Source: Pseudophaeomoniella oleicola
Lineage: Eukaryota; Ascomycota; Eurotiomycetes; Phaeomoniellales; Phaeomoniellaceae
Direction of reading: 5' to 3'
Length of the DNA stretch: 64,000 nucleotides
NCBI GenBank assembly: GCA_003868215.1
Contig: QWDQ01000058.1
Coordinates: 1-64,000, forward strand
Under the pieces are notes generated by a model. The model did not search any database. It saw nothing but the letters and a program-made list of their open reading frames with translations, and was not told the DNA's origin. A program made the position numbers and the translations under genes. Below are positions 1 through 64,000 of this stretch, in pieces; position 1 is the stretch's first letter; every line of letters begins with the position of its first letter.

Positions 1-555
1 GGGGGGAAGGTAAGGACGGGAAAGCCCCCAAACACCCAATCTACCCGCTAAGTTAATTACCTAATTACAACAGAGACAATCCTCGTCGTCAGAAGAGTGT
101 GGTGCTGTTAACAGGGATTGTCCTGACAAGTTAGCGGCCGCTGTTTACCTTTAGTAGTTTCTATTTTCCCTCCACAGTATTGAATTCAATTGAGTAAAAG
201 GTTTCCTTTCTCTGGTTCTCCTCTTTTGCCCAGACTCAATGTATACCTAATTGAACTATCTTTCCTCCCTGCGCCTTCCTTGGCTTCAACATAATTAATA
301 CAACTCGGTGACCATACGCAGCTGCTGGACACATACGCAAAGAGAACAGTTCTAACCTGCTCGCCCCAAATGCTGCTGCGCGCAAGAATCCTCCAAGTAT
401 GACCCTCTTCGACGCGACTTTATTGGTTCCATCTGCTATATAATCATCTGTTGATTTTCTTCCATCTTCAAAACGCCTGTCGACCGCCGAGCCTGGGTTG
501 GGGTATCCGGATCGTATATCGACACGGCTTCGCATTTTATAACTCTTCATAAACC
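1..555 (+). promoter_or_regulatory. Upstream region of the plasma-membrane H+-ATPase gene
   Basis: There is no credible coding sequence here. The last 350 bases are pyrimidine-rich, as is common in promoters and 5' leaders of highly expressed fungal genes. The left end is the window edge, so the promoter may extend further. I could not assign a TATA box or a transcription start. Confidence 0.5.
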
Positions 556-3404
556 ATGTTCGGCTCCGCGCCCTCGTCATCCGATTCAGACAAGCCTGCT
601 AGTCGCGTGGAATCATTTGGTCAATCGCACGGCCTCGATGGGAACTACGATGTCGAAAAGCAAGAGTCGTCGGGCAGGGAGAAGACGCCGACGGTCCACG
701 AAGATCATGACGCAGAGGAGGATATGGACGCCCTTATAGAAGAGCTGGAATCACAGGATGGTGATCAGGACGAGGACGACGAATCAGACATTCCAGGTGG
801 TACTCGACCGGTTCCCCCAGACCTCTTGAACACCGACACGCGCATCGGCTTGACTGAAAACGAGGTGATTCAACGGCGGAAGAAATATGGTCTCAACCAA
901 ATGAGAGAAGAGAAGGAAAACCTGGTGTTGAAGTTCTTAGGCTACTTCGTAGGTCCCATTCAGTTTGTCATGGAAGCGGCTGCCATTCTCGCTGCAGGGT
1001 TGGAGGACTGGGTCGATTTCGGGGTCATTTGCGCCTTGTTGCTGCTCAATGCGACAGTCGGATTTGTTCAGGAGTTCCAAGCCGGTTCTATTGTCGAAGA
1101 ATTGAAGAAGACACTGGCATTAAAGGCGGTTGTATTACGCGATGGTCGCTTGACTGAAGTGGAAGCTCCTGCCGTGGTACCCGGAGATATTCTGCAGATT
1201 GAAGAGGGAACCATCATTCCAGCAGATGGGCGCATCGTCACCGAAGATGCTTTCCTGCAAGTCGACCAGTCGGCGATCACAGGCGAGTCTCTCACTGTCG
1301 ATAAACACAAAGACGATACCTGTTATGCCTCTTCGGCTGTCAAGCGTGGTGAGGCATTCATGGTCATCACCCATACCGGTGACAATACATTTGTGGGAAG
1401 GGCGGCTGCTCTAGTCAATGCTGCTTCTACAGGAACGGGACATTTCACCGAAGTGCTGAACGGTATCGGCACAGTACTACTGGTCCTGGTCATTTTTACT
1501 CTTCTGGTTGTGTGGATATCGTCATTCTACCGGTCGAATCCAATCGTCAAGATCCTCGAATTCACTCTAGCCATCACCATCATCGGGGTGCCAGTTGGTC
1601 TCCCTGCCGTGGTTACCACTACAATGGCCGTAGGTGCTGCATACCTGGCCAAAAAGAAGGCTATCGTACAGAAATTATCCGCGATTGAATCCCTGGCGGG
1701 TGTTGAGATACTTTGTTCGGACAAGACAGGCACATTGACAAAGAATAAACTGTCATTGGCTGAACCGTATACTGTATCTGGAGTCGAGCCAGACGACCTG
1801 ATGCTAACGGCGTGCCTCGCAGCCTCTCGCAAAAAGAAGGGTATGGACGCTATTGACAAGGCCTTTCTCAAGGCGCTTCGCTATTATCCTCGCGCCAAGA
1901 CTGTTCTTACACAATACAAGGTGGTCAACTTCCAACCATTCGATCCGGTGTCTAAGAAAGTGAGTGCCGTGGTGGAGTCTCCCTCGGGCGAACGTATCAC
2001 ATGCGTTAAGGGAGCACCGTTGTTCGTCCTCCGCACCGTTCAGGAAGACCATCCAATCCCCGACGAAATTGATGCGGCATACAAGAACAAGGTTGCTGAG
2101 TTTGCCACTCGGGGGTTTCGCTCCCTTGGCGTCGCTCGCAAGCGAGGCGAGGGACAGTGGGAAATTCTGGGAATCATGCCCTGTGCTGACCCTCCGAGAC
2201 ATGACACTGCCAAAACCATCAATGAAGCCAAAACCCTGGGTCTCTCGATCAAGATGCTTACAGGTGATGCGGTCGGTATCGCTCGTGAAACATCACGTCA
2301 GCTTGGTCTTGGAACGAATGTCTACAACGCGGAACGACTTGGACTTGGTGGGGGTGGGACAATGCCTGGCTCGGAAGTCTATGATTTCGTAGAGGCTGCC
2401 GATGGGTTTGCTGAGGTCTTTCCACAGCACAAGTACAACGTCGTCGAAATCCTTCAACAGAGAGGTTACTTGGTGGCTATGACCGGTGATGGCGTCAATG
2501 ATGCTCCTTCACTGAAGAAAGCAGATACCGGTATCGCAGTTGAAGGCGCGTCAGACGCGGCGCGCTCTGCGGCTGATATTGTCTTCTTGGCTCCTGGGCT
2601 CTCAGCGATCATCGATGCGCTGAAGACTTCTCGCCAGATCTTCCATCGGATGTATGCCTACGTCGTCTATCGTATCGCGCTTTCACTCCATCTTGAAATA
2701 TTCCTGGGACTATGGATTGCCATTCTTAACCAATCGCTCAACTTGGAGTTGGTCGTCTTCATCGCTATTTTCGCTGATATCGCTACTCTTGCTATTGCTT
2801 ACGACAATGCCCCTTTTTCGAAGACGCCCGTGAAATGGAACCTCCCAAGACTCTGGGGAATGTCCATATTGTTAGGCATAGTCTTGGCCATCGGGACTTG
2901 GATTGCTCTTACCACCATGTTTGTGCAATCTGAAAACGGTGGTATCGTCCAAAACTTTGGTAGACTAGACGAGGTCTTGTTTCTTGAAATATCACTCACG
3001 GAGAACTGGCTCATCTTTATCACCCGTGCCAATGGGCCGTTTTGGTCGTCACTCCCATCTTGGCAATTGTCAGGCGCCATACTATTGGTCGATTTGATTG
3101 CTACTTTCTTCTGTCTCTTCGGTTGGTTCGTGGGTGGACAAACGTCGATCGTTGCTGTTGTCCGAATCTGGATCTACTCATTTGGCGTCTTTTGTGTGCT
3201 CGGTGGACTCTATTATTTAATGCAAGACTCGGTCACTTTCGACAATCTTATGCATGGAAAAAGTCCAAAAAGGAACCAGAAACAGCGATCACTGGAAGAT
3301 TTCGGTAAGTGACTTGATGATAGATGATTCATTTTACGAAGCTAACGATCCTTTTAGTTGTGTCATTACAACGCGTGTCAACTCAACACGAGAAATCAGC
3401 ATAG
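556..3404 (+). CDS. pma1: Plasma-membrane H+-ATPase (P-type, Pma1 family)
   Basis: Pumps protons out of the cell with ATP and energises nutrient uptake. There are two exons, 556-3304 and 3358-3404, giving 931 residues; the usual family length is 920-1000. The protein has an acidic N-terminus (about residues 50-78), the actuator motif TGES at 242-245, the phosphorylation motif DKTGTLT with the acceptor Asp389, and the hinge motif TGDGVNDAP from 643. About ten membrane helices are expected. The 53-nt intron (GTAAGT...TTTTAG) precedes the last 15 codons, which read [15 protein letters not shown]. This matches the regulatory tail of yeast Pma1, where the Ser-Thr pair in RVST is phosphorylated on glucose (family knowledge). 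Reading into the intron instead meets a stop after two codons and loses that tail. The start is the first ATG of a long open frame with a family-like acidic leader. Identity is very secure. Confidence 0.97.
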
Positions 3405-4194
3405 GAGCCGGTTGCCACAAGTTCAGAGATGGTCAGCAAAGATCGGGGATCAGTTGCAAAAGGGAAGGAAAAGGTGATATAGAAGCAGAGCCGGACTATG
3501 TCGCCGGATGCATTTCGGATGGCTAAGATGAGCAAGGATTGCCTTATGGAATCTCCTGGTCCGATTGGATGAAGCCAGGCTTACTTTTGGGAGGGATGGA
3601 CACGGATCATAGAAGGAGGATCCTTATACCGACTGTTTTCCTAGTCCGTTGAGCGTTCGAGCATTTACAAATACCCCGCAGGCCGATAGAGATGGTCTTG
3701 CCAGCATTTCTTTTTGCGTTGCTAGTCTAGTCATAATACACTATCCTTCACGACTCTTCAGAAGTATTCTAGTTGATGCGGAATCGACGTAGGTATAGAA
3801 CTCTTGGCGGGCTTCCCTTAGATAAGACATCTACGTCGCCTTCTCAACGTATCCTGAAGGGGTACAATAACATATGATATCTTGTCTGATATAGATGTGA
3901 TACAGACTGTATCCTATGATTCCATGGTTTTATTGATTGCTTCTCTGAAATAACACCCCGTCACTTATTGTAGGTTAATGTTGTTGAACGCAATCGCCCG
4001 AATATAAATAAAAACTGTAATTTTCTCACCCTACGGAAAGTTCTTTCCGAACCCATTTTATCTTTCATATCCTCCTTCATGCACATCTCGCTCCGAAAGG
4101 AACAACGGATCGGAGTGCAACTTTAGTCTTTTTGATGATGACGGATCTGTCAGATGGGGAGCAATCACCTAAGGTTCTTTGCTGTTGAGGGAAG
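3405..4194. other. Intergenic: pma1 3' UTR and promoter of the WD40 gene
   Basis: About 790 bases lie between the H+-ATPase stop and the ATG at 4195. No open frame here resembles a protein. The left half is presumably 3' UTR and the right half promoter. Nothing repetitive was seen. Confidence 0.5.
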
Positions 4195-6718
4195 ATGAGT
4201 TCTGGTGGGTTGTCGGGACGGCCGAGGGATATCCCTGGATTTTATTATGGTATGTGGAAGCTTCTTCATGTTATCTCTGATGTCTCTTGCAGCTCTATAT
4301 CGTCCGTTGGATTTGATTTGGTACCCTGTGATTTTCTATACATTCGGTAAACAGTTATCAGGCATTGTTCTGACTCGACTCATGTCCCAGACGAAGAGAA
4401 GAAGAAGTATTTTAAGATCCAACCAAACCATGCATCTACTCCTTCGGCCGCACCATATACCAAGGCCGCCATCAGGGAGAAACGGGAGGTGTCGAAGGTA
4501 TGGCAGTCAACACTGGTTATGTACAGCGCTGTGCGTCGACCAAGCTTACCATCCTGTCAGAGACGTAAGCTGAATGAACAACACCGAACCCGTCAACGGC
4601 ACCAAACAATCATTCGCTCAAGACTACGAGACTCCCGGCTCGCAGGCTTTGTGCTCGAGAACCGTCTGGGAGGGCTGGACAAGCCTATCAAACCCGGCAG
4701 GGTACGCCACCTCTGCGAATGGTACGGTGCCAATCTGGAACGCGGGTCTTACATCACCCCTCGTGCTGAGCAATTGGACCAGTTGGGTCCGTTTGTTCGT
4801 GATCCTCAGACAGGATCCTTACTGATCGGTCGGTGCCTTTGTCTATATCTGTGGATCAATAACTGACGATGATTATAGCTGTTGACCGGCAACGCCAATC
4901 TGCGCTGGAAGTGTACGTGAATTGATCGTTGCAGCATTTCCAGAAATCAGAGGCAGCGCTGACTTCTCGGGTAGTTGGCCAGTAGATTGCTTCTACAGAG
5001 AACCGGCGCATATAAACTCTCTGAACACTTATTTTCAAGTAAGCATGCACGGTGCGCTGCTTGCTCTCCTACCACCGTATCCTCTTTGTGCAGAGCAATC
5101 GAGAGATTCGATCGAACTGTTATCTCCAGACCACTGCAGCGCATACCCTACCGGGATTAGTCCTCCCTTTAGACAATTCACCGTTTACCTGACAAACAAC
5201 CCATCAACTGGAAATCGCTGATCAATCTATCTGATCCTAGTCCTCCCACATTTCGATGTCTCTGAGCAGCAAACGCTCTCTGCTGTAAGGCCTTTGTCCC
5301 ACACATCTGAATGCACACCATTGATCTTACGTTCCTATAGAATCACCGCTCGTCAAATGACGAATGTCTCATCTACCAATGCCAACGTCATGATCGAACA
5401 GCTCAGCGACCCTGAACAATCCCTGTCAAGAAACGGGACCGTCGTAGATCCCACGTGTACGACTGAATCCTTCTAGTCATCTGACTTTCTTCTAATCTTT
5501 CTCCAAAGATGCTTCCATAGGATGGGCACTCCCCGAGACTACCATGTGGGCGACCGCAGCCGCACCCTCCGGCACCAAGTTCCTCATCGCGACCGACCGC
5601 GGCTTCATCATCCCCTATCACAACGGCACCACGTGGGACCTGGAGAACCACCTGCCGGGTCCCGAAGCCGAGTGTATGACGGCCGAATGGCAGAACGACA
5701 ACATCTACATTACCGGCAAACGCAATGGGATCGTTCAGATGCACGATTCCAGAGCGCAATCCGGGCAGCGAGCATCGGTCTCTAGACTGAGACATCAAAG
5801 CGCCGTGACGGCGACGAGGATGATTGATCAAAGCAGGATACTGATCAGGGGTTTAGATAAGGCGTGTTTACTATACTGTCCATTTAACTTGCTCTCTGCA
5901 TTTTGCTCTCTCCCCTCCTCTCTCTATCTCTGAACACCTCCGTCCCCCCCCCCCCCCCCCAAAAAAAAAGGGAAAAAGGACAAAACTAACGAAGTCCTCC
6001 AAAGATGCACATCTACGACCTCCGCTTCGCCAAACGCCCTCCTCACCACTCCAACCGAAAACCCGTGCACACGCGACCGTACATGGAATTCCGCTCATTT
6101 CCCGGCTCAGATCGCTTCGGACTCGGCTTCGATTTCGATCCGGACCTCAATATCGTCGCGACCGGTATGTTTTCATTCATGTCATGTCTTTTGGCCCATT
6201 TCCCCTCCCTAAATCCCCCTTCCCCCCTCCGTTGCCCCTTTCCCAATAACTCATATACCTATGTTTTCTGTACGGTACCAAATAACTAAACCTTGAAAAA
6301 AAAAAAATCTGCAGTGACAGATAAACCTCTCCCCCACCACTCCCACGCCCACGCCCACACCACCCCTGGTCCTCAATCCACATCTTCCTCCTCCCCCAAC
6401 ATCCTCCTCCACTCCACCCTCACCGGCCACCTCCTCTCTACCCTCAACCCTTCCATCCCCTCATCTTCCTCTTCCTCTTCCTCTTCCTCCCAGTCGTCTC
6501 GACCACCACCACCACCGCCACCACCACCAGAAACTATCCTTTTCGCGCCGTCGCCATCGTTGCAATACGCGGGGAGAACGACACCAGCAGGACAACCGAA
6601 TGATTTGTATGTGGGTGTCAATCATTCTGGATTGGGAATGGGAAAGGGAATGGGAATGGGAAGGGGAATGGGGGTGGATGTTTGGAGTTGTGTTGGTCGT
6701 GGTGGGGATGAAGGGTGA
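4195..6718 (+). CDS. WD40-repeat protein, DCAF4-like, eleven exons
   Basis: Family knowledge: DCAF4 proteins are WD40 substrate receptors of CUL4-DDB1 ubiquitin ligases. Proposed exons are 4195-4249, 4391-4497, 4561-4828, 4879-4912, 4983-5038, 5094-5182, 5241-5284, 5341-5456, 5509-5861, 6005-6164 and 6315-6718. They sum to 1686 nt (561 aa) in a continuous frame. The N-terminus reads IPGFYYD then EEKKKYFKIQPNHA across the first intron, which is the hallmark start of this family. WD-like blades appear in exon 9 (TTMWATAAAPSG, NGIVQMHDSRA) and exon 10 (MHIYDLRFAK). The C-terminal exon is low-complexity Ser/Pro then Gly/Met-rich. The ends are firm. Exons 4-8 are my best splice reading and could be wrong. 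Intron 2 (63 nt) is also open in frame, intron 3 has a weak GTCGGT donor, and the intron before exon 10 seems to need a GC donor. CUL4 receptor function is inferred from family only. Confidence 0.72.
5944..5969. repeat. C17-A9 homopolymer tract inside an intron
   Basis: Seventeen C followed by nine A, lying inside the proposed intron 5862-6004 of the WD40 gene. It is prone to length error in sequencing, but it does not affect the reading frame because it is intronic. Confidence 0.85.
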
Positions 6719-6986
6719 GGATATGGATATGGATATGGATTTGGTTTGGGGTGATGGTGATTGATTCATTGGATATGTTTCAATGATGATGATGAGTGTG
6801 ATGAGTATGATGGTGCGCGGCAGGTAGTCAGGTCCGGGTAGGGAAGAAAAATGGGGGGGGGGGATTGAGAACGAACAATGCTTTTCGTTTTTCAAATTCA
6901 TAAATGATATCTTTTACCTATCCATCAATACACAACCCCTTTCCCCCTTTCTCCCTTTCTCCCTTCCCTTTATCTTAGTAACAGTT
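6719..6986. other. Convergent 3' junction with simple sequence
   Basis: This lies between the stop of the WD40 gene and the stop of ORC5 on the other strand. It contains GATATG-type repeats near 6720-6740, an 11-G run at 6853-6863 and a CCCTTT-rich stretch near 6940-6970. Both 3' UTRs must fit in these 268 bases. No gene was seen. Confidence 0.6.
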
Positions 6987-8750
6987 CTAAATCTCCCACT
7001 CCCCCACCGCCCCAACCCCTTCATCCCCCACCCCCCACTCCCTACACCTCTCCTCAACGAACTCCCTACGCACGTTAACCCTCCACCTCCCTTCCCTCTC
7101 CGCCCCAGATCCACCGCCGACTTCATCCGTGCCCACCGCCGAGCTGCTGACGGGGACGACGAGTCTGAGGCGCGCGAGTTCCACGAGGGAGGACATCAGG
7201 TTGTCGGAGACGACGACGTGGTGATTTCGGTTGGCGGTGGTGGGTTTCTGATGAGAGGATACAGAAGAAGTGCCGCCGATGCCTTCGGGGTGGATGGCGC
7301 GATAGATGGATGTGAGGCGGTCGAGGGGGAAGGGGTGCGGAATTTTGGCTTGCAGGGACCAGATTGCTTTGCCGACTTTGGCTTGCGGGCCGGCGGGGGT
7401 GACGATTCTTCTCTTGGATGGCGTTTTCTTGGTCGGGGACGAAGTGTCGCGGACGTCGAGGTCGAAGTCTGAGTCGTGGGGTTGCCTTTTGGTCGGGGTC
7501 GAGGATGTCGCGACGGAGGAAGTAGAGAAGTTTAGTTTCTTGCGGTGATAGGATTTTTTCATACGGCGGGATTTAGTAGTTGAGTTTGAGAGGCGAGAGA
7601 ATAGTAGGATGTCGACTTTCGGAGATGTGTGGGAGGCTAGATAGGCGGCGAGGAGGAGTAGGGTTGTTGTATACTTTAGCAGAGGTGACGGAGGAGCAGC
7701 AAGTGATGTAGGCTGTGTTGAAAGGCGATCTTGAGTGTCGGTAGAGGATGGGCCATGGGTGGTGAGAGGGTTGGCAGATGTTTCGATGCGTGATATAATC
7801 GTTCCCTCTCCCTCTGCCTGGAACAGCGAACGATTGCGAAGAAAGAGCTTCGCGAAGTCCCATTCTGAGGAGTTTGGTGGTGGAGGTTGATCTTGGACTA
7901 CTGGCTGAATGAATTTCGGCCATAGTCTAAGACAAGTCTTGCGCAAGCCGGGAAGGGAACGGGACGTTGGTGCGATGAGGGAATCATATACGGCGGTAGT
8001 GAACAGGGTATAGCAATTTGACAGTCGTGCTGAATCCAACAGTATTGGCGCCGTACAATCGGATGGTGGAGGTGGTGGATGTCGAGCCACAATATTTACA
8101 GCCTCTGCACGACTGTACGGTGGGAAGTGTAGATATGGGACGCCGACACGTTGAAAAGGAAGCGGCCGATTGGAGCTCACAATCATGATGACCGTTAAGT
8201 TAGGTATCTGCGTCCATGAGTCTTTGCTTGGGAAGAACGATGAGGATAACGTACCATCTCCCCTAGCCTCGCTAGCGATGGAAGTAGAGTTGGCCCAGCT
8301 TCTCGTTGACGGTCAACGCCGTCCAAGACGAGCGCGAACCTCTCGTTATTATACTCAAACAGCCTCTGCAGCTGTACTGCCAAAGTATTGAGATGTTCAC
8401 ATTTTTGATCTATGTCGAGATTTGCTGCGCCAGGTGTAGCGCCGATGCAGGTCTGTAGCGCCTTGTGTAGAAGATGTCTCTGACTTATAGTCTCTTGACA
8501 GTTGATGAACGCATGGCGCACTTTGAGGGTATCGAGGACGCATCTAACTACAGACGTCTTTGCCGTGGCTTCAGAGCCATATACCACAATGACTTGCGGG
8601 GAAGGGTATTCGGGCTGTTTCACATGTCAGTATATCGAACAATACGTTTATAGATCAACAAACGTTGAGAAGGGCAGCTAGTTGTTGGATTTGAGATTCT
8701 CGGCAAAGCCATTGCTCTTGAACCGCCGTCAGCAACTCAACAGACAACAT
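6987..8750 (-). CDS. orc5: Origin recognition complex subunit 5
   Basis: A subunit of the six-member ORC ATPase that marks replication origins and loads MCM helicase in the nucleus. There are three exons: 8664-8750, 8255-8614 and 6987-8207, 1668 nt in all, for 555 aa. Introns are 49 nt (GTTTGT donor) and 47 nt (GTACGT donor). The N-terminus carries CRESQIQQLAALLN, typical of Orc5. The P-loop follows as YGSEATAKTSV in exon 2, then a Walker B-like ALVLDGVD. The C-terminal half has the Orc5 winged-helix region, interrupted by a long basic, Ser/Thr-rich insert (TPTKRQ, SPTKKTPSKRR) that may be a nuclear signal or CDK target (inference). The P-loop has Ala where the last Gly of GxxxxGK[ST] is usual. 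The last 300 bases are very GC-rich. The start is the only ATG that joins in frame to the P-loop exon. Confidence 0.92.
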
Positions 8751-9690
8751 GAGCGACGAACATGAGCGTCGTTACATTCGCTGGCAGTGGACTAAGTGGT
8801 ATCGGAGTGTAGATTCAAGCGGAGGAATTTCAAGGGGACGCGGTGCGACGCGTCGATCTGATAAGATAACGGCTCTGATCCGATAGCGGCTCCATCGACA
8901 TGGCACCTTCTCTTGACACTACAACATATGGCAAGCAAGATGTGCCTTCAAAACATCAGGTACTTAGATCGGAGAAGGATAGTTACATACGTAATGTGGC
9001 ATTTTGGGGACTAAGTTGAGCTATGGTACATCTTTTTTGAAGACCAAGTAACTATGGCATACTATGGAAAAATGCCCAAGAAACTTGGCTTCGATGTTGG
9101 TGTCAATTGCAACCTCGTTTTCCATGCCCTTCCACATTCCGTTGCACATTACAAGCAACATGTCCCTTGAATGCGCCGTGCCATGCAGGCAAGCACGCCC
9201 AAATCTCGGGAGCGGATGTGAAAGGATTTCCAGTTCTGTTGAAAACAAAGCCATGAAGAACAAAAAGGAAAAAAGTAAAGCACACTTCGAAAGCAAGGCC
9301 TGAGCAATTCGTTTAGTTACAGGGCGTAGAACTCATGATGGGTTATGATCTTTGAGGAGAGACCGCATGAACCAAGACCGTTGTTGAACGCCCAAGCATG
9401 GCACAGCCAAGTGCTCTTGCTCATGTCATGAAAAAAAGCTGGCTTGATGTGCATGCATATGCCGTGTCGTGAAGATTTTGTACAGCAAAGAGAGGACCGA
9501 AGTTTATGCAGGTGAAAGCCTCTAGTGCTTGTCGGTCGTCTCGTTCGTGTCCAAGGAGTGGATATTCAAAAAGAAAGCTTTTCGGCCGTAAAGTCGTAAA
9601 AGTCATGAAAATCTAATGAGCACCTGCAGCAAGCTGCGCATGATGTTCATGAAACCTCGAATGCGCCGTGTGGAAATCGATTCCTAGGCT
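8751..9690. other. Intergenic: Puf 3' UTR and ORC5 promoter
   Basis: 940 bases between two reverse-strand genes. Both strands hold short open frames only, none with a recognisable domain. Part of this is probably the 3' UTR of the Pumilio gene. I see no repeat or RNA gene. Confidence 0.5.
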
Positions 9691-12600
9691 CTAGAAGTAG
9701 CCGGGACCTGGCTGGTTACCGGCATAAGGTTGAAAGTTGTTTTGGATGGCTGGTGCCGACTGTTGGGACTGTGGGCTGAAGACATTGCTGCCATAGTTGG
9801 CTTGACCACCGTTCATGTTGTTGTAGTTGCCGTTAGGAAATGCACCATTTTCAAATCCATCATTGGCATTGATGCCGGATCCCACGTAGCGTGGTGTGCT
9901 ATTTGCACCTTGGAAGATGTTGGATCCGTAGATCTGGAATTGACGGCGACCAGAAGTAGCGTTGCTTTGACGAGCTACAGGGAAAGATGGAGAGGACAAC
10001 TCGTTGGGAGTTACTTGGCCACTTGACGGACCACTGAGACGGCCAGCCGAGTCGTTAGCCATGATCTTACTAGCAATACGACGACCATGCGGAGTTTGCT
10101 TGATCCCTGGAAGGATCGGGCGAATAGTATCGGTCATTCTGATCTTCGTGTCTGCATCAGCATAGTCCAGAGCGGTTTGGACAACATAGTTTGCGAAAGC
10201 GTCCTTCAGCAGCTTCTCCATCTCACCAGGAAGCATCATCTCCTCGATCATCTTGCGCTTGACCTCGATCTGGCAGGTACGCAGACATTTCTCGATGACG
10301 TTGGAGCTGAACTTCTGCTTTGACAATGGACCAATGTTGCCACAGAAGCTGAGACAGAGCGGAGTAGTGAACAAGGGTTCATTGAGATCCAGGATGTACT
10401 GCACGACATAGTTTCCGAATGGGTCTTGAACAAGATCAAACGCATTTTGAGTGATTCTCGCGATCAAGGCACTACGCTGTTCGACACTGGCATGGTCAAT
10501 GCAGCGCTGCAAGACACAGCAGCCATGACGGTGTGTTCCGATCTTGATGCAATCAGCACCGGCAGCATCATAGATGAACTGAGCGTCTTCGTTGCTAAGG
10601 CGGTTCAAACACTTCTGAATGACATGGTTGCCATTCAGATCCTGGACAAGGCGGACGACCTCACGCTGGAGACCACGGATAACAGTCTGAACTTGTTCAG
10701 GAGTGTCAACGTACTCGATCATCTTCTGTAAAGCACGAGTGCCATGCTGATTGAGGGCGATCTCAACCATGGCTGGTGCGGCAGTCTCGATGAGAGCAGT
10801 GCGCTGATCACGATTGCAGTATTCAAAGAGCTTTTGGCAAAGATAGTTTCCGAAAGGATCTGTGGACGTTAGCGCTTGCTTGCAGCTCTTCCAGAGGCAG
10901 ACTTACCAGTCATCAACTCTGCGATATGAGGGCGTGTTTCAACAAAGATGGCTTGAATGGACTCGTCATTCTTCTCTTCGAGCTTACGTTGAAGGTAACG
11001 GCAGCCATGTTGATCCTTGCAGACGTTGTACAGATCACCGATGAAGCTCTCCAACGGTGCATTGTTGTATCGAACACTGTCCTCACTGCCAAAGCGACGA
11101 CCTGCACCTGCTTTACCACCTGTAACATTTCCATCGTGTGGACGATTGCCATTCGTGTAACCTTGATATTGTCCATAAGTCTGACTGTTGTTGTATGCAT
11201 TCATTTGACCAAAGCCGTTAGGCACGCCATATCCCAACATCGCAAATTGGTAGTACTGGCCCGGAGTAGCGCCATACGAACCATTGGTCTGGCCAAAAGT
11301 TGTGCCACTAGGATTTGGACCAGCACTTGCTCCAGCCGCGGGTCCGAAGGTGGGAGCGTTGGCCTGTAGTGCAGATGCATTCGATGTTGCCATTGTTGAC
11401 TGAGGTGGCATCTGACCTGGAGCTTGACCCAGCTGCTGCTTGTCTTCACGCTTGGACTCTGGAGACATCAATGCTGAGAATTCACGGCTTTGACGGTTTG
11501 GCACAGCACCTGTGGGGAAACGACCGATACTGACGTTATGATTGTGCAGATGTTGTTCGGCATGGGTTTTTGGGGGTGTGGCGGTCGTGCTCAGCGCGTT
11601 AGTCGACTTGATAGTTGGCAAGTCGTTGGTGGAGTAGGATGATTGAAGTGACAAGGGACGGCTTGAGGCAACGCTTCTAGCGGGAGTTGCAGGAGTCTCA
11701 AAGATACTCTTGAAACCAACGCCCATGGAGTGACGCTGAGATTTCTTGTCATTGTTGGCGAACTCAGCTTTCTCACTTGGGGGACTGCTAAGCTGGCCCT
11801 GTAGACTGAACATATTCGAACCGTTTTGGGGCATGCTTTGGTGAGATGGACGAGGACGACTGTAAGTTGCCCAAGCCTCCGATTCAGCTTCTTTAGTTGC
11901 CAAGTCAATAGCAGTGGAGTTAGCATGAAGCTGAGAGCATGTCAGTCTGATGTGAATTAGGATGGTTGATGAAGACTTACACCGCCAGATGAAACATCAC
12001 TGCGGAGAGTTGGGAAACCGTCATCAACTGCGGTCATTTGCATGTACAACTTCGCGTCAGGAGAAGTTAAGTCTACAGGATTGTTGGCCTTCAAAGACTT
12101 CTCATCATCTTCATCGTTAAAAAAGCCGTTGTTTGCAAGATTGCCCATGCCAGATCCGGATGAGAAGGTACTGAGACGATTCTGACGGGCTCCTGTAACA
12201 GGCATAGAGAAGCGGTTGCTTTTAGAAGCCATAGTCAGCATACGTTCTCGAGTAGAGTGTTTGGTTTCAGGAAGGTACATGAAAGGGTGAGAGAGATGAA
12301 AGGAACGAGTGAGTTCTGAGTGTGAGATGAGGTTGTGTCGGTTGTTGTGAGAAGAGAAAGACGGAGGGATATCGGGAAGAGAGGCCACATATATATACAA
12401 AAATCGGAGGAGTCGGAGCCTGATCCGAGTGAAGGACGGCGACATCGTCTATCCACAGCCTCCAAAGAAAGTGAAGCGAGAAGCAAGGGTGAATGGAAGA
12501 AGACTTGGGACATACTTTGTTGTGCGAACTGGAGGGACCTCATCCTCGTACTGTTCTTCCTCATCAGAACCACGGCGAGAACCAGGCATTGACTTGATTG

Positions 12601-13452
12601 AAATGCGATGGCTCTGAGCCTGCGGCTGGGAGGTAGGCGGGACATTTGGAGCAACTGGCGAAGAGATGCTGACGCTGGACTGTGAGAATCGATTTGACGA
12701 GTTGGACAGTCCTGGAGGAGACATGATGCCTATGGAGAACCTTCCAGGCTTTGAAAGAGAAGATGGAAATGCGCCCTCCACAAATTCAGGGGGTGTGGTA
12801 GGTTCGCTGACAGGGGCAGTGCCTAGAGATGTTCGATTGAAGGCCCGAGTAATGCTCTCAATGTCCTGACCACTGCTCTGCTGTAATTGTCTCTCTTCCA
12901 AGTCCAGCAGCTTCATCTGCTCCTCGAACTTGCGTTTTTGCTCACGCACAGCCTCTATCTTCTGGCGCTTCTTCTCCCACTGCGTCGTGTCAGTTGGCAG
13001 CCGGTGTGCTGAAAAGGCAGATTGACTAACAAGTTGTGCTTCGTTCATCTGGTTGGACTGTGACTTGTGAGGTTAGTATGAGGTTTGGAACGACATGTGA
13101 AAAGTGACAAATAAGCATAAAGCAAACAAAGTGTGTGAATAGTGTTGTTTGCGCGGGGTGCCTGCATCAGGGGTAGTTGACGTGGTGAGATTTATGTTAA
13201 GCGACTTACTGAGAGGTGAGCATTGTTAAGACTGAAGGCGGATATGGTACTGAATTTGCTCGAGTCTGTTGTGAACCGTCGCGGGAGACCAGCTCTTGTT
13301 TCGGTTGCATTTTGCCCAAAGGGCGAGAATAAAGAAGCTTGCCCTCGGTGTGGTGAGGTGAAGCCCGGAAAGGAGGATTCGTCAATGGGGGATCGGGGAT
13401 TGGGGTATCGCAGCTCTTCCATGCGTTCACTGAGACCATTGGAGAACGCCAT
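9691..13452 (-). CDS. Pumilio-family RNA-binding protein (Puf4-like)
   Basis: Binds 3' UTR motifs and represses or localises mRNAs in the cytoplasm. Five exons: 13210-13452, 12516-13057, 11981-12218, 10907-11930 and 9691-10859; 3216 nt, 1071 aa. The first 630 residues are low-complexity and include a short coiled coil (EKKRQKIEAVREQKRKFEEQ). Eight PUF repeats follow at about 635-925, with cores such as QHGCRYLQRKL, PFGNYLCQKLF, QHGTRALQKMI, LNGNHVIQKCL, RHGCCVLQRCI, PFGNYVVQYIL, FSSNVIEKCL and FANYVVQTAL. A Gln/Asn-rich tail follows. The order and sequence of repeats resemble yeast Puf4 more than Puf3 (recollection, not an alignment). The 297-nt third intron (12219-12515) holds in-frame ATGs just upstream of exon 3, so a shorter isoform is possible. 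The start at 13452 is the first ATG of its exon; an upstream 5' exon cannot be excluded. Confidence 0.93.
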
Positions 13453-16400
13453 CCTGTGCTTCTGAGAGCAAATACAAGGTTAGCTATCATGTGCAACTGC
13501 AGCAAATTATTCTCTTGAGAGCGCCCTGGAGTGGTGGGGTCGGCGGTGAGTGTTGACCCGTCAAGCACTTGATCTATTTCAATTGGTTTGTCGCAAGAGG
13601 TTCATGGCTCGGGTCCGAGAGACAGAGATAGCAGGATTACACATACCTATGAACAATGCGTCGATCTCTAAGAGCAATTGATTGTACAGCGTCGTGGGAT
13701 CGAGGAGAATAGGTTGGATTTGGCGTCGTAGGCAGCTGGCCGCCGGGGTGACGCCGTATGCGTGGTTGACAGCGGGAAATGGCAGAATCAGCGAGTTTCT
13801 AGAAGGTCGTCACAAATACAAGCTCCGTAGCCATATGCAAATACAAGAACGAAAAGAATGTCGCGGAGAGGAGAAGGGAGGAGGATGAAGAGTGTTGTAC
13901 AGCGAGTTTGGTTGAGGTCGTGAAGGAGAAAGGTCGAGGGAGGTTCGACGTCCGTTCTGGCGTAAGAACAGCAACGGGTTTACTGCCAGGGCCCTTATAG
14001 CAAGGTTATCTGAGTGGCCAGGCAGACGAAGACTAAAGGTGGCAGGGGTTCATTGGGTCGGTGCACTTTTGCAAAATGGGCACCATGCCAATCCTCTTTT
14101 TTCCTGTACGCACCAGCACGGGCCCAGAGACGAAACGATGCTACATCAGGAGCTTAGATAGTTTGTTTGTACATAGTATATGGAGCCGGTGCAGGACCTG
14201 TTACTACTACGATACTGTTGTCTCTACCCAGTTGAGTAAGAGTAATTAGTTAGGTACCCAAAGGCAAACAACAGCGCTCATGACTTAGGTAGAAAACTAG
14301 AGGTCTCTCTATATCTATAGAACTATACAGTATACCTGTGCTCCGTAATTGCGCCTTGCATTTAACCAAGCCAAGGGCCGCAACGACAGTAGTCTTAGTT
14401 TGTATGTACCGGTAAATGGCGCCTAATGTACGTGCTCATGAGGGAATCCATTTGGGCTCGTTCTTGTTCTTGGCCCATCTCCATCTGCCATGCCTGGACT
14501 CACCTTAGCGGGCCCCATCTGTACATGGCCGTTGATTGAGGGAGGAGGGTGATTACTACGTAGTATGATTTGATTCTGAAGGTGAGAAGTGACTACTACG
14601 CACGATACAATCCTTGCAGTCAGGAAAAGAGGGTCTGGCGCTGGCCGATTAAGCTACTGTATCCGTCCTGCACCATGACCAGCAACATGCACAATGTCGA
14701 CCAATTGCAACGACGAGTGGAATAGGGGCTCCACGAGCAGCTTCGAAGGGCAACACAACGCACACCGAACCATGATTTGTCCCTCCTGTGCTGTCCTGTT
14801 CTTCCAAGAGCAACCACGTAGCAGTACAGTAGTTTGATGGATATCTAATTACTGGAGATACAATACATTAGGTATGTATTTACCTTCGGGCCTTGTAGAG
14901 TGTCACGACATGCGAAACTAGTGACTTTGTCTGCTGTGGGGGGCGCATAGCATCCACCGCCACCATCGAAAGAATGGTTTCCTACCGAGCTACCTCACCA
15001 TAGTCTTTCGATTCCCCCTCCCGATCCTCTGATTTCCATCCCAATCCGGCAAAGTCAGTCCAACCCGGGAGAGTCGAGATGAGCGGTGAGAGAAGGTGGG
15101 AAGACACATAGGGTGATACAGCTACCATTCGAGTCATGATATCAAAAACACCAGAGTACCTACCTACAGGTATCTTCCGCCCGCCGAAGGAGATTGCGCC
15201 ACGCATAAGGTACACCGTCATCGTGCGCATATGCAAAGTCCATGTACGTTGCAACATGTGTGATCCGGTAGTATATGCTGCGTCGCTGTTCCACGGAACG
15301 GGGTCCGTGCTGCATTGGACTCGAAGCTTACCTCTGCCTCAAGCGTTGCATCGCATCGTCCACCAGCTCTGACTTCTTGCCATTTTCTTCTTTTCGTGGT
15401 TTGTGACAAGTGAGCAACGTGTGCGTTTCGGCGTGCTACGCATCAATTGAGAGTGGCCGGGCTCGTCTCCACGATGGGGATAGGACTAACGCTTTCCCTG
15501 CAGGAGTCGGCTGGATTCCAGACGCTGCTGATCATTGGAAACAGCAACTGCGATTTCTTCGTGATCATACAGTAGTATACTTAACTCGGGTACCAGCGAA
15601 CCAGGTATTCTTTCAAAGTATCGTAGTGCTCGCACTGCAGAAGTCGTAGGTGATCGATAGCAGTGCAATATAGGGACTGGACATAGTCTTCTGGTACCAC
15701 CCGAATCCTGATGCTCTACGATAATTAACTTGATTTCATTTATCAGGGACGATCAAATGCTTTCCCCTCAATGTTCCTGATTCGATCACGCTTATCTCTC
15801 TGTCATGCATGATAGATACTATGATAGAAAATAACTACCGTAGTAGAATTGATCAGCTACGTAGCGTCCGTAACGTATGTCACGGGAAAAAGGAAATTGA
15901 GATCTGAAAGGTCAGATGAAAAAAAAGTGGTGAGATTATGTTTCAATGAACGATGATTGTTGAGAAAGGACCGTGAGAAAAAGCCCGGCGAGAGCCAGTA
16001 AGATTAATTACGTGGAACCTGTTTATGATGAAGTCTGAATCAGCGGGTCCGTCGGTGAATTGTGATTGCGTGAGATACGGGGACTACGCGCAGTAATGTA
16101 ATTGTAACCATAACTGTACAATGGGCATTGGATGCAATTGAGAGGACACAGAGATCAAGCCAGCCTGTAGGACTGCATTCCATGAGTGAGCCCTGCACGT
16201 CGACATCCCGAAAAGAAGGAGCATAAGCACCACGCCATGCATCGCTGTCGCGGAATATCATTTCTTAACCTCCAGCGTATCGGCTTGTTTTCCTACACTT
16301 CCAGTAGACCCGATTGGTATTCGAAATGCTTTGTGTATCATATTGATAAAAAGGAAAACTCTGACAGTCATCCTAAAAGTCAGGTAAGATGTCGCCAATT

Positions 16401-17046
16401 GGTCTGCGTATATGTGTGATGCATCACGCATGTACCTCTTCTTTAGAAGATGAAACCAAGGAGATCACCGCAGACAGATAATCGGTTGCGGTCTGGAGGG
16501 AGCTGAGGATCACCTGGAGCGATAGCTGTCTCCTGTACCCGCCTACCCAAGTACCGACCTAGGTCCCGACTTAGAACCCTCAAATGAGTAGGGACATTCA
16601 CAATGTTGCAAATCCTCGTGTTCGAAAATCCTTCCCCAGGTGCCAACGTGACTGGTTTTCTCCAGTACAGTCTCCCCTTTCAGCGTAGGAGAGGTCTAGG
16701 TACTATCTGGCAGTACTTCGGAATACTCCCACAAGATATACACCTTGCCTAAGGTAGGTAGATGGAAGGCTAAGGTAAGTTAGGGAGAAGTGGTAGGTAA
16801 CCTCCAGTAGAGAGAGTGCCTGGAGCTATTCCCCTTCTTGAACGAGCTGCAATCGTCACTATTCTCAAAGGGTTCGACCGCCTAACCAAACCCCCAATAT
16901 TCTGCCCGGTCTTGCCGCCCACCCCGCTATAATTTAGTATTGCTTAACACCTATCAAGATATCTTGGCGTGTTTTTTTGTTAGACAGTACCTGCGATCTC
17001 GCCGCACAGTTCGCGAAAGGCCAAAGATGTGGTAGCCAGCGACAAG
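13453..17046. other. 3.6-kb gap between divergent genes
   Basis: The largest gene-free stretch, between the 5' ends of the Pumilio and RPC2 genes. All open frames are under 95 codons and none reads like a conserved protein. It contains one copy of the TACTACGTAGTA palindrome (14554-14565), a related 10-bp palindrome GCTACGTAGC (15856-15865), and GGTAGGTA-type runs near 16750. No tRNA, 5S or snRNA was recognised. The bases nearest 13453 are probably the Pumilio 5' leader and those nearest 17046 the RPC2 promoter. Confidence 0.5.
14554..14565. repeat. Palindrome TACTACGTAGTA, copy 1
   Basis: A perfect 12-bp inverted repeat in the gap between the Pumilio and RPC2 genes. The same word recurs at several other intergenic sites in the window. 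Confidence 0.9.
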
Positions 17047-20000
17047 ATGCCGGCCAAAAGGAAGATTGAAGGTCCTTTAGAGCCTACGGGAGCTCTGAAG
17101 GCTGTTCAGACGATGGTACGGAAAACCAGGTGCACCCATATGCTCATTTGTTTTTGTGACTAACGGTGCTGGTCATTAGAAGACTGCCAACACCAGAACG
17201 GATGGCGCAACGGACGACAGCCATGAGAAGCCTAAAGGGAAGTCGGCGATGCGAGGTACGAAGCGTAAAAGCAACAACCACCCGGGAGACGGATTCGATA
17301 CTTTACTTGAGCCCTTCTATTACAACAAATCTTTAGATGCTCCGATCGATACGGCACGAGACAAATGGAACTTACTTCCAGCTTTCCTAAAGGTCAAGGG
17401 ACTTGTGAAGCAACACATCGATTCGTTCAACCATTTTGTAGACGTTGAATTGAAAAAGATCATACAAGCCGAACCACCAATCACGAGCGATGTCGATCCT
17501 TTCTTTTACATCAAGTACACGAATATCTATGTGGGAAAGCCATGTCGAGCCGATGAAGATCAATCCGGTCAAGGAAAGTTCATGGCAGAATCTACGGTCA
17601 CACCAAATGAATGTCGACTACGAGATATGACATACGCTGCGCCCATCCTGGTGGATATCGAATACACCAAATTTAGGACACGAGTCGCTCGTTCAGGTGT
17701 TCCGATTGGGAGGATGCCAATCATGCTGCGAAGCAACAAGTGTGTTTTATCGAATAAAACCGAACGCCAGATGTGCCAAATGGATGAGTGTCCGTTGGAC
17801 CCGGGTGGTTATTTCATCGTAAATGGCACCGAAAAAGTCATTCTCGTTCAAGAACAGTTGAGCAAAAATCGTATCATCGTGGAAGCAGACTCTCGGAAAG
17901 AGATTATATCTGCTTCGGTCACAAGCTCGACCCACGAGCGGAAGTCGAAGAGTTACGTGGTACTGAAAAAGGACAAGCTTTACATAAAACATAACATCCT
18001 GAGCGAAGACATTCCGATATGTGTTCTTCTCAAGGCCATGGGCGTGAACTCGGACATGGAAATGATGCTCCTAGTCGCTGGTACAGACAGTACCTACCAG
18101 GAGGATTTTTCAATTAATTTCGAAGAGAACATCAAACTCGGCATCTATACCCAGCAGCAAGCCTTGGAATTCCTTGGAGCCAGAATCAAGATCACACGGA
18201 AGCCCTCAACTTTCGGTGCACCGAAGAGGAACTACGTACAAGAAGCCTTAGAGGCTATCAGTTCAGTCATTATCGCACACGTAACGATTGAAAACCTCAA
18301 CTTCCGACCGAAGGCTATCTATGTGGCGCACATGGCGAGACGTGTTCTGATGGCGAAGCACGATTCCGCACTGGTGGACGATCGAGATTATGTAGGAAAC
18401 AAACGTCTGGAATTAGCTGGACAACTGCTTTCCCTTCTCTTCGAGGACTTGTTGAAGAAGTTCAACTACGATATCAAATTGAATGTCGACAAAGTGCTTC
18501 GGAAGAGCAACAAGACAGATTTCGATGCATTTTCGGTCATCTCGACTCACAGCAACCATATCACACAAGGTATGAACAGGGCCATTGCAACTGGCAACTG
18601 GCATTTAAAACGTTTCAGGATGGACCGGGCTGGTGTCACACACGTCCTGAGTCGATTGAGTTATATTTCCGCCCTAGGTATGATGACTCGAATTACCAGT
18701 CAATTCGAGAAGACCAGAAAAGTTTCCGGTCCCCGAGCTCTGCAGCCATCACAGTTTGGTATGCTCTGTCCGGCAGATACTCCGGAAGGAGAAGCGTGTG
18801 GTCTCGTCAAGAACCTGGCACTTCTTACACACATTACGACAGATGAAGAAGAAGGACCAGTTCGCAAACTTGTCTTCATGCTCGGAGCTGAAGACATTAC
18901 CACGATTGGCGGGAAGCAATTGTATACCAATGGTGCCTATCTCATTCTCATGAACGGTACCCCTATGGCTGTAACGCGACATCCCAAAAATTTTCTCGGT
19001 GCTTTCCGCAAATTTCGACGATCTGGCAGGATATCAGAGTTCGTCTCTATCTTCATCAATCACCATCACAATGCTGTATATATTGCTACAGATGAAGGCC
19101 GTATCTGTCGGCCATTGATAGTTGTCGAAAACATGCGATCCAAAGTTACTGGTCGATACCTGAAGTCATTACGAAAAGGGACGATGGATTTCGATGACTT
19201 CCTGGCTCGGGGTCTGGTAGAATACCTTGACGTAAACGAGGAAAATGATGCTAATATCGCAATGTACGAGTCCGATATAAACCCAACAACTACTCATCTG
19301 GAGATTGAGCCCTTCACTATCCTAGGAGCAGTCGCAGGATTGATTCCTTATCCACACCACAACCAGTCCCCTCGAAATACGTATCAATGCGCTATGGGCA
19401 AACAAGCCATCGGCGCCATCGCAACGAATCAATTCTTGCGTATCGACTCGTTGCTATATCTGATGGTCTATCCTCAAAAACCTCTTTGCAAGACGCGGAC
19501 AATCGAGCTTACGAAGTATGACAAACTCCCTGCTGGGCAGAACGCTACGGTCGCCGTCATGTCCTACTCCGGATACGATATTGAGGATGCCCTCGTCTTA
19601 AACAAGGGGTCTGTTGACCGCGGTTTTGGCCGTTGTCAAGTGTATCGGAAATACGTGACACAGCTCAAGATGTATGCGAACGGGTCTCGAGACATTTTGT
19701 CTCGCCCTGAACTTGAGAATGGCATTCCCATAAAAAAGCACGCTCTTCTGGGCTTAGACGGTCTGGCTGCAGTGGGCGAGAGAGTCCAGTCTGGCGAAGT
19801 CTACATCAACAAATCCGTGCCTGAAAATGCGAACTCATCTACATTGACGACCGGGTCCGATTCTGGGGCTTCGACGTCTTACATTCCACAACCTCAAACT
19901 TATCGTCTCCCCGATTCAGCTATCATTGACAAGGTCTTACTCTCTGATACTGAAGCCGGAAACCATCTGGTGAAAGTTCAAACTCGTCAAACTCGTCGTC

Positions 20001-20740
20001 CAGAAGTCGGTGATAAATTCTCCTCTCGTCATGGTCAAAAAGGTGTCGTGGGTATCATCGCTGAACAGGCAGATATGCCATTCAATGACGAAGGGATTGT
20101 CCCGGATATTATCATGAATCCTCACGGTTTCCCTTCACGTATGACAGTTGGGAAAATGCTGGAACTCGTCGCTGGTAAGTCAGGTGTGCTCAATGGGACA
20201 TTCGGTTATGGAACCGCTTTTGGCGGTACGAAGCTCGAGGACATGTCCCGAATCTTGATCGATAAGGGCTTCAACTACTCCGGGAAAGACTACCTCACCT
20301 CCGGCATCACGGGTGAGCCGCTCCCGGCCTACGTCTTCTTTGGCCCCATCTACTACCAAAAGCTCAAACACATGGTCCAAGACAAAATGCACAGCCGAGC
20401 TCGCGGCCCTCGCGCCATCCTCACGCGCCAACCCACCGAAGGCCGTTCACGCGACGGAGGTCTCCGCCTCGGTGAAATGGAACGCGACTGCCTGATCGCC
20501 TACGGCGCGTCTCAGCTCATGCTCGAACGCCTCATGCTCTCCTCGGACAAGCACGAGGTCGACATCTGCGAAGGCTGCGGCTTCATGGGCTACAGCGGCT
20601 GGTGCCAGCGCTGTAAGAAGAGCCAAGGCGTCACGAAGATGACGATACCCTACGCGGCGAAATTGCTAGTGCAGGAATTGACCAGCATGAACGTTATGAC
20701 GCGGATTAGGCTGGAGGATGAATTTCCTGCTGAGCGATAG
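17047..20740 (+). CDS. DNA-directed RNA polymerase III second-largest subunit (RPC2)
   Basis: The beta-like subunit of Pol III, which transcribes tRNA and 5S genes in the nucleus. Two exons, 17047-17115 and 17180-20740, joined in phase 0 over a 64-nt intron (GTACGG...CATTAG); 1209 aa. Yeast Ret1 is about 1150, the excess being a Lys-rich N-terminal leader of about 45 residues. Pol III-type features are the opening [20 protein letters not shown], the lobe and fork region with [16 protein letters not shown], the active-centre stretch [11 protein letters not shown], and the C-terminal zinc site CEGCG...CQRC near residue 1152. The large second exon is uninterrupted. GC content rises sharply over the last 450 bases compared with the middle of the gene. 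The start at 17047 is chosen because the upstream ATG near 17025 is followed at once by a stop. Confidence 0.96.
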
Positions 20741-21194
20741 ATGAAAAAAAATCTGTTGATTCGGTTACGGGATGATATTCATTGAGAGAGAAATGGACTT
20801 TCTTCTTCTTTTTCTGGTTTTTATAGTATTATGTATACAGCATCTGCTCTGGTTCTGCAGCATTTTCCATGGCGCTCTTTTATCCTTCTTGTGTTTGTTC
20901 AGATTGGTACCATTGGGGCACTTGCCTACGTTAGCTACCTACGTAAGTATACTTCATACGTATGTACCTGCCAAGATACATCAGTCTTTATATATCGCAA
21001 GCAGAACAAGAAGCATATATGTGTATCACACCATAGCATACCTTCCTTAACATAGCAAACAACAACACCATAATAGATCATCATTGTATCTAAATATATA
21101 ACCCCCCCCCCGTGTTTTTTACTCTTCACTTACTTTTACAGAGGATACCTAATAATAAACGAGCGACGGAAAGAAACAGGACAAGACACCCTTT
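20741..21194. other. Convergent 3' junction
   Basis: AT-rich stretch between the stops of RPC2 and the yapsin-like gene, presumably both 3' UTRs. It includes a 10-C run (21102-21111). There are two overlapping short forward open frames, but their composition (Leu/Phe/Tyr-rich) looks like chance. Confidence 0.55.
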
Positions 21195-22977
21195 CTAAAC
21201 GACAAACGCCATCAGGACAGCAATAGCAATAGTCCCCCAAAGAAAGAGAACGCGACAATTCTGTGTGTTGGGTACAGGATTGATAGCAGCGGCGGCGGCG
21301 CCACTGGATGATTGTCCCGCAGTCGAACTCGAACTCGAAGTCGCACTTGCACTTGCACTGCCCGTCGTGAGACCCAGATCAAAAGTCGGCGTGGGAAATG
21401 TCGTCGCCGTCACGCCGGTGCTGGATCCCGTGGCGGTGGTAGAAGACTCGGTGCTGTGGCGGATAGCGGAGTCGGTTTGGGCGGCGACGTAGGTGCTCAG
21501 CGTGAGGAGGGCGGGGGAAGCGGTGGCGGTGCTGGAGACGCCGGGGATGATACCGAGGGGGAGAATTGGGGAGATGTGAGAATCGTCATCGTTGTTGGAT
21601 GGTGGAGACGAAGAGGAGGAGGAGAATTTGGTCTGCGCGATGGCGATTTGGTCGTTTTGGATGTCGTAGACGACGTATGCGGAGCGGAGGAAGGTGTCGC
21701 CCAGGACGCTTTGGCGCGAGGGACCGGCGAAGCGGATGCCGAGACGACAGAGTGCGATGTTTGTTGTGGGGTCGGCGATGGGGTTGCCGTTGTGGTCGAC
21801 GAGGGGGAGGACGAACTCGGAGATCGGGACGGAGACTGAGGGCCCAGAGGAGCCGGCGAATTGGAAATCGAGGGAGGCTGTGGAGGCAGTGCCGTAGATG
21901 CACGGAACTATTGCGTTGCCAGAGTCGGAAGATGGGGTTATGGCGCCGAGGCCAAGGTACAGCTCTGAGACGACGTCGTCGGGGAGGATGATGTCAGTGG
22001 AACCACTGTCGAGGGCTACAGGAATGATGACATTCGGTGCGAGGAGGTCGGGTGTTGGACTTGTACTGCTGTTGGCGCGGAACGTTATAGATGTCAGAGG
22101 GACGTCGTATGAGTCGATCACACCGGTGTAAACGTCAGGATGGATTGGAATGGCCGTTAAAGAGCCGGTGTACTTGGAGGTATCGACGCCACCAAAGAGT
22201 ATTGTACCTGTCGAGGCATCTGGACATGTAATGTTAGATGATAGGTTCTTGCTGAATGGTTGAGTGGATGAGGAGGTTTTTCTGAGGCTTACTCAAATCG
22301 TTCAGCCACAAGCTAAAAGCACGCGATTCGATAAATCCTTGGTCATACAAAGCTTGCACCACATTGGGATAGCTGGCTTCATTGTTCTCCTCTGTACTCT
22401 CGCCGTTAACATACCCAACCCCAAGAATTCCCATGTTGTCACCCTGTGCTGCTGTCGTGACGAAGCCAAATGTTGTGTCATTCAATGTCACATCACCGAG
22501 TCTCAGCGTATCATTGACAAAGTCGCCGACATCCGCATCACCCAAGAGATAAGTAATGTTGAATCCACCGGGTGCCACTTCAACAAAAGAGGAGGACGTT
22601 GAAGATTGAAATGTCCCATACCGACATGCTTGCGCTGTGTCCTCCATACAAAGGCTGGCATCTTTGGACAAAACCCAGAGATCACTGCTGCCAGTGTCTA
22701 GTTGAACGGCAAGATTTTGGGCTGGGGTGCCAAGGCTGATGTTGACATAGTATAAGACATCCTGAACGTTGGTCAGAGGTAAAGAGAAGACGTTGGAGGG
22801 TGACTGAGCGCGGCGTCGTAGGCTTGGTGATTTCTCTGCTGGTACTGTCTTCTTCACGAACGGGAGACCCAGCACTTTTGGTGAAGATGCTGATGCTGAG
22901 ACGGTCGCGACATAGGCAAGAATCTGAAGAACGATGAGAGCACTGAAGAAGGAAACGAGACTGCCTCTGGCTATCAT
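21195..22977 (-). CDS. GPI-anchored aspartic protease (yapsin-like)
   Basis: A pepsin-fold (A1) protease expected at the plasma membrane or cell wall, where yapsins process wall proteins. Two exons, 22293-22977 and 21195-22219, 1710 nt, 569 aa. The N-terminus has a hydrophobic signal sequence (about residues 1-30) and a propeptide ending near a basic run SLRRR (52-56). The two catalytic motifs are DTGSS with Asp94 and DSGST with Asp299; the second has Ser for the commoner Thr, which is accepted in this family. After the protease domain there is a Ser/Thr/Ala-rich stalk and a hydrophobic C-terminal tail ending in AIAVLMAFVV, as expected for GPI attachment. The 3' third is GC-rich. The next gene upstream on the same strand is another secreted, probably GPI-anchored protein. 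Confidence 0.93.
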
Positions 22978-23864
22978 GGTTTCGGGTATTGTTGTTTCGA
23001 CGTCTGATGTTAGATAGAGGGATAAGGAGAGGAGAGAAGAGACGAGAGATGAATTGAACGTACGAGAAATGAAATGAAATAGAAGATCAGTAACAATTAT
23101 ATTCTCAGCAAGTCAAATATCCGGTACCTTACTGTACGGTGCCTGATTGCGCCTTGCCATCACCGTGACCCTCTTCGGAAGATTGAACTGCGGGAAGGAG
23201 TGCAGCTGCAAGGCAAGGCAAGGCAGATACAAATTGGTCGGCTTGAAGGAAAGCAATGCTTACGCTGAGTCCCCTGAGGGAGAACGTTTCAGGTCATGGA
23301 GTCTGACATGAGGATGAGGTAAGATGAACCACATCCATATATCGATATCCGGGACAATCTCTCCTCTCAGCTCGAGCAGCTGTCTCCTTGTATCTTATTA
23401 TGTCTGCAAGAAGTAGATCTGGATTGTGCGCCTGCCCATGGAATAACTGTATGATGATGAGGTGATGTTTGGAGTAATTGTAGATTTATGAGGTGATGCT
23501 TGAATTGAATTCGACTTATTTATATAGAGAAGGCTTGGCTACACCTAGGCAACTATTGGTGATCATAATCATCATAGTAGTACTAAGCTCAAGATAAAAT
23601 GATCGACTTGATATCTGAGGTGCCTTAAAAGATTAGTCTTCAGGCAGTTTTCAGAATTGAACTATTTCCGAGGGCGATTAATTACTTGTGTACAGCTTCC
23701 CGGGCTTATATAAAATACTAGGCGAAATGAAGAACGTCGACGACTTGCTCAGCCCCCAATTAGCTCAACGGCATAATCACTGTCGATTGACCGAGAACAT
23801 CAGCACGACATTGAAATAATGATGCAGACTAATTCTTTTCTCTTCTTTTTCACTCGTCTCCTTC
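22978..23864. promoter_or_regulatory. Promoter of the yapsin-like gene; 3' UTR of the copper-protein gene
   Basis: 890 bases without a gene. It contains CAAGGCAAGGCAAGG repeats near 23212-23225 and AT-rich sequence near 23520-23720. No defined operator could be assigned. Confidence 0.45.
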
Positions 23865-24778
23865 TCAGACCAGTCCCCAAGCCACAAGTCCGGCTGCAAG
23901 GACAATCCCAACCACCACAGTGCCAAATGCCCCCCTTTCGCCTTGAGTAACGGCTCCACTACTTGTGGGAGCATCAGAAGGAACAGCTGTGGCAGCGGCT
24001 CCACCGGTCGATGTGACTCCAGTGACGATCGCCCCGGAGGCGATAGAGGGAGTGGTAGCGGTAGCTGACGATCGAGCAGCAGATAGCGAAGACGACACTG
24101 CGGAAGCGGATGACGCTGAAGAAGACGAAGAGGAAGATGAATTGGTGTTCTCGGAAATCACTCCTCCCGAGATAGTGTTGTTAGCAGGCCCTTCGTTGCT
24201 GGTTGCCCTGGCAGAAGCTGCTCTGAAGTTTGTGATGTTGGTATCAGAGTTTGCAACGCTTCCATAGCGGTCAGTCAACCGAACCATCATTCCGTGCAGA
24301 TGAATGATACGTACGGATTGATGACCATGACCATTCCCTGTTGACAGTGGTCGCCTTCAGAGCAGTATAGCCAGATCGCATTAGTATCGTTGATGGTTAC
24401 CGTGAATATCTGAGACTGTTTGATCCCCAATGCGTTAACCCCCATTCCTACCAAGCATAGGTAGACAGTAGGGTATAGAAGCCACCTGTGGTACAGATAG
24501 AATAGACTTACACTCTCTCCCGAAGACACAGGAACATAACCGCTAAATATTCCGGCATCTTGAGCCCGACACGGCGCATCATATGTCGCTTGGGCTACAG
24601 AATGATTTCTGGGATAAAACATGAACCGCACTTCATCACCAACATCGGCATGTAAGGTATCTGGGTCAAATACCAGGCCTCCATTGCCAACGTCAACGTC
24701 ATGAACTGCTGCCAATGCCTGGATCGGTAGAACAAGCAAGACAGCAAGGGAAGTCGCATACAACATGGTGAAATACAA
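23865..24778 (-). CDS. Secreted cupredoxin-domain protein with Ser-rich GPI-type tail
   Basis: A small copper-binding protein of the fungal extracellular serine-rich cupredoxin group; the physiological role is unknown. Three exons, 24512-24778, 24315-24415 and 23865-24258, give 253 aa. Residues 1-24 form a signal peptide. The blue-copper-like ligands are visible in order: His59 (in PRNHSV), Cys107 (LYCSEG), His112 (GDHC) and Met117 (QQGM). A run of Ser/Ala/Thr (about residues 140-220) forms the wall-spanning stalk, and the C-terminus VVVGIVLAAGLVAWGLV is a GPI-type signal. The intron joins restore SGES-SQIFTVTIND and MVMVINP-VANSD, typical of the family. It lies directly upstream of the yapsin-like gene on the same strand. 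Confidence 0.88.
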
Positions 24779-25667
24779 TATTGGTGTTACTGGTATTCCG
24801 TAAGTGATGGTGACGGTACCTACGATGATTATGAAAAGAAGATGCTAAAACTCATGGTCAAGGCAATGGAAAGAGTAGAGGAGAGAAAGCGATCGATGAA
24901 GCAAAACAGAGTTTCGAATGATGTCGTTGTTCGCATCGAATTTAAGTTGTCGCCGCGAAGGGAGGAAGTCAAAGATCAGATCGGCACGTCCTGACTTGAC
25001 ACTAGTTAATTAACCTGACCTGACGTTACTGACTTGGGCGTCTTGCCCTTTGTACATCTAACAATACTCTACGCAGACTGCCTCTTTGAACCTTGGATAT
25101 TTGGTACGTTCTAGCCGCTGAATCATCATGAAAACGCACGGCAACGTGACTGCCTACGGACCAGCCACTTCTTCCTATGTTTTGACATCCAACCTGCCGC
25201 CTGACTGAGACGTAGTGCGTGATCACCACAATAATTGACTGCAGCTGATTTGCCACATCCTTATATCCGTCAAAATGAATACTTGGACAAGGTACATTGT
25301 TTGTTACCTCTCTTCGGTTTTAGTGAAGAGTTGTGGCTACGGGACTCGCTCGGTAGATACATTACTACCGAGCAATATCGATGTGCCTATTCATGTTCTA
25401 TGGATAAGCTACGAATTCTACGTGGTAGGTAGGCTTGTGTCTTCATTCGGGGGTGTATCCAGTCTCTGCATCAGGAGACTGCGGATACTAAAGGGGAAGA
25501 TAAACGGAGTCGTTTTGGTGATATGTTTTGAATGGTTGGAAGCGTGCCTGGAGGACTGGCATGTTGAAGCTGTCTCTGGGACAAAGGTTTTGCGGAAAGG
25601 GGGATGCTGGCGGTGGTGAGCGAGGTGGAGGTCGGAAGAACCCTAGGACTAGAAAGATGAATCTGGC
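24779..25667. other. Intergenic: cupredoxin promoter and Erg2 3' UTR
   Basis: No gene was identified in these 890 bases. One forward open frame of 114 codons (25275-25619) overlaps this region but shows no domain, no codon preference and no family resemblance. I regard it as chance. Confidence 0.45.
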
Positions 25668-26495
25668 TCAGATCTTTCCCCTCAAGGCCTGCTTGCCCAT
25701 GTTGACGGCCGTAAATTTGACGGTCTTCCACAGGTTACCAAAATCCAATGTGCTGCTGAACGAATCGGCGAATCCTATTGCAGAGGGGTTGGTGTGTTAG
25801 TTAAGCTCGGTAAAGCGAAATTCAAGGTAGTCACATCCATAATGCCCGCCGGGGGTGGATTGAGAGATGGAACTCACCAAATGGTAACATAGCCGGAATC
25901 CAACCTTGAGCAAGCTCGAGAGCAAAACAAGCCTTCGGCATACTGTACTGAATAGCATCCCCTCGTCGGAGATGGTTCTGTTGACCCGGACCGTAGATTG
26001 TCGGCGTCAGATCTCCCGGAGCAGCAGCGTGCTGTTCACCGACGAGGATCGTAAAGTAATCGTCGGCGAGATGGACTCCGGAATGTCCCTCTGTCTGGAG
26101 AGCGGTACCGAAGAAGATTAAGTACTCGGAAATAGAGGCGTGGAGGATCACCATTGAACCCTTTTAGTGGGTGCATGCCCGAGTCAGATGATGGTCTCGA
26201 CATAAGAGGGCAGATGTCAAGGACATACCATAGCACCACCGGCGTTATTGAAAAACCATTCATCACGATTCCAGTCAACGATGGCATCTCCATACTCCGC
26301 CTTGAGATCCTGCGTTATCTGAGCAAGTAGCGGTTCCGTATTGTTGCCATGCATCGAGATTGCATTCTGCGAGATCTGTTGCAGTTTTGCCGGGTCAAAA
26401 ATGTACTGTGTCGGAAGCCATGAGTTGGCAAAGTAAAGCAGGGGTCCAAGCAACCCGATGATGACGCTGAGTTTCTTAAAAGGCGCGGCGACCAT
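25668..26495 (-). CDS. erg2: C-8 sterol isomerase (Erg2)
   Basis: An ER enzyme of ergosterol synthesis that moves the sterol double bond from C8 to C7; known target of morpholine fungicides and relative of the sigma-1 receptor. Three exons, 26229-26495, 25878-26160 and 25668-25774, 657 nt, 218 aa, the usual size. There is one N-terminal membrane segment ([15 protein letters not shown]). The conserved core is restored across intron 1 as [19 protein letters not shown], followed by [20 protein letters not shown] and, later, [18 protein letters not shown]. Introns are 68 and 103 nt. The start is the ATG at 26495, which gives the family N-terminus; the longer upstream frame has no resemblance. Confidence 0.96.
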
Positions 26496-26962
26496 GGTTG
26501 CGAAAGAGATCCGATAGACTCCTCTTTCTCGGTTATCTCGTTGTGTTTCACATATAAAACACAAAACGTCTATCTCCCAGATCCCTTTTCCCAAGCAACA
26601 GATCCAAGAGTAGAGTGGTTTAGAATAATCGGTAACGGTAGTTGTTACAATTGGTCGACAATCTCGCGTTCCTGGAGACGTTTTTTTTTTTTCGATTGCG
26701 CTAATTAGTGTCATCGGTATTTCTGAGTGCCGATGCTCCTCGTGTAAGTCCACTCGCACTCGCACTCGGCATCGTGTTTAATTACCACTTGGCCTTGGCA
26801 TCATCATCATCATCATCATCATCATCGTCATCAACAACAAAGGAGATTCAGAAGAACACCTTCCCGTCAGCGACAGTACGGCATGCTCAAGCTTGGGTAC
26901 CACCGGATTATAGAGGCTGATAACCAGAATGGGCCTTGGGAAGTAACGGTGTAAGCAACTGT
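26496..26962. promoter_or_regulatory. Erg2 promoter
   Basis: 467 bases between the Erg2 start and the stop of the hydrolase gene on the same strand. It contains a 10-T run near 26682 and a trinucleotide microsatellite. No specific sterol-regulatory element could be claimed by eye. Confidence 0.5.
26800..26833. repeat. ATC trinucleotide microsatellite
   Basis: About eleven ATC/GTC units in tandem in the Erg2 promoter region. Translated in passing frames it gives poly-Ser or poly-Met, which explains the spurious short open frames there. Confidence 0.9.
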
Positions 26963-28635
26963 TCAGCTCTCTTCCACTCTCTCGAACCAAATCAACTCCT
27001 TCAATGCGAATTCCAGTCGCAATCCAAGCTTGACGGCTCTACTGTCTTCAAATACGAATTCAGCTTGGACTGGGTCATCACCACCTTCCCAAAGATCACT
27101 CAAGTGTGCAGTGTATACTGTCTGGTCACGGACATGATCGAACGTAAGGGTAAATCCCATCGAGCGATCTGTAGCATCGATAAAGAGCTTGCCATCCTTG
27201 ATCTGAACGGTCAACCCATGATACCCAGGATGCTGGTATCTGCCTACGTACGCCTCTAGCGGTGCCACTTGTGGCTGTGAGTTCTCGACGTGAGTTTCCT
27301 GCGGCTTATTTCCTTTGCCGTCTACTTTTTGTTTGCCTTGATTGTCTCCTTGACGCTCTCCTCGACTATTGCTTTGGTCTTTGGTTCTATCCTTTCCCTG
27401 AGTTTGTAGCCCACGCTTTGGCTTGATGGTAAGACCACCCTTTAGGGTATCGTGTGGTACCTTGTTTCTGATCTGATAGAATTGATCTGGCTCCTGTACT
27501 TTGAGGATGTCATCAATCAGCTCTCGAACCAAAGTAGTGGCGACTGAGCCAGCTCCGGTCGAATTGCCCAAAATCACAACGCCAAACTTCAGGTCAGGGA
27601 GAAAGCAGAAGCGGCTTCCAAACCCTGACGTTACACCGTTGTGACCGACAACCGTATGACCCCGATAATAATATATATCCAACCCCGCTGCGTACACAAC
27701 CGGTGAGGTATATGGTTTCAACCTTCTCGCATTTGGGTTCGGAAACGATCGCATTCGTACGAGACCCTGGTATACCCTCTCATTGATGGGGTGCTCACGG
27801 TTCACCAAAGCCTTAATCCAGATGATAAAATCGTTCGAGCTCGAAATGATCGAGCCTGCACCTTGGCCCTCCGGACAGCTTCGGATCTGCAAGCCAGTAT
27901 AGGCTGCATTTTGCTTGGTCCAGTAATACCCTGTCGCAAGACGGTTTCCATAGCCTTTGACCCGAGCAGCTTCAGGTTGAAGGCTAGTCGATTGCATTCC
28001 CAGTGGTCGGAAAATTCGCTCATGCAGAAAATCAGCGAAACTTCGCTGGCTTTTTACCTCTACGAGATAAGTTGCCACTGTGTACATCATGTTGCAGTAG
28101 AGATATTTTGTACGTAGAGGAGCAACCACAGGCAGATTTCGCAGGTTTCTCGTGACGCTTTGCGCATCGTCTGGTTGCACCGCTCTTGGGCCTAGATAGG
28201 AATTGTCATGACTGCGTACTACTGTCAGTGATGAGATCAAGCGTGAAGGTGCAGAGATTGTTACGCAGCCATGCCAGTCCTGTGACTTAGGATATCATCT
28301 AGAGTAACACCATTTGTGTATTCAACCCTAGGCATTACAAAATCGTCGGGGAGCAGTTTAGACACTACGGCGTCGTACTGCACCTCGGGAAAGTTTTCGT
28401 TGTCATCAACAAGCAGTCCGATCGAGGCCGCAGTCAAAGATTTAGCAGACGATGCGATATCGAAAAGCGTATCTGCGGTACATGGTGTTAACGGTTCAAG
28501 AGACGAGTTCCCGTAGCCTGCAGAAATGACTTGGTCGTTCTGGACAATGGCGATGGCAAGACCAGGCACGTGATGTTGCCTCATCAGATCCTCCACGTGA
28601 GACTTGAAGCTTGTAGCATAGAAGTAGTCCATCAT
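26963..28635 (-). CDS. Beta-lactamase-fold serine hydrolase (class C / PBP-like)
   Basis: A serine hydrolase of the beta-lactamase/penicillin-binding-protein superfamily; in fungi these act as esterases, peptidases or in secondary metabolism, and the substrate here is unknown. Two exons, 28265-28635 and 26963-28211, 539 aa. The catalytic SxxK is Ser62-Ser-Ala-Lys65, the Tyr-x-Asn motif is Tyr162-Cys-Asn164, and the third-box equivalent is HNG in VVGHNGVTSGFG. There is no signal peptide, so it is probably cytosolic. Between the catalytic domain and a C-terminal beta-rich domain (YVGRYQHPGYHGLTVQI) lies a very hydrophilic Lys/Gln/Gly linker of about 60 residues. The gene is divergent from a Zn2Cys6 regulator 612 bp away. 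Intron donor is GTAACA, less usual. Confidence 0.9.
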
Positions 28636-29247
28636 TAAAGAATGATTGTGCTCTCGCGCGATGATGGCCGGTGTCCAGAAGCCCTATTCTCGGAGTCTGA
28701 ACGCGCAGTACAGATTGAAGCATACATAGCCCCCAACCAAATGAAGGATATAATTACGTAGCACGGTATTCAGCAAGCGTTAGATAGGATATCACCGCGA
28801 ATTCGCATCGATCCCTTTTGATATTCGGCTCGAGAGCCACTGCATACTTTAGGCGAGCTCTCAAGCAGTCTTCTGATGCCAAAATGACATTGCTCCTTGG
28901 ACAAGAGAAGCGCAATTGAGGTGGTAACAAATTGGAAAGCGAGATCTGAGATATAATTAATAGATACCTTAGTAAGCTATACGGATATACGTAATACCGA
29001 GCCGGAAATAACATAATATTGTGACCGGAGGTATTCCGGCGGAGATGAGTAGGTAAACTTCATTCTGACTCTTTGGACAAATACGAATATCTTAACGTCT
29101 CGGATGTAACTGGGGTCATGGTGCATAATACGAGCTATATTGCATCGCATACACCGGATACAGACCACAGGCTCGAAGTTTCAAGTTTCTCGGCTGCGAT
29201 CATGCAACACACATATTTCCGCGGCTATATGTAATACCTACAATAGC
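28636..29247. promoter_or_regulatory. Bidirectional promoter: hydrolase and Zn2Cys6 regulator
   Basis: A 612-bp divergent promoter shared by the reverse hydrolase gene and the forward regulator gene. Such head-to-head pairs are often co-regulated (inference). No clear inverted CGG pair, the usual Zn2Cys6 site, was picked out by eye. Confidence 0.5.
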
Positions 29248-31455
29248 ATGAATATCCGGACTGCCAAGGCCTGTGAGCCATGTCGGCATCGCAAGGTCAA
29301 ATGCAATGGAGAGTCACCTTGCAACAATTGTGGCCTCAACTCTGTAGGCTGCATATATCGCCGGGCTATCCGTAACCGGAGACGCACAGCTCGACCGTCT
29401 CCTGCAAACACCGGCCACAGAGACTCACCTGAGCAGGAGTTCCTCACAACAACAAACGCTCCCGATTCGTCCCCTCAAGCACCTCGAAATTCTGAATTGA
29501 CACGTAACGAGGAGGTGTACCACAGTGTGAGCGCAACACAAGCCCACGCCCCATCAGGGCACTTGCAACTCTTCTACGGAGCATCATCCAATTTTGCGTT
29601 CCTGCAGCAAATACACCGCAGCCTCGCCAGAGGCGGAAAGCAAAATGTGGCCGTTCCGGGGGAAGTGCAGGAAGGCGGCGAACCCTTAGACATGTTTGTC
29701 CAGCGAGGACTGTTCTTCGGTACTAGATCTCTAGCGGATTCTCATTCGTTTTCCACTTTCGACCGAAACGGGTTAACCTTAGACATGGCAATGCTCTTTC
29801 TGGACTGTTTCATGGTGAGCTCGAATTGTCTCCTGCAATTCCTAAACGAATCAGACCTACGACAGTCGATCAAGTCCATTTGCAACGGCGGTGACGCTAA
29901 TAAACTCGACCCGCAAAGCCGGGCCATTGCTTTAATTGTGTTGGCAGTCGGTGCCATCGGAACCGAGCATCTTGATCTAGCCGACGTCTTATTTTCAAAG
30001 GCAAAGGAGATAAATACCCTATTAGATGAAGCCGTCAATCTCCAAGCGGTCCAATTATCCCTCATACTTGCTCATTATCAACTTATGATGGGTCGCCCAA
30101 ATTTGGGATATCTGCAGCTCGGCATAGCGTGTAGAAAGAGCCTTGCAATGGGTCTACATAAGGATGTTTGCGCCAACAAGGGAACAGTGTCTCCAGAAAC
30201 AGAACGGCGAAGAGCCACGGTGTGGTGCGTTCATTTCCACGAATGGTAAGTGAGCAAACATTCATGCCGGCGACACCGCGACGGCTAATGATTTTGTACA
30301 GTTGGCTCTCCTTGAAGCTGGGCCGGACCAAATCCATGAATTCAGCGGATATGTCTTGTCCATATCCACGGGATCAGTCCTTTACTACAGGATTAGGACG
30401 CCTGGCAAAAATAATGGAACAAAGTACCGAAAAAGTGTATGGACAGAAGCTAGGATCTCTCTGGGACATCTACCAGGCAGCGAAGCAGATACGCGCTGAT
30501 CTCCAAAAGTTTGCTGACGATTTTGAACTTCTCGCACCGCCAAACAACGAACACTTGGGTAACAAAGCTTATGAGACGATCCTTCTCAGTAATTGTGAGG
30601 CAATACTACCAGCTGGCTGACGTCGTAACTAACAGCGTTCAAGTCTATTACCACACCATATTACTGACATTCCGTCCCTTTCTGATAGCCGAAGCTGCCC
30701 TACGGGGAAAGCTTAAAGGGCCACAAGTCCAGAGCGATAGCATCCCCGCGATATCTCTCAGTGGTGACGAAATGTGGTTACGTGAGGCTAGCAGACATGC
30801 TATAGATGCTGCACAGGATCAGATCTCTTTTATACTGAGCCGGACCCGTTCCACACCTTTTTGCAAGGTGAGTGATAATACCAAAGTCTCCAACCGTATG
30901 TTTCTAACATATCAAAACAAGAATATGAGATATAATACTTTTTTCATCGAGAGCTGCTGCTGCGTCTTGTTATACGACAGCTTATGGCGTCGATATGCAT
31001 TTGATTACAACCTGCAGTATATCAATGCCGGTCTCCACTGCTTGTCTGAGATAATCACCGGAGAACCAACTAAAACAGCGAAGACCTCAATTGAGCGGAT
31101 CCTGAATCTTGTTCGCCACGAGATATCTCAGCAATCGCTCTCGACTCCCACTGGCAACCACAGGAGATCAACGAATGAACTTTCGAATTCGTCAACACCC
31201 ATTGCGGCAATTAGAGAAGTTTCGGGTCTCCCAGATCAGCATAGTATACAAGCACCTACTCAGGCATCCTCCAATGCCGATCAGGTGACACAAATGAGCG
31301 AAGGGATTGATGCGATGTACACTGATTACAATTTCCCACATATGGACTTGAACTTTGATATCTTCACCACGGACCTTTATCACTTCTTCCCAGTTGATTC
31401 TATGGATGGCCAGAACTATCTTGCGACGGCTCCTTATAGCAGTAGCCGAGGTTGA
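29248..31455 (+). CDS. Zn2Cys6 transcription factor
   Basis: A fungal nuclear regulator. Four exons, 29248-30245, 30302-30594, 30644-30867 and 30922-31455, 2049 nt, 682 aa. The zinc cluster lies at the very N-terminus, Cys9-x2-Cys12-x6-Cys19-x5-Cys25-x2-Cys28-x6-Cys35, with basic residues RHRKVK between. The middle (about residues 190-480) fits the fungal-specific transcription factor domain, with stretches such as LILAHYQLMMGRPNLGYLQL and YYHTILLTFRPFLIAEAALR. The third exon's start needs an acceptor at 30643, supported by a CTAAC branch point. The 54-nt last intron reads through in frame and could be retained. The ATG at 29248 is chosen because it puts the cluster at the usual distance from the start. 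Target genes are unknown; the divergent hydrolase is the nearest candidate. Confidence 0.9.
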
Positions 31456-32053
31456 CGTCTGATAGGGAATGAACTTACACGATGTCCAAGGCAGACGATT
31501 GTGGATATATCACTGTACACGACACCCCAAAACCTTTGTCTATGTCTGGATGCCTTCCGACAATCATCCACAACCGAATGACCGTCACATCATGGCCCGG
31601 AATGTGGCATTCACCGCTTTGGCATCCTATGTCTGGCCATTGCTTCCTAAGATCATCTATGTGATCATTCTGGCTAGCCTTGACAACGGTTGAGCTCAGA
31701 CAGGCACCTACAGAATCCACTGGCAGAGATCACCAAACCACCCACCAACAAGTCCCAATAGCTGTACCTTGAGGAATCTTCACTATCATCAAGCCCCCCT
31801 TGACGTCTCCTCCGATTACTCCCACGGACGATCAAAACCTTATCCGATTCCACCGGATCTCTCAGCTGATGATCACCATGTCTAACGATCTTGAAAGCAA
31901 TTGGGCGGCCTCTCCTCGAGTTTAAAACGAGAAACATCAAAACTTTTCAGCACGAAAACGATAGAAACTTGGCAATGTAATATCGAAAGGGAGGGGAGGG
32001 GAGGGGATTCGTAGGATCACGGGAAAATAATCCATAGTCCTTTTCTGTGCGAG

Positions 32054-32075
32054 ATATATATATATATATATATAT
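32054..32075. repeat. TA dinucleotide microsatellite
   Basis: Eleven AT units in tandem, in the gap downstream of the Zn2Cys6 regulator. Confidence 0.9.
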
Positions 32076-32310
32076 TGCGGCAGGTACATAGACATCTATC
32101 TACCTAACCCTACGCAGATACCGTAAACACAAGAGGGGCATCCAATGCTAACACCACCACGTCCGTCCCCTAAATAATAAAACCCATATAATATATTTCA
32201 TCCCATAATCATAAAAGAAGAAGAAAAATAATAATATATATATGCTAATAATAACATCAACATCAATAACAGATGAATATGTGAAAGATTTTATTACTTG
32301 AGACCGAAAT

Positions 32311-32331
32311 CCCCCCCCCCCCCCCCCCCCC
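32311..32331. repeat. Poly-C tract of 21 bases
   Basis: Twenty-one consecutive C on the forward strand. Length is likely to be unreliable in sequencing. No gene crosses it. Confidence 0.9.
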
Positions 32332-32617
32332 GAATCTGATCCATCCTTTCTCAAAGCATTTACATGTAAAAACATCTTATCATCTTCTCTCCTATGGTAT
32401 GTTTATATGTGTGAATGAAAGGGGCAGGGGGGGAGGGGAGTTGTCTGATCAGAAATCTCTAGAGGTGTTTTGTTGGAGGCGTTGTGAAAATGGAATGGGG
32501 AGTTGGAAGAGAAAGAGAAAATGGGGATGAAGAGTAATTTATCTAGGTATCTTTCTAGATTTTTTTGGCTCCGTCGAGTTAGCTAGGGTGGACAAGATGA
32601 TGATAGTCGACTGCCAT

Positions 32618-32881
32618 TTACAGTCTTTCAACTGTCATCCTACTGTACTTCATTATCTTAGTTCTGGATGCGTATTCCTTACTTCCCACGCTGATCGACC
32701 GACCGGTCGACCACTCTGAGTACACCGCTCTAATGTCTCCCATCCCTCCATACCGAATGGAATCGAAACGCTGTTGTTCGAGGTAATTCCAATAACAGGC
32801 TCCCACACAGAATCCAATCAGAAAGACGGGAGGTTCAAACCATGGCGAGGGAGTGAGCGGGGGGTGGTATAGCTTTTCCAT
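32618..32881 (-). CDS. Possible small membrane protein, unproven
   Basis: An 87-codon open frame that I do not recognise. It has a Pro-rich start, one hydrophobic stretch (FEPPVFLIGFCVGACYWNYL) that could span a membrane, and a mixed polar tail. Composition is more protein-like than other short frames in this gap, but there is no family resemblance and no splice evidence. It may well be chance. Confidence 0.2.
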   Translation of the reverse strand: MEKLYHPPLTPSPWFEPPVFLIGFCVGACYWNYLEQQRFDSIRYGGMGDIRAVYSEWSTGRSISVGSKEYASRTKIMKYSRMTVERL

Positions 32882-33659
32882 TTGGGGGGAGGGATGACGA
32901 GGAAGGATTGATGTAGGTTCTTCGTGGGAGGTTACACAATTTCCTTTTTCGGCAAAATTTTTGGGTTGAGTAGTATTCGTTGGGGTCTTTGCGTCTTTGA
33001 CGCCCCCGCGCTTGTGTGCTCGAGATTATTTCTTTCGACTTTTCGTGTCCGCGTGATCCCTTTTCCTAGATAGGTGGGTGGGTGTTTTTGATTTTGGGGG
33101 AGGAGGTTTGGTAGTTCTATTCCTTTTCTTCTTTCTCTGTGCTGGATTGTTTTCCATCTCTCTCTCGTAGACTGACGCGTTTCCAATGGTATAGGAGGCG
33201 CAGTCTGCGAGGGAATGCGTTATCTTTGCAGCCCTCGATGAAGGACACAACGACCTCATCACGTTGTACACAGAACACACTCCATTGAGTGTTGTCATTA
33301 CCCCTCCATGCTCGTTCTTTTCGTCGTGGCTGACTACCCGTGGGGGAGGAAGAGATTGGTTGTCCTTGACTCTACCGTTTGGTGTGCCTCGTGAGAAAAG
33401 TCTCAACATCTTCGTGTTTTCGTGCTGCTGGCCTGTCGCTGTCACTGTGTGCTGACACGCTGAAACCTACTATAACTGCTTCGCCATGACTATGGTTCAC
33501 TCACATTTTCTTCTCCCCGTGGCTTATTGCGAGATGGCAAATTGCTCATAAATCATCGCTTCTCCTGCTGTCAAGATAGGTTGATTTTTATTATTTTATA
33601 CATACACTTCCTTCTGAGCATTTGCCAGTACGATACCTCTCGTCGAATGCAACGTTAAG

Positions 33660-34817
33660 ATGTCGAACCAGTCACTGCCACCCTTGTTCTCGATCACCCC
33701 AGATCTGATATCATTCGGTGGCTTCGATGACGGAGCACATGGAGGTAATACGCCGAAGGATATCACGGTATGTCCTTGACCTGGAGGTAGTAACTATTAA
33801 TGCTGACAAGGGTGAAGCTAGTCGGGTTGCAGCAGATCTCACCTCCGAAAGAGCCAGGCTTCGTAGATCCGTCGGTACGTCTGGAGCCCTTGGTGCAAAC
33901 AGAAGTGACTTCTCCTAACAATCTAATAGAAACTCTGGCTGGGTGACGAATCAGACCTGGTACCTAAGAAAAGGTCAAGTCCATTGGACGACCCACTGAT
34001 AGTACATCGCGCTTGTTCTGGATGCCGACGAAAGGAAGGGTCATGTGAAGGCCAATTGGTTACCTGCGGACCATGCTCTCGCAGCCCAGGCTGGACAGCG
34101 ACATGCGCACATGTTACGCCTGCACATGCATACGCTGCGCAACAGGAAGTGGCTGCCAAGGCAAGGGTGGCCGTCTCTAGGGATTCACGCCGTCGACCTT
34201 CTCTGCCACTCCCAGCATTACAGCCTTTAGCTCCAAAGCTGATACCTGTGGCTGAACAACCATGTAGTGCCCACCACAACGTCGCCGATAAAGCTCGTCT
34301 CAAAGAGCTGGTGACGTCTCTCGAAGCTGAGCGCGCCGAACACGAGCACACGAAAGAAGAATTGAGCAGACTGAACACTTACTCAGCGTTGCTCGAAGAG
34401 GCCAAGCAGACCTACCAGCAACAGAACCTAAGTCTAGCCAAGGAGGCAGCAGAAGCCAAAGCCGAAGTTGAACGAACACGACGAGAAATGAATGTGATGC
34501 GGACCCATAGCATTAACGCTGCACAAGAGACGGCACGGCTGACAGCAACTTTCCACGAGGTCAAGCTCGAGCGAGACAAGTTGGAGCGACAGAAGGCTCT
34601 CCACCATGTGAGGCTGCGTCGTCACCGAGTTCAGCTCAGGGGTGCACAAGAGCGTATCAAATGGATGCAGAGTGACAGAAAACCACCCAAGAAGGCCAAT
34701 GATCCAGAAGATTTAAAAGACCATGCGGATCAACTACAAGACGACATGATGGAGCTTGAAGGTGACCCTCAAGACATCAGCAGTAACCGAGATGTCTTTA
34801 CCCAGACTGAGGGCTGA
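33660..34817 (+). CDS. Short Zn2Cys6-like plus coiled-coil protein
   Basis: Not a protein I recognise. Three exons, 33660-33767, 33818-33874 and 33930-34817, joined in phase 0, give 350 aa. Residues 84-114 carry six cysteines spaced C-x2-C-x6-C-x6-C-x2-C-x8-C, which meets the Zn2Cys6 binuclear cluster pattern, although the basic residues between Cys2 and Cys3 are few (RRKEGS). An Ala-rich segment follows, then a long charged coiled coil (about residues 155-275) and an acidic C-terminus. There is no fungal-specific transcription factor domain, and the protein is short for a regulator. It could be a degenerate regulator, a DNA-binding dimer without an activation region, or a non-DNA zinc protein. 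Intron 1 (50 nt) has a CTGAC branch; the joins are supported by frame and composition only. Confidence 0.65.
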
Positions 34818-35096
34818 TCCATCATCCTTGATTGCCTTTCTGGGTTATCGCCGCACGGCAAACGAGTGCACCTTGAGTTCGCTTTGACCGGTAACTATGC
34901 TGATCCATCTGTTGAATCTTGAAGTAGCTCCTGATTTTGAGCGATGACGGCAATATATTTTTGTTCTAGCAGCTCCTTGGAGCCTTGTTTCGATAGATAG
35001 ATGGAGAAGTACGTGGAAACCGTTAAGTTAGGTCGATACCAATGCATACGTCTTATTGTCCTTCATATGTTCCATGATCCTCATTGTCAACCGCTG

Positions 35097-35789
35097 CTAG
35101 CCATTCAACGGCGCTGCACTGTCATGCCCACCGAAGACCTCGTCAAAATCGTCCGAGGTATCATCGTCGAAATCAATGTAAGGCAGTTTGAAATATCGAT
35201 CGAAATCAGCCGCAGTGACATTTTGCCGGTCTCTGGGACTAGGCGATGCCTTCGTCTGGGGCTTTCCTGCTTCAGGTTGCTTGACGTCCCCCATGGCCAG
35301 TCCTGCCAGCATGTTCTGCTCATCTTTGCTAACAGAGCAGAACAGTAGCATGTTCGCTAAGCTCGACCTGACATCCGAGGAGACTCTGGACCTGGTGATG
35401 TTTTGGAATAAATGGCTTTCCTCATGGACATCTGGTAGGTCCGACACAGTCGATGCTGGAGATCCAGTCGAAAGCGACGGCGTTCCTTCGGTATCGCCAC
35501 TCAGTTTGTCAAGCCAGGCTTTAATGTTTTGCCCACCAGGTTCGAGACTTGGTGATCGGTGATATATGAGCTGGCAGTCACAATGTGCTGATTCTTTGGT
35601 TTCGGCGGAGCACCAAGGGCCGTGATCTGGACTCCGGTAAGGTCGTGTGAGGGGTACTTTGTTGACACGTCGTATGTCTTCGATTGCACTTGAGATCGAG
35701 GTGTTGTTATGAGACCACCTCTCCTGAGAATCACTTCTTTCTTGCAACCATCTCGCATTCATAGGATTGCTCTCCATATCGTTCTGCAT
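35097..35789 (-). CDS. Hypothetical protein, 230 aa
   Basis: An intact single-exon frame on the reverse strand, convergent with the coiled-coil gene. I recognise no domain. The N-terminal half is polar and rich in Ser/Arg. A short hydrophobic patch (SLANMLLFCSV) lies near residue 145, and the C-terminus is strongly acidic (DFDDDTSDDFDEVFGG). Stops precede the first ATG in frame. Length and the absence of internal stops favour a real gene, but there is no homology evidence. It could be an exon of a longer gene. Confidence 0.45.
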   Translation of the reverse strand: MQNDMESNPMNARWLQERSDSQERWSHNNTSISSAIEDIRRVNKVPLTRPYRSPDHGPWCSAETKESAHCDCQLIYHRSPSLEPGGQNIKAWLDKLSGDTEGTPSLSTGSPASTVSDLPDVHEESHLFQNITRSRVSSDVRSSLANMLLFCSVSKDEQNMLAGLAMGDVKQPEAGKPQTKASPSPRDRQNVTAADFDRYFKLPYIDFDDDTSDDFDEVFGGHDSAAPLNG

Positions 35790-36026
35790 CCTGAGACTCT
35801 GCGCTAGTCGCTCCCTGTGCTCAGTTCAAGCTACTTAGGAAGGCATAGCTACTTTCAATGTCAGACTTTGGCAAATAGATGCAAAGGTCAATGGAGATCT
35901 CCAGAAGAATCTCATTGCAAGATGTGTTCTCAATCTTCATTCTGGACAAGACGTAATTGATTCAATCCCCATCATTGGTCTGCATCCTTCACCAGGCCAA
36001 GAAGGTTTGTGGGGAGATTGGGGATG

Positions 36027-36038
36027 TACTACGTAGTA
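36027..36038. repeat. Palindrome TACTACGTAGTA, copy 2
   Basis: Perfect 12-bp inverted repeat, intergenic. Copy 3 is only 183 bases away. Confidence 0.9.
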
Positions 36039-36209
36039 GACGGCGAGATGGTTGGGTAAACCTCGAGGACCCCAGACACTTGGCAAGGGGCAGTGGTCGG
36101 TTACAAGGTCCGGCACTTTGAATATCAACATATGATTTGTGGGTACACCGCGCGGCCCTTCTCCCTTCTCGCCTTTCCTACAGTTTTGCTGGCAACTACT
36201 TCGCCGAAC

Positions 36210-36221
36210 TACTACGTAGTA
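36210..36221. repeat. Palindrome TACTACGTAGTA, copy 3
   Basis: Perfect 12-bp inverted repeat, intergenic, close to copy 2. Confidence 0.9.
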
Positions 36222-36741
36222 TGGAACAAAGTGAAGATCTGATGACGTCTGCTGGAAGTCATTATCACGTAGTATTATTCAACTAATTGGCCAAACTACA
36301 GAGCATGTTCTGGATTCGACGAGCATTGGCACAAGACACCAAGAGAGTTGGATCGCATGCCTCCTATTGCTTCATCAATCGGGATATGATAAAGCAGGGC
36401 GCATGGTGCTCCTCACACTTATTCAGAGAAGCCTAAGCTGCGTACTAAGCTTCTTGCAGACTATCCCCTTTCCGAGGTCTCTCCGTGCAAGGAACTCTGG
36501 CCTTCCTCAATAATGTTCCATGTCACGCAATACATCCTAATACAAACATCATAGCATCAAGGCATTCATAGCGTCACAAAATCGGGTAGGCCACTGATGA
36601 TTCCGTCTCAAGTCGCTGTGACCGAGCAACCCCACTGCCAGCCACTTTTCGTAGCGTTTGGAACAGCTCCTGGATTTGAGAGCGTTGTATGGAAACAAAG
36701 CCGAATGCTTCGTTGCGAGGCTGAGGATCTAACTGTTACGT

Positions 36742-38380
36742 TCAACTGGCCCATCCTCTGCTCATCTGGACGGCCTTCTCCCATCGATCAAAGCGAGCTT
36801 GGCTCTCATCTGGCATGATTTGAGGTTTGAAGACAGTTCTGCCTTCAATGTTCACCTTGTCCAGCTCGTCAAGGTTTTCCCAGACTCCGGCAGCGAGCCC
36901 TGCAGCAATCGCTGCACCCAATGCAGTGGTCTCACGCATGGCTGGACGATTGACGGGAATCTGAATGATGTCGGATTGTGTCTGATCCACCCATTAGCGA
37001 AGAGCACTCCCATCTCAGCTGTAGAAAATGCTCACTTGCATGGTAAGGTCCGAATTGCACATGCCCCCATCGACAGCCAATTCCGTCAGAGCGTGTCCGC
37101 TATCCTTCTCCATAGCGTTCAAAATTGCCTTGGTTTGGAAGCATGTAGCTTCCAGAGTTGCTCGCGCGACATGCCCTCTCTTTGTGAAAGCAGTAATACC
37201 AAAGAGAGTGCCTCTGGCATCGTCAATCCAGTAAGGGGCGAAGAGGCCGCTAAAAGCTGTTACAAACGTACAGCCACCGTTATCGTCAACAGTTTCAGCG
37301 AGAGCGCTGATCTTGTTGGATGCTTCAATGAAGCCAAAGTTGTCTACGAGGAACTTGATGCTAGAACCAGCCACAGCAATGCTTCCCTCAAGAGCATACA
37401 TGACCTTTCCACCGAAATCGTAAGCAACCGTCGTCAGCAGTCCGTGTCTCGAGATCACCGGTTTATCTCCAACGTTGTACAGCAGGAAACAGCCTGTGCC
37501 ATATGTGTTTTTAGCCATACCTGGATGGAAGCCCTTTTGGCCTACCAGTGCAGCAGACTGATCCCCCAGACAACCAGTAATATGGAAGCCTTCCAAAGAG
37601 GTAGAAGCTAAAGTTCCATATGCCACCGGGTCCGAGGAGTGAACAATCCGGGGTAGATGAATCTTTTCACGGTCCAGACGGAAAAAGTCAATGAGTTGGT
37701 CATCGTATTCGAGCGTTTTAATGTTCATGAACATGGTACGTGAGGCATTTGATGGGTCTGTCACGAAGACATTCCGCTTTGGACCACCGTTCAATTGATA
37801 TACAAGCCACGTATCGACTGTACCGAAGGCCAAAAATCCTTTTTCATATGCTTCTTTGACAGCTGGTACGTTTTCCAGCAACCACAGGAGCTTACCGACA
37901 GAAGGATAGGTGGAAAGAGGAAGGCCGCAAAGGTCTGTGAGTTCGCCTGAGCCCAGACGGTGCTTTAGTGTTCGAACCAAGCTCTGTGTTCGAGTGTCTG
38001 TCCACACAATTGCGTTATATAGAGGCTCTCCCGTTACTCTGTTCCAAACAACGGTGGTCTCTCTTTGATTGGTAATTCCAATGGCCTTAATGCTGCTGGC
38101 GGAGTGCCCTTGGTTCTCGAACGCTTCAACGGCAGCGTTAATGCATTTCTCCACAGATTCAACTATCTCCAGCGGATCGTGCTCGTGCCATCTATGTCAG
38201 CATTAACCACTTTCTCTTTCCTCACATTCCAGCAATAACTTACCCAGGCTGTGGATATATTTGTGTAAACTCCAGCTGGTGTGCGGCAACGGGTTCTCCG
38301 TAGTGATTGAAGATGAGGAACCGTGAGCTTGTTGTGCCCTGATCTATCGAGCCAACGAAGTGTTCCTGCACACTGCCCAT
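36742..38380 (-). CDS. gut1: Glycerol kinase
   Basis: Phosphorylates glycerol to sn-glycerol 3-phosphate with ATP in the cytosol, the first step of glycerol use. Three exons, 38244-38380, 37036-38191 and 36742-36981, 1533 nt, 510 aa, the normal length. The FGGY-family opening motif DQGTTSSR is at 13-20. Then come [11 protein letters not shown], the [13 protein letters not shown] stretch, [11 protein letters not shown] and the C-terminal ATP-binding [12 protein letters not shown], where intron 2 falls in phase 0. Introns are 52 and 54 nt. The start at 38380 places DQGTTSSR 12 residues in; the overlapping longer frame upstream is in another phase. It is transcribed away from the Zn2Cys6 regulator that lies between it and glycerol-3-phosphate dehydrogenase. 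Confidence 0.97.
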
Positions 38381-40000
38381 CTTCCTCACTTCGCACACTC
38401 TTTCGAGTTGAGGATCTTGGAGACAAGCTGGGCAAGGATACGAAGAGCTTGGGGAAGATGGGAGTGGGGTCTGTTGAAAGCGATCCAGTCCGGGGCATGT
38501 TCAGGCCTTTGTACCGATTGGAACACGTTCGATTTCAAGGAAGGAGATGGCTACCCCACGGGGCCTAGGCAAGGCCATTCCGCCTAATCTACCAGCTGGG
38601 GGAATTATCACGGGGTTCCCGCGACTCCTGCTGAGCCTTGCAACTTCGGTGAGCCGAATTTGAGTAGCGGCTACGGATGATGCCGTGCTGTAGCTCGGTA
38701 TTGTCATCACCGAGGAAATTGATAGAACCACGGGAGACCGAGGGTGCCATGGCCCATGAGGGCATGTGACCATTATAGGAAATAAAAGAGAAGGAATGTG
38801 GCAGCACAAACCGGGCCATGGTTCATATAGTTTCGTTTAGGTGGAAAGGAATCGAAGGAAAGCGACAAGATGGTGGGGGACATATCGGCACCGCCAACCC
38901 CTACTCTAGAACGAACAGACCTTCGGTTATGTACTTAGTACATGTGTCCAGGCTTTCGGGAGGGTTGGGGACGGCCTTGGTTTAAAGATGGTTGACATAC
39001 ACAACCTGCTTAATGTTAACATGCTCATGGAAGTATGGTCCAGAGTAGGAGTATTGATCCGGAACCAAGATGCCTTGGGGCATAACCTACCAGGTACCTT
39101 ACATGAATGATGTACCTATCGTAGTTTCTAGAACCACACAACTCTTCTCTAGCCTCATGGGACCGTCGAACCCGCATGTGCATCCTCCGGAAGATAGAAA
39201 TGGTTAGCTAAGTCTAGGTATAGTAAGTATGGGTATACTACGTATTAGGTAGGATGCTTGAGACAAGCAAGAATTTCAAAGTAGCTTCCTACGCCAGGTC
39301 TGAATTCAGCCGGTGTGGCACGCCCTCTCTGTCATATGTTGGGTACCTACCTCAGTATTACCAATTGTCCGTACGGTTATTACGGGAAAAATACCAGAAT
39401 GGTTTCCATTATTACCAGGTACGAGATACCTTACACTACCTACGAGGTAATTAGGACCTACCGTAGTAGGTACCTACCTACCTACCTGGTAGTTATCTCA
39501 GAAGCATTAATTAACTATTTACTGGGATACCTATCCACCGCCCGGTCTGTTGGCACGGCTTTGCCTTGTCCTTATGCGGAGGCGGGGAAAGGGGAATGAA
39601 GTGCAAGGTGATCATTCTAGATTGAGAAATTATCGTCCTCCGTTCTCTAACGTTTCTTCTCTTTCATCTACAACGTACACAGTTATCCATGTCCATTTTT
39701 CCGTCTGCCCCCTTTGCGTCCCCTCTGTGATACTATTACTATTTCCTACCTCAGAAAGAAGTGCTTCTTTTTACCATGGAGACTGCAAGGGTTTACACTG
39801 TGTGCAGAGGGTTTCTGACGTCGCTCATACCCAACGTGTAGGCCGCAGGAGTGGCATACTCAGCTTTAATTTCAGTCTAAACGCCAACACGAACCTTTGG
39901 CATTGCAATTCTTGATATTCAGCATCCAGGTTGTTCTTGACATCTCTACTGGTTCAAAGAGCGTACATGAACGATCGGCCAAGTCCTACACCCTCAGATA
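38381..40000. promoter_or_regulatory. Divergent promoter region: glycerol kinase and Zn2Cys6 regulator
   Basis: 1.6 kb between the divergent starts of the kinase and the regulator. The middle (39220-39500) is rich in GGTACCTACC-type repeats. There is an upstream open frame just before the regulator start. No other gene was seen. Confidence 0.55.
39456..39492. repeat. CCTA/TAGG repeat cluster
   Basis: A run of ACCTACC-type units preceded by GTAGTAGG, so that the two halves are partly complementary and could fold. Similar GGTACCTACC words occur about 110 bases upstream. Confidence 0.8.
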
Positions 40001-40038
40001 ATGGAGGAAACAACCCCGGCTTCGGCGTTTGGGAGTAA
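39967..40038 (+). promoter_or_regulatory. Upstream open reading frame overlapping a regulator's start
   Basis: A 23-codon frame that starts at ATG 39967 and stops at 40036-40038, overlapping the regulator start at 40001 in a different phase. If the transcript begins upstream, ribosomes using this ATG would bypass the main one. Whether it is transcribed is not shown by the sequence. Confidence 0.45.
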
Positions 40039-42080
40039 CGATGAGCCACTTACCGACGAGGAAATTCCTGCAGATCAAATCACAGACCGTAAACGAAAGA
40101 GGTCATCTCAGAGAATCTCGTACGTACATTTTCAACTTCGGCATCTACCTACATGATTCACGCGGGAGGGGAATGACCCACTGACTAAGGGAATGTAACA
40201 GCTGTGAATTGTGCAAAGCAAGGAAAGTGAGGTGTGATCGGGCTGAGCCAGCATGTTCGTGGTGTGCTCGCCATAATCGACAATGCGTCTATAAGGAAAG
40301 GCAGAAACCTGGTATCAGGGTTGGCTACGGCCTGGAGTTGGAGGCTAAAATTCATCGCCTGGATGCGATGTTACAGGTCCTCGGGCGTCGAGTTGAAGAT
40401 CATATTCAGAGTCACGATGTTCGCTATACCTCGTCGCTTTCTCCAGGTTTGTCGCAACAGAGTGCCCGGGTTGCTACATGTGACAATCCTGCCAGAATGC
40501 CAAGTATCGGATCTGGAGATCACACGGAGGCTTCCTTGCCGCATAGTCTCTGGCAAAGTACCAACGTACGTGGTGAAACACGGACAATGAATACACCTGA
40601 AGGATTATCGGTTCACGCTTCAGTCAGTGTGCCAGGTTTTGAATCATTCGTACATCCAGAGACTCCTACTACAATCGCTTATGGGCCCCAGATTGTGCGT
40701 GAGGGAGCCTATCTGAGTACCGATCCACATCTACTACCAAGCGACATACTTTATACCCTCGTGGACCTATACTTTAAACATGTGAATACTTGGTGCCCCA
40801 TCTTGGATCGGAAGGCAACATTCACGGCTTTCTTTGGAACAACGTCTCTCAAGAAAGCAGATCGGATATTACTCCATGCTATCGTATCAACTACCTTGAG
40901 ATTTCTGAATGATCCACGCCTCACAGCCGAAGCCAAAAGGCATTATCATGATGTCTCCAAGCGTGAGGTTGAGATTTATAGTCTGGAGCACGTAAGCATC
41001 GAAGCGCTTAAGGCACTTGTGATACTGTCTTTGGATGTTCTTGGATCATCAAATGGCCCAGGAGGAAGGAATCTGTTGGCCCTTGTTGCCCAAAATATCA
41101 TCCAGTTGGACCTTTGCGTGGAGACTAACATTTTCCTCTCAGCTCCAGCAGCTCCAGCAATCTGGTCTGTGAGGACAGTAGCCTTGTCCCAACCAAACTC
41201 CTGGATCGAAGACGAGGGACGCCGAAGGCTCTGCTGGATGGGGTATATTCTTGATCGCTATGCTACAGTAGCCACATCATTCGATTTCATGTTAAGCGAC
41301 AAGGAAATGAATCGCGCATTGCCGTGCCGATATGATCTTTTCTCAAAGAACGAACCCGTCGAAACGAGGTCATTCCACTGGGCTGACAGGTCTATACCAG
41401 GGGATTTATTGAACAAACCGGAGAATCTGGGCAGTTTTTCTTACCACTGCGAGGTTCTCAGGATCCTGAGTCGCATCCACAACTTCCTGAGGGAACCGAT
41501 CAATATCGACTCAATTAACGATGTGCAGCAATGGCGAGCCCACTATCGAGCGCTGGACGGAGAGTTGAACTTTTGGCTAAATGGTGTACCTGGCGAATAC
41601 GGAAAGATATCTCAGCTTTGCCATAGTGACCCGGCAAGCCGTGTTGCCAACTGGATCATGCTACATGCTGCGTTCGTCCTTTCTGTAATTCGTCTGCATT
41701 CCTCTGCCGCCTATCCCACTGTCTTTTCGCCAAATTTCATGCCATCATATTACGCGATGCAACGATGTCTTTCGGCAGTGGAGAGTTTAGGGGATATTGC
41801 TCAAGATGTCATGGATACGAAAGGATTAGACCTCCTAGGACCGCCGTTCGCCTTCTCACTTTGGTCTTCAGCGAGGTTACTACTTGTGCATGCTGCTACA
41901 ATGGCCTGTGAAGTTGATCCAAAGATTGATTTCTTCATATCGACCCTAAGATATATGGGTCAATATTGGGAAGTTGCCGACAATTATGCCGAAATACTAA
42001 CCAGGATTGTTAAAGAAGATCAAAGTGGGATCATGACGTTTACAGCCATGAGAAGGCAAGGTGGTCTTGATCTTTGGTGA
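40001..42080 (+). CDS. Zn2Cys6 transcription factor between the two glycerol genes
   Basis: Two exons, 40001-40119 and 40202-42080 (82-nt intron, GTACGT...TAACAG), 1998 nt, 665 aa. The binuclear zinc cluster spans the splice site: Cys41-x2-Cys44-x6-Cys51-x6-Cys58-x2-Cys61-x6-Cys68. It is followed by the linker KPGIRVGYGLELEAKIHRLD, a form common among fungal regulators, and a dimerisation helix. A fungal-specific transcription factor domain covers about residues 205-450 (for example WIEDEGRRRLCWMGYILDRY). A basic RKRKR near residue 30 may be a nuclear signal. It sits between glycerol kinase and FAD glycerol-3-phosphate dehydrogenase, which suggests control of glycerol catabolism; this rests on position only. 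The start was chosen as the ATG in frame with the cluster; an out-of-frame ATG lies 34 bases upstream. Confidence 0.92.
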
Positions 42081-43483
42081 TCTGAAGCTGACATGGCGCA
42101 GACGTGCCTATGATTTAACTCTGTTAACCTCCTCCCGACGGCGCGCGATCCTCGAACCAGTAGCAACAAGGCATATTTCGTCGAACGAACTCGAATATAT
42201 TGACATATTCGACTTTTTCAATTATCCTCGCCTTGTTGCTGGCACTCATGACACGGGAAATCCGACTAGATCGTGCAACTTTGCAATCCCAAATCCGGAA
42301 TCTGACTGGCTTCGCTTTCAGCCTCCACATGAATAGAAAGGCCGCATGCTGACAGCATCGTCAACCACGCATGGTACGACCGCCTTTCGATACATCGCAT
42401 AGAACTTCGGAGAACGTATAAAACCGTAATGGTAATACGATGTTTGTCAGATCCGACGGACCCCACTCCCGTCTGGAAGGTTGTAACCCTAACTTAGCAT
42501 CACGTTCTCTAGTCACAACCGCCGGCGGTTATGGTCGGCAACTGGTTCATGTAAGAACAGGGATGGGGTTTCTTACTAGGATGTTAGGAAGTAATCGGAT
42601 GAACTTGCCCAGAATCTTCCTATCCCGGAAAATACAACTTCCCAACAACGTGGGGTATCCCTCGGCCCTTTTCATTTTTCAGGGCAGATCGATCGATCGT
42701 ACCGAGAGATCTTTTCCTGCGGAGACGCTGATCCGGGGATATCCTATGGGGCTGTAGTATCACGGACTATTCCTCTGGTGATTTCGTAAATCAGTCGAAG
42801 CATGCGCCAACATTGTGCTCTATTCTGCGAGTCGGCTGTCATTAGGCAAAGTCGTTGGCTTTCGGCCATTTCGCCGGCCGCTGAATTCAAGCGGTGTCGC
42901 TTACATCGCATACCATGCCGTCGACTTTGTGCTGCTTGCCGAGTTCTGCCGAAGGCCTCGTCGGCATCCATTCTTGGCCTGCACACCCTGGTCCTTTTGG
43001 AAACGGAAAACGTTAACCCCGAATAGCGAAACCAACTCTCGGTGTCAAATCACCGAGATGCATCAGCACCAAGACATTTTCTATCTTCGAATATCTAGAG
43101 TTCGGAATTCTGTATAGCGTGTCCGCCAACTGCATCTCCCTGAAGCCTCACACTTCGCATAGTCACTGGTGTGGTCCGGTGGACCTACCAGAGCGAGCAT
43201 CTGGACACAGATGATTTGGCGGCCGTTCATTTGACTACCAGCAACTAAGGTAATTGTGGTCGAATGTCTGTGGTCCATACTGCCACGTTGTTGGATTGCA
43301 TTTCATTTCCTTGAGTCTTTATAAATTGCGCCTTCGACATGTTCGAGACTGGTTGCACGACATGGCTACCCATTTTCCCGAGTTGCTTCGTGACGTACTT
43401 TTGGTGATAGACACGTCTCTTTATTCCTTCAGTGGGTGGCAGCGTTGATTTCATTCGTTTAGCGACCAGGCAAAAGTATAAGC
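42081..43483. promoter_or_regulatory. Promoter of glycerol-3-phosphate dehydrogenase
   Basis: 1.4 kb between the regulator stop and the dehydrogenase start. Short open frames only, none convincing. It holds the regulator's 3' UTR and the dehydrogenase promoter. Confidence 0.5.
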
Positions 43484-45787
43484 ATGTCTGTCCGATTCCA
43501 GTCCAGGCGGCTACTCAAACCGCTGGTATACGCAGCAGCGGCGACCACCACAGTCGGTCTCGCTGTATACGTTACGACGAAGCCTCGTGCGTTCTCTGAA
43601 GCACAATCGATACCTCTCAAACGCGACGAGCATGGGCGCATAATACCTCCAAACTTTCCTGTGACGAAGTCTCGCACGGAACAGTTGGCTGACCTCAGAC
43701 GGTACAGTCTTTCCTCGGACGAGGAGTACGATTTAGTCATCATTGGTGGTGGTGCAACTGGCACCGGAATCGCTCTTGATGCTGTAACGCGGGGTCTGAA
43801 AGTCGCGCTGGTAGAACGCGAAGACTTCAGTTCCGGTACATCATCAAAATCAACCAAGCTTGTCCACGGCGGTGTCCGCTATCTAGAAAAAGCCGTCTGG
43901 AACCTCGATTATGGTCAATATCAGCTGGTTCGCGAGGCTCTCAAGGAGCGACGGAACTTCTTAAATATCGCACCCCATTTGTCCACCTCTCTACCAATCC
44001 TACTTCCTCTACAGAAATGGTGGGAAGCTCCATACTTTTGGGTAGGCGCGAAGGCATATGATCTTCTCGCCGGCTCAGAAGGGTTAGAGTCTTCATATCT
44101 TCTGACAAAGAACAAAGCACTAGAAGCGTTTCCGTTACTCAGGAAGAGTGATCTGATCGGTGCTCTGGTATACTATGACGGTCAGCATAATGACAGCCGA
44201 ATGAACGTGAGCATCGCCATGACCGCAGCTCTGTACGGTGCAACGATGGTGAACCACATCGAAGTCACTGGGCTAGAGAAGGACGCAAAAGGGAAGCTCT
44301 GTGGTGCTAAACTCAGAGACATGATACCTGACAAGGATGGCAAAGGGGGTTTCTCGTCAAATAGGGAATTTGTCGTCAAGACGAAGGGTATCATCAATGC
44401 CACGGGTCCCTTCGCAGATGCAATAGAGAAGATGGACTCACCATCAAAAATGGCAATCGTTGCACCAAGTTCCGGAGTGCACATCGTACTACCTGGTCAC
44501 TTAAGCCCGAAGAATATGGGTCTGTTGGATCCGGCGACTTCAGACGGGAGAATGATATTCTTCTTGCCGTGGCAAGGTAATACCATCGCAGGCACCACGG
44601 ATGCGTCATGTCATATTGAAAGAAATCCCGTGGCTGAAGAAGATGATATTGGTTTCATCTTGAAGGAAGTGAAAAAATATCTGACGCCGGATGTCAGCGT
44701 GACTAGAGACGATGTCCTGGCTGCCTGGTCTGGTAAGTGTGTCTCCTGAAAATACTTCCACCACCCTTCCCAACTTCAACTATTGTCCTTGCCTCTTCTT
44801 GCCTGCACTGCCCCTTTTCCCTTCTCTTCCCAGACTAACGTTTATAATCTAGGCATTCGTCCTCTTGTCCATGACCCGAATTCCAAAGACACAGCGTCAC
44901 TCGTTCGCTCTCACTTGGTCACAGTTTCAGAATCCGGCCTCCTCACCTGCGCCGGCGGCAAATGGACCACATACCGTCAGATGGCCGAAGATGCAGTTGA
45001 CGCCGCCATCAAAGCCTTCAACCTGAAACCGTACACCCCTGAACCCATCGACATCTCGGGAATATCCTATCCCTCGAATGTTATCCCATCTCTCGACCCA
45101 GGAGCCTGTCAAACCGCACACATCCGCCTCATCGGCTCGCACGGCTACTCTAAGACACTGTACATAAACCTCATCCAAACATTCAACCTCACAGCGCCTG
45201 TTGCCCAACACCTCGCGACCAACTACGGTGACCGAGCCTGGGAAGTTGCCAGACTCTGCAGCCCATCCACTCCCACTACGTCTACTACCCACCACCATCA
45301 ACCCCTCCGTAACACCCTCCTCTCTCCCCTCTACCCCTTCATCGACGGCGAAGTCCGCTACGCCATCCACCACGAACAAGCCCAAACCGCTATCGACGTG
45401 CTCGCACGCCGCACGCGCCTCTCCTTCCTCAACGCTCAAGCCGCGCTCGACGCCCTGCCGCAAGTCATCGACCTGATGGCCGACGAACTGCACTGGTCTG
45501 ACCACAGGAGGTCGTTCGAGTGGACTGACTCGGTCGCCTTTCTGCAATCGATGGGTCTACCCGCTTCGTTGATGGGGGTGACACGCGAGCAAGTCGTAAA
45601 GGGGGAGTACGGTGCTGCCGCTGCTGATGACGGGACTTTGCTCGTTGGTGCAGGGGCAGGAATCTCATCACCGGACACCAGACCGGGCTTCACACACGAT
45701 CTATCCCCAACCCCAAAGCCGCGCAAGCAATCCCTCCTGTCATCAATGAGCACATTTCTATCTCCAAACAGTAGACCCGAGCACTGA
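43484..45787 (+). CDS. gut2: FAD-dependent glycerol-3-phosphate dehydrogenase, mitochondrial
   Basis: Oxidises glycerol 3-phosphate to dihydroxyacetone phosphate at the inner mitochondrial membrane and passes electrons to ubiquinone. Two exons, 43484-44732 and 44853-45787, 2184 nt, 727 aa. The N-terminus (SVRFQSRRLLKPL then a hydrophobic stretch) looks like a mitochondrial presequence and membrane anchor. The FAD Rossmann motif is at about 84-95 (LVIIGGGATGTG), and SSKSTKLVHGGVRYLE and GTTDASCH are family motifs. Intron 1 (120 nt) joins AWSG to IRPLVHDP. The second exon encodes the C-terminal domain and ends in a Pro/Ser-rich tail; it is markedly more GC-rich than the first, with many C-ending codons. 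This gene and glycerol kinase make the full glycerol-to-DHAP pathway. Confidence 0.96.
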
Positions 45788-46350
45788 CTTCGCGCTTCCC
45801 CTTCATTAAACCTCGTACTTCACCTGCCTCACTCTTAATATACTTCCATACCCCAATCCATACATACATATATCCTCTACATATACACATACATATAGAC
45901 ATCTAAGATCTCGACCCGACCTCTAGAGCTACTAAATACAGTATTATTCTCCCTCCCCTCTATTCTAGTACCTTTACTACCTCCCTGACTACTCACCTAC
46001 ACACTGACTCGGACTCGGCAAGGCAACAAAGAAGCTCCTCCCTCCCTCCATTTCTTCTATGTTAGTGAGGAGTAGTCTCGTTGTTAGGAGGAGGAGGAGG
46101 AGGAGGAGGTATGTATGTATGTATGTACGTATGGAAGAATTGTTACTTAATATAGATACATAGATAGGTAGGTTAGGTAGGTAGGTTGCTTGGATAGATT
46201 AGTGTACAAGAAAAAAAGGTGGTCTTCTTCTCGAGAGAGAGAGAAAGAAAGAAAAGAAAAGAAAAGAAAAGAAAAATGAATTGTCCTGCTTGCTTAAGTA
46301 TCCTGCGACGAGCGAGCTTTTGGTTTTTTGTTTTTTTTTTTCAATTCAAT
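45788..46350. repeat. Convergent 3' junction full of microsatellites
   Basis: Between the dehydrogenase stop and the stop of the membrane-protein gene. In order: CATATA-type repeats (45858-45900), AGG units (46086-46109), GTAT units (46109-46132), GGTAGGTTAGGTAGG (about 46165-46190), a purine run of GAGA then GAAAA units (46234-46275), and TTCAATTCAATTCAAT (about 46340). No gene was seen. Confidence 0.8.
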
Positions 46351-47337
46351 TCAATCTCTTTTGCCCAATCCATAGCCCCCGTACCCACCATATCCGCCGT
46401 ATCCATTACTTCTACCGATACCGGCACCGTTGCCGTTACCGTTAGTCCCGCCTCCAAGCAAGCCATCCCAAGCCTTCCCGCGCGTGTATTTCTTGCGTTC
46501 GAAATGCATGACGACGATACCACCGACGCCGGCGCTCGCGAGGCAAGCGGTGACGCAGAGCAAGAAGAAGCCGACGCCGTGGTCGCGTACGCGCGGCGGG
46601 AGCGGTCTGTCGGCCATGCCGGGGAGCACGGCGCCGTCGATCCAGGCGATGTTGAAGGTGAAGACGACGGGTTCGCCGCGGATGATTTTCGAGCCTTCTG
46701 GGTAAGGGGTTTGGGCGGTGATGGTGGGGAGGGAGTAGGCGGTCGAGGCGATTAAGTAGGAGGGAGAGGAGGGGGAGGTGTGGAAGAGCGTGTTGATGGA
46801 GGTGTGGATGTGGAGGTGGGAGAGTTGGAGGGTGCCTTGGAGGGCGATTGTGAGGGGGGTCCATTGGTTTGGGGTTGTTGCTGGTGGTGGCGCATCTGGC
46901 GCTGAAGTCGTTGGGGCGGCGTCTTTGAGATCGGAGGGAGATGGCGATAGCGGGTATGACGGTATCCGGCAGGTCAAGGGGACATCGTTATGTACGTAGA
47001 ATTCGAGTAGGTGGTAAAGCTCATCTTCGAGATTGTCGATGGTGCAAGTCTGTGTGGTAGGTACCCCGTACGCGAACGCAAGCGAAGAGCCCGTCTCGTT
47101 GCACACAGGAAATGGGATGTACTGTAGCCCTCCGCTCGCGTCTTGAATGTGCTCTCCCGTCTCAATTGTGCGATTGAGACAACTCACGGGGACGGGCGCA
47201 CCTATGGAATATCCAGGCTTCACCGCTCTGAGGACCTGTTGTGAACCATCGTCGCTTTCCACCGCGGCTGCGAGGGTGACCCAGAAAGTTAGCAGGGCAT
47301 GCACTGCGAGCCCCAAATGTCGAAGAGCAAGCAGCAT
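46351..47337 (-). CDS. Conserved fungal type I membrane protein, function unknown
   Basis: A single-exon gene of 328 aa. It has a signal peptide (about residues 1-26), a lumenal or extracellular domain with several cysteines and N-glycosylation sites (for example CLNRT, CNETG), a Pro/Ala-rich segment near 150, one membrane span (VGFFLLCVTACLASAGVGGIVVM), then a short cytosolic tail with a basic ERKKYTRGK and Gly/Tyr repeats (YGGYGGYGGYG). From memory, similar uncharacterised proteins occur widely in Pezizomycotina. It separates the glycerol genes from the acetate kinase and phosphoketolase pair, with no evident metabolic role. The gene body is very GC-rich in its 3' half. Confidence 0.85.
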   Translation of the reverse strand: MLLALRHLGLAVHALLTFWVTLAAAVESDDGSQQVLRAVKPGYSIGAPVPVSCLNRTIETGEHIQDASGGLQYIPFPVCNETGSSLAFAYGVPTTQTCTIDNLEDELYHLLEFYVHNDVPLTCRIPSYPLSPSPSDLKDAAPTTSAPDAPPPATTPNQWTPLTIALQGTLQLSHLHIHTSINTLFHTSPSSPSYLIASTAYSLPTITAQTPYPEGSKIIRGEPVVFTFNIAWIDGAVLPGMADRPLPPRVRDHGVGFFLLCVTACLASAGVGGIVVMHFERKKYTRGKAWDGLLGGGTNGNGNGAGIGRSNGYGGYGGYGGYGLGKRD

Positions 47338-47936
47338 TGTCAGCGCGTGGATTGTGCAGTGCTTGCCCTGCTTGTTGCGACGCTCATCAAGAACGAAGAG
47401 GACCTTGTTGATAGAATTGTTTTTGGAGAAAGGCCAGGGTGTGTATTAGTGTTGCTCACTAACGACGGAGATCATCATGGTCAAGGATTCTTTTGGCATT
47501 GGTACTTACGCTTTATGATTTCGAGTCTCGGTTTACAGACTGCAGCAGTGCTTCGAGTTCGCGAGTATTACAAAAGTCACGTGAAAGACACTGAGAGACC
47601 AATATGACAGTATGGCTCTACCGTTTGCACAAACCCTCGCATCTGTGATACACCCCTCTATAGATCTCACCTGCAAGGGATGATGATGTACCATGGTACG
47701 ATATCGCATGGATCAAACCATGAGACAACGTGGTGGTAGTTTCCTACATCAGTTTCCATTCCCCATGGGGGTGGTATCTCCTTCATTGTTCATCCATCAT
47801 TAATTCTAACATTGAGCAGTCAGATTACAGGTGCATCTGGATGTCCTCCGGAGTTTGTCAGAAGCGTCTGTCTTTCTAACCTATACATTGATCCCATATT
47901 GTCTCACGGCATAAGAACTCACCGAGGGGTCAATCA
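47338..47936. other. Intergenic: membrane-protein promoter and acetate kinase 3' UTR
   Basis: About 600 bases with nothing recognisable. It should hold the promoter of the reverse membrane-protein gene. Confidence 0.45.
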
Positions 47937-49308
47937 TCATAGACCTTTTTCCAGCAGGCAGCCGAGGGCCATCTCGTACTGTGATAGTTTATCAGCACTC
48001 CACTCTCGTCTCTTGCGATATCTGACTTGACTTACCTCCTCATCTGTCTGTACGACCAACGTCTTCGTTTTAGGGCTCTTCCCACTAATATCAGCCACCG
48101 TCATATCTGCGACTTGATCATTTTTACTGTCGTCGATGCTAACTCCAAGGAACTCGACTGCATCCACGATTCGCTTCCTCAACAGCGCACTCTTCTCACC
48201 AATGCCACCAGCGAAGACAACGGCGTCCACTCTCCCACCACACTTGACGAAATAAGATCCTAAGTAACCCAAGATACGGTCCACAAAGATATCCAATGCC
48301 AATTTTGCGCCATCGCTTGCGCCTGGCTTTGCGATTTCTGCAAAATTGGTAGTTCCAGCAACGGCCTTCCAGCCAGATTGCTTGTTGAGAATCTCTTCAG
48401 CGGTCGTAATGTGTAGTTCTTTTGTACTGCTTCTGGACAAACTAGCTGCCTCACTTGTGTAGTGGAAAATCAGACTCGGGTCGATGTCCCCAGTTCTGGT
48501 GCCTCCGGGAAGACCTGAGACAGGGGTCAGACCCATTGTCGTGTCCACTGATTTGCCATTCTTTATTGCGCACATAGAAGCGCCCGAACCCAGATGGAGA
48601 GCAATGATCGAGGTATCTTGCGGACTCTTGTTGAGGTATTTCGAAGTCACCCGTAGTATATAGGAATACGAGGTTCCGTGGAATCCATATTTCCTCAAAC
48701 CCTTCTTCTGCGCAATTTCTTGGTCGATCATATATGTGCGCGTTGCTTCCGGGATGGTAACGTGGAAAGCTGAATCGAAGCAGCCGATGTTCTTGACATT
48801 TGGCAAACGAGCAACACAGCTTTGGATGATACCAATCGCTGCCGCGTTATGCCTATGGACGCGTTAACGTAAAGCTCATGGTGGTCATTCGTATCGCCTG
48901 ATACGTGCAGGAATCTCACAGGGGAGCCAATTCTTCTACCGCTTCCAACCTGTGCAATGTGTCTGGTGTGATTTCTACATCACGCCCAAAGTCTCCACCA
49001 TGCACAACCCGGTGGCACGCGTATCGGATATCTTCCTTCCCATTGAATTCCTTCAGTTCTGGATCTTGAACGAACAGGTCGAGGATATGTTCGAATGCGT
49101 CGTCGTGGGTTGAGACATGCGCGTCACTGTTCTCTGGCTTCGCACCGGTCCTCGTATATTTGAGTTGCGCAGGTGGTGCAGTCAGACCAGTGATGTTCGC
49201 GGCCGCAATCCTTACCGGGATAGTATCATCTTCCGGACTGGGTTTGAACAATGTAATTTTCAACGAGGAAGAGCCGGCATTGATGGACAGAACCAAATCA
49301 CCGGCCAT
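47937..49308 (-). CDS. Acetate kinase
   Basis: Interconverts acetyl phosphate plus ADP with acetate plus ATP; in fungi it works with phosphoketolase. Three exons, 48920-49308, 48036-48852 and 47937-47978, 1248 nt, 415 aa. The nucleotide and substrate motifs are clear: NAGSSSLK at 10-17, CHRVVHGG, KKGLRKYGFHGTS, LHLGSGASMCAI, GLPGGTRTGDIDP and FAGGIGEKSALLR. Introns are 67 and 57 nt; the second reads through in frame. The ATG at 49308 gives the standard start. The frame stays open upstream to ATG 49443, which would add 45 residues beginning MLRGFRLFLLPAARY, resembling a mitochondrial presequence. It is divergent from phosphoketolase across 1.6 kb. Confidence 0.95.
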
Positions 49309-50050
49309 CTCAGGTGAAGTAACAGAAGCTTCAATCCTACTCCTGGATTCCAACGGCTGTGGCACAGAGCGTTGTAGTGCTTGCTGGATATTTACCGTGT
49401 ATCGGGCTGCTGGCAGAAGGAACAAACGGAATCCTCTTAGCACAGGTTGTATTGTACTGGAAGAGGTTCACGGTCGAACCAGCAGTTGGTCAATTTACAG
49501 TTGGAGACAAGATATGAAAGCCAAAGTCTGTTGATTGGGAAGAAGAATGTAGACGTATGTAGATGTAGTAGTGTTTATTTAGTGACGGTGGAACTCGCCA
49601 GATTACCGGTTTCATTGTCTTACTCGCTCTCTTTATAAATGCAATCGGCATCGGCAACAACATTTGAGATACCTACTCACTCACTCCGAGGGGGGATGCA
49701 TGTGGGATAACGTTGTCGTTGCCATGGGCTGACCCATCATGAGACTACAACTTCGACGAAGATCACCCCATTCATCGTCCTTTTTTACCCTTGTCTCTAC
49801 CCCGGCATTGGAGGCGGGTTACGATGTTGCCGACAAAGCGACGAACCCATCTAGAACATACCGAAGTCTCTTACCGTCGCCATGAGTGCTCGACTAAGAA
49901 TCGGGAGAGGCAGGTCTTTTTCCTCCAGGCTAATATAGCGATATGGGAGGGTTACATGAAGGGGAAGCATCGATGCCCGTCCTGGCACAGGATACAGGGG
50001 ATACAGGATACACGAAATGGTATTACTCTGCTGGCGCTCTGTTTGGTATG

Positions 50051-50064
50051 GTACTACGTAGTAC
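50051..50064. repeat. Palindrome GTACTACGTAGTAC, copy 4 (14 bp)
   Basis: Perfect 14-bp inverted repeat containing the recurrent 12-bp word, in the acetate kinase to phosphoketolase promoter region. Confidence 0.9.
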
Positions 50065-50333
50065 ACTGTAATGCCCCGCAACCCCTCATTGTCTATCGTA
50101 TTGTACGTGTAGAGCTTATCGATTAGGAGCTAGGTAATTACTGTAATCATCACTTATTACCCGATAAGCTCCTTTCATACTTACATCGTGTTGATTGTAG
50201 AAACATGAGATGCAAAGATGAAAATCCCAATTGCCTCTGGGTGTACAATTACAACATGTACCTGACTAATGTACCTGTCCCCATAAGTATTGGTTGGAAA
50301 GATGAACAGAGAGAAAGAGAAATGCACATACCA

Positions 50334-50345
50334 TACTACGTAGTA
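50334..50345. repeat. Palindrome TACTACGTAGTA, copy 5
   Basis: Perfect 12-bp inverted repeat in the same divergent promoter region. Confidence 0.9.
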
Positions 50346-50487
50346 ATACTCTTAGTCATCTTCAAGTGCGGGTCAACCGTTTTTGCCGGAGATCCCGATC
50401 GGTTCACGTCATCCACAATCCATCGTCTTTTCGCTTTCAAGATTTTGTAGAGATTGATAAGAGGAAGATGAGCTGTTGATATCCTGC

Positions 50488-50497
50488 ACTACGTAGT
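50488..50497. repeat. Palindrome ACTACGTAGT, shorter copy
   Basis: A 10-bp core copy in the same promoter region, followed by ATGTAGTAT, which partly repeats the right half. Confidence 0.8.
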
Positions 50498-50884
50498 ATG
50501 TAGTATCCTCTGCCCTGATGACTGGATGTGGACGTGCTTCTTTCATGGCCATTGACTTCACCAAGCAGGACTTCAACTATGATGTTGGTAGGTTATCTGT
50601 ATCCAGTAACACGTACACTGTTTACCCACTTAATTATACCCAAAGGTAAGACAGCTCGACAGGTACAGAGCCCTTGTCATCACGACAATTACGTAGGTCG
50701 ACACCGCACCACGAAATCCCTTCCTTCATATAGGCCATTTATGTTTACCTTGTACATGTTCACCAACCCATCAAAGTCACACTGTTTTCTTCTTGACCCT
50801 TTTTCTTCTACCTTGACAACTTTGTTTTGGCACTGCAACGTACTTGAAGCACAAAGTAGCCGCTGAGACTGTAAGAGAGGAAAG

Positions 50885-53380
50885 ATGCCGGGTGAAGTCA
50901 TCGACCATCCAAATCCTGAACCCCTTCCTTCAGCAGTGCCCGACTATGTTGAGCAGCTTCTGGTCAAACTGGAAAAACCCACGCTTGCCGAAGATGTCAA
51001 TCATACCTTGCAGAAGTATAGGCGAGCAGCAAATTACATCGCTGCTGCCATGATCTTCTTGGGAGACAATGTGTTGCTGAAGAGAGATCTCACCTTTGAC
51101 GACATCAAACCAAGGCTGTTGGGTCACTGGGGAACATGTCCGGGCTTGACGCTCGTCTACTCACATCTGAACATCCTCATCAAGAAATACGACCTCGAGA
51201 TGATCTACGTCGTTGGCCCAGGCCATGGCGCACCAGCGTTGTTGGCCAATCTCTGGCTAGAAGGTTCTTTGCAGAGATACTATCCACAGTACTCCCGTGA
51301 TGCTCAGGGCCTACACAATCTGGTGTCCGGTTTCAGTACAACGGGGGGACTTCCGTCACATATCAATGCGGAGACTCCTGGCGCCATTCACGAAGGCGGT
51401 GAGCTTGGTTATGCCCTCGCCGTATCCTTCGGGGCTGTCATGGATAATCCAGATCTCATCGTCACTTGCATCGTTGGAGACGGTGAAGCTGAAACGGGAC
51501 CTACGGCCACGGCGTGGCACAGCTACAAGTACATCGACCCCGCCGAATCAGGTGCAGTATTACCCATCGTTCATGTGAACGGATTCAAAATAAGTGAGCG
51601 TACAATTTATGGTTGTATGGATAATAAAGAAATGGCTGCTTTGTTCACTGGCTATGGCTACCAACCACGCGTGGTGGAAGATCTCAACGATATCGATGCC
51701 GATCTTAGCAACTCACTGGAATGGGCCTACAGTGAAATCCGCAGAATCCAAGAAGCTGCCCGGTCAGGCAAGCCTATCGCAAAGCCTCGATGGCCGGTCA
51801 TCATCTTGCGTACGCCTAAGGGCTGGAGTGGTCCAAAAATTGTGCACAACGAGTTTGTCGAAGGCTCATTCCATGCCCACCAAGTTCCACTTCCAAAAGC
51901 AAAGACCGATGCTGGCGAATTGAAGGATCTTCAAGCGTGGCTTGAGTCGTACAAAGCTAAAGAGCTCTTCAAAGAGGATGGCGATATCACCGATGACATC
52001 AAAGCGCTGATGCCTTCGAAAGACGACAGAAAGCTCGGTCAGAGTAGACTCGTCAATTCTGCATACACACCACTCAAGCCTATTGATTGGAAATCATTAG
52101 GAGCCAAAAAAGGGTCCCAAGCGAGCTGCATGCATACTGTTGGCTTGCTGTTGAAACAGGTTGTGCAGGATAATCCAAAGACATTCCGTATCTTCTCACC
52201 AGACGAGTTCATGTCTAACAAGCTTGACCCCGTACTCGACGTCACCGGGCGAAACTTCCAATGGGATCAATTCTCTAATGCTCAAGGTGGCCGACTTATC
52301 GAGGTGCTTTCAGAACATCAGTGTCAGGGCTTCATGCAAGGTTACACCTTGACAGGCAGAACTGCACTCTTCCCTTCTTATGAGGCATTCCTTGGTATTG
52401 TGCACACCATGATGTAAGTGGTCTGCTACCATGATGCAATTCCTATGCTAACCACACTTAGGGTACAATACGCCAAGTTCGGTAAGATGGCTAAGGAGCT
52501 ATCCTGGAGGAATGACAGCCCAAGTGTCAACTATCTGGAAACAAGCACTTGGACGAGACAGGAACACAATGGTTTCAGTCACCAGAATCCGTCTTTCATT
52601 GGCGCTGTGTTGAATCTAAAACCAAATGCTGCTCGGGTATATCTACCACCAGATGCCAATACGTTCATTTCGACCGTAGCACACTGCTTTCGGAGTAAGA
52701 ATTATGTCAATTTGATGGTTGGTAGCAAGCAGCCTTCGCCAGTATACCTATCTCCGGAAGAAGCTGAGAATCACTGCCGCGCCGGTGGGTCGATATGGAA
52801 GTTCGCAAGCACTGACGAGGGTCTCAATCCCGATGTCGTCCTTGTCGGCATTGGAGCTGAATTGACTTTCGAAGTGATTGCCGCCGCCGAACTCCTCAAA
52901 AAGCATGTGCCGGAATTGCGTGTGCGTATCGTTAATGTTACCGACCTCATGATCCTTGGTTACGAGTCATCGCACCCACATGCCCTGACTGACCAATCTT
53001 TCGATGCTCTCTTCACGGAAGACAAACCCGTCCATTTCAACTACCACGGCTACGCAAACGAAATCCGTGGCCTCCTCTTCGGTCGCCCCAACATGCACCG
53101 CGTGACGATTGCGAGCTACAAAGAAGAGGGCACGACTACCACGCCATTCGACATGATGCTCGTTAACGACACCGACCGCTTCCACATCGCCCGCCAGGCC
53201 ATTATCGGGGCCGCGAAGAGCAACGAGAAGGTCGCCGCAAGGCTGCAAGAGCTGACCACCTTTTTCGACCAGCAGAAGAGAGATGTCAAGAAGGAGATTC
53301 TGAGGACGAAAGCAGACCCGGAATACCTTGGGGATGTTGGCATCTTTTCGCAGGATTCTAGTTCACTTGCTGAGGGTTAA
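50885..53380 (+). CDS. Phosphoketolase (Xfp family)
   Basis: A thiamine-diphosphate enzyme that splits xylulose 5-phosphate (and often fructose 6-phosphate) with phosphate into acetyl phosphate and an aldose phosphate. Two exons, 50885-52413 and 52462-53380, 2448 nt, 815 aa, the usual length of about 800. Visible motifs are the N-terminal RAANYIAAAMIFLGDN, GHWGTCPGL, GPGHGAPALLANLW, and the diphosphate-binding GDGEAETGP at 198-206. Later come ETSTWTRQEHNGFSHQNPSF and VNVTDLMIL. The 48-nt intron joins HTMM to VQYAKFGKM. It is divergent from acetate kinase, which uses its product, so the two make a complete acetate-forming, ATP-yielding shunt. The last 400 bases are more GC-rich than the rest. 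Confidence 0.97.
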
Positions 53381-53990
53381 AATCATTGCAAGAAATTGGC
53401 GGTAGCAAGGAGCAGCTTGTCATGATGATTTGGACGAAGGAGTGTTTTGGTTCTCGGGTGTCTCGGTGATAAAAGGGGCTCTCTTCTTTCCCCCGGTCAA
53501 CATGGAAAAAGTTCTGGATTCGCTTCTCAGTATCCCCTTCCACTTCTAATAGTACCCTTTTAACATAATAACCTAGTTAATAAAATTTTCAACCCGTTCT
53601 TACCATGACCACTAACCACCCATGTCGTGTTAATAATTGCGAATTTTGTCTATCCATTCTTGAGTGAATTGATGAGAAATCCGTTCCGCGGCTCGGTTTG
53701 GGTTGGACTTTTTGAGGGAGAATCAGAAAAATGGAGAGGATTAATTAGATTTAGGTCGGAAGTAAGTGTCTAGACATAGACACTTGAGGGAAGCGGTATC
53801 CAAATTCAACGTGGAACATCAAATTCAGGTAAAAAAGTTATTAGAATTCTCCCATTTGCTTTTAACTTAGTTTGCTTCTGATCGTTTACTGTAACCAAGT
53901 AGTAAGTTAACGCCGCGATGATAATATGTGTCCAATAAAAAGAACCACGCCCCAAACATCCCCCGGCCCCCACTCTCTCTTTACTATTTA
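53381..53990. other. Convergent 3' junction
   Basis: 610 AT-rich bases between the stops of phosphoketolase and the F-box gene. Presumably both 3' UTRs. No gene or repeat of note. Confidence 0.5.
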
Positions 53991-55680
53991 TTACTGATCG
54001 AATATCATCTCGATGATTTGTTGCCATGCCTCGGTTGCGCCTGCGCCGCCACCACCACCACCACCGGCGGCGCCGAGTCCTCCCCCAATGCCGGCGGCGA
54101 TGCCGATGCCTTCTAGACCGTTGACGCCCCAGACGACGGCGGGTGGTGGACCATGTTGTTGTTGTTGTTGTTGGAAAGTCTGACGTCTCTTCTCCTCGTC
54201 GACGATGTCGTCGCTGAGTTTCCAAAAGGCGGTCGGGCCGGCGGGGCCGTGGATGTCGTAGTCCTTGTCGAACCAGTTGCCCAAGATGCCGCGGGCGGAG
54301 TTGGCGGAGCCGAGTTGGACGGATTCCGAGCGCCAGCGTTCTTCGCCGTGGAGGATGCTGAAGGAGGTCCAGCGGATGGCGCCGGTGGGGGTGGTGCGGA
54401 CGGTGCCGCGGATTTGGCTGTTCGCGTTCGGGTCCCAGGTTAGGTGCGTCGAGTGTGATGTGCCGGTGAAGTGGACGATTGGGTGGTCGGGGTGCGTGGC
54501 GCCGGAGGGGTCGGAGGTGCCGGGTTCGATGAGGGTGACGGTGAGGGTTAGTTTTATCAGACGGAAGGCTTCGCGGGTGTATATCGGTGGTCGGTCTTGA
54601 CCAGGTGGTGGCGATGGGGTTTCGAAATTAAAGCTATGGAGGTCGTTATAATCGAGGAAACAGACGATACGCATCCAGGTACCCGTCACATTGTACGGGT
54701 CTTGGAAGTTTAGACTGGGGTCATCTGGGGGCAGAAGCTCATCTTGTAGAGGGGAAGACCGGAAACTGTTGACCCCAATACCTTCGAAAGGCTTGTTCCA
54801 GATTTTGAGGCTGTCGACGGAAGAGGGTGAAGATATCGTGATGCGTCGAGGCCGTCGAAGATATAGCCGCAAGTTATAAGCGAGATCTATCATGATACTT
54901 TGGAGCTTCTCCCAGTCGGGCGTTATGCCGTCTGACTTGAAAGGCCCCCACAGGTTGGAAATATGGTAACGCCGGAGATCGTAGACTCTCGAACGCGCGA
55001 AAGGATGAACTTTGGCCGCTGCCATCATCTCCAGATCATCAGAAGTAGGCTCAAGATCAAGGCCGGAGAAAACATGGAGTTTGGCGCTGAGTTGCCGAAG
55101 CTGTTCTGTTTCAGCCGGGTGTTCGTCCTCATACCGGGCCCAGTCGAAGAGCGATGAACGGCAAAGAAAGGCTGAGACGTTTCGATTGTCGGCGAAGTGT
55201 GAGGTCAAAAACTTGGTGTTGAGCTCGCAATCAGGCGCTGGTAACGTCATGAGGTCTATGCAATCACCGAGAACTTGCTCTAGATATTTGTGCTGCCAAA
55301 AGTTCAGCATGAATGTTGATATCAAAAAATACTTTCGAAGTTGGTCACCTTGACTTGCATGTTTCGGCTCTCCAAGATCTTCTGGGTATGCGTGATTCTT
55401 TTCAATCGCACATCCCACCGCGTCCCGTCGCCGCCATGCTGAGATGATGGGGGATCCTGAGCATGAATCAGCAAACACCACGCAGTGAGTGGGCCTGAGC
55501 AGAGCTAGCGTCACCGACAAATCGTCGAAGATAGACCGTCTTCCACAAGAGTTCATCATTTGCAATAAAATCACTGAACGCTTTGCAACTGCGCGACAAG
55601 GATGCTAGATCTGTTGCGTCCACATATTGGAATATGATATGGAGGACCTCGGCGGCCTGGTCCAGTAACGTTGTTGTCAT
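53991..55680 (-). CDS. F-box protein
   Basis: F-box proteins link substrates to Skp1-Cullin1 ubiquitin ligases; the target here is unknown. Two exons, 55515-55680 and 53991-55456 (58-nt intron, GTGACG...GCTCAG), 1632 nt, 543 aa. The F-box is at residues 6-52 (EVLHIIFQYVDATDLASLSR, CKAFSDFI, LLWKTVY). The rest has no repeats such as WD40 or LRR that I can see; it resembles the uncharacterised fungal F-box proteins with a beta-rich C-terminal half (FTGTSHSTHLTW, RGTVRTTPTGAIRWTS). The tail is a Gln run, then Gly-rich. The 3' 500 bases are extremely GC-rich. The splice join is supported by frame and a CTGAT branch. Confidence 0.87.
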
Positions 55681-56221
55681 GGCATCAGATGTCGGGATCT
55701 ATCGGGTACGTCGCGATAATGTAGGTCACAACGGGTAGAAGAAAAAGAGGTCCTTCTATATCACAGATAGCTGAGACGATAAATCAACGCAAGCTCGAAT
55801 CAGATCTCCCTTGATACTATCATACTATCATACTATCATACTGTAACATTTTGATACTTTGATACTTTGCTCAGTCACTGTCACTCCATTCCCCCGCTGC
55901 CTCGGAAGGAGTTTAGATCCGGAGATAAAATGATTATGTCATCCTCGCTCTGGCACGCTGAGCACAAATTATGATCAACAGCAAACTATTATCTGAAGTA
56001 GTGACGCCTTGCAACATTGTCACAAGTACAATAGATCTATTAAGGCTTCTGAAAAGCTGATATGGAAATCCGACAAGAGTTCTCCTTGGTTCTCTGCTCC
56101 GGGCAGGCTCAGCCACATACAAGTCTAATTATACAGCAAAACGCCATCCTGTGGCTACAATGTACATGAAGCATAAGGCACTCTGACAAATCGAACTTGA
56201 GACGAGATCGACCGTTCCTTC
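55681..56221. other. Intergenic: F-box promoter and TRK 3' UTR
   Basis: 540 bases between two reverse genes. It contains a short minisatellite and no gene. Confidence 0.5.
55813..55843. repeat. ATACTATC minisatellite
   Basis: Between three and four tandem copies of the 8-bp unit ATACTATC, in the F-box promoter region. A looser GATACTTT repeat follows near 55853-55868. Confidence 0.85.
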
Positions 56222-58862
56222 TTACTCCTTCTTATTGTCCTTCTCGCCGGTCGTGTGTGACAGGTCCGGACGTGCAGCGAGCTTGAACATAATATTTCCG
56301 ATGCCGGTCTTGGGTCCATGAGGCATATGGGGGTGAGACTCCGGGGTATTATTGACCGCCGATTGCCGACCACGGACTGGAGAAGGAGACCTGTTACTCA
56401 AGCCTGTCTCAGCCCTGAACGGGCCTCGGCCGGCTTCACCGGTAACAGCAGATATGTGGCTGAGACTGCTTCCACGTCTCCGCGATACTATTCGCTCTGC
56501 TTCAGCAGCTTCTTTCTGATGTAAGGATTCCGAGGGAAGCAGGATCGCACGGTCCAATTCGTAAGGTAACCCACGGTGGCGACCACGGATTTGCATTGCA
56601 ATAATGACCAACTTGGAGATGACATTGAATTCGGCGGAAAAGCTCGCATCAATGCCCGGATAGCCCAATGAAAGCCCAACAGTGCCGTAGGCGGACACTA
56701 TTTCGAAGAGGACAGAGAAGAGAGTAAATGCGTATTCGTTGGTGTTCTGTAGCCGGCTTCCTTCTGCAATGGCGATGATAAACATACCTAAGAAAATATA
56801 CCACAAATCGAAAGAGAGTTGGCGACGTAAATGGGCCCCGACGTACGAAGGCTCTTTCTCATCCTCTTCCTCTTCATCGCCATGACCGTAGATACCAAGA
56901 GATTTCTCCTCGTAAACGTTGGTGCGACGAAGGGAGATGGCGATAGGGAAGACGGATATATACATCATTACCAGATAGGAAACTTGAATAGCTGGATGGA
57001 GGTTGGAAAGGTTGACGACGGAGAATCCTGCAGTCCGAGTGGAGGATGCTTGAAAGAGACCGTCGACGAAACGCAGGCCCGGTGGTATATTTGTGACGGT
57101 GGAGTCATTGAGCTGCACATTTGTTAGCGATCAGCACAAGTGACGCTTGGGATGGTAAACCTACATCCAAAATAATAAAGAAAATCAAGTCCACGCCGTT
57201 GAGGACAACCAGGATGACGAAGAGCCACCAGGTCGCACCTCGAGGGAACAGCAATGTGAAACAACGTCTAGGATGATCTAGTAAGAAGTGCAATTCCTCC
57301 CAAATCCCGCTGCCCCGAGGCACAAATTTTGTAACAAGCCAAATGACGAAACGAAGCATACAGGGGAATCCTGTGTTTCCAATAACGATAAGAAAAGTCA
57401 TAAGTAGCATGGGCAGGATGGCAGCGCCAAAAGAATTCATGGAATCTGGCGTAAGCGTGAACCCAAGGTCGTTGAACGCAGAAGCGGCTGTAAAAATCCC
57501 CCACCAAACTCTCCCTTGCCCAACGTCTCGAACGACATTACCCCAATGGGTATGGAGAATCCAAGGGACTAAACAAACGACACCCAGGACGTGAAAGGCG
57601 AGAAAGTAGGTGACTAGGATTATTGCGAGCGTTTTCAAAGCACGGTACTCGATCCCTCCCAACTCCTCCCGCTGCTCTTCTGTAAGGTTGACGAACATGG
57701 AGTTTCTGCCGATAGTGGGCTCCCAACTCAGGTAGGGCATAGGGTCGGCTTCGGACTTTTCTTGTGTAGTATAAGAGCGTACCAAACTCGAAAAGGTGCC
57801 TCGGCGCTTGCGAAGCATTTGGTTAGGGCCCGGCTCTTCTGCTGTGCCAGACGTACCAGTCGTACCAGCTGTCTTCGTTCTCGAACCCATACGAGGGAAC
57901 GTGCCCGTCTTGTTGCGCGTCCTTTGGATGTCAGGTTCATCTATGGTGATATGGCTTCTCATCTGAGTACCCGCGTTGTTCATGGTCTGAGAACGTGTTG
58001 GGTGATCCATATTCTGAAACCGAATGCCTTCACCTTGACGGGTCTCTTGCCTCGTCATCTCGTTCTCATCTTCGTCTTCAAATACGGCTTCGGGCTTGCC
58101 GCCCCTGTCAAACTCCCGCGGGCTCGGAATCCTCAAGGTCGTATGATCTTTGGGATTGCGTTGATTCTCTAAGAAAGCGATATGTTGTTCGGCGCTCATC
58201 TGTTGCGGTAATCTGACATTATCACCCGAAGTCCGCGGTGGGACCTGATCCGACTTGGCTGTCGCATCCTGGGGGTCGGAAGAATCGCTCTCCTTCTCGG
58301 CATTAGAGGAGGAAGTCCAGCTGTCTTTCTTGGGCTCTGTGTAATCATTGTCTTTTGCAGATGCTTGCGTACGGATTATTCTGATATCTCGACCACGGAC
58401 TCCCATTTCCTCGTCACCAACCTCCTTGACATCATCATCATTGAACGTATTCGTCCTCGATCTCGTCTTTGTGCGCCTCAAGTTTTTGGCTTCCCGGACT
58501 ATGTGCTGAAAGCGCTTTTCAAACCAGTAGAGGCGAATGAAGACAACAAACGAGTTGATGAAGATAGGGTTGCACAGCATAGCCATGAAATACAACACCA
58601 TTTGTTGTCCGGTATTCAACTGGTTCACATTCATTGTATTAAGACCACTTTGGGTCGCTGCGCCGCTTGCGAAGAACAAGGCATCGATATAGCGCGTGTG
58701 AGCATTACCGTAGCCGGTGCCAAAAAGAATGACCGAGCCCAATATTGCCATCGAAGTGAGGTAAATGTAGTGCAAGGATATGAAGTTCAACCGCTTTTTC
58801 CGGATAGGGTAGGGGACTAGTGAAAAGATAGGATCGATGATGGACCGCCATAGTGCGTACAT
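56222..58862 (-). CDS. TRK-family potassium transporter
   Basis: Takes up K+ at the plasma membrane. Two exons, 57165-58862 and 56222-57112 (52-nt intron), 2589 nt, 862 aa. The four pore-loop signatures of the Trk/Ktr/HKT fold are all visible: TQSGLNTMN, AFNDLGFTLTPDSM, TRTAGFSVVN and SAYGTVGLSLG. The first membrane-pore-membrane unit is followed by a hydrophilic cytosolic loop of about 300 residues, rich in Ser/Thr/Arg/Glu, as in fungal Trk1. The C-terminal tail is polar and may be regulatory. The intron falls between helices, after FFIILD. The ATG at 58862 was chosen for the family start (LWRSIIDPIFSLVPY); an in-frame ATG at 59009 would add 49 residues with no family resemblance. Confidence 0.95.
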
Positions 58863-59943
58863 GGTGAAGGATCTTTTACAAAGGCGAGTCCTGGACCAGT
58901 GTCGATTGTTCTTATTCGTGCTCGTGCAGTGAAAGTTGGTCGGAAAGGATTGGTTGTTAGCAGGGGCGCAATTGGCGCTGCTTCGAAAGCAGATTCGACA
59001 GCGCAACAACCAGCACGTCGTCCATGGATGAAGCCAAAGTATTCGAAGTCCTTATCCCGATGGTCCAAGAAGTAAAGGAAAGACAAGAAGAAGGAGAAGT
59101 AGGACAAGGTAAAAGAAACAATCTGGGCAGCAGATTGGAGGTCGCAGGAAACTCGGGGTACGTTTTAGGGATGCGCGGTAAAGAGCATCAGGGCCCAGTG
59201 GCTGTGGCTGTGATTTCCTTCGATTTGGTTTCCTACCTAATCAATAAATGAAAGCAAGCAAAACCTTCCCCTGTTCAACATCAAAATACTACTAATTACG
59301 TAGTACGTACAATACAATAAAACGTGACGTGTCTAAAACGCCAAGCTTTCTTCCCTTCGGCAAATGGAGAACGAATGGAATTAATATCAGCCGAAAGTTC
59401 GATGATAAGATAAAAGGAAATATCACATCATCGCTACTGTGCTATACGTTAATAAAATGATATATTACTGTATGAGGCCAAGAGTAAAACGAAGCAGGGA
59501 TTGCATTGTCATCCTTGTCGATTCTCCTGAGTGAGATTGACCAACGATAATTTCACGTGGACGTTAATGCATGGTATATCCTCTACTTATCAATGTCTAC
59601 AAGTTTCAACCCTGTTTGGAAATAAATGGCGCATTCGTCCAGTAGAGATGAGGAGAAGAGGGAAACATCGTAATATGTGATTACAGTATTCATTTATAGG
59701 ATCGACCCGGATTGACCACGGCCCGATATTGCACACTATCGGTTTCAAGTCTTCAGGTTTCCGCGTCATCGTTCCATTCGGATACTTCGTACCTTTGGCC
59801 AATCATCGAACATGGGCTCACAGAGAATCCTTGACTCTGATGCAAAGCACAGGCATAGGCATGTACATCTCCTACAGCGAAGATGTCGCGTACAAATGTT
59901 CGAATTAATGCGTATGCTCAACTATAGTGGAAATACACTCGAC
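58863..59943. other. Intergenic: TRK promoter and Bcs1-like 3' UTR
   Basis: 1.08 kb between two reverse genes. It contains an imperfect member of the palindrome family (ATTACGTAGTACGTAC near 59296). The first 147 bases are open in frame with TRK. No other gene was seen. Confidence 0.5.
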
Positions 59944-62295
59944 CTAGTCGTCGGGACACGAAATGACGCCATCACCATCGGGTTCACTCCTCGTAGGACT
60001 AGCCAATGCCGGATCATCCCCGTCGTGAAGGTCATCATCCAACTCATATCCTTCTGGTTCGTCAGCGTCGCCACTGCCACTCCCTTCCTCATCGTCCTTG
60101 CCGTTCGCTGTCGTGCTGTTGGATGTTATCTGTTTGTCTTTCTCGGTCTCCTTTCCCTCACTTTCCTCTACGGCATCCTTGTTGCTCTCCTCTCCATCAA
60201 TTTTGGGTGGTGTCTTTTCATTTTGCTTCACACCAGCGATGCCATTCTGTTGGGCCCCTCCGTTGGTAGCGGCAGATGTAACAGTCTCCGACCTCTCCCC
60301 CCTACTTTGCTCACCTGCTTTCCTCTCGGTGTCTGCTGCAGTCTTCACTGTCCGTTCTCCGTTAGCGGTAGGTTGTTGCTTGTTCTCCTCGGCTTTTGCT
60401 GCGTGTCTCATGTTCTTCGGAAGTTCTTTGTCTTGTTTCTCACTTTCTTCTGCTCGTGCAGTTGCAGCAGCTTCCAACTCTGTCCCCAGCGTTTTGGTTG
60501 TGCCTCTCTTCTTGCTCTCCAGCGTTTCATTTCTCCACCGCCCGACCTCATTCACAGCGCGTTCCGGATCTTTCTTTCGTGTCAAGAGAAACCCTTGGAT
60601 CTCCGCAGGAGAGAAGGTAGACTCAGGCAGTTGTGCAGAAAAGTCTTCAGCGAGCTCAGATAGAGGCTTAGGCTGGTGAGCCTTCGTAGTCGAATTACTT
60701 GGCGTTGATTGGAGTGGGCTAGATTTTGATGAGTCTGCTAAGTGCGGGTGGTCGGAAGCCTTCGGATGGCCGTTGAGGATTTCTGTCTCATATGCAGCAG
60801 GGGCAACGATTTCGCTGACTTTGGTTGGCTTCTTCCTCTTGGAGATGATTTTGTCACTGATGTACATTCGAAGAAATAGCTCTCGGATTTGCACTTTCGT
60901 AGCCAGCGTGAACTCAATCTTCATGTCTATCCGTCCAGGGCGTACGAGGGCCTCGTCAAGCTTCTCAGGGAAGTTCGTTGTCATTACTAGAATTCGCCCT
61001 TCCGGCGACGCCACCCCATCAATGGCGTTGAGTAAACCGGAGAGAGAGATCCCTTGCTGATCATTTGCAGATCCTCGGCCGTTTCGATTCCTTGTAGCCT
61101 GCTCGCTGACATCTTTGAAGGCTTTTGCCACTTCCTTGGCGATCATAGAAGAGTTATCCTCCTTTTCATCCTTGTCTGAATTCTTCTTTTTCTTGTCATC
61201 TTCTTCCACTTCACCCTTTTTACGGTGAAGCCCCGCAGCGTCAATGTCTTCCAATAGAACCACACATCGTGATGGTAAGTTGTTGAAGAGTATGCTCAGG
61301 TCCTCTTCGGTGAGAGTAGGCTCTAGAAGTGAGATGCAGTAGACATCGAAGCCGAACACGCCCGCGATAGCAAATGACAAGGATGTTTTCCCGGTACCTG
61401 GAGGGCCATGGAAGAGATAGCCACGGCGGTAAGGTATTCCCCTGTTCGCATACCATTGTACGGTGGCCGGATGAACGAACTCATTTATGTCTCGGAGAAT
61501 GAGCGATTTCTGGGTTGAATCAAGCACGACCGTCTCCATAGGGCGGGACGGCCGCATCGCCACTCTCATCCAGGCTTGCCGTCCACGACCACGATTTTCC
61601 TTGGGGGAAGGTCGTCTAACGATGGTCTTGCTGCTTTCCTTGGATAGAGACCTGTCTCGAGCCTCAAGGAGAAGTTCTTTGGCCGGTTTTGTAGATCGAC
61701 CTAATACAGTGAGGTTGATTGACTTCTCCGAACCAAGGACTTTATCCCCAAACCACCCATCCTTCATTGCTGAGTCTCGACGGCGTTCGAACTTGAAGAG
61801 ACTACCCTTGTACCAAAACCAATGAGCGCCGACCGCAGGCATATATTTGGGTGGTATTCTTGACTCCCAGCTTGAGAAGTTGAACAGTTCCTCTTCGTCG
61901 GCCGCCAACCGGTCATCTTCACCAAGGAGGGAGTCTACTCCGCTAGAGTCACTGACAGCCTGTAGGTTCCTTGCTCTCTGCAGAGTATCAACTTCTGTAA
62001 TCCAGCTCGTTATGTAGTAATAGATTTCATCTTCCGAGTCGATCGTGATCGTGGAAGTGAAGTAGTCGCTGAAAGCACCCCCAAACTTCCGGCCTAGGTA
62101 TTGGAACCCAGTAGTCAATGCGAGCACCAGCGCGATAAAGGATACTAGTATGGAGACGTCAAACCCTATGGCCTGTTGGACATAACCGGCGAAGAGTGAA
62201 TAGCCCGGTAAGAAGGTCTCCAGAAGCGTCTCTGGGATATTGGTAACAGCTGGAGAGGTAGCATTGCTGCCGCTCTCGGACTTATTCGCGACCAT
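59944..62295 (-). CDS. Bcs1-like AAA ATPase with long acidic tail
   Basis: A mitochondrial-type AAA ATPase of the Bcs1 family; yeast Bcs1 inserts the Rieske protein into complex III, but fungi have several paralogues of unknown role. A single exon of 783 codons. One membrane span is at about 44-62, then the Bcs1 N-terminal domain. The Walker A GPPGTGKTS is at 297-305, and Walker B appears as CVVLLEDID. The SRH-type stretch NFPEKLDEALVRPGRIDM follows. A Lys/Asp/Glu insert of about 40 residues sits just after Walker B. Residues past about 560 are a long disordered tail, acidic at the end, which yeast Bcs1 lacks; this points to a paralogue, not the Rieske chaperone itself. Starts at 62325 or 62403 are also in frame; 62295 best fits the family. 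Confidence 0.9.
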   Translation of the reverse strand: MVANKSESGSNATSPAVTNIPETLLETFLPGYSLFAGYVQQAIGFDVSILVSFIALVLALTTGFQYLGRKFGGAFSDYFTSTITIDSEDEIYYYITSWITEVDTLQRARNLQAVSDSSGVDSLLGEDDRLAADEEELFNFSSWESRIPPKYMPAVGAHWFWYKGSLFKFERRRDSAMKDGWFGDKVLGSEKSINLTVLGRSTKPAKELLLEARDRSLSKESSKTIVRRPSPKENRGRGRQAWMRVAMRPSRPMETVVLDSTQKSLILRDINEFVHPATVQWYANRGIPYRRGYLFHGPPGTGKTSLSFAIAGVFGFDVYCISLLEPTLTEEDLSILFNNLPSRCVVLLEDIDAAGLHRKKGEVEEDDKKKKNSDKDEKEDNSSMIAKEVAKAFKDVSEQATRNRNGRGSANDQQGISLSGLLNAIDGVASPEGRILVMTTNFPEKLDEALVRPGRIDMKIEFTLATKVQIRELFLRMYISDKIISKRKKPTKVSEIVAPAAYETEILNGHPKASDHPHLADSSKSSPLQSTPSNSTTKAHQPKPLSELAEDFSAQLPESTFSPAEIQGFLLTRKKDPERAVNEVGRWRNETLESKKRGTTKTLGTELEAAATARAEESEKQDKELPKNMRHAAKAEENKQQPTANGERTVKTAADTERKAGEQSRGERSETVTSAATNGGAQQNGIAGVKQNEKTPPKIDGEESNKDAVEESEGKETEKDKQITSNSTTANGKDDEEGSGSGDADEPEGYELDDDLHDGDDPALASPTRSEPDGDGVISCPDD

Positions 62296-63908
62296 TTTGG
62301 TGAAGACTCTGAACAGTGGTAACATTTCGTGCACCTTGTGCTGAACTTGTTGATTGCGCAGAGAGAACAGGCCCGAAGACCAGCTGCAGTTGACCTTTTT
62401 CAACCTGCACCGTCAGTATCAAGAGGTGATAAGTTCACCAGCGGTGGTTTTAGCCGCTACTCTAGGATGATACTTCACAGAGGATTTGGGGAGGATACAG
62501 CGGACAGAAGTGAGGCAAACGGGACAGTGCAGTTCAAGCTCGGCCATCAAATCACTCGCGAATACGAAATGTATGGGATACCACGAGAACCGTGATCAAC
62601 TCAGACTGGTATGGCAAAGAGGAAGTAGAGGATAAGGGAAAGACGGGTCAGCCGCAGCGGCGGCAGCAGCAGCACAAGCTCATATACTTTGTGAGAACAT
62701 TTTCTAGTCGTTGTACAGAGCAGGCAGCGCAAACCAATGAAACGCGAGGTCTGCTGCCTGGCTGACATGAGTCAGTGATGACGCGTTTGGTTTGCGAGAG
62801 GTGCAGTGCGGAGAGGAAATATACATCGCCTCTAGACCTGTGTACGGCAGTATTGCAGAAGAATAGGTAGCTTCTATTGTGTTCGGTTTTGCGGCAATGA
62901 AAGATCATCATCAGCCCTAACTTCAATCTTGTATGGCGGGAGGAAGAAGAGAACGCTCAAGGTAATATTGGTCAAAGACGCCAGGCAAACAACTTGAGAA
63001 ACCCACAAGTCTTGCGGCCTATTTTACTCAGTAGGGTAAGGTATGAAATCTGTGAGGCTGATCACCAATACCACAGTAATTAATGCCAACAACCATAGGG
63101 AGACTTGGAATCCTTGTATAGTATCTCGATTGAGTAGAGTCTCGTAGGTAGTGGACAGAGATATCTGATCTGATTGGATATCTTACCTTGACTCATACCT
63201 ACCTACCCGGCCTACGACGATAGTACTAGGTAATGGGCATCAGCTCGCCAGTCAACTTTCGCCACTTGCCAGCGGTGAGGTTGTGGCTGAACATGTCCGC
63301 CAGTGTAGATCCTGTAAGAACCAACAACTGAAACTGTCAATAGAGTAATTACAGAAAGGACGGGGGGCTTGGAGGGTGGTAATTGTACTGTATTGATAGT
63401 ATACCAGTACCGTACTTGATTGGTAAGACTTTCAGTGCTGTATACAATGTCTCTGGAAATCTACTGCTAAGGATTGACCAATTACTGATTGAATACGAAT
63501 GTATTATGTGGTATATATAATGTACATCTTACGTTTTCATGCTAAGATGTCTGTCAAGAAAAGTACTAGTACGGTATCAGTACACTGATCGCTCTCTGTG
63601 CTGTGCTGTGCTGATTGGTCCAGTAATACTGAGCAAAGCACTGGTCGTTGGGGTTTTCAGTAAGAGCTACTACGTAGTAGGAGTCGGTGGCTTGCCGATG
63701 TTGGGCTGTGAAAGATGCTAATTACTGAAATGGTAAATAATCTGGTGCTTGTATAAACGCCTCTCCAAATGCAAGCAGGTATCAATATATGGCAAACAAC
63801 TGTAAACATCATGCTGACCCTAGCTTCCCTTCCAGATGCTCTGACGACCTTTCCGCTTTGCGAATATGTGCCTCCAAGCTGATAAATATATGTCAGGTTT
63901 CTGCCTCC
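62296..63908. other. Intergenic, 1.6 kb
   Basis: Upstream of the Bcs1-like gene; the first 108 bases are open in frame with it. It includes a short CAG/CGG-rich stretch near 62650-62675 and one 14-bp palindrome. Short open frames only; no gene or RNA recognised. Confidence 0.5.
63667..63680. repeat. Palindrome CTACTACGTAGTAG, copy 6 (14 bp)
   Basis: Perfect 14-bp inverted repeat containing the recurrent word, in the intergenic region near the right edge. Confidence 0.9.
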
Positions 63909-64000
63909 CTAAGAAAACCAGGACTCCACTTGGTCCAAGTCGAAAGTGCAAGCAACATTTCCGGCATCATTCATCGGCCACATGAATCCACCCCAAAAAT
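63909..64000 (-). CDS. Partial gene, 3' end only
   Basis: The reverse strand from the right edge reads about 30 codons without interruption and stops at 63909-63911, with the sequence FWGGFMWPMNDAG and DLDQVESWFS near the end. Its composition is protein-like, and short Trp/Asp-rich C-termini of this kind occur in fungal Zn2Cys6 regulators (weak recollection). The rest of the gene lies outside the window, so neither identity nor reality is secure. Confidence 0.35.
   Translation of the reverse strand, partial: FWGGFMWPMNDAGNVACTFDLDQVESWFS

What the first reader, a model, noticed from the sequence alone, without database searches (positions are those of the whole stretch)
36742..45787. Glycerol catabolism cluster with an embedded Zn2Cys6 regulator
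Glycerol kinase and FAD glycerol-3-phosphate dehydrogenase, the two steps from glycerol to DHAP, flank one Zn2Cys6 regulator. These enzymes are usually discussed as unlinked genes in yeast. The gene order kinase, regulator, dehydrogenase suggests a pathway-specific controller. Enzyme identities are secure; the regulatory link rests on position.
Basis: partly seen in the sequence, partly recalled or inferred. Interest (0 to 1): 0.75.

Follow-up and report, generated by a model that had tools for sequence, protein, structure and literature searches.

The report
Glycerol-use gene cluster with regulator
A fungal genome keeps two glycerol-breakdown enzyme genes beside a switch gene related to a known sugar regulator, and distant fungi keep the switch next to the same enzyme gene, which makes it a strong candidate for a glycerol control gene.

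Summary
In detail: glycerol kinase (GUT1, minus strand), a Zn2Cys6 regulator (plus) and FAD glycerol-3-phosphate dehydrogenase (GUT2, plus) lie at 36742-45787; the regulator has a third exon and ends at 42336. The linkage recurs. Regulator and kinase share a contig length in 16 of 23 species present in both hit lists, and in 7 of 7 assemblies with comparable locus tags they are one or two numbers apart; GUT2 is linked too in Phaeomoniella and Chaetothyriales. The regulator is a paralogue of a second gene that is probably RhaR, the L-rhamnose activator, since that one stands divergent from a putative L-rhamnonate dehydratase gene as rhaR does in Aspergillus. A 2014 paper described a second class of RhaR, outside the rhamnose cluster, of open function, in the same fungal groups. 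Best reading: class-2 RhaR is the glycerol-pathway regulator, laid out like rhaR/lraC. Regulation is inferred: no expression or binding data, and the promoter-motif test was uninformative. The regulator's tree joins this lineage with Sordariomycetes rather than Chaetothyriales, perhaps through horizontal transfer.

The parts
36742..38380 (-). GUT1, glycerol kinase, 510 aa; introns 38243-38192 and 37035-36982
   Evidence: gene model; FGGY_N, FGGY_C; TIGR01311 above cut-off; 6zq4
38381..40000 (.). divergent intergenic region, 1620 bp, between the start codons of GUT1 and the regulator
38696..38712 (.). CGG-N11-CCG, the form bound by RhaR; candidate only, not above chance
   Evidence: chance of at least one in this region 0.23
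40001..42336 (+). RhaR-type (proposed class 2) Zn2Cys6 regulator, 719 aa; introns 40120-40201 and 42077-42170
42337..43483 (.). GUT2 upstream region, 1147 bp; holds no CGG-N11-CCG
43040..43055 (.). CGG-N10-CCG inverted repeat upstream of GUT2; weak candidate
   Evidence: inverted CGG/CCG with gaps 5-17 in this region: 8 observed, 4.1 expected, P 0.10
43484..45787 (+). GUT2, mitochondrial-type FAD glycerol-3-phosphate dehydrogenase, 727 aa; intron 44733-44852

Best explanation
This is a dedicated glycerol-catabolic mini-cluster. GUT1 phosphorylates glycerol and GUT2 oxidises glycerol-3-phosphate to DHAP at the mitochondrial membrane (identities shown by sequence, location by family knowledge). 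Between them lies a paralogue of the L-rhamnose activator RhaR, proposed to be the class-2 RhaR of the literature. By analogy with RhaR it would be activated by a glycerol-derived signal, bind as a Gal4-like dimer to CGG triplets, and switch on the divergent GUT1 gene and, in this lineage, GUT2 (activation, inducer and targets are all inferred). The genome holds a further kinase, a further dehydrogenase and a probable true RhaR elsewhere, so the cluster looks like a specialised copy set.
For: Regulator and kinase on a contig of identical length in 16 of 23 species present in both lists, with no coincidence of length between different species. Locus tags: regulator-kinase 7 of 7 same-prefix ordered pairs differ by 1 or 2 (Malbranchea, Stylonectria, Hirsutella minnesotensis, Ustilaginoidea, two Ophiocordyceps australis, Phialemonium); regulator-GUT2 3 of 3 differ by 1 to 3; kinase-GUT2 1 of 1 differs by 2. 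The nearest paralogue in the genome, 50% identical, is divergent from an ORF whose best NCBIfam model is L-rhamnonate dehydratase (355 bits, under that model's cut-off of 393), the rhaR/lraC arrangement reported for Aspergillus and other ascomycetes. Zinc cluster and linker resemble that paralogue and, among solved structures, Gal4 most. The RhaR paper reports a second RhaR class, outside the rhamnose cluster, in the same groups.
Against: No expression, binding or knockout data. The RhaR-type site is not enriched: one in the GUT1-regulator region (chance 0.23), none upstream of GUT2, and none between the C58 RhaR gene and its dehydratase ORF either. In 7 of 23 species the contig lengths of regulator and kinase differ; rows are clusters of several strains or the listed kinase is the second type, so these cannot be judged here, and some may be real separations. 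Linkage of GUT2 outside Chaetothyriomycetidae was not assessable. In A. nidulans the kinase and dehydrogenase genes rise on glycerol, yet that fungus typifies class 1 and is not named among class-2 holders, so other regulators can probably do the job.
Confidence: 0.76

Rival explanations
1. The regulator is a second rhamnose or pectin regulator that merely sits next to glycerol kinase.
For: It has a 50% identical paralogue that is probably RhaR, and RhaR/PDR-1 acts on rhamnose and pectin genes.
Against: A separate probable RhaR gene next to a putative L-rhamnonate dehydratase gene exists in the same genome; neighbourhood of the window-type regulator with glycerol kinase recurs in Eurotiomycetes and Sordariomycetes.
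Confidence: 0.12
2. The genes are linked for reasons of chromosome structure or shared promoter only; the regulator controls something else and the pathway answers to general carbon regulators.
For: A. nidulans induces its kinase and dehydrogenase genes on glycerol and is not named among class-2 holders in the passages seen; no motif signal.
Against: Linkage is kept between two taxonomic classes, over which gene order is usually scrambled (general knowledge); RhaR controls its divergent neighbour.
Confidence: 0.12
3. The cluster is larger and also takes in the neighbouring acetate kinase and phosphoketolase genes as one carbon-dissimilation block.
For: Acetate kinase ORFs (49467..47940, -) and phosphoketolase ORFs (50867-53380, +) lie downstream of GUT2 with one longer ORF of no Pfam family (46351-47445, -) between.
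Against: Linkage of this pair to GUT2 in relatives was not tested; I recall the pair as neighbours in many ascomycetes on its own account.
Confidence: 0.08

Closest known systems
RhaR / PDR-1 (A. nidulans AN5673, N. crassa NCU09033) with divergent lraC
   Same: Same type of protein, same cysteine spacing as printed for RhaR (C-X2-C-X6-C-X6-C-X2-C-X6-C), same layout of regulator divergent from a catabolic enzyme gene
   Different: Neighbour is glycerol kinase, not L-rhamnonate dehydratase; the genome has a separate gene in that place. AN5673 itself was not compared by sequence
Class-2 RhaR of Pardo and Orejas 2014 (PMC4245848)
   Same: Same groups reported to hold it (Histoplasma, Blastomyces, Paracoccidioides as single copy; Fusarium, Nectria, Trichoderma, Colletotrichum, Verticillium with both classes); lies outside the rhamnose cluster
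   Different: The passages seen do not mention glycerol kinase beside it and leave the function open; its sequences were not compared here
Fungal catabolic clusters with an embedded Zn2Cys6 activator (quinate, ethanol, proline; recalled)
   Same: Pathway enzymes beside a pathway-specific binuclear-cluster activator
   Different: Glycerol pathway; regulator of RhaR type
Unlinked GUT1 and GUT2 of Saccharomyces (recalled) and AN5589 / AN1396 of A. nidulans
   Same: Same two enzyme steps, both induced on glycerol in A. nidulans
   Different: Not linked to each other (A. nidulans judged by locus tag only), no embedded regulator known

Membership tests
Glycerol kinase (GlpK/GUT1) | FGGY kinase above the GlpK equivalog cut-off | tested here: met
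   670.6 bits against 590.35
Mitochondrial FAD glycerol-3-phosphate dehydrogenase (GUT2) | DAO plus DAO_C domains, closest relatives annotated as such | tested here: met
   72% to the Phaeomoniella protein
Zn2Cys6 regulator | six-cysteine cluster plus fungal transcription factor domain | tested here: met
   above both cut-offs
RhaR (class 1, L-rhamnose activator) | divergent from L-rhamnonate dehydratase (lraC) | tested here: not met
   The window neighbour is glycerol kinase; the copy next to a putative dehydratase is on contig C58
RhaR class 2 | RhaR homologue distinct from the lraC-linked copy, in the groups named in 2014 | tested here: met
   Distinct gene; hits in Emmonsia and Malbranchea, Fusarium, Trichoderma, Colletotrichum, Verticillium agree. 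That 120 of 120 hits are nearer to the window protein than to C58 RhaR is partly a product of the query
RhaR class 2 | groups with the class-2 sequences of the 2014 tree | not testable with these tools
   Those sequences were not at hand by name
RhaR class 2 | neighbour of glycerol kinase (proposed here) | tested here: met
RhaR-type DNA binding | CGG-N11-CCG sites in target promoters | tested here: inconclusive
   1 in the GUT1-regulator region, 0 upstream of GUT2; chance of at least one 0.23 and 0.26
Glycerol-pathway activator | loss abolishes glycerol induction of GUT1/GUT2 | not testable with these tools
   needs a deletion strain

The most novel reading that the evidence does not exclude
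Class-2 RhaR is the glycerol regulator of the filamentous ascomycetes that have it, and the regulator-kinase pair moved as a self-regulating cassette between Eurotiomycetes (near Phaeomoniellales) and Sordariomycetes. The regulator tree groups the window and Phaeomoniella with Sordariomycetes and rejects grouping them with Chaetothyriales (p-AU 3.2e-5); the kinase tree leans the same way without significance.
Probability: 0.2. Interest if true: 0.75.

Novelty: new member of a known kind. Interest (0 to 1): 0.57.

Why it matters
A 2006 A. nidulans study called regulation of glycerol synthesis and breakdown less studied than that of ethanol, and the 2014 paper left the second class of RhaR with a possible but unnamed specialisation. 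The conserved linkage turns both into one test: delete the class-2 gene in a laboratory Trichoderma and look at glycerol. It would also be a clean case of a duplicated regulator that kept its layout, divergent from an enzyme gene, while changing pathway.

Tried and rejected
Promoter motif: CGG-N11-CCG occurs 20 times in the window against 11.03 expected; 15 of the 20 lie in ORFs and one more in GUT1 exon 1. Of five promoter regions tested, 3 hold one, with chances of 0.11 to 0.23; over all five the chances are 0.11 to 0.26. The region between C58 RhaR and its dehydratase ORF has none. Given no weight.

Shared words of 11 bases between the two intergenic regions: three, two of them overlapping, no pattern.

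Horizontal transfer as the main reading: not adopted, because the kinase tree is undecided (79/75 for Phaeomoniella plus Sordariomycetes; with Chaetothyriales instead p-AU 0.149; all Eurotiomycetes together 0.060), the only outgroup for the regulator is one long branch, and the groups were chosen after seeing the tree.

Literature: ten searches, three of them without any paper, gave no listed title or start of abstract on a Zn2Cys6 regulator linked to glycerol kinase in filamentous fungi. Only open-licence papers are held, and one search listed 20 of 31. PMC220342 is not held.

Not done: structure prediction, as it would not decide the question.

Full report
What is there. The window lies in a 26.1-Mb, 112-contig assembly. 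The best hits of all three proteins are from Phaeomoniella chlamydospora at 70, 87 and 72% identity, so the host is probably a relative of it (Phaeomoniellales). Gene models from splice sites give GUT1 38380..36742 (-), a regulator starting at 40001 (+) and GUT2 43484..45787 (+). The regulator was first read to a stop at 42080; a further intron at 42077-42170 leads to a stop at 42336 and 719 aa. Of the 120 listed hits, 87 have at least 715 aa; 84 of these 87 cover at least 70% of the exon-3 residues, median identity 39%. Domain and structure-library searches identify the proteins.

Linkage in other fungi. No fungal DNA could be read, so linkage was taken from the protein searches, which show the longest contig of each protein cluster and sometimes an ordered locus tag. 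In one search, 80 of 120 regulator hits, 84 of 120 kinase hits and 15 of 120 GUT2 hits were used; hits without an organism name were dropped, and among GUT2 hits also Aspergillus, Penicillium and others with no regulator hit in the list. Regulator and kinase have a contig of the same length in 16 of 23 shared species, regulator and GUT2 in 5 of 7, kinase and GUT2 in 5 of 8; no two different species share a length. Locus tags agree: Malbranchea 8255/8254, Stylonectria g462/g463, Hirsutella minnesotensis 08518/08517, Ustilaginoidea 00404/00403, Ophiocordyceps australis 4903/4904 and 639/641, Phialemonium 9149/9147 for regulator/kinase; Cladophialophora carrionii 08456/08459, Rhinocladiella mackenziei 07460/07463, Exophiala mesophila 06264/06265 for regulator/GUT2; Exophiala bonariae 003796/003798 for kinase/GUT2. 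A Trichoderma virens pair (165228/91895) was left out because I recall such JGI numbers not to follow gene order. Malbranchea is Onygenales, Stylonectria Hypocreales, Phialemonium Cephalothecales, Cladophialophora Chaetothyriales, Verticillium Glomerellales, so the regulator-kinase link spans Eurotiomycetes and Sordariomycetes. Orientation in relatives is not known.

Misses. Seven shared species show different lengths for regulator and kinase: Drechmeria coniospora, Exophiala dermatitidis, E. xenobiotica, Metarhizium anisopliae, M. rileyi, Rhinocladiella mackenziei and T. virens. For R. mackenziei the listed kinase falls with the second kinase type. In the other six at least one row stands for several proteins or contigs and only the longest contig is shown, so linkage cannot be judged; some may be true separations. 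The two GUT2 misses with the regulator and the three with the kinase are E. dermatitidis and E. xenobiotica, and E. sideris, E. xenobiotica and R. mackenziei.

Paralogues in the genome. The regulator has one close paralogue, 50% identical over residues 29-648, on contig C58; the next matches score 43.5 bits or less and mostly cover the zinc cluster only. That paralogue is divergent from an ORF with enolase-superfamily domains whose best NCBIfam model is L-rhamnonate dehydratase, 355 bits against a cut-off of 393 on a partial ORF. In A. nidulans and other ascomycetes rhaR is divergent from lraC, the L-rhamnonate dehydratase gene. The C58 gene is therefore probably RhaR; AN5673 itself was not compared. 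One hit of the window regulator carries the name Quinic acid utilization activator (P0019), presumably transferred by similarity; this was not tested. A second kinase gene lies on C20 and falls on a long branch with second kinase copies of Chaetothyriales (49 of 120 hits used, quick tree). A second dehydrogenase lies on C18, 58% identical to the window's, and groups with the Aspergillus proteins, away from the window copy and the linked Chaetothyriales copies (27 of 120 hits, quick tree, branch support 92, not starred). Downstream of the C18 gene lies an amino-acid transporter ORF; the same domain is fused to GUT2 in three listed hits, which suggests that this neighbour marks the ordinary GUT2 locus.

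The second class of RhaR. Pardo and Orejas 2014 (PMC4245848; passages seen) report two classes of RhaR in ascomycetes. [quoted passage not shown] The window regulator's hits include Fusarium, Trichoderma, Colletotrichum and Verticillium and the Onygenales Emmonsia and Malbranchea. All 120 listed hits score higher against it than against the C58 gene, which is partly expected because it was the query. I infer that the window gene is class 2 and that its conserved neighbour, glycerol kinase, names the missing specialisation. The word glycerol has no occurrence in that paper's main text.

Mechanism. The zinc cluster and linker resemble the C58 gene and, among solved structures, Gal4 most. A. nidulans RhaR binds CGG-X11-CCG, its mRNA is present without rhamnose, and it needs the sugar to act; a metabolite of the pathway is the likely inducer. 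The Neurospora homologue PDR-1 differs: its expression responds to inducing and repressing conditions and it moves into the nucleus when rhamnose is present (PMC5469009, passages). By analogy the class-2 protein would be activated by a glycerol-derived signal. The promoter test gives no support either way. In A. nidulans the kinase AN5589 and the dehydrogenase AN1396 rise on glycerol (PMC1794588, passages), so the two genes are co-induced in a relative. A. nidulans typifies class 1 and is not named among class-2 holders, and no Aspergillus protein is among the 120 listed regulator hits, so another regulator probably serves there.

A discordant tree. With the C58 gene as outgroup, window and Phaeomoniella join Sordariomycetes at 100/100; holding all Eurotiomycetes together, or Phaeomoniella with Chaetothyriales (Lithohypha included), is rejected (p-AU 0.0014 and 0.0003; 26 of 120 hits plus two own). 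Without the outgroup the second test, now without Lithohypha, gives 3.2e-5 (16 of 120 hits plus the window). The kinase leans the same way, 79/75, but does not reject the alternative (p-AU 0.149; 20 of 120 hits plus the window). Between twelve rows were dropped (two long ones, four unnamed, six others) and four added; ten more were dropped. The groups were chosen. Transfer, hidden paralogy and model error all remain open.

Verdict. Observation confirmed with one corrected gene end; interpretation strengthened by comparative linkage; regulation inferred. Ordinary in kind (enzyme genes with an embedded activator), new in pathway and in giving class-2 RhaR a testable role.

Noticed in passing
47940-53380: Acetate kinase ORFs (49467..47940, -) and phosphoketolase ORFs (50867-53380, +) form a divergent pair downstream of GUT2, with an ORF of no Pfam family (46351-47445, -) between.
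   Followed up: partly
29110-31455: A second Zn2Cys6 regulator gene (Zn_clus and Fungal_trans in 29110-30246, +) upstream of the cluster, near a beta-lactamase-domain ORF (26966-28294, -).
   Followed up: no
17180-20737: RNA polymerase Rpb2-type subunit gene, usable as a species-tree control for the transfer question.
   Followed up: no
L023:4181-6110: Second glycerol kinase gene on contig C20, on a long branch (0.75) with second copies of Chaetothyriales; it may have changed function, or its 3' end is misread (584 aa).
   Followed up: partly
P0102 (no window place): The one Collariella (Sordariales) protein among the 120 regulator hits groups among Hypocreales rows in the tree, which suggests transfer or contamination.
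   Followed up: no
L024:6775-8010: Amino-acid transporter ORF (Aa_trans) downstream of the C18 GUT2 gene; three listed GUT2 hits (P0327, P0331, P0342) carry the same domain fused to GUT2, perhaps merged neighbour genes.
   Followed up: partly
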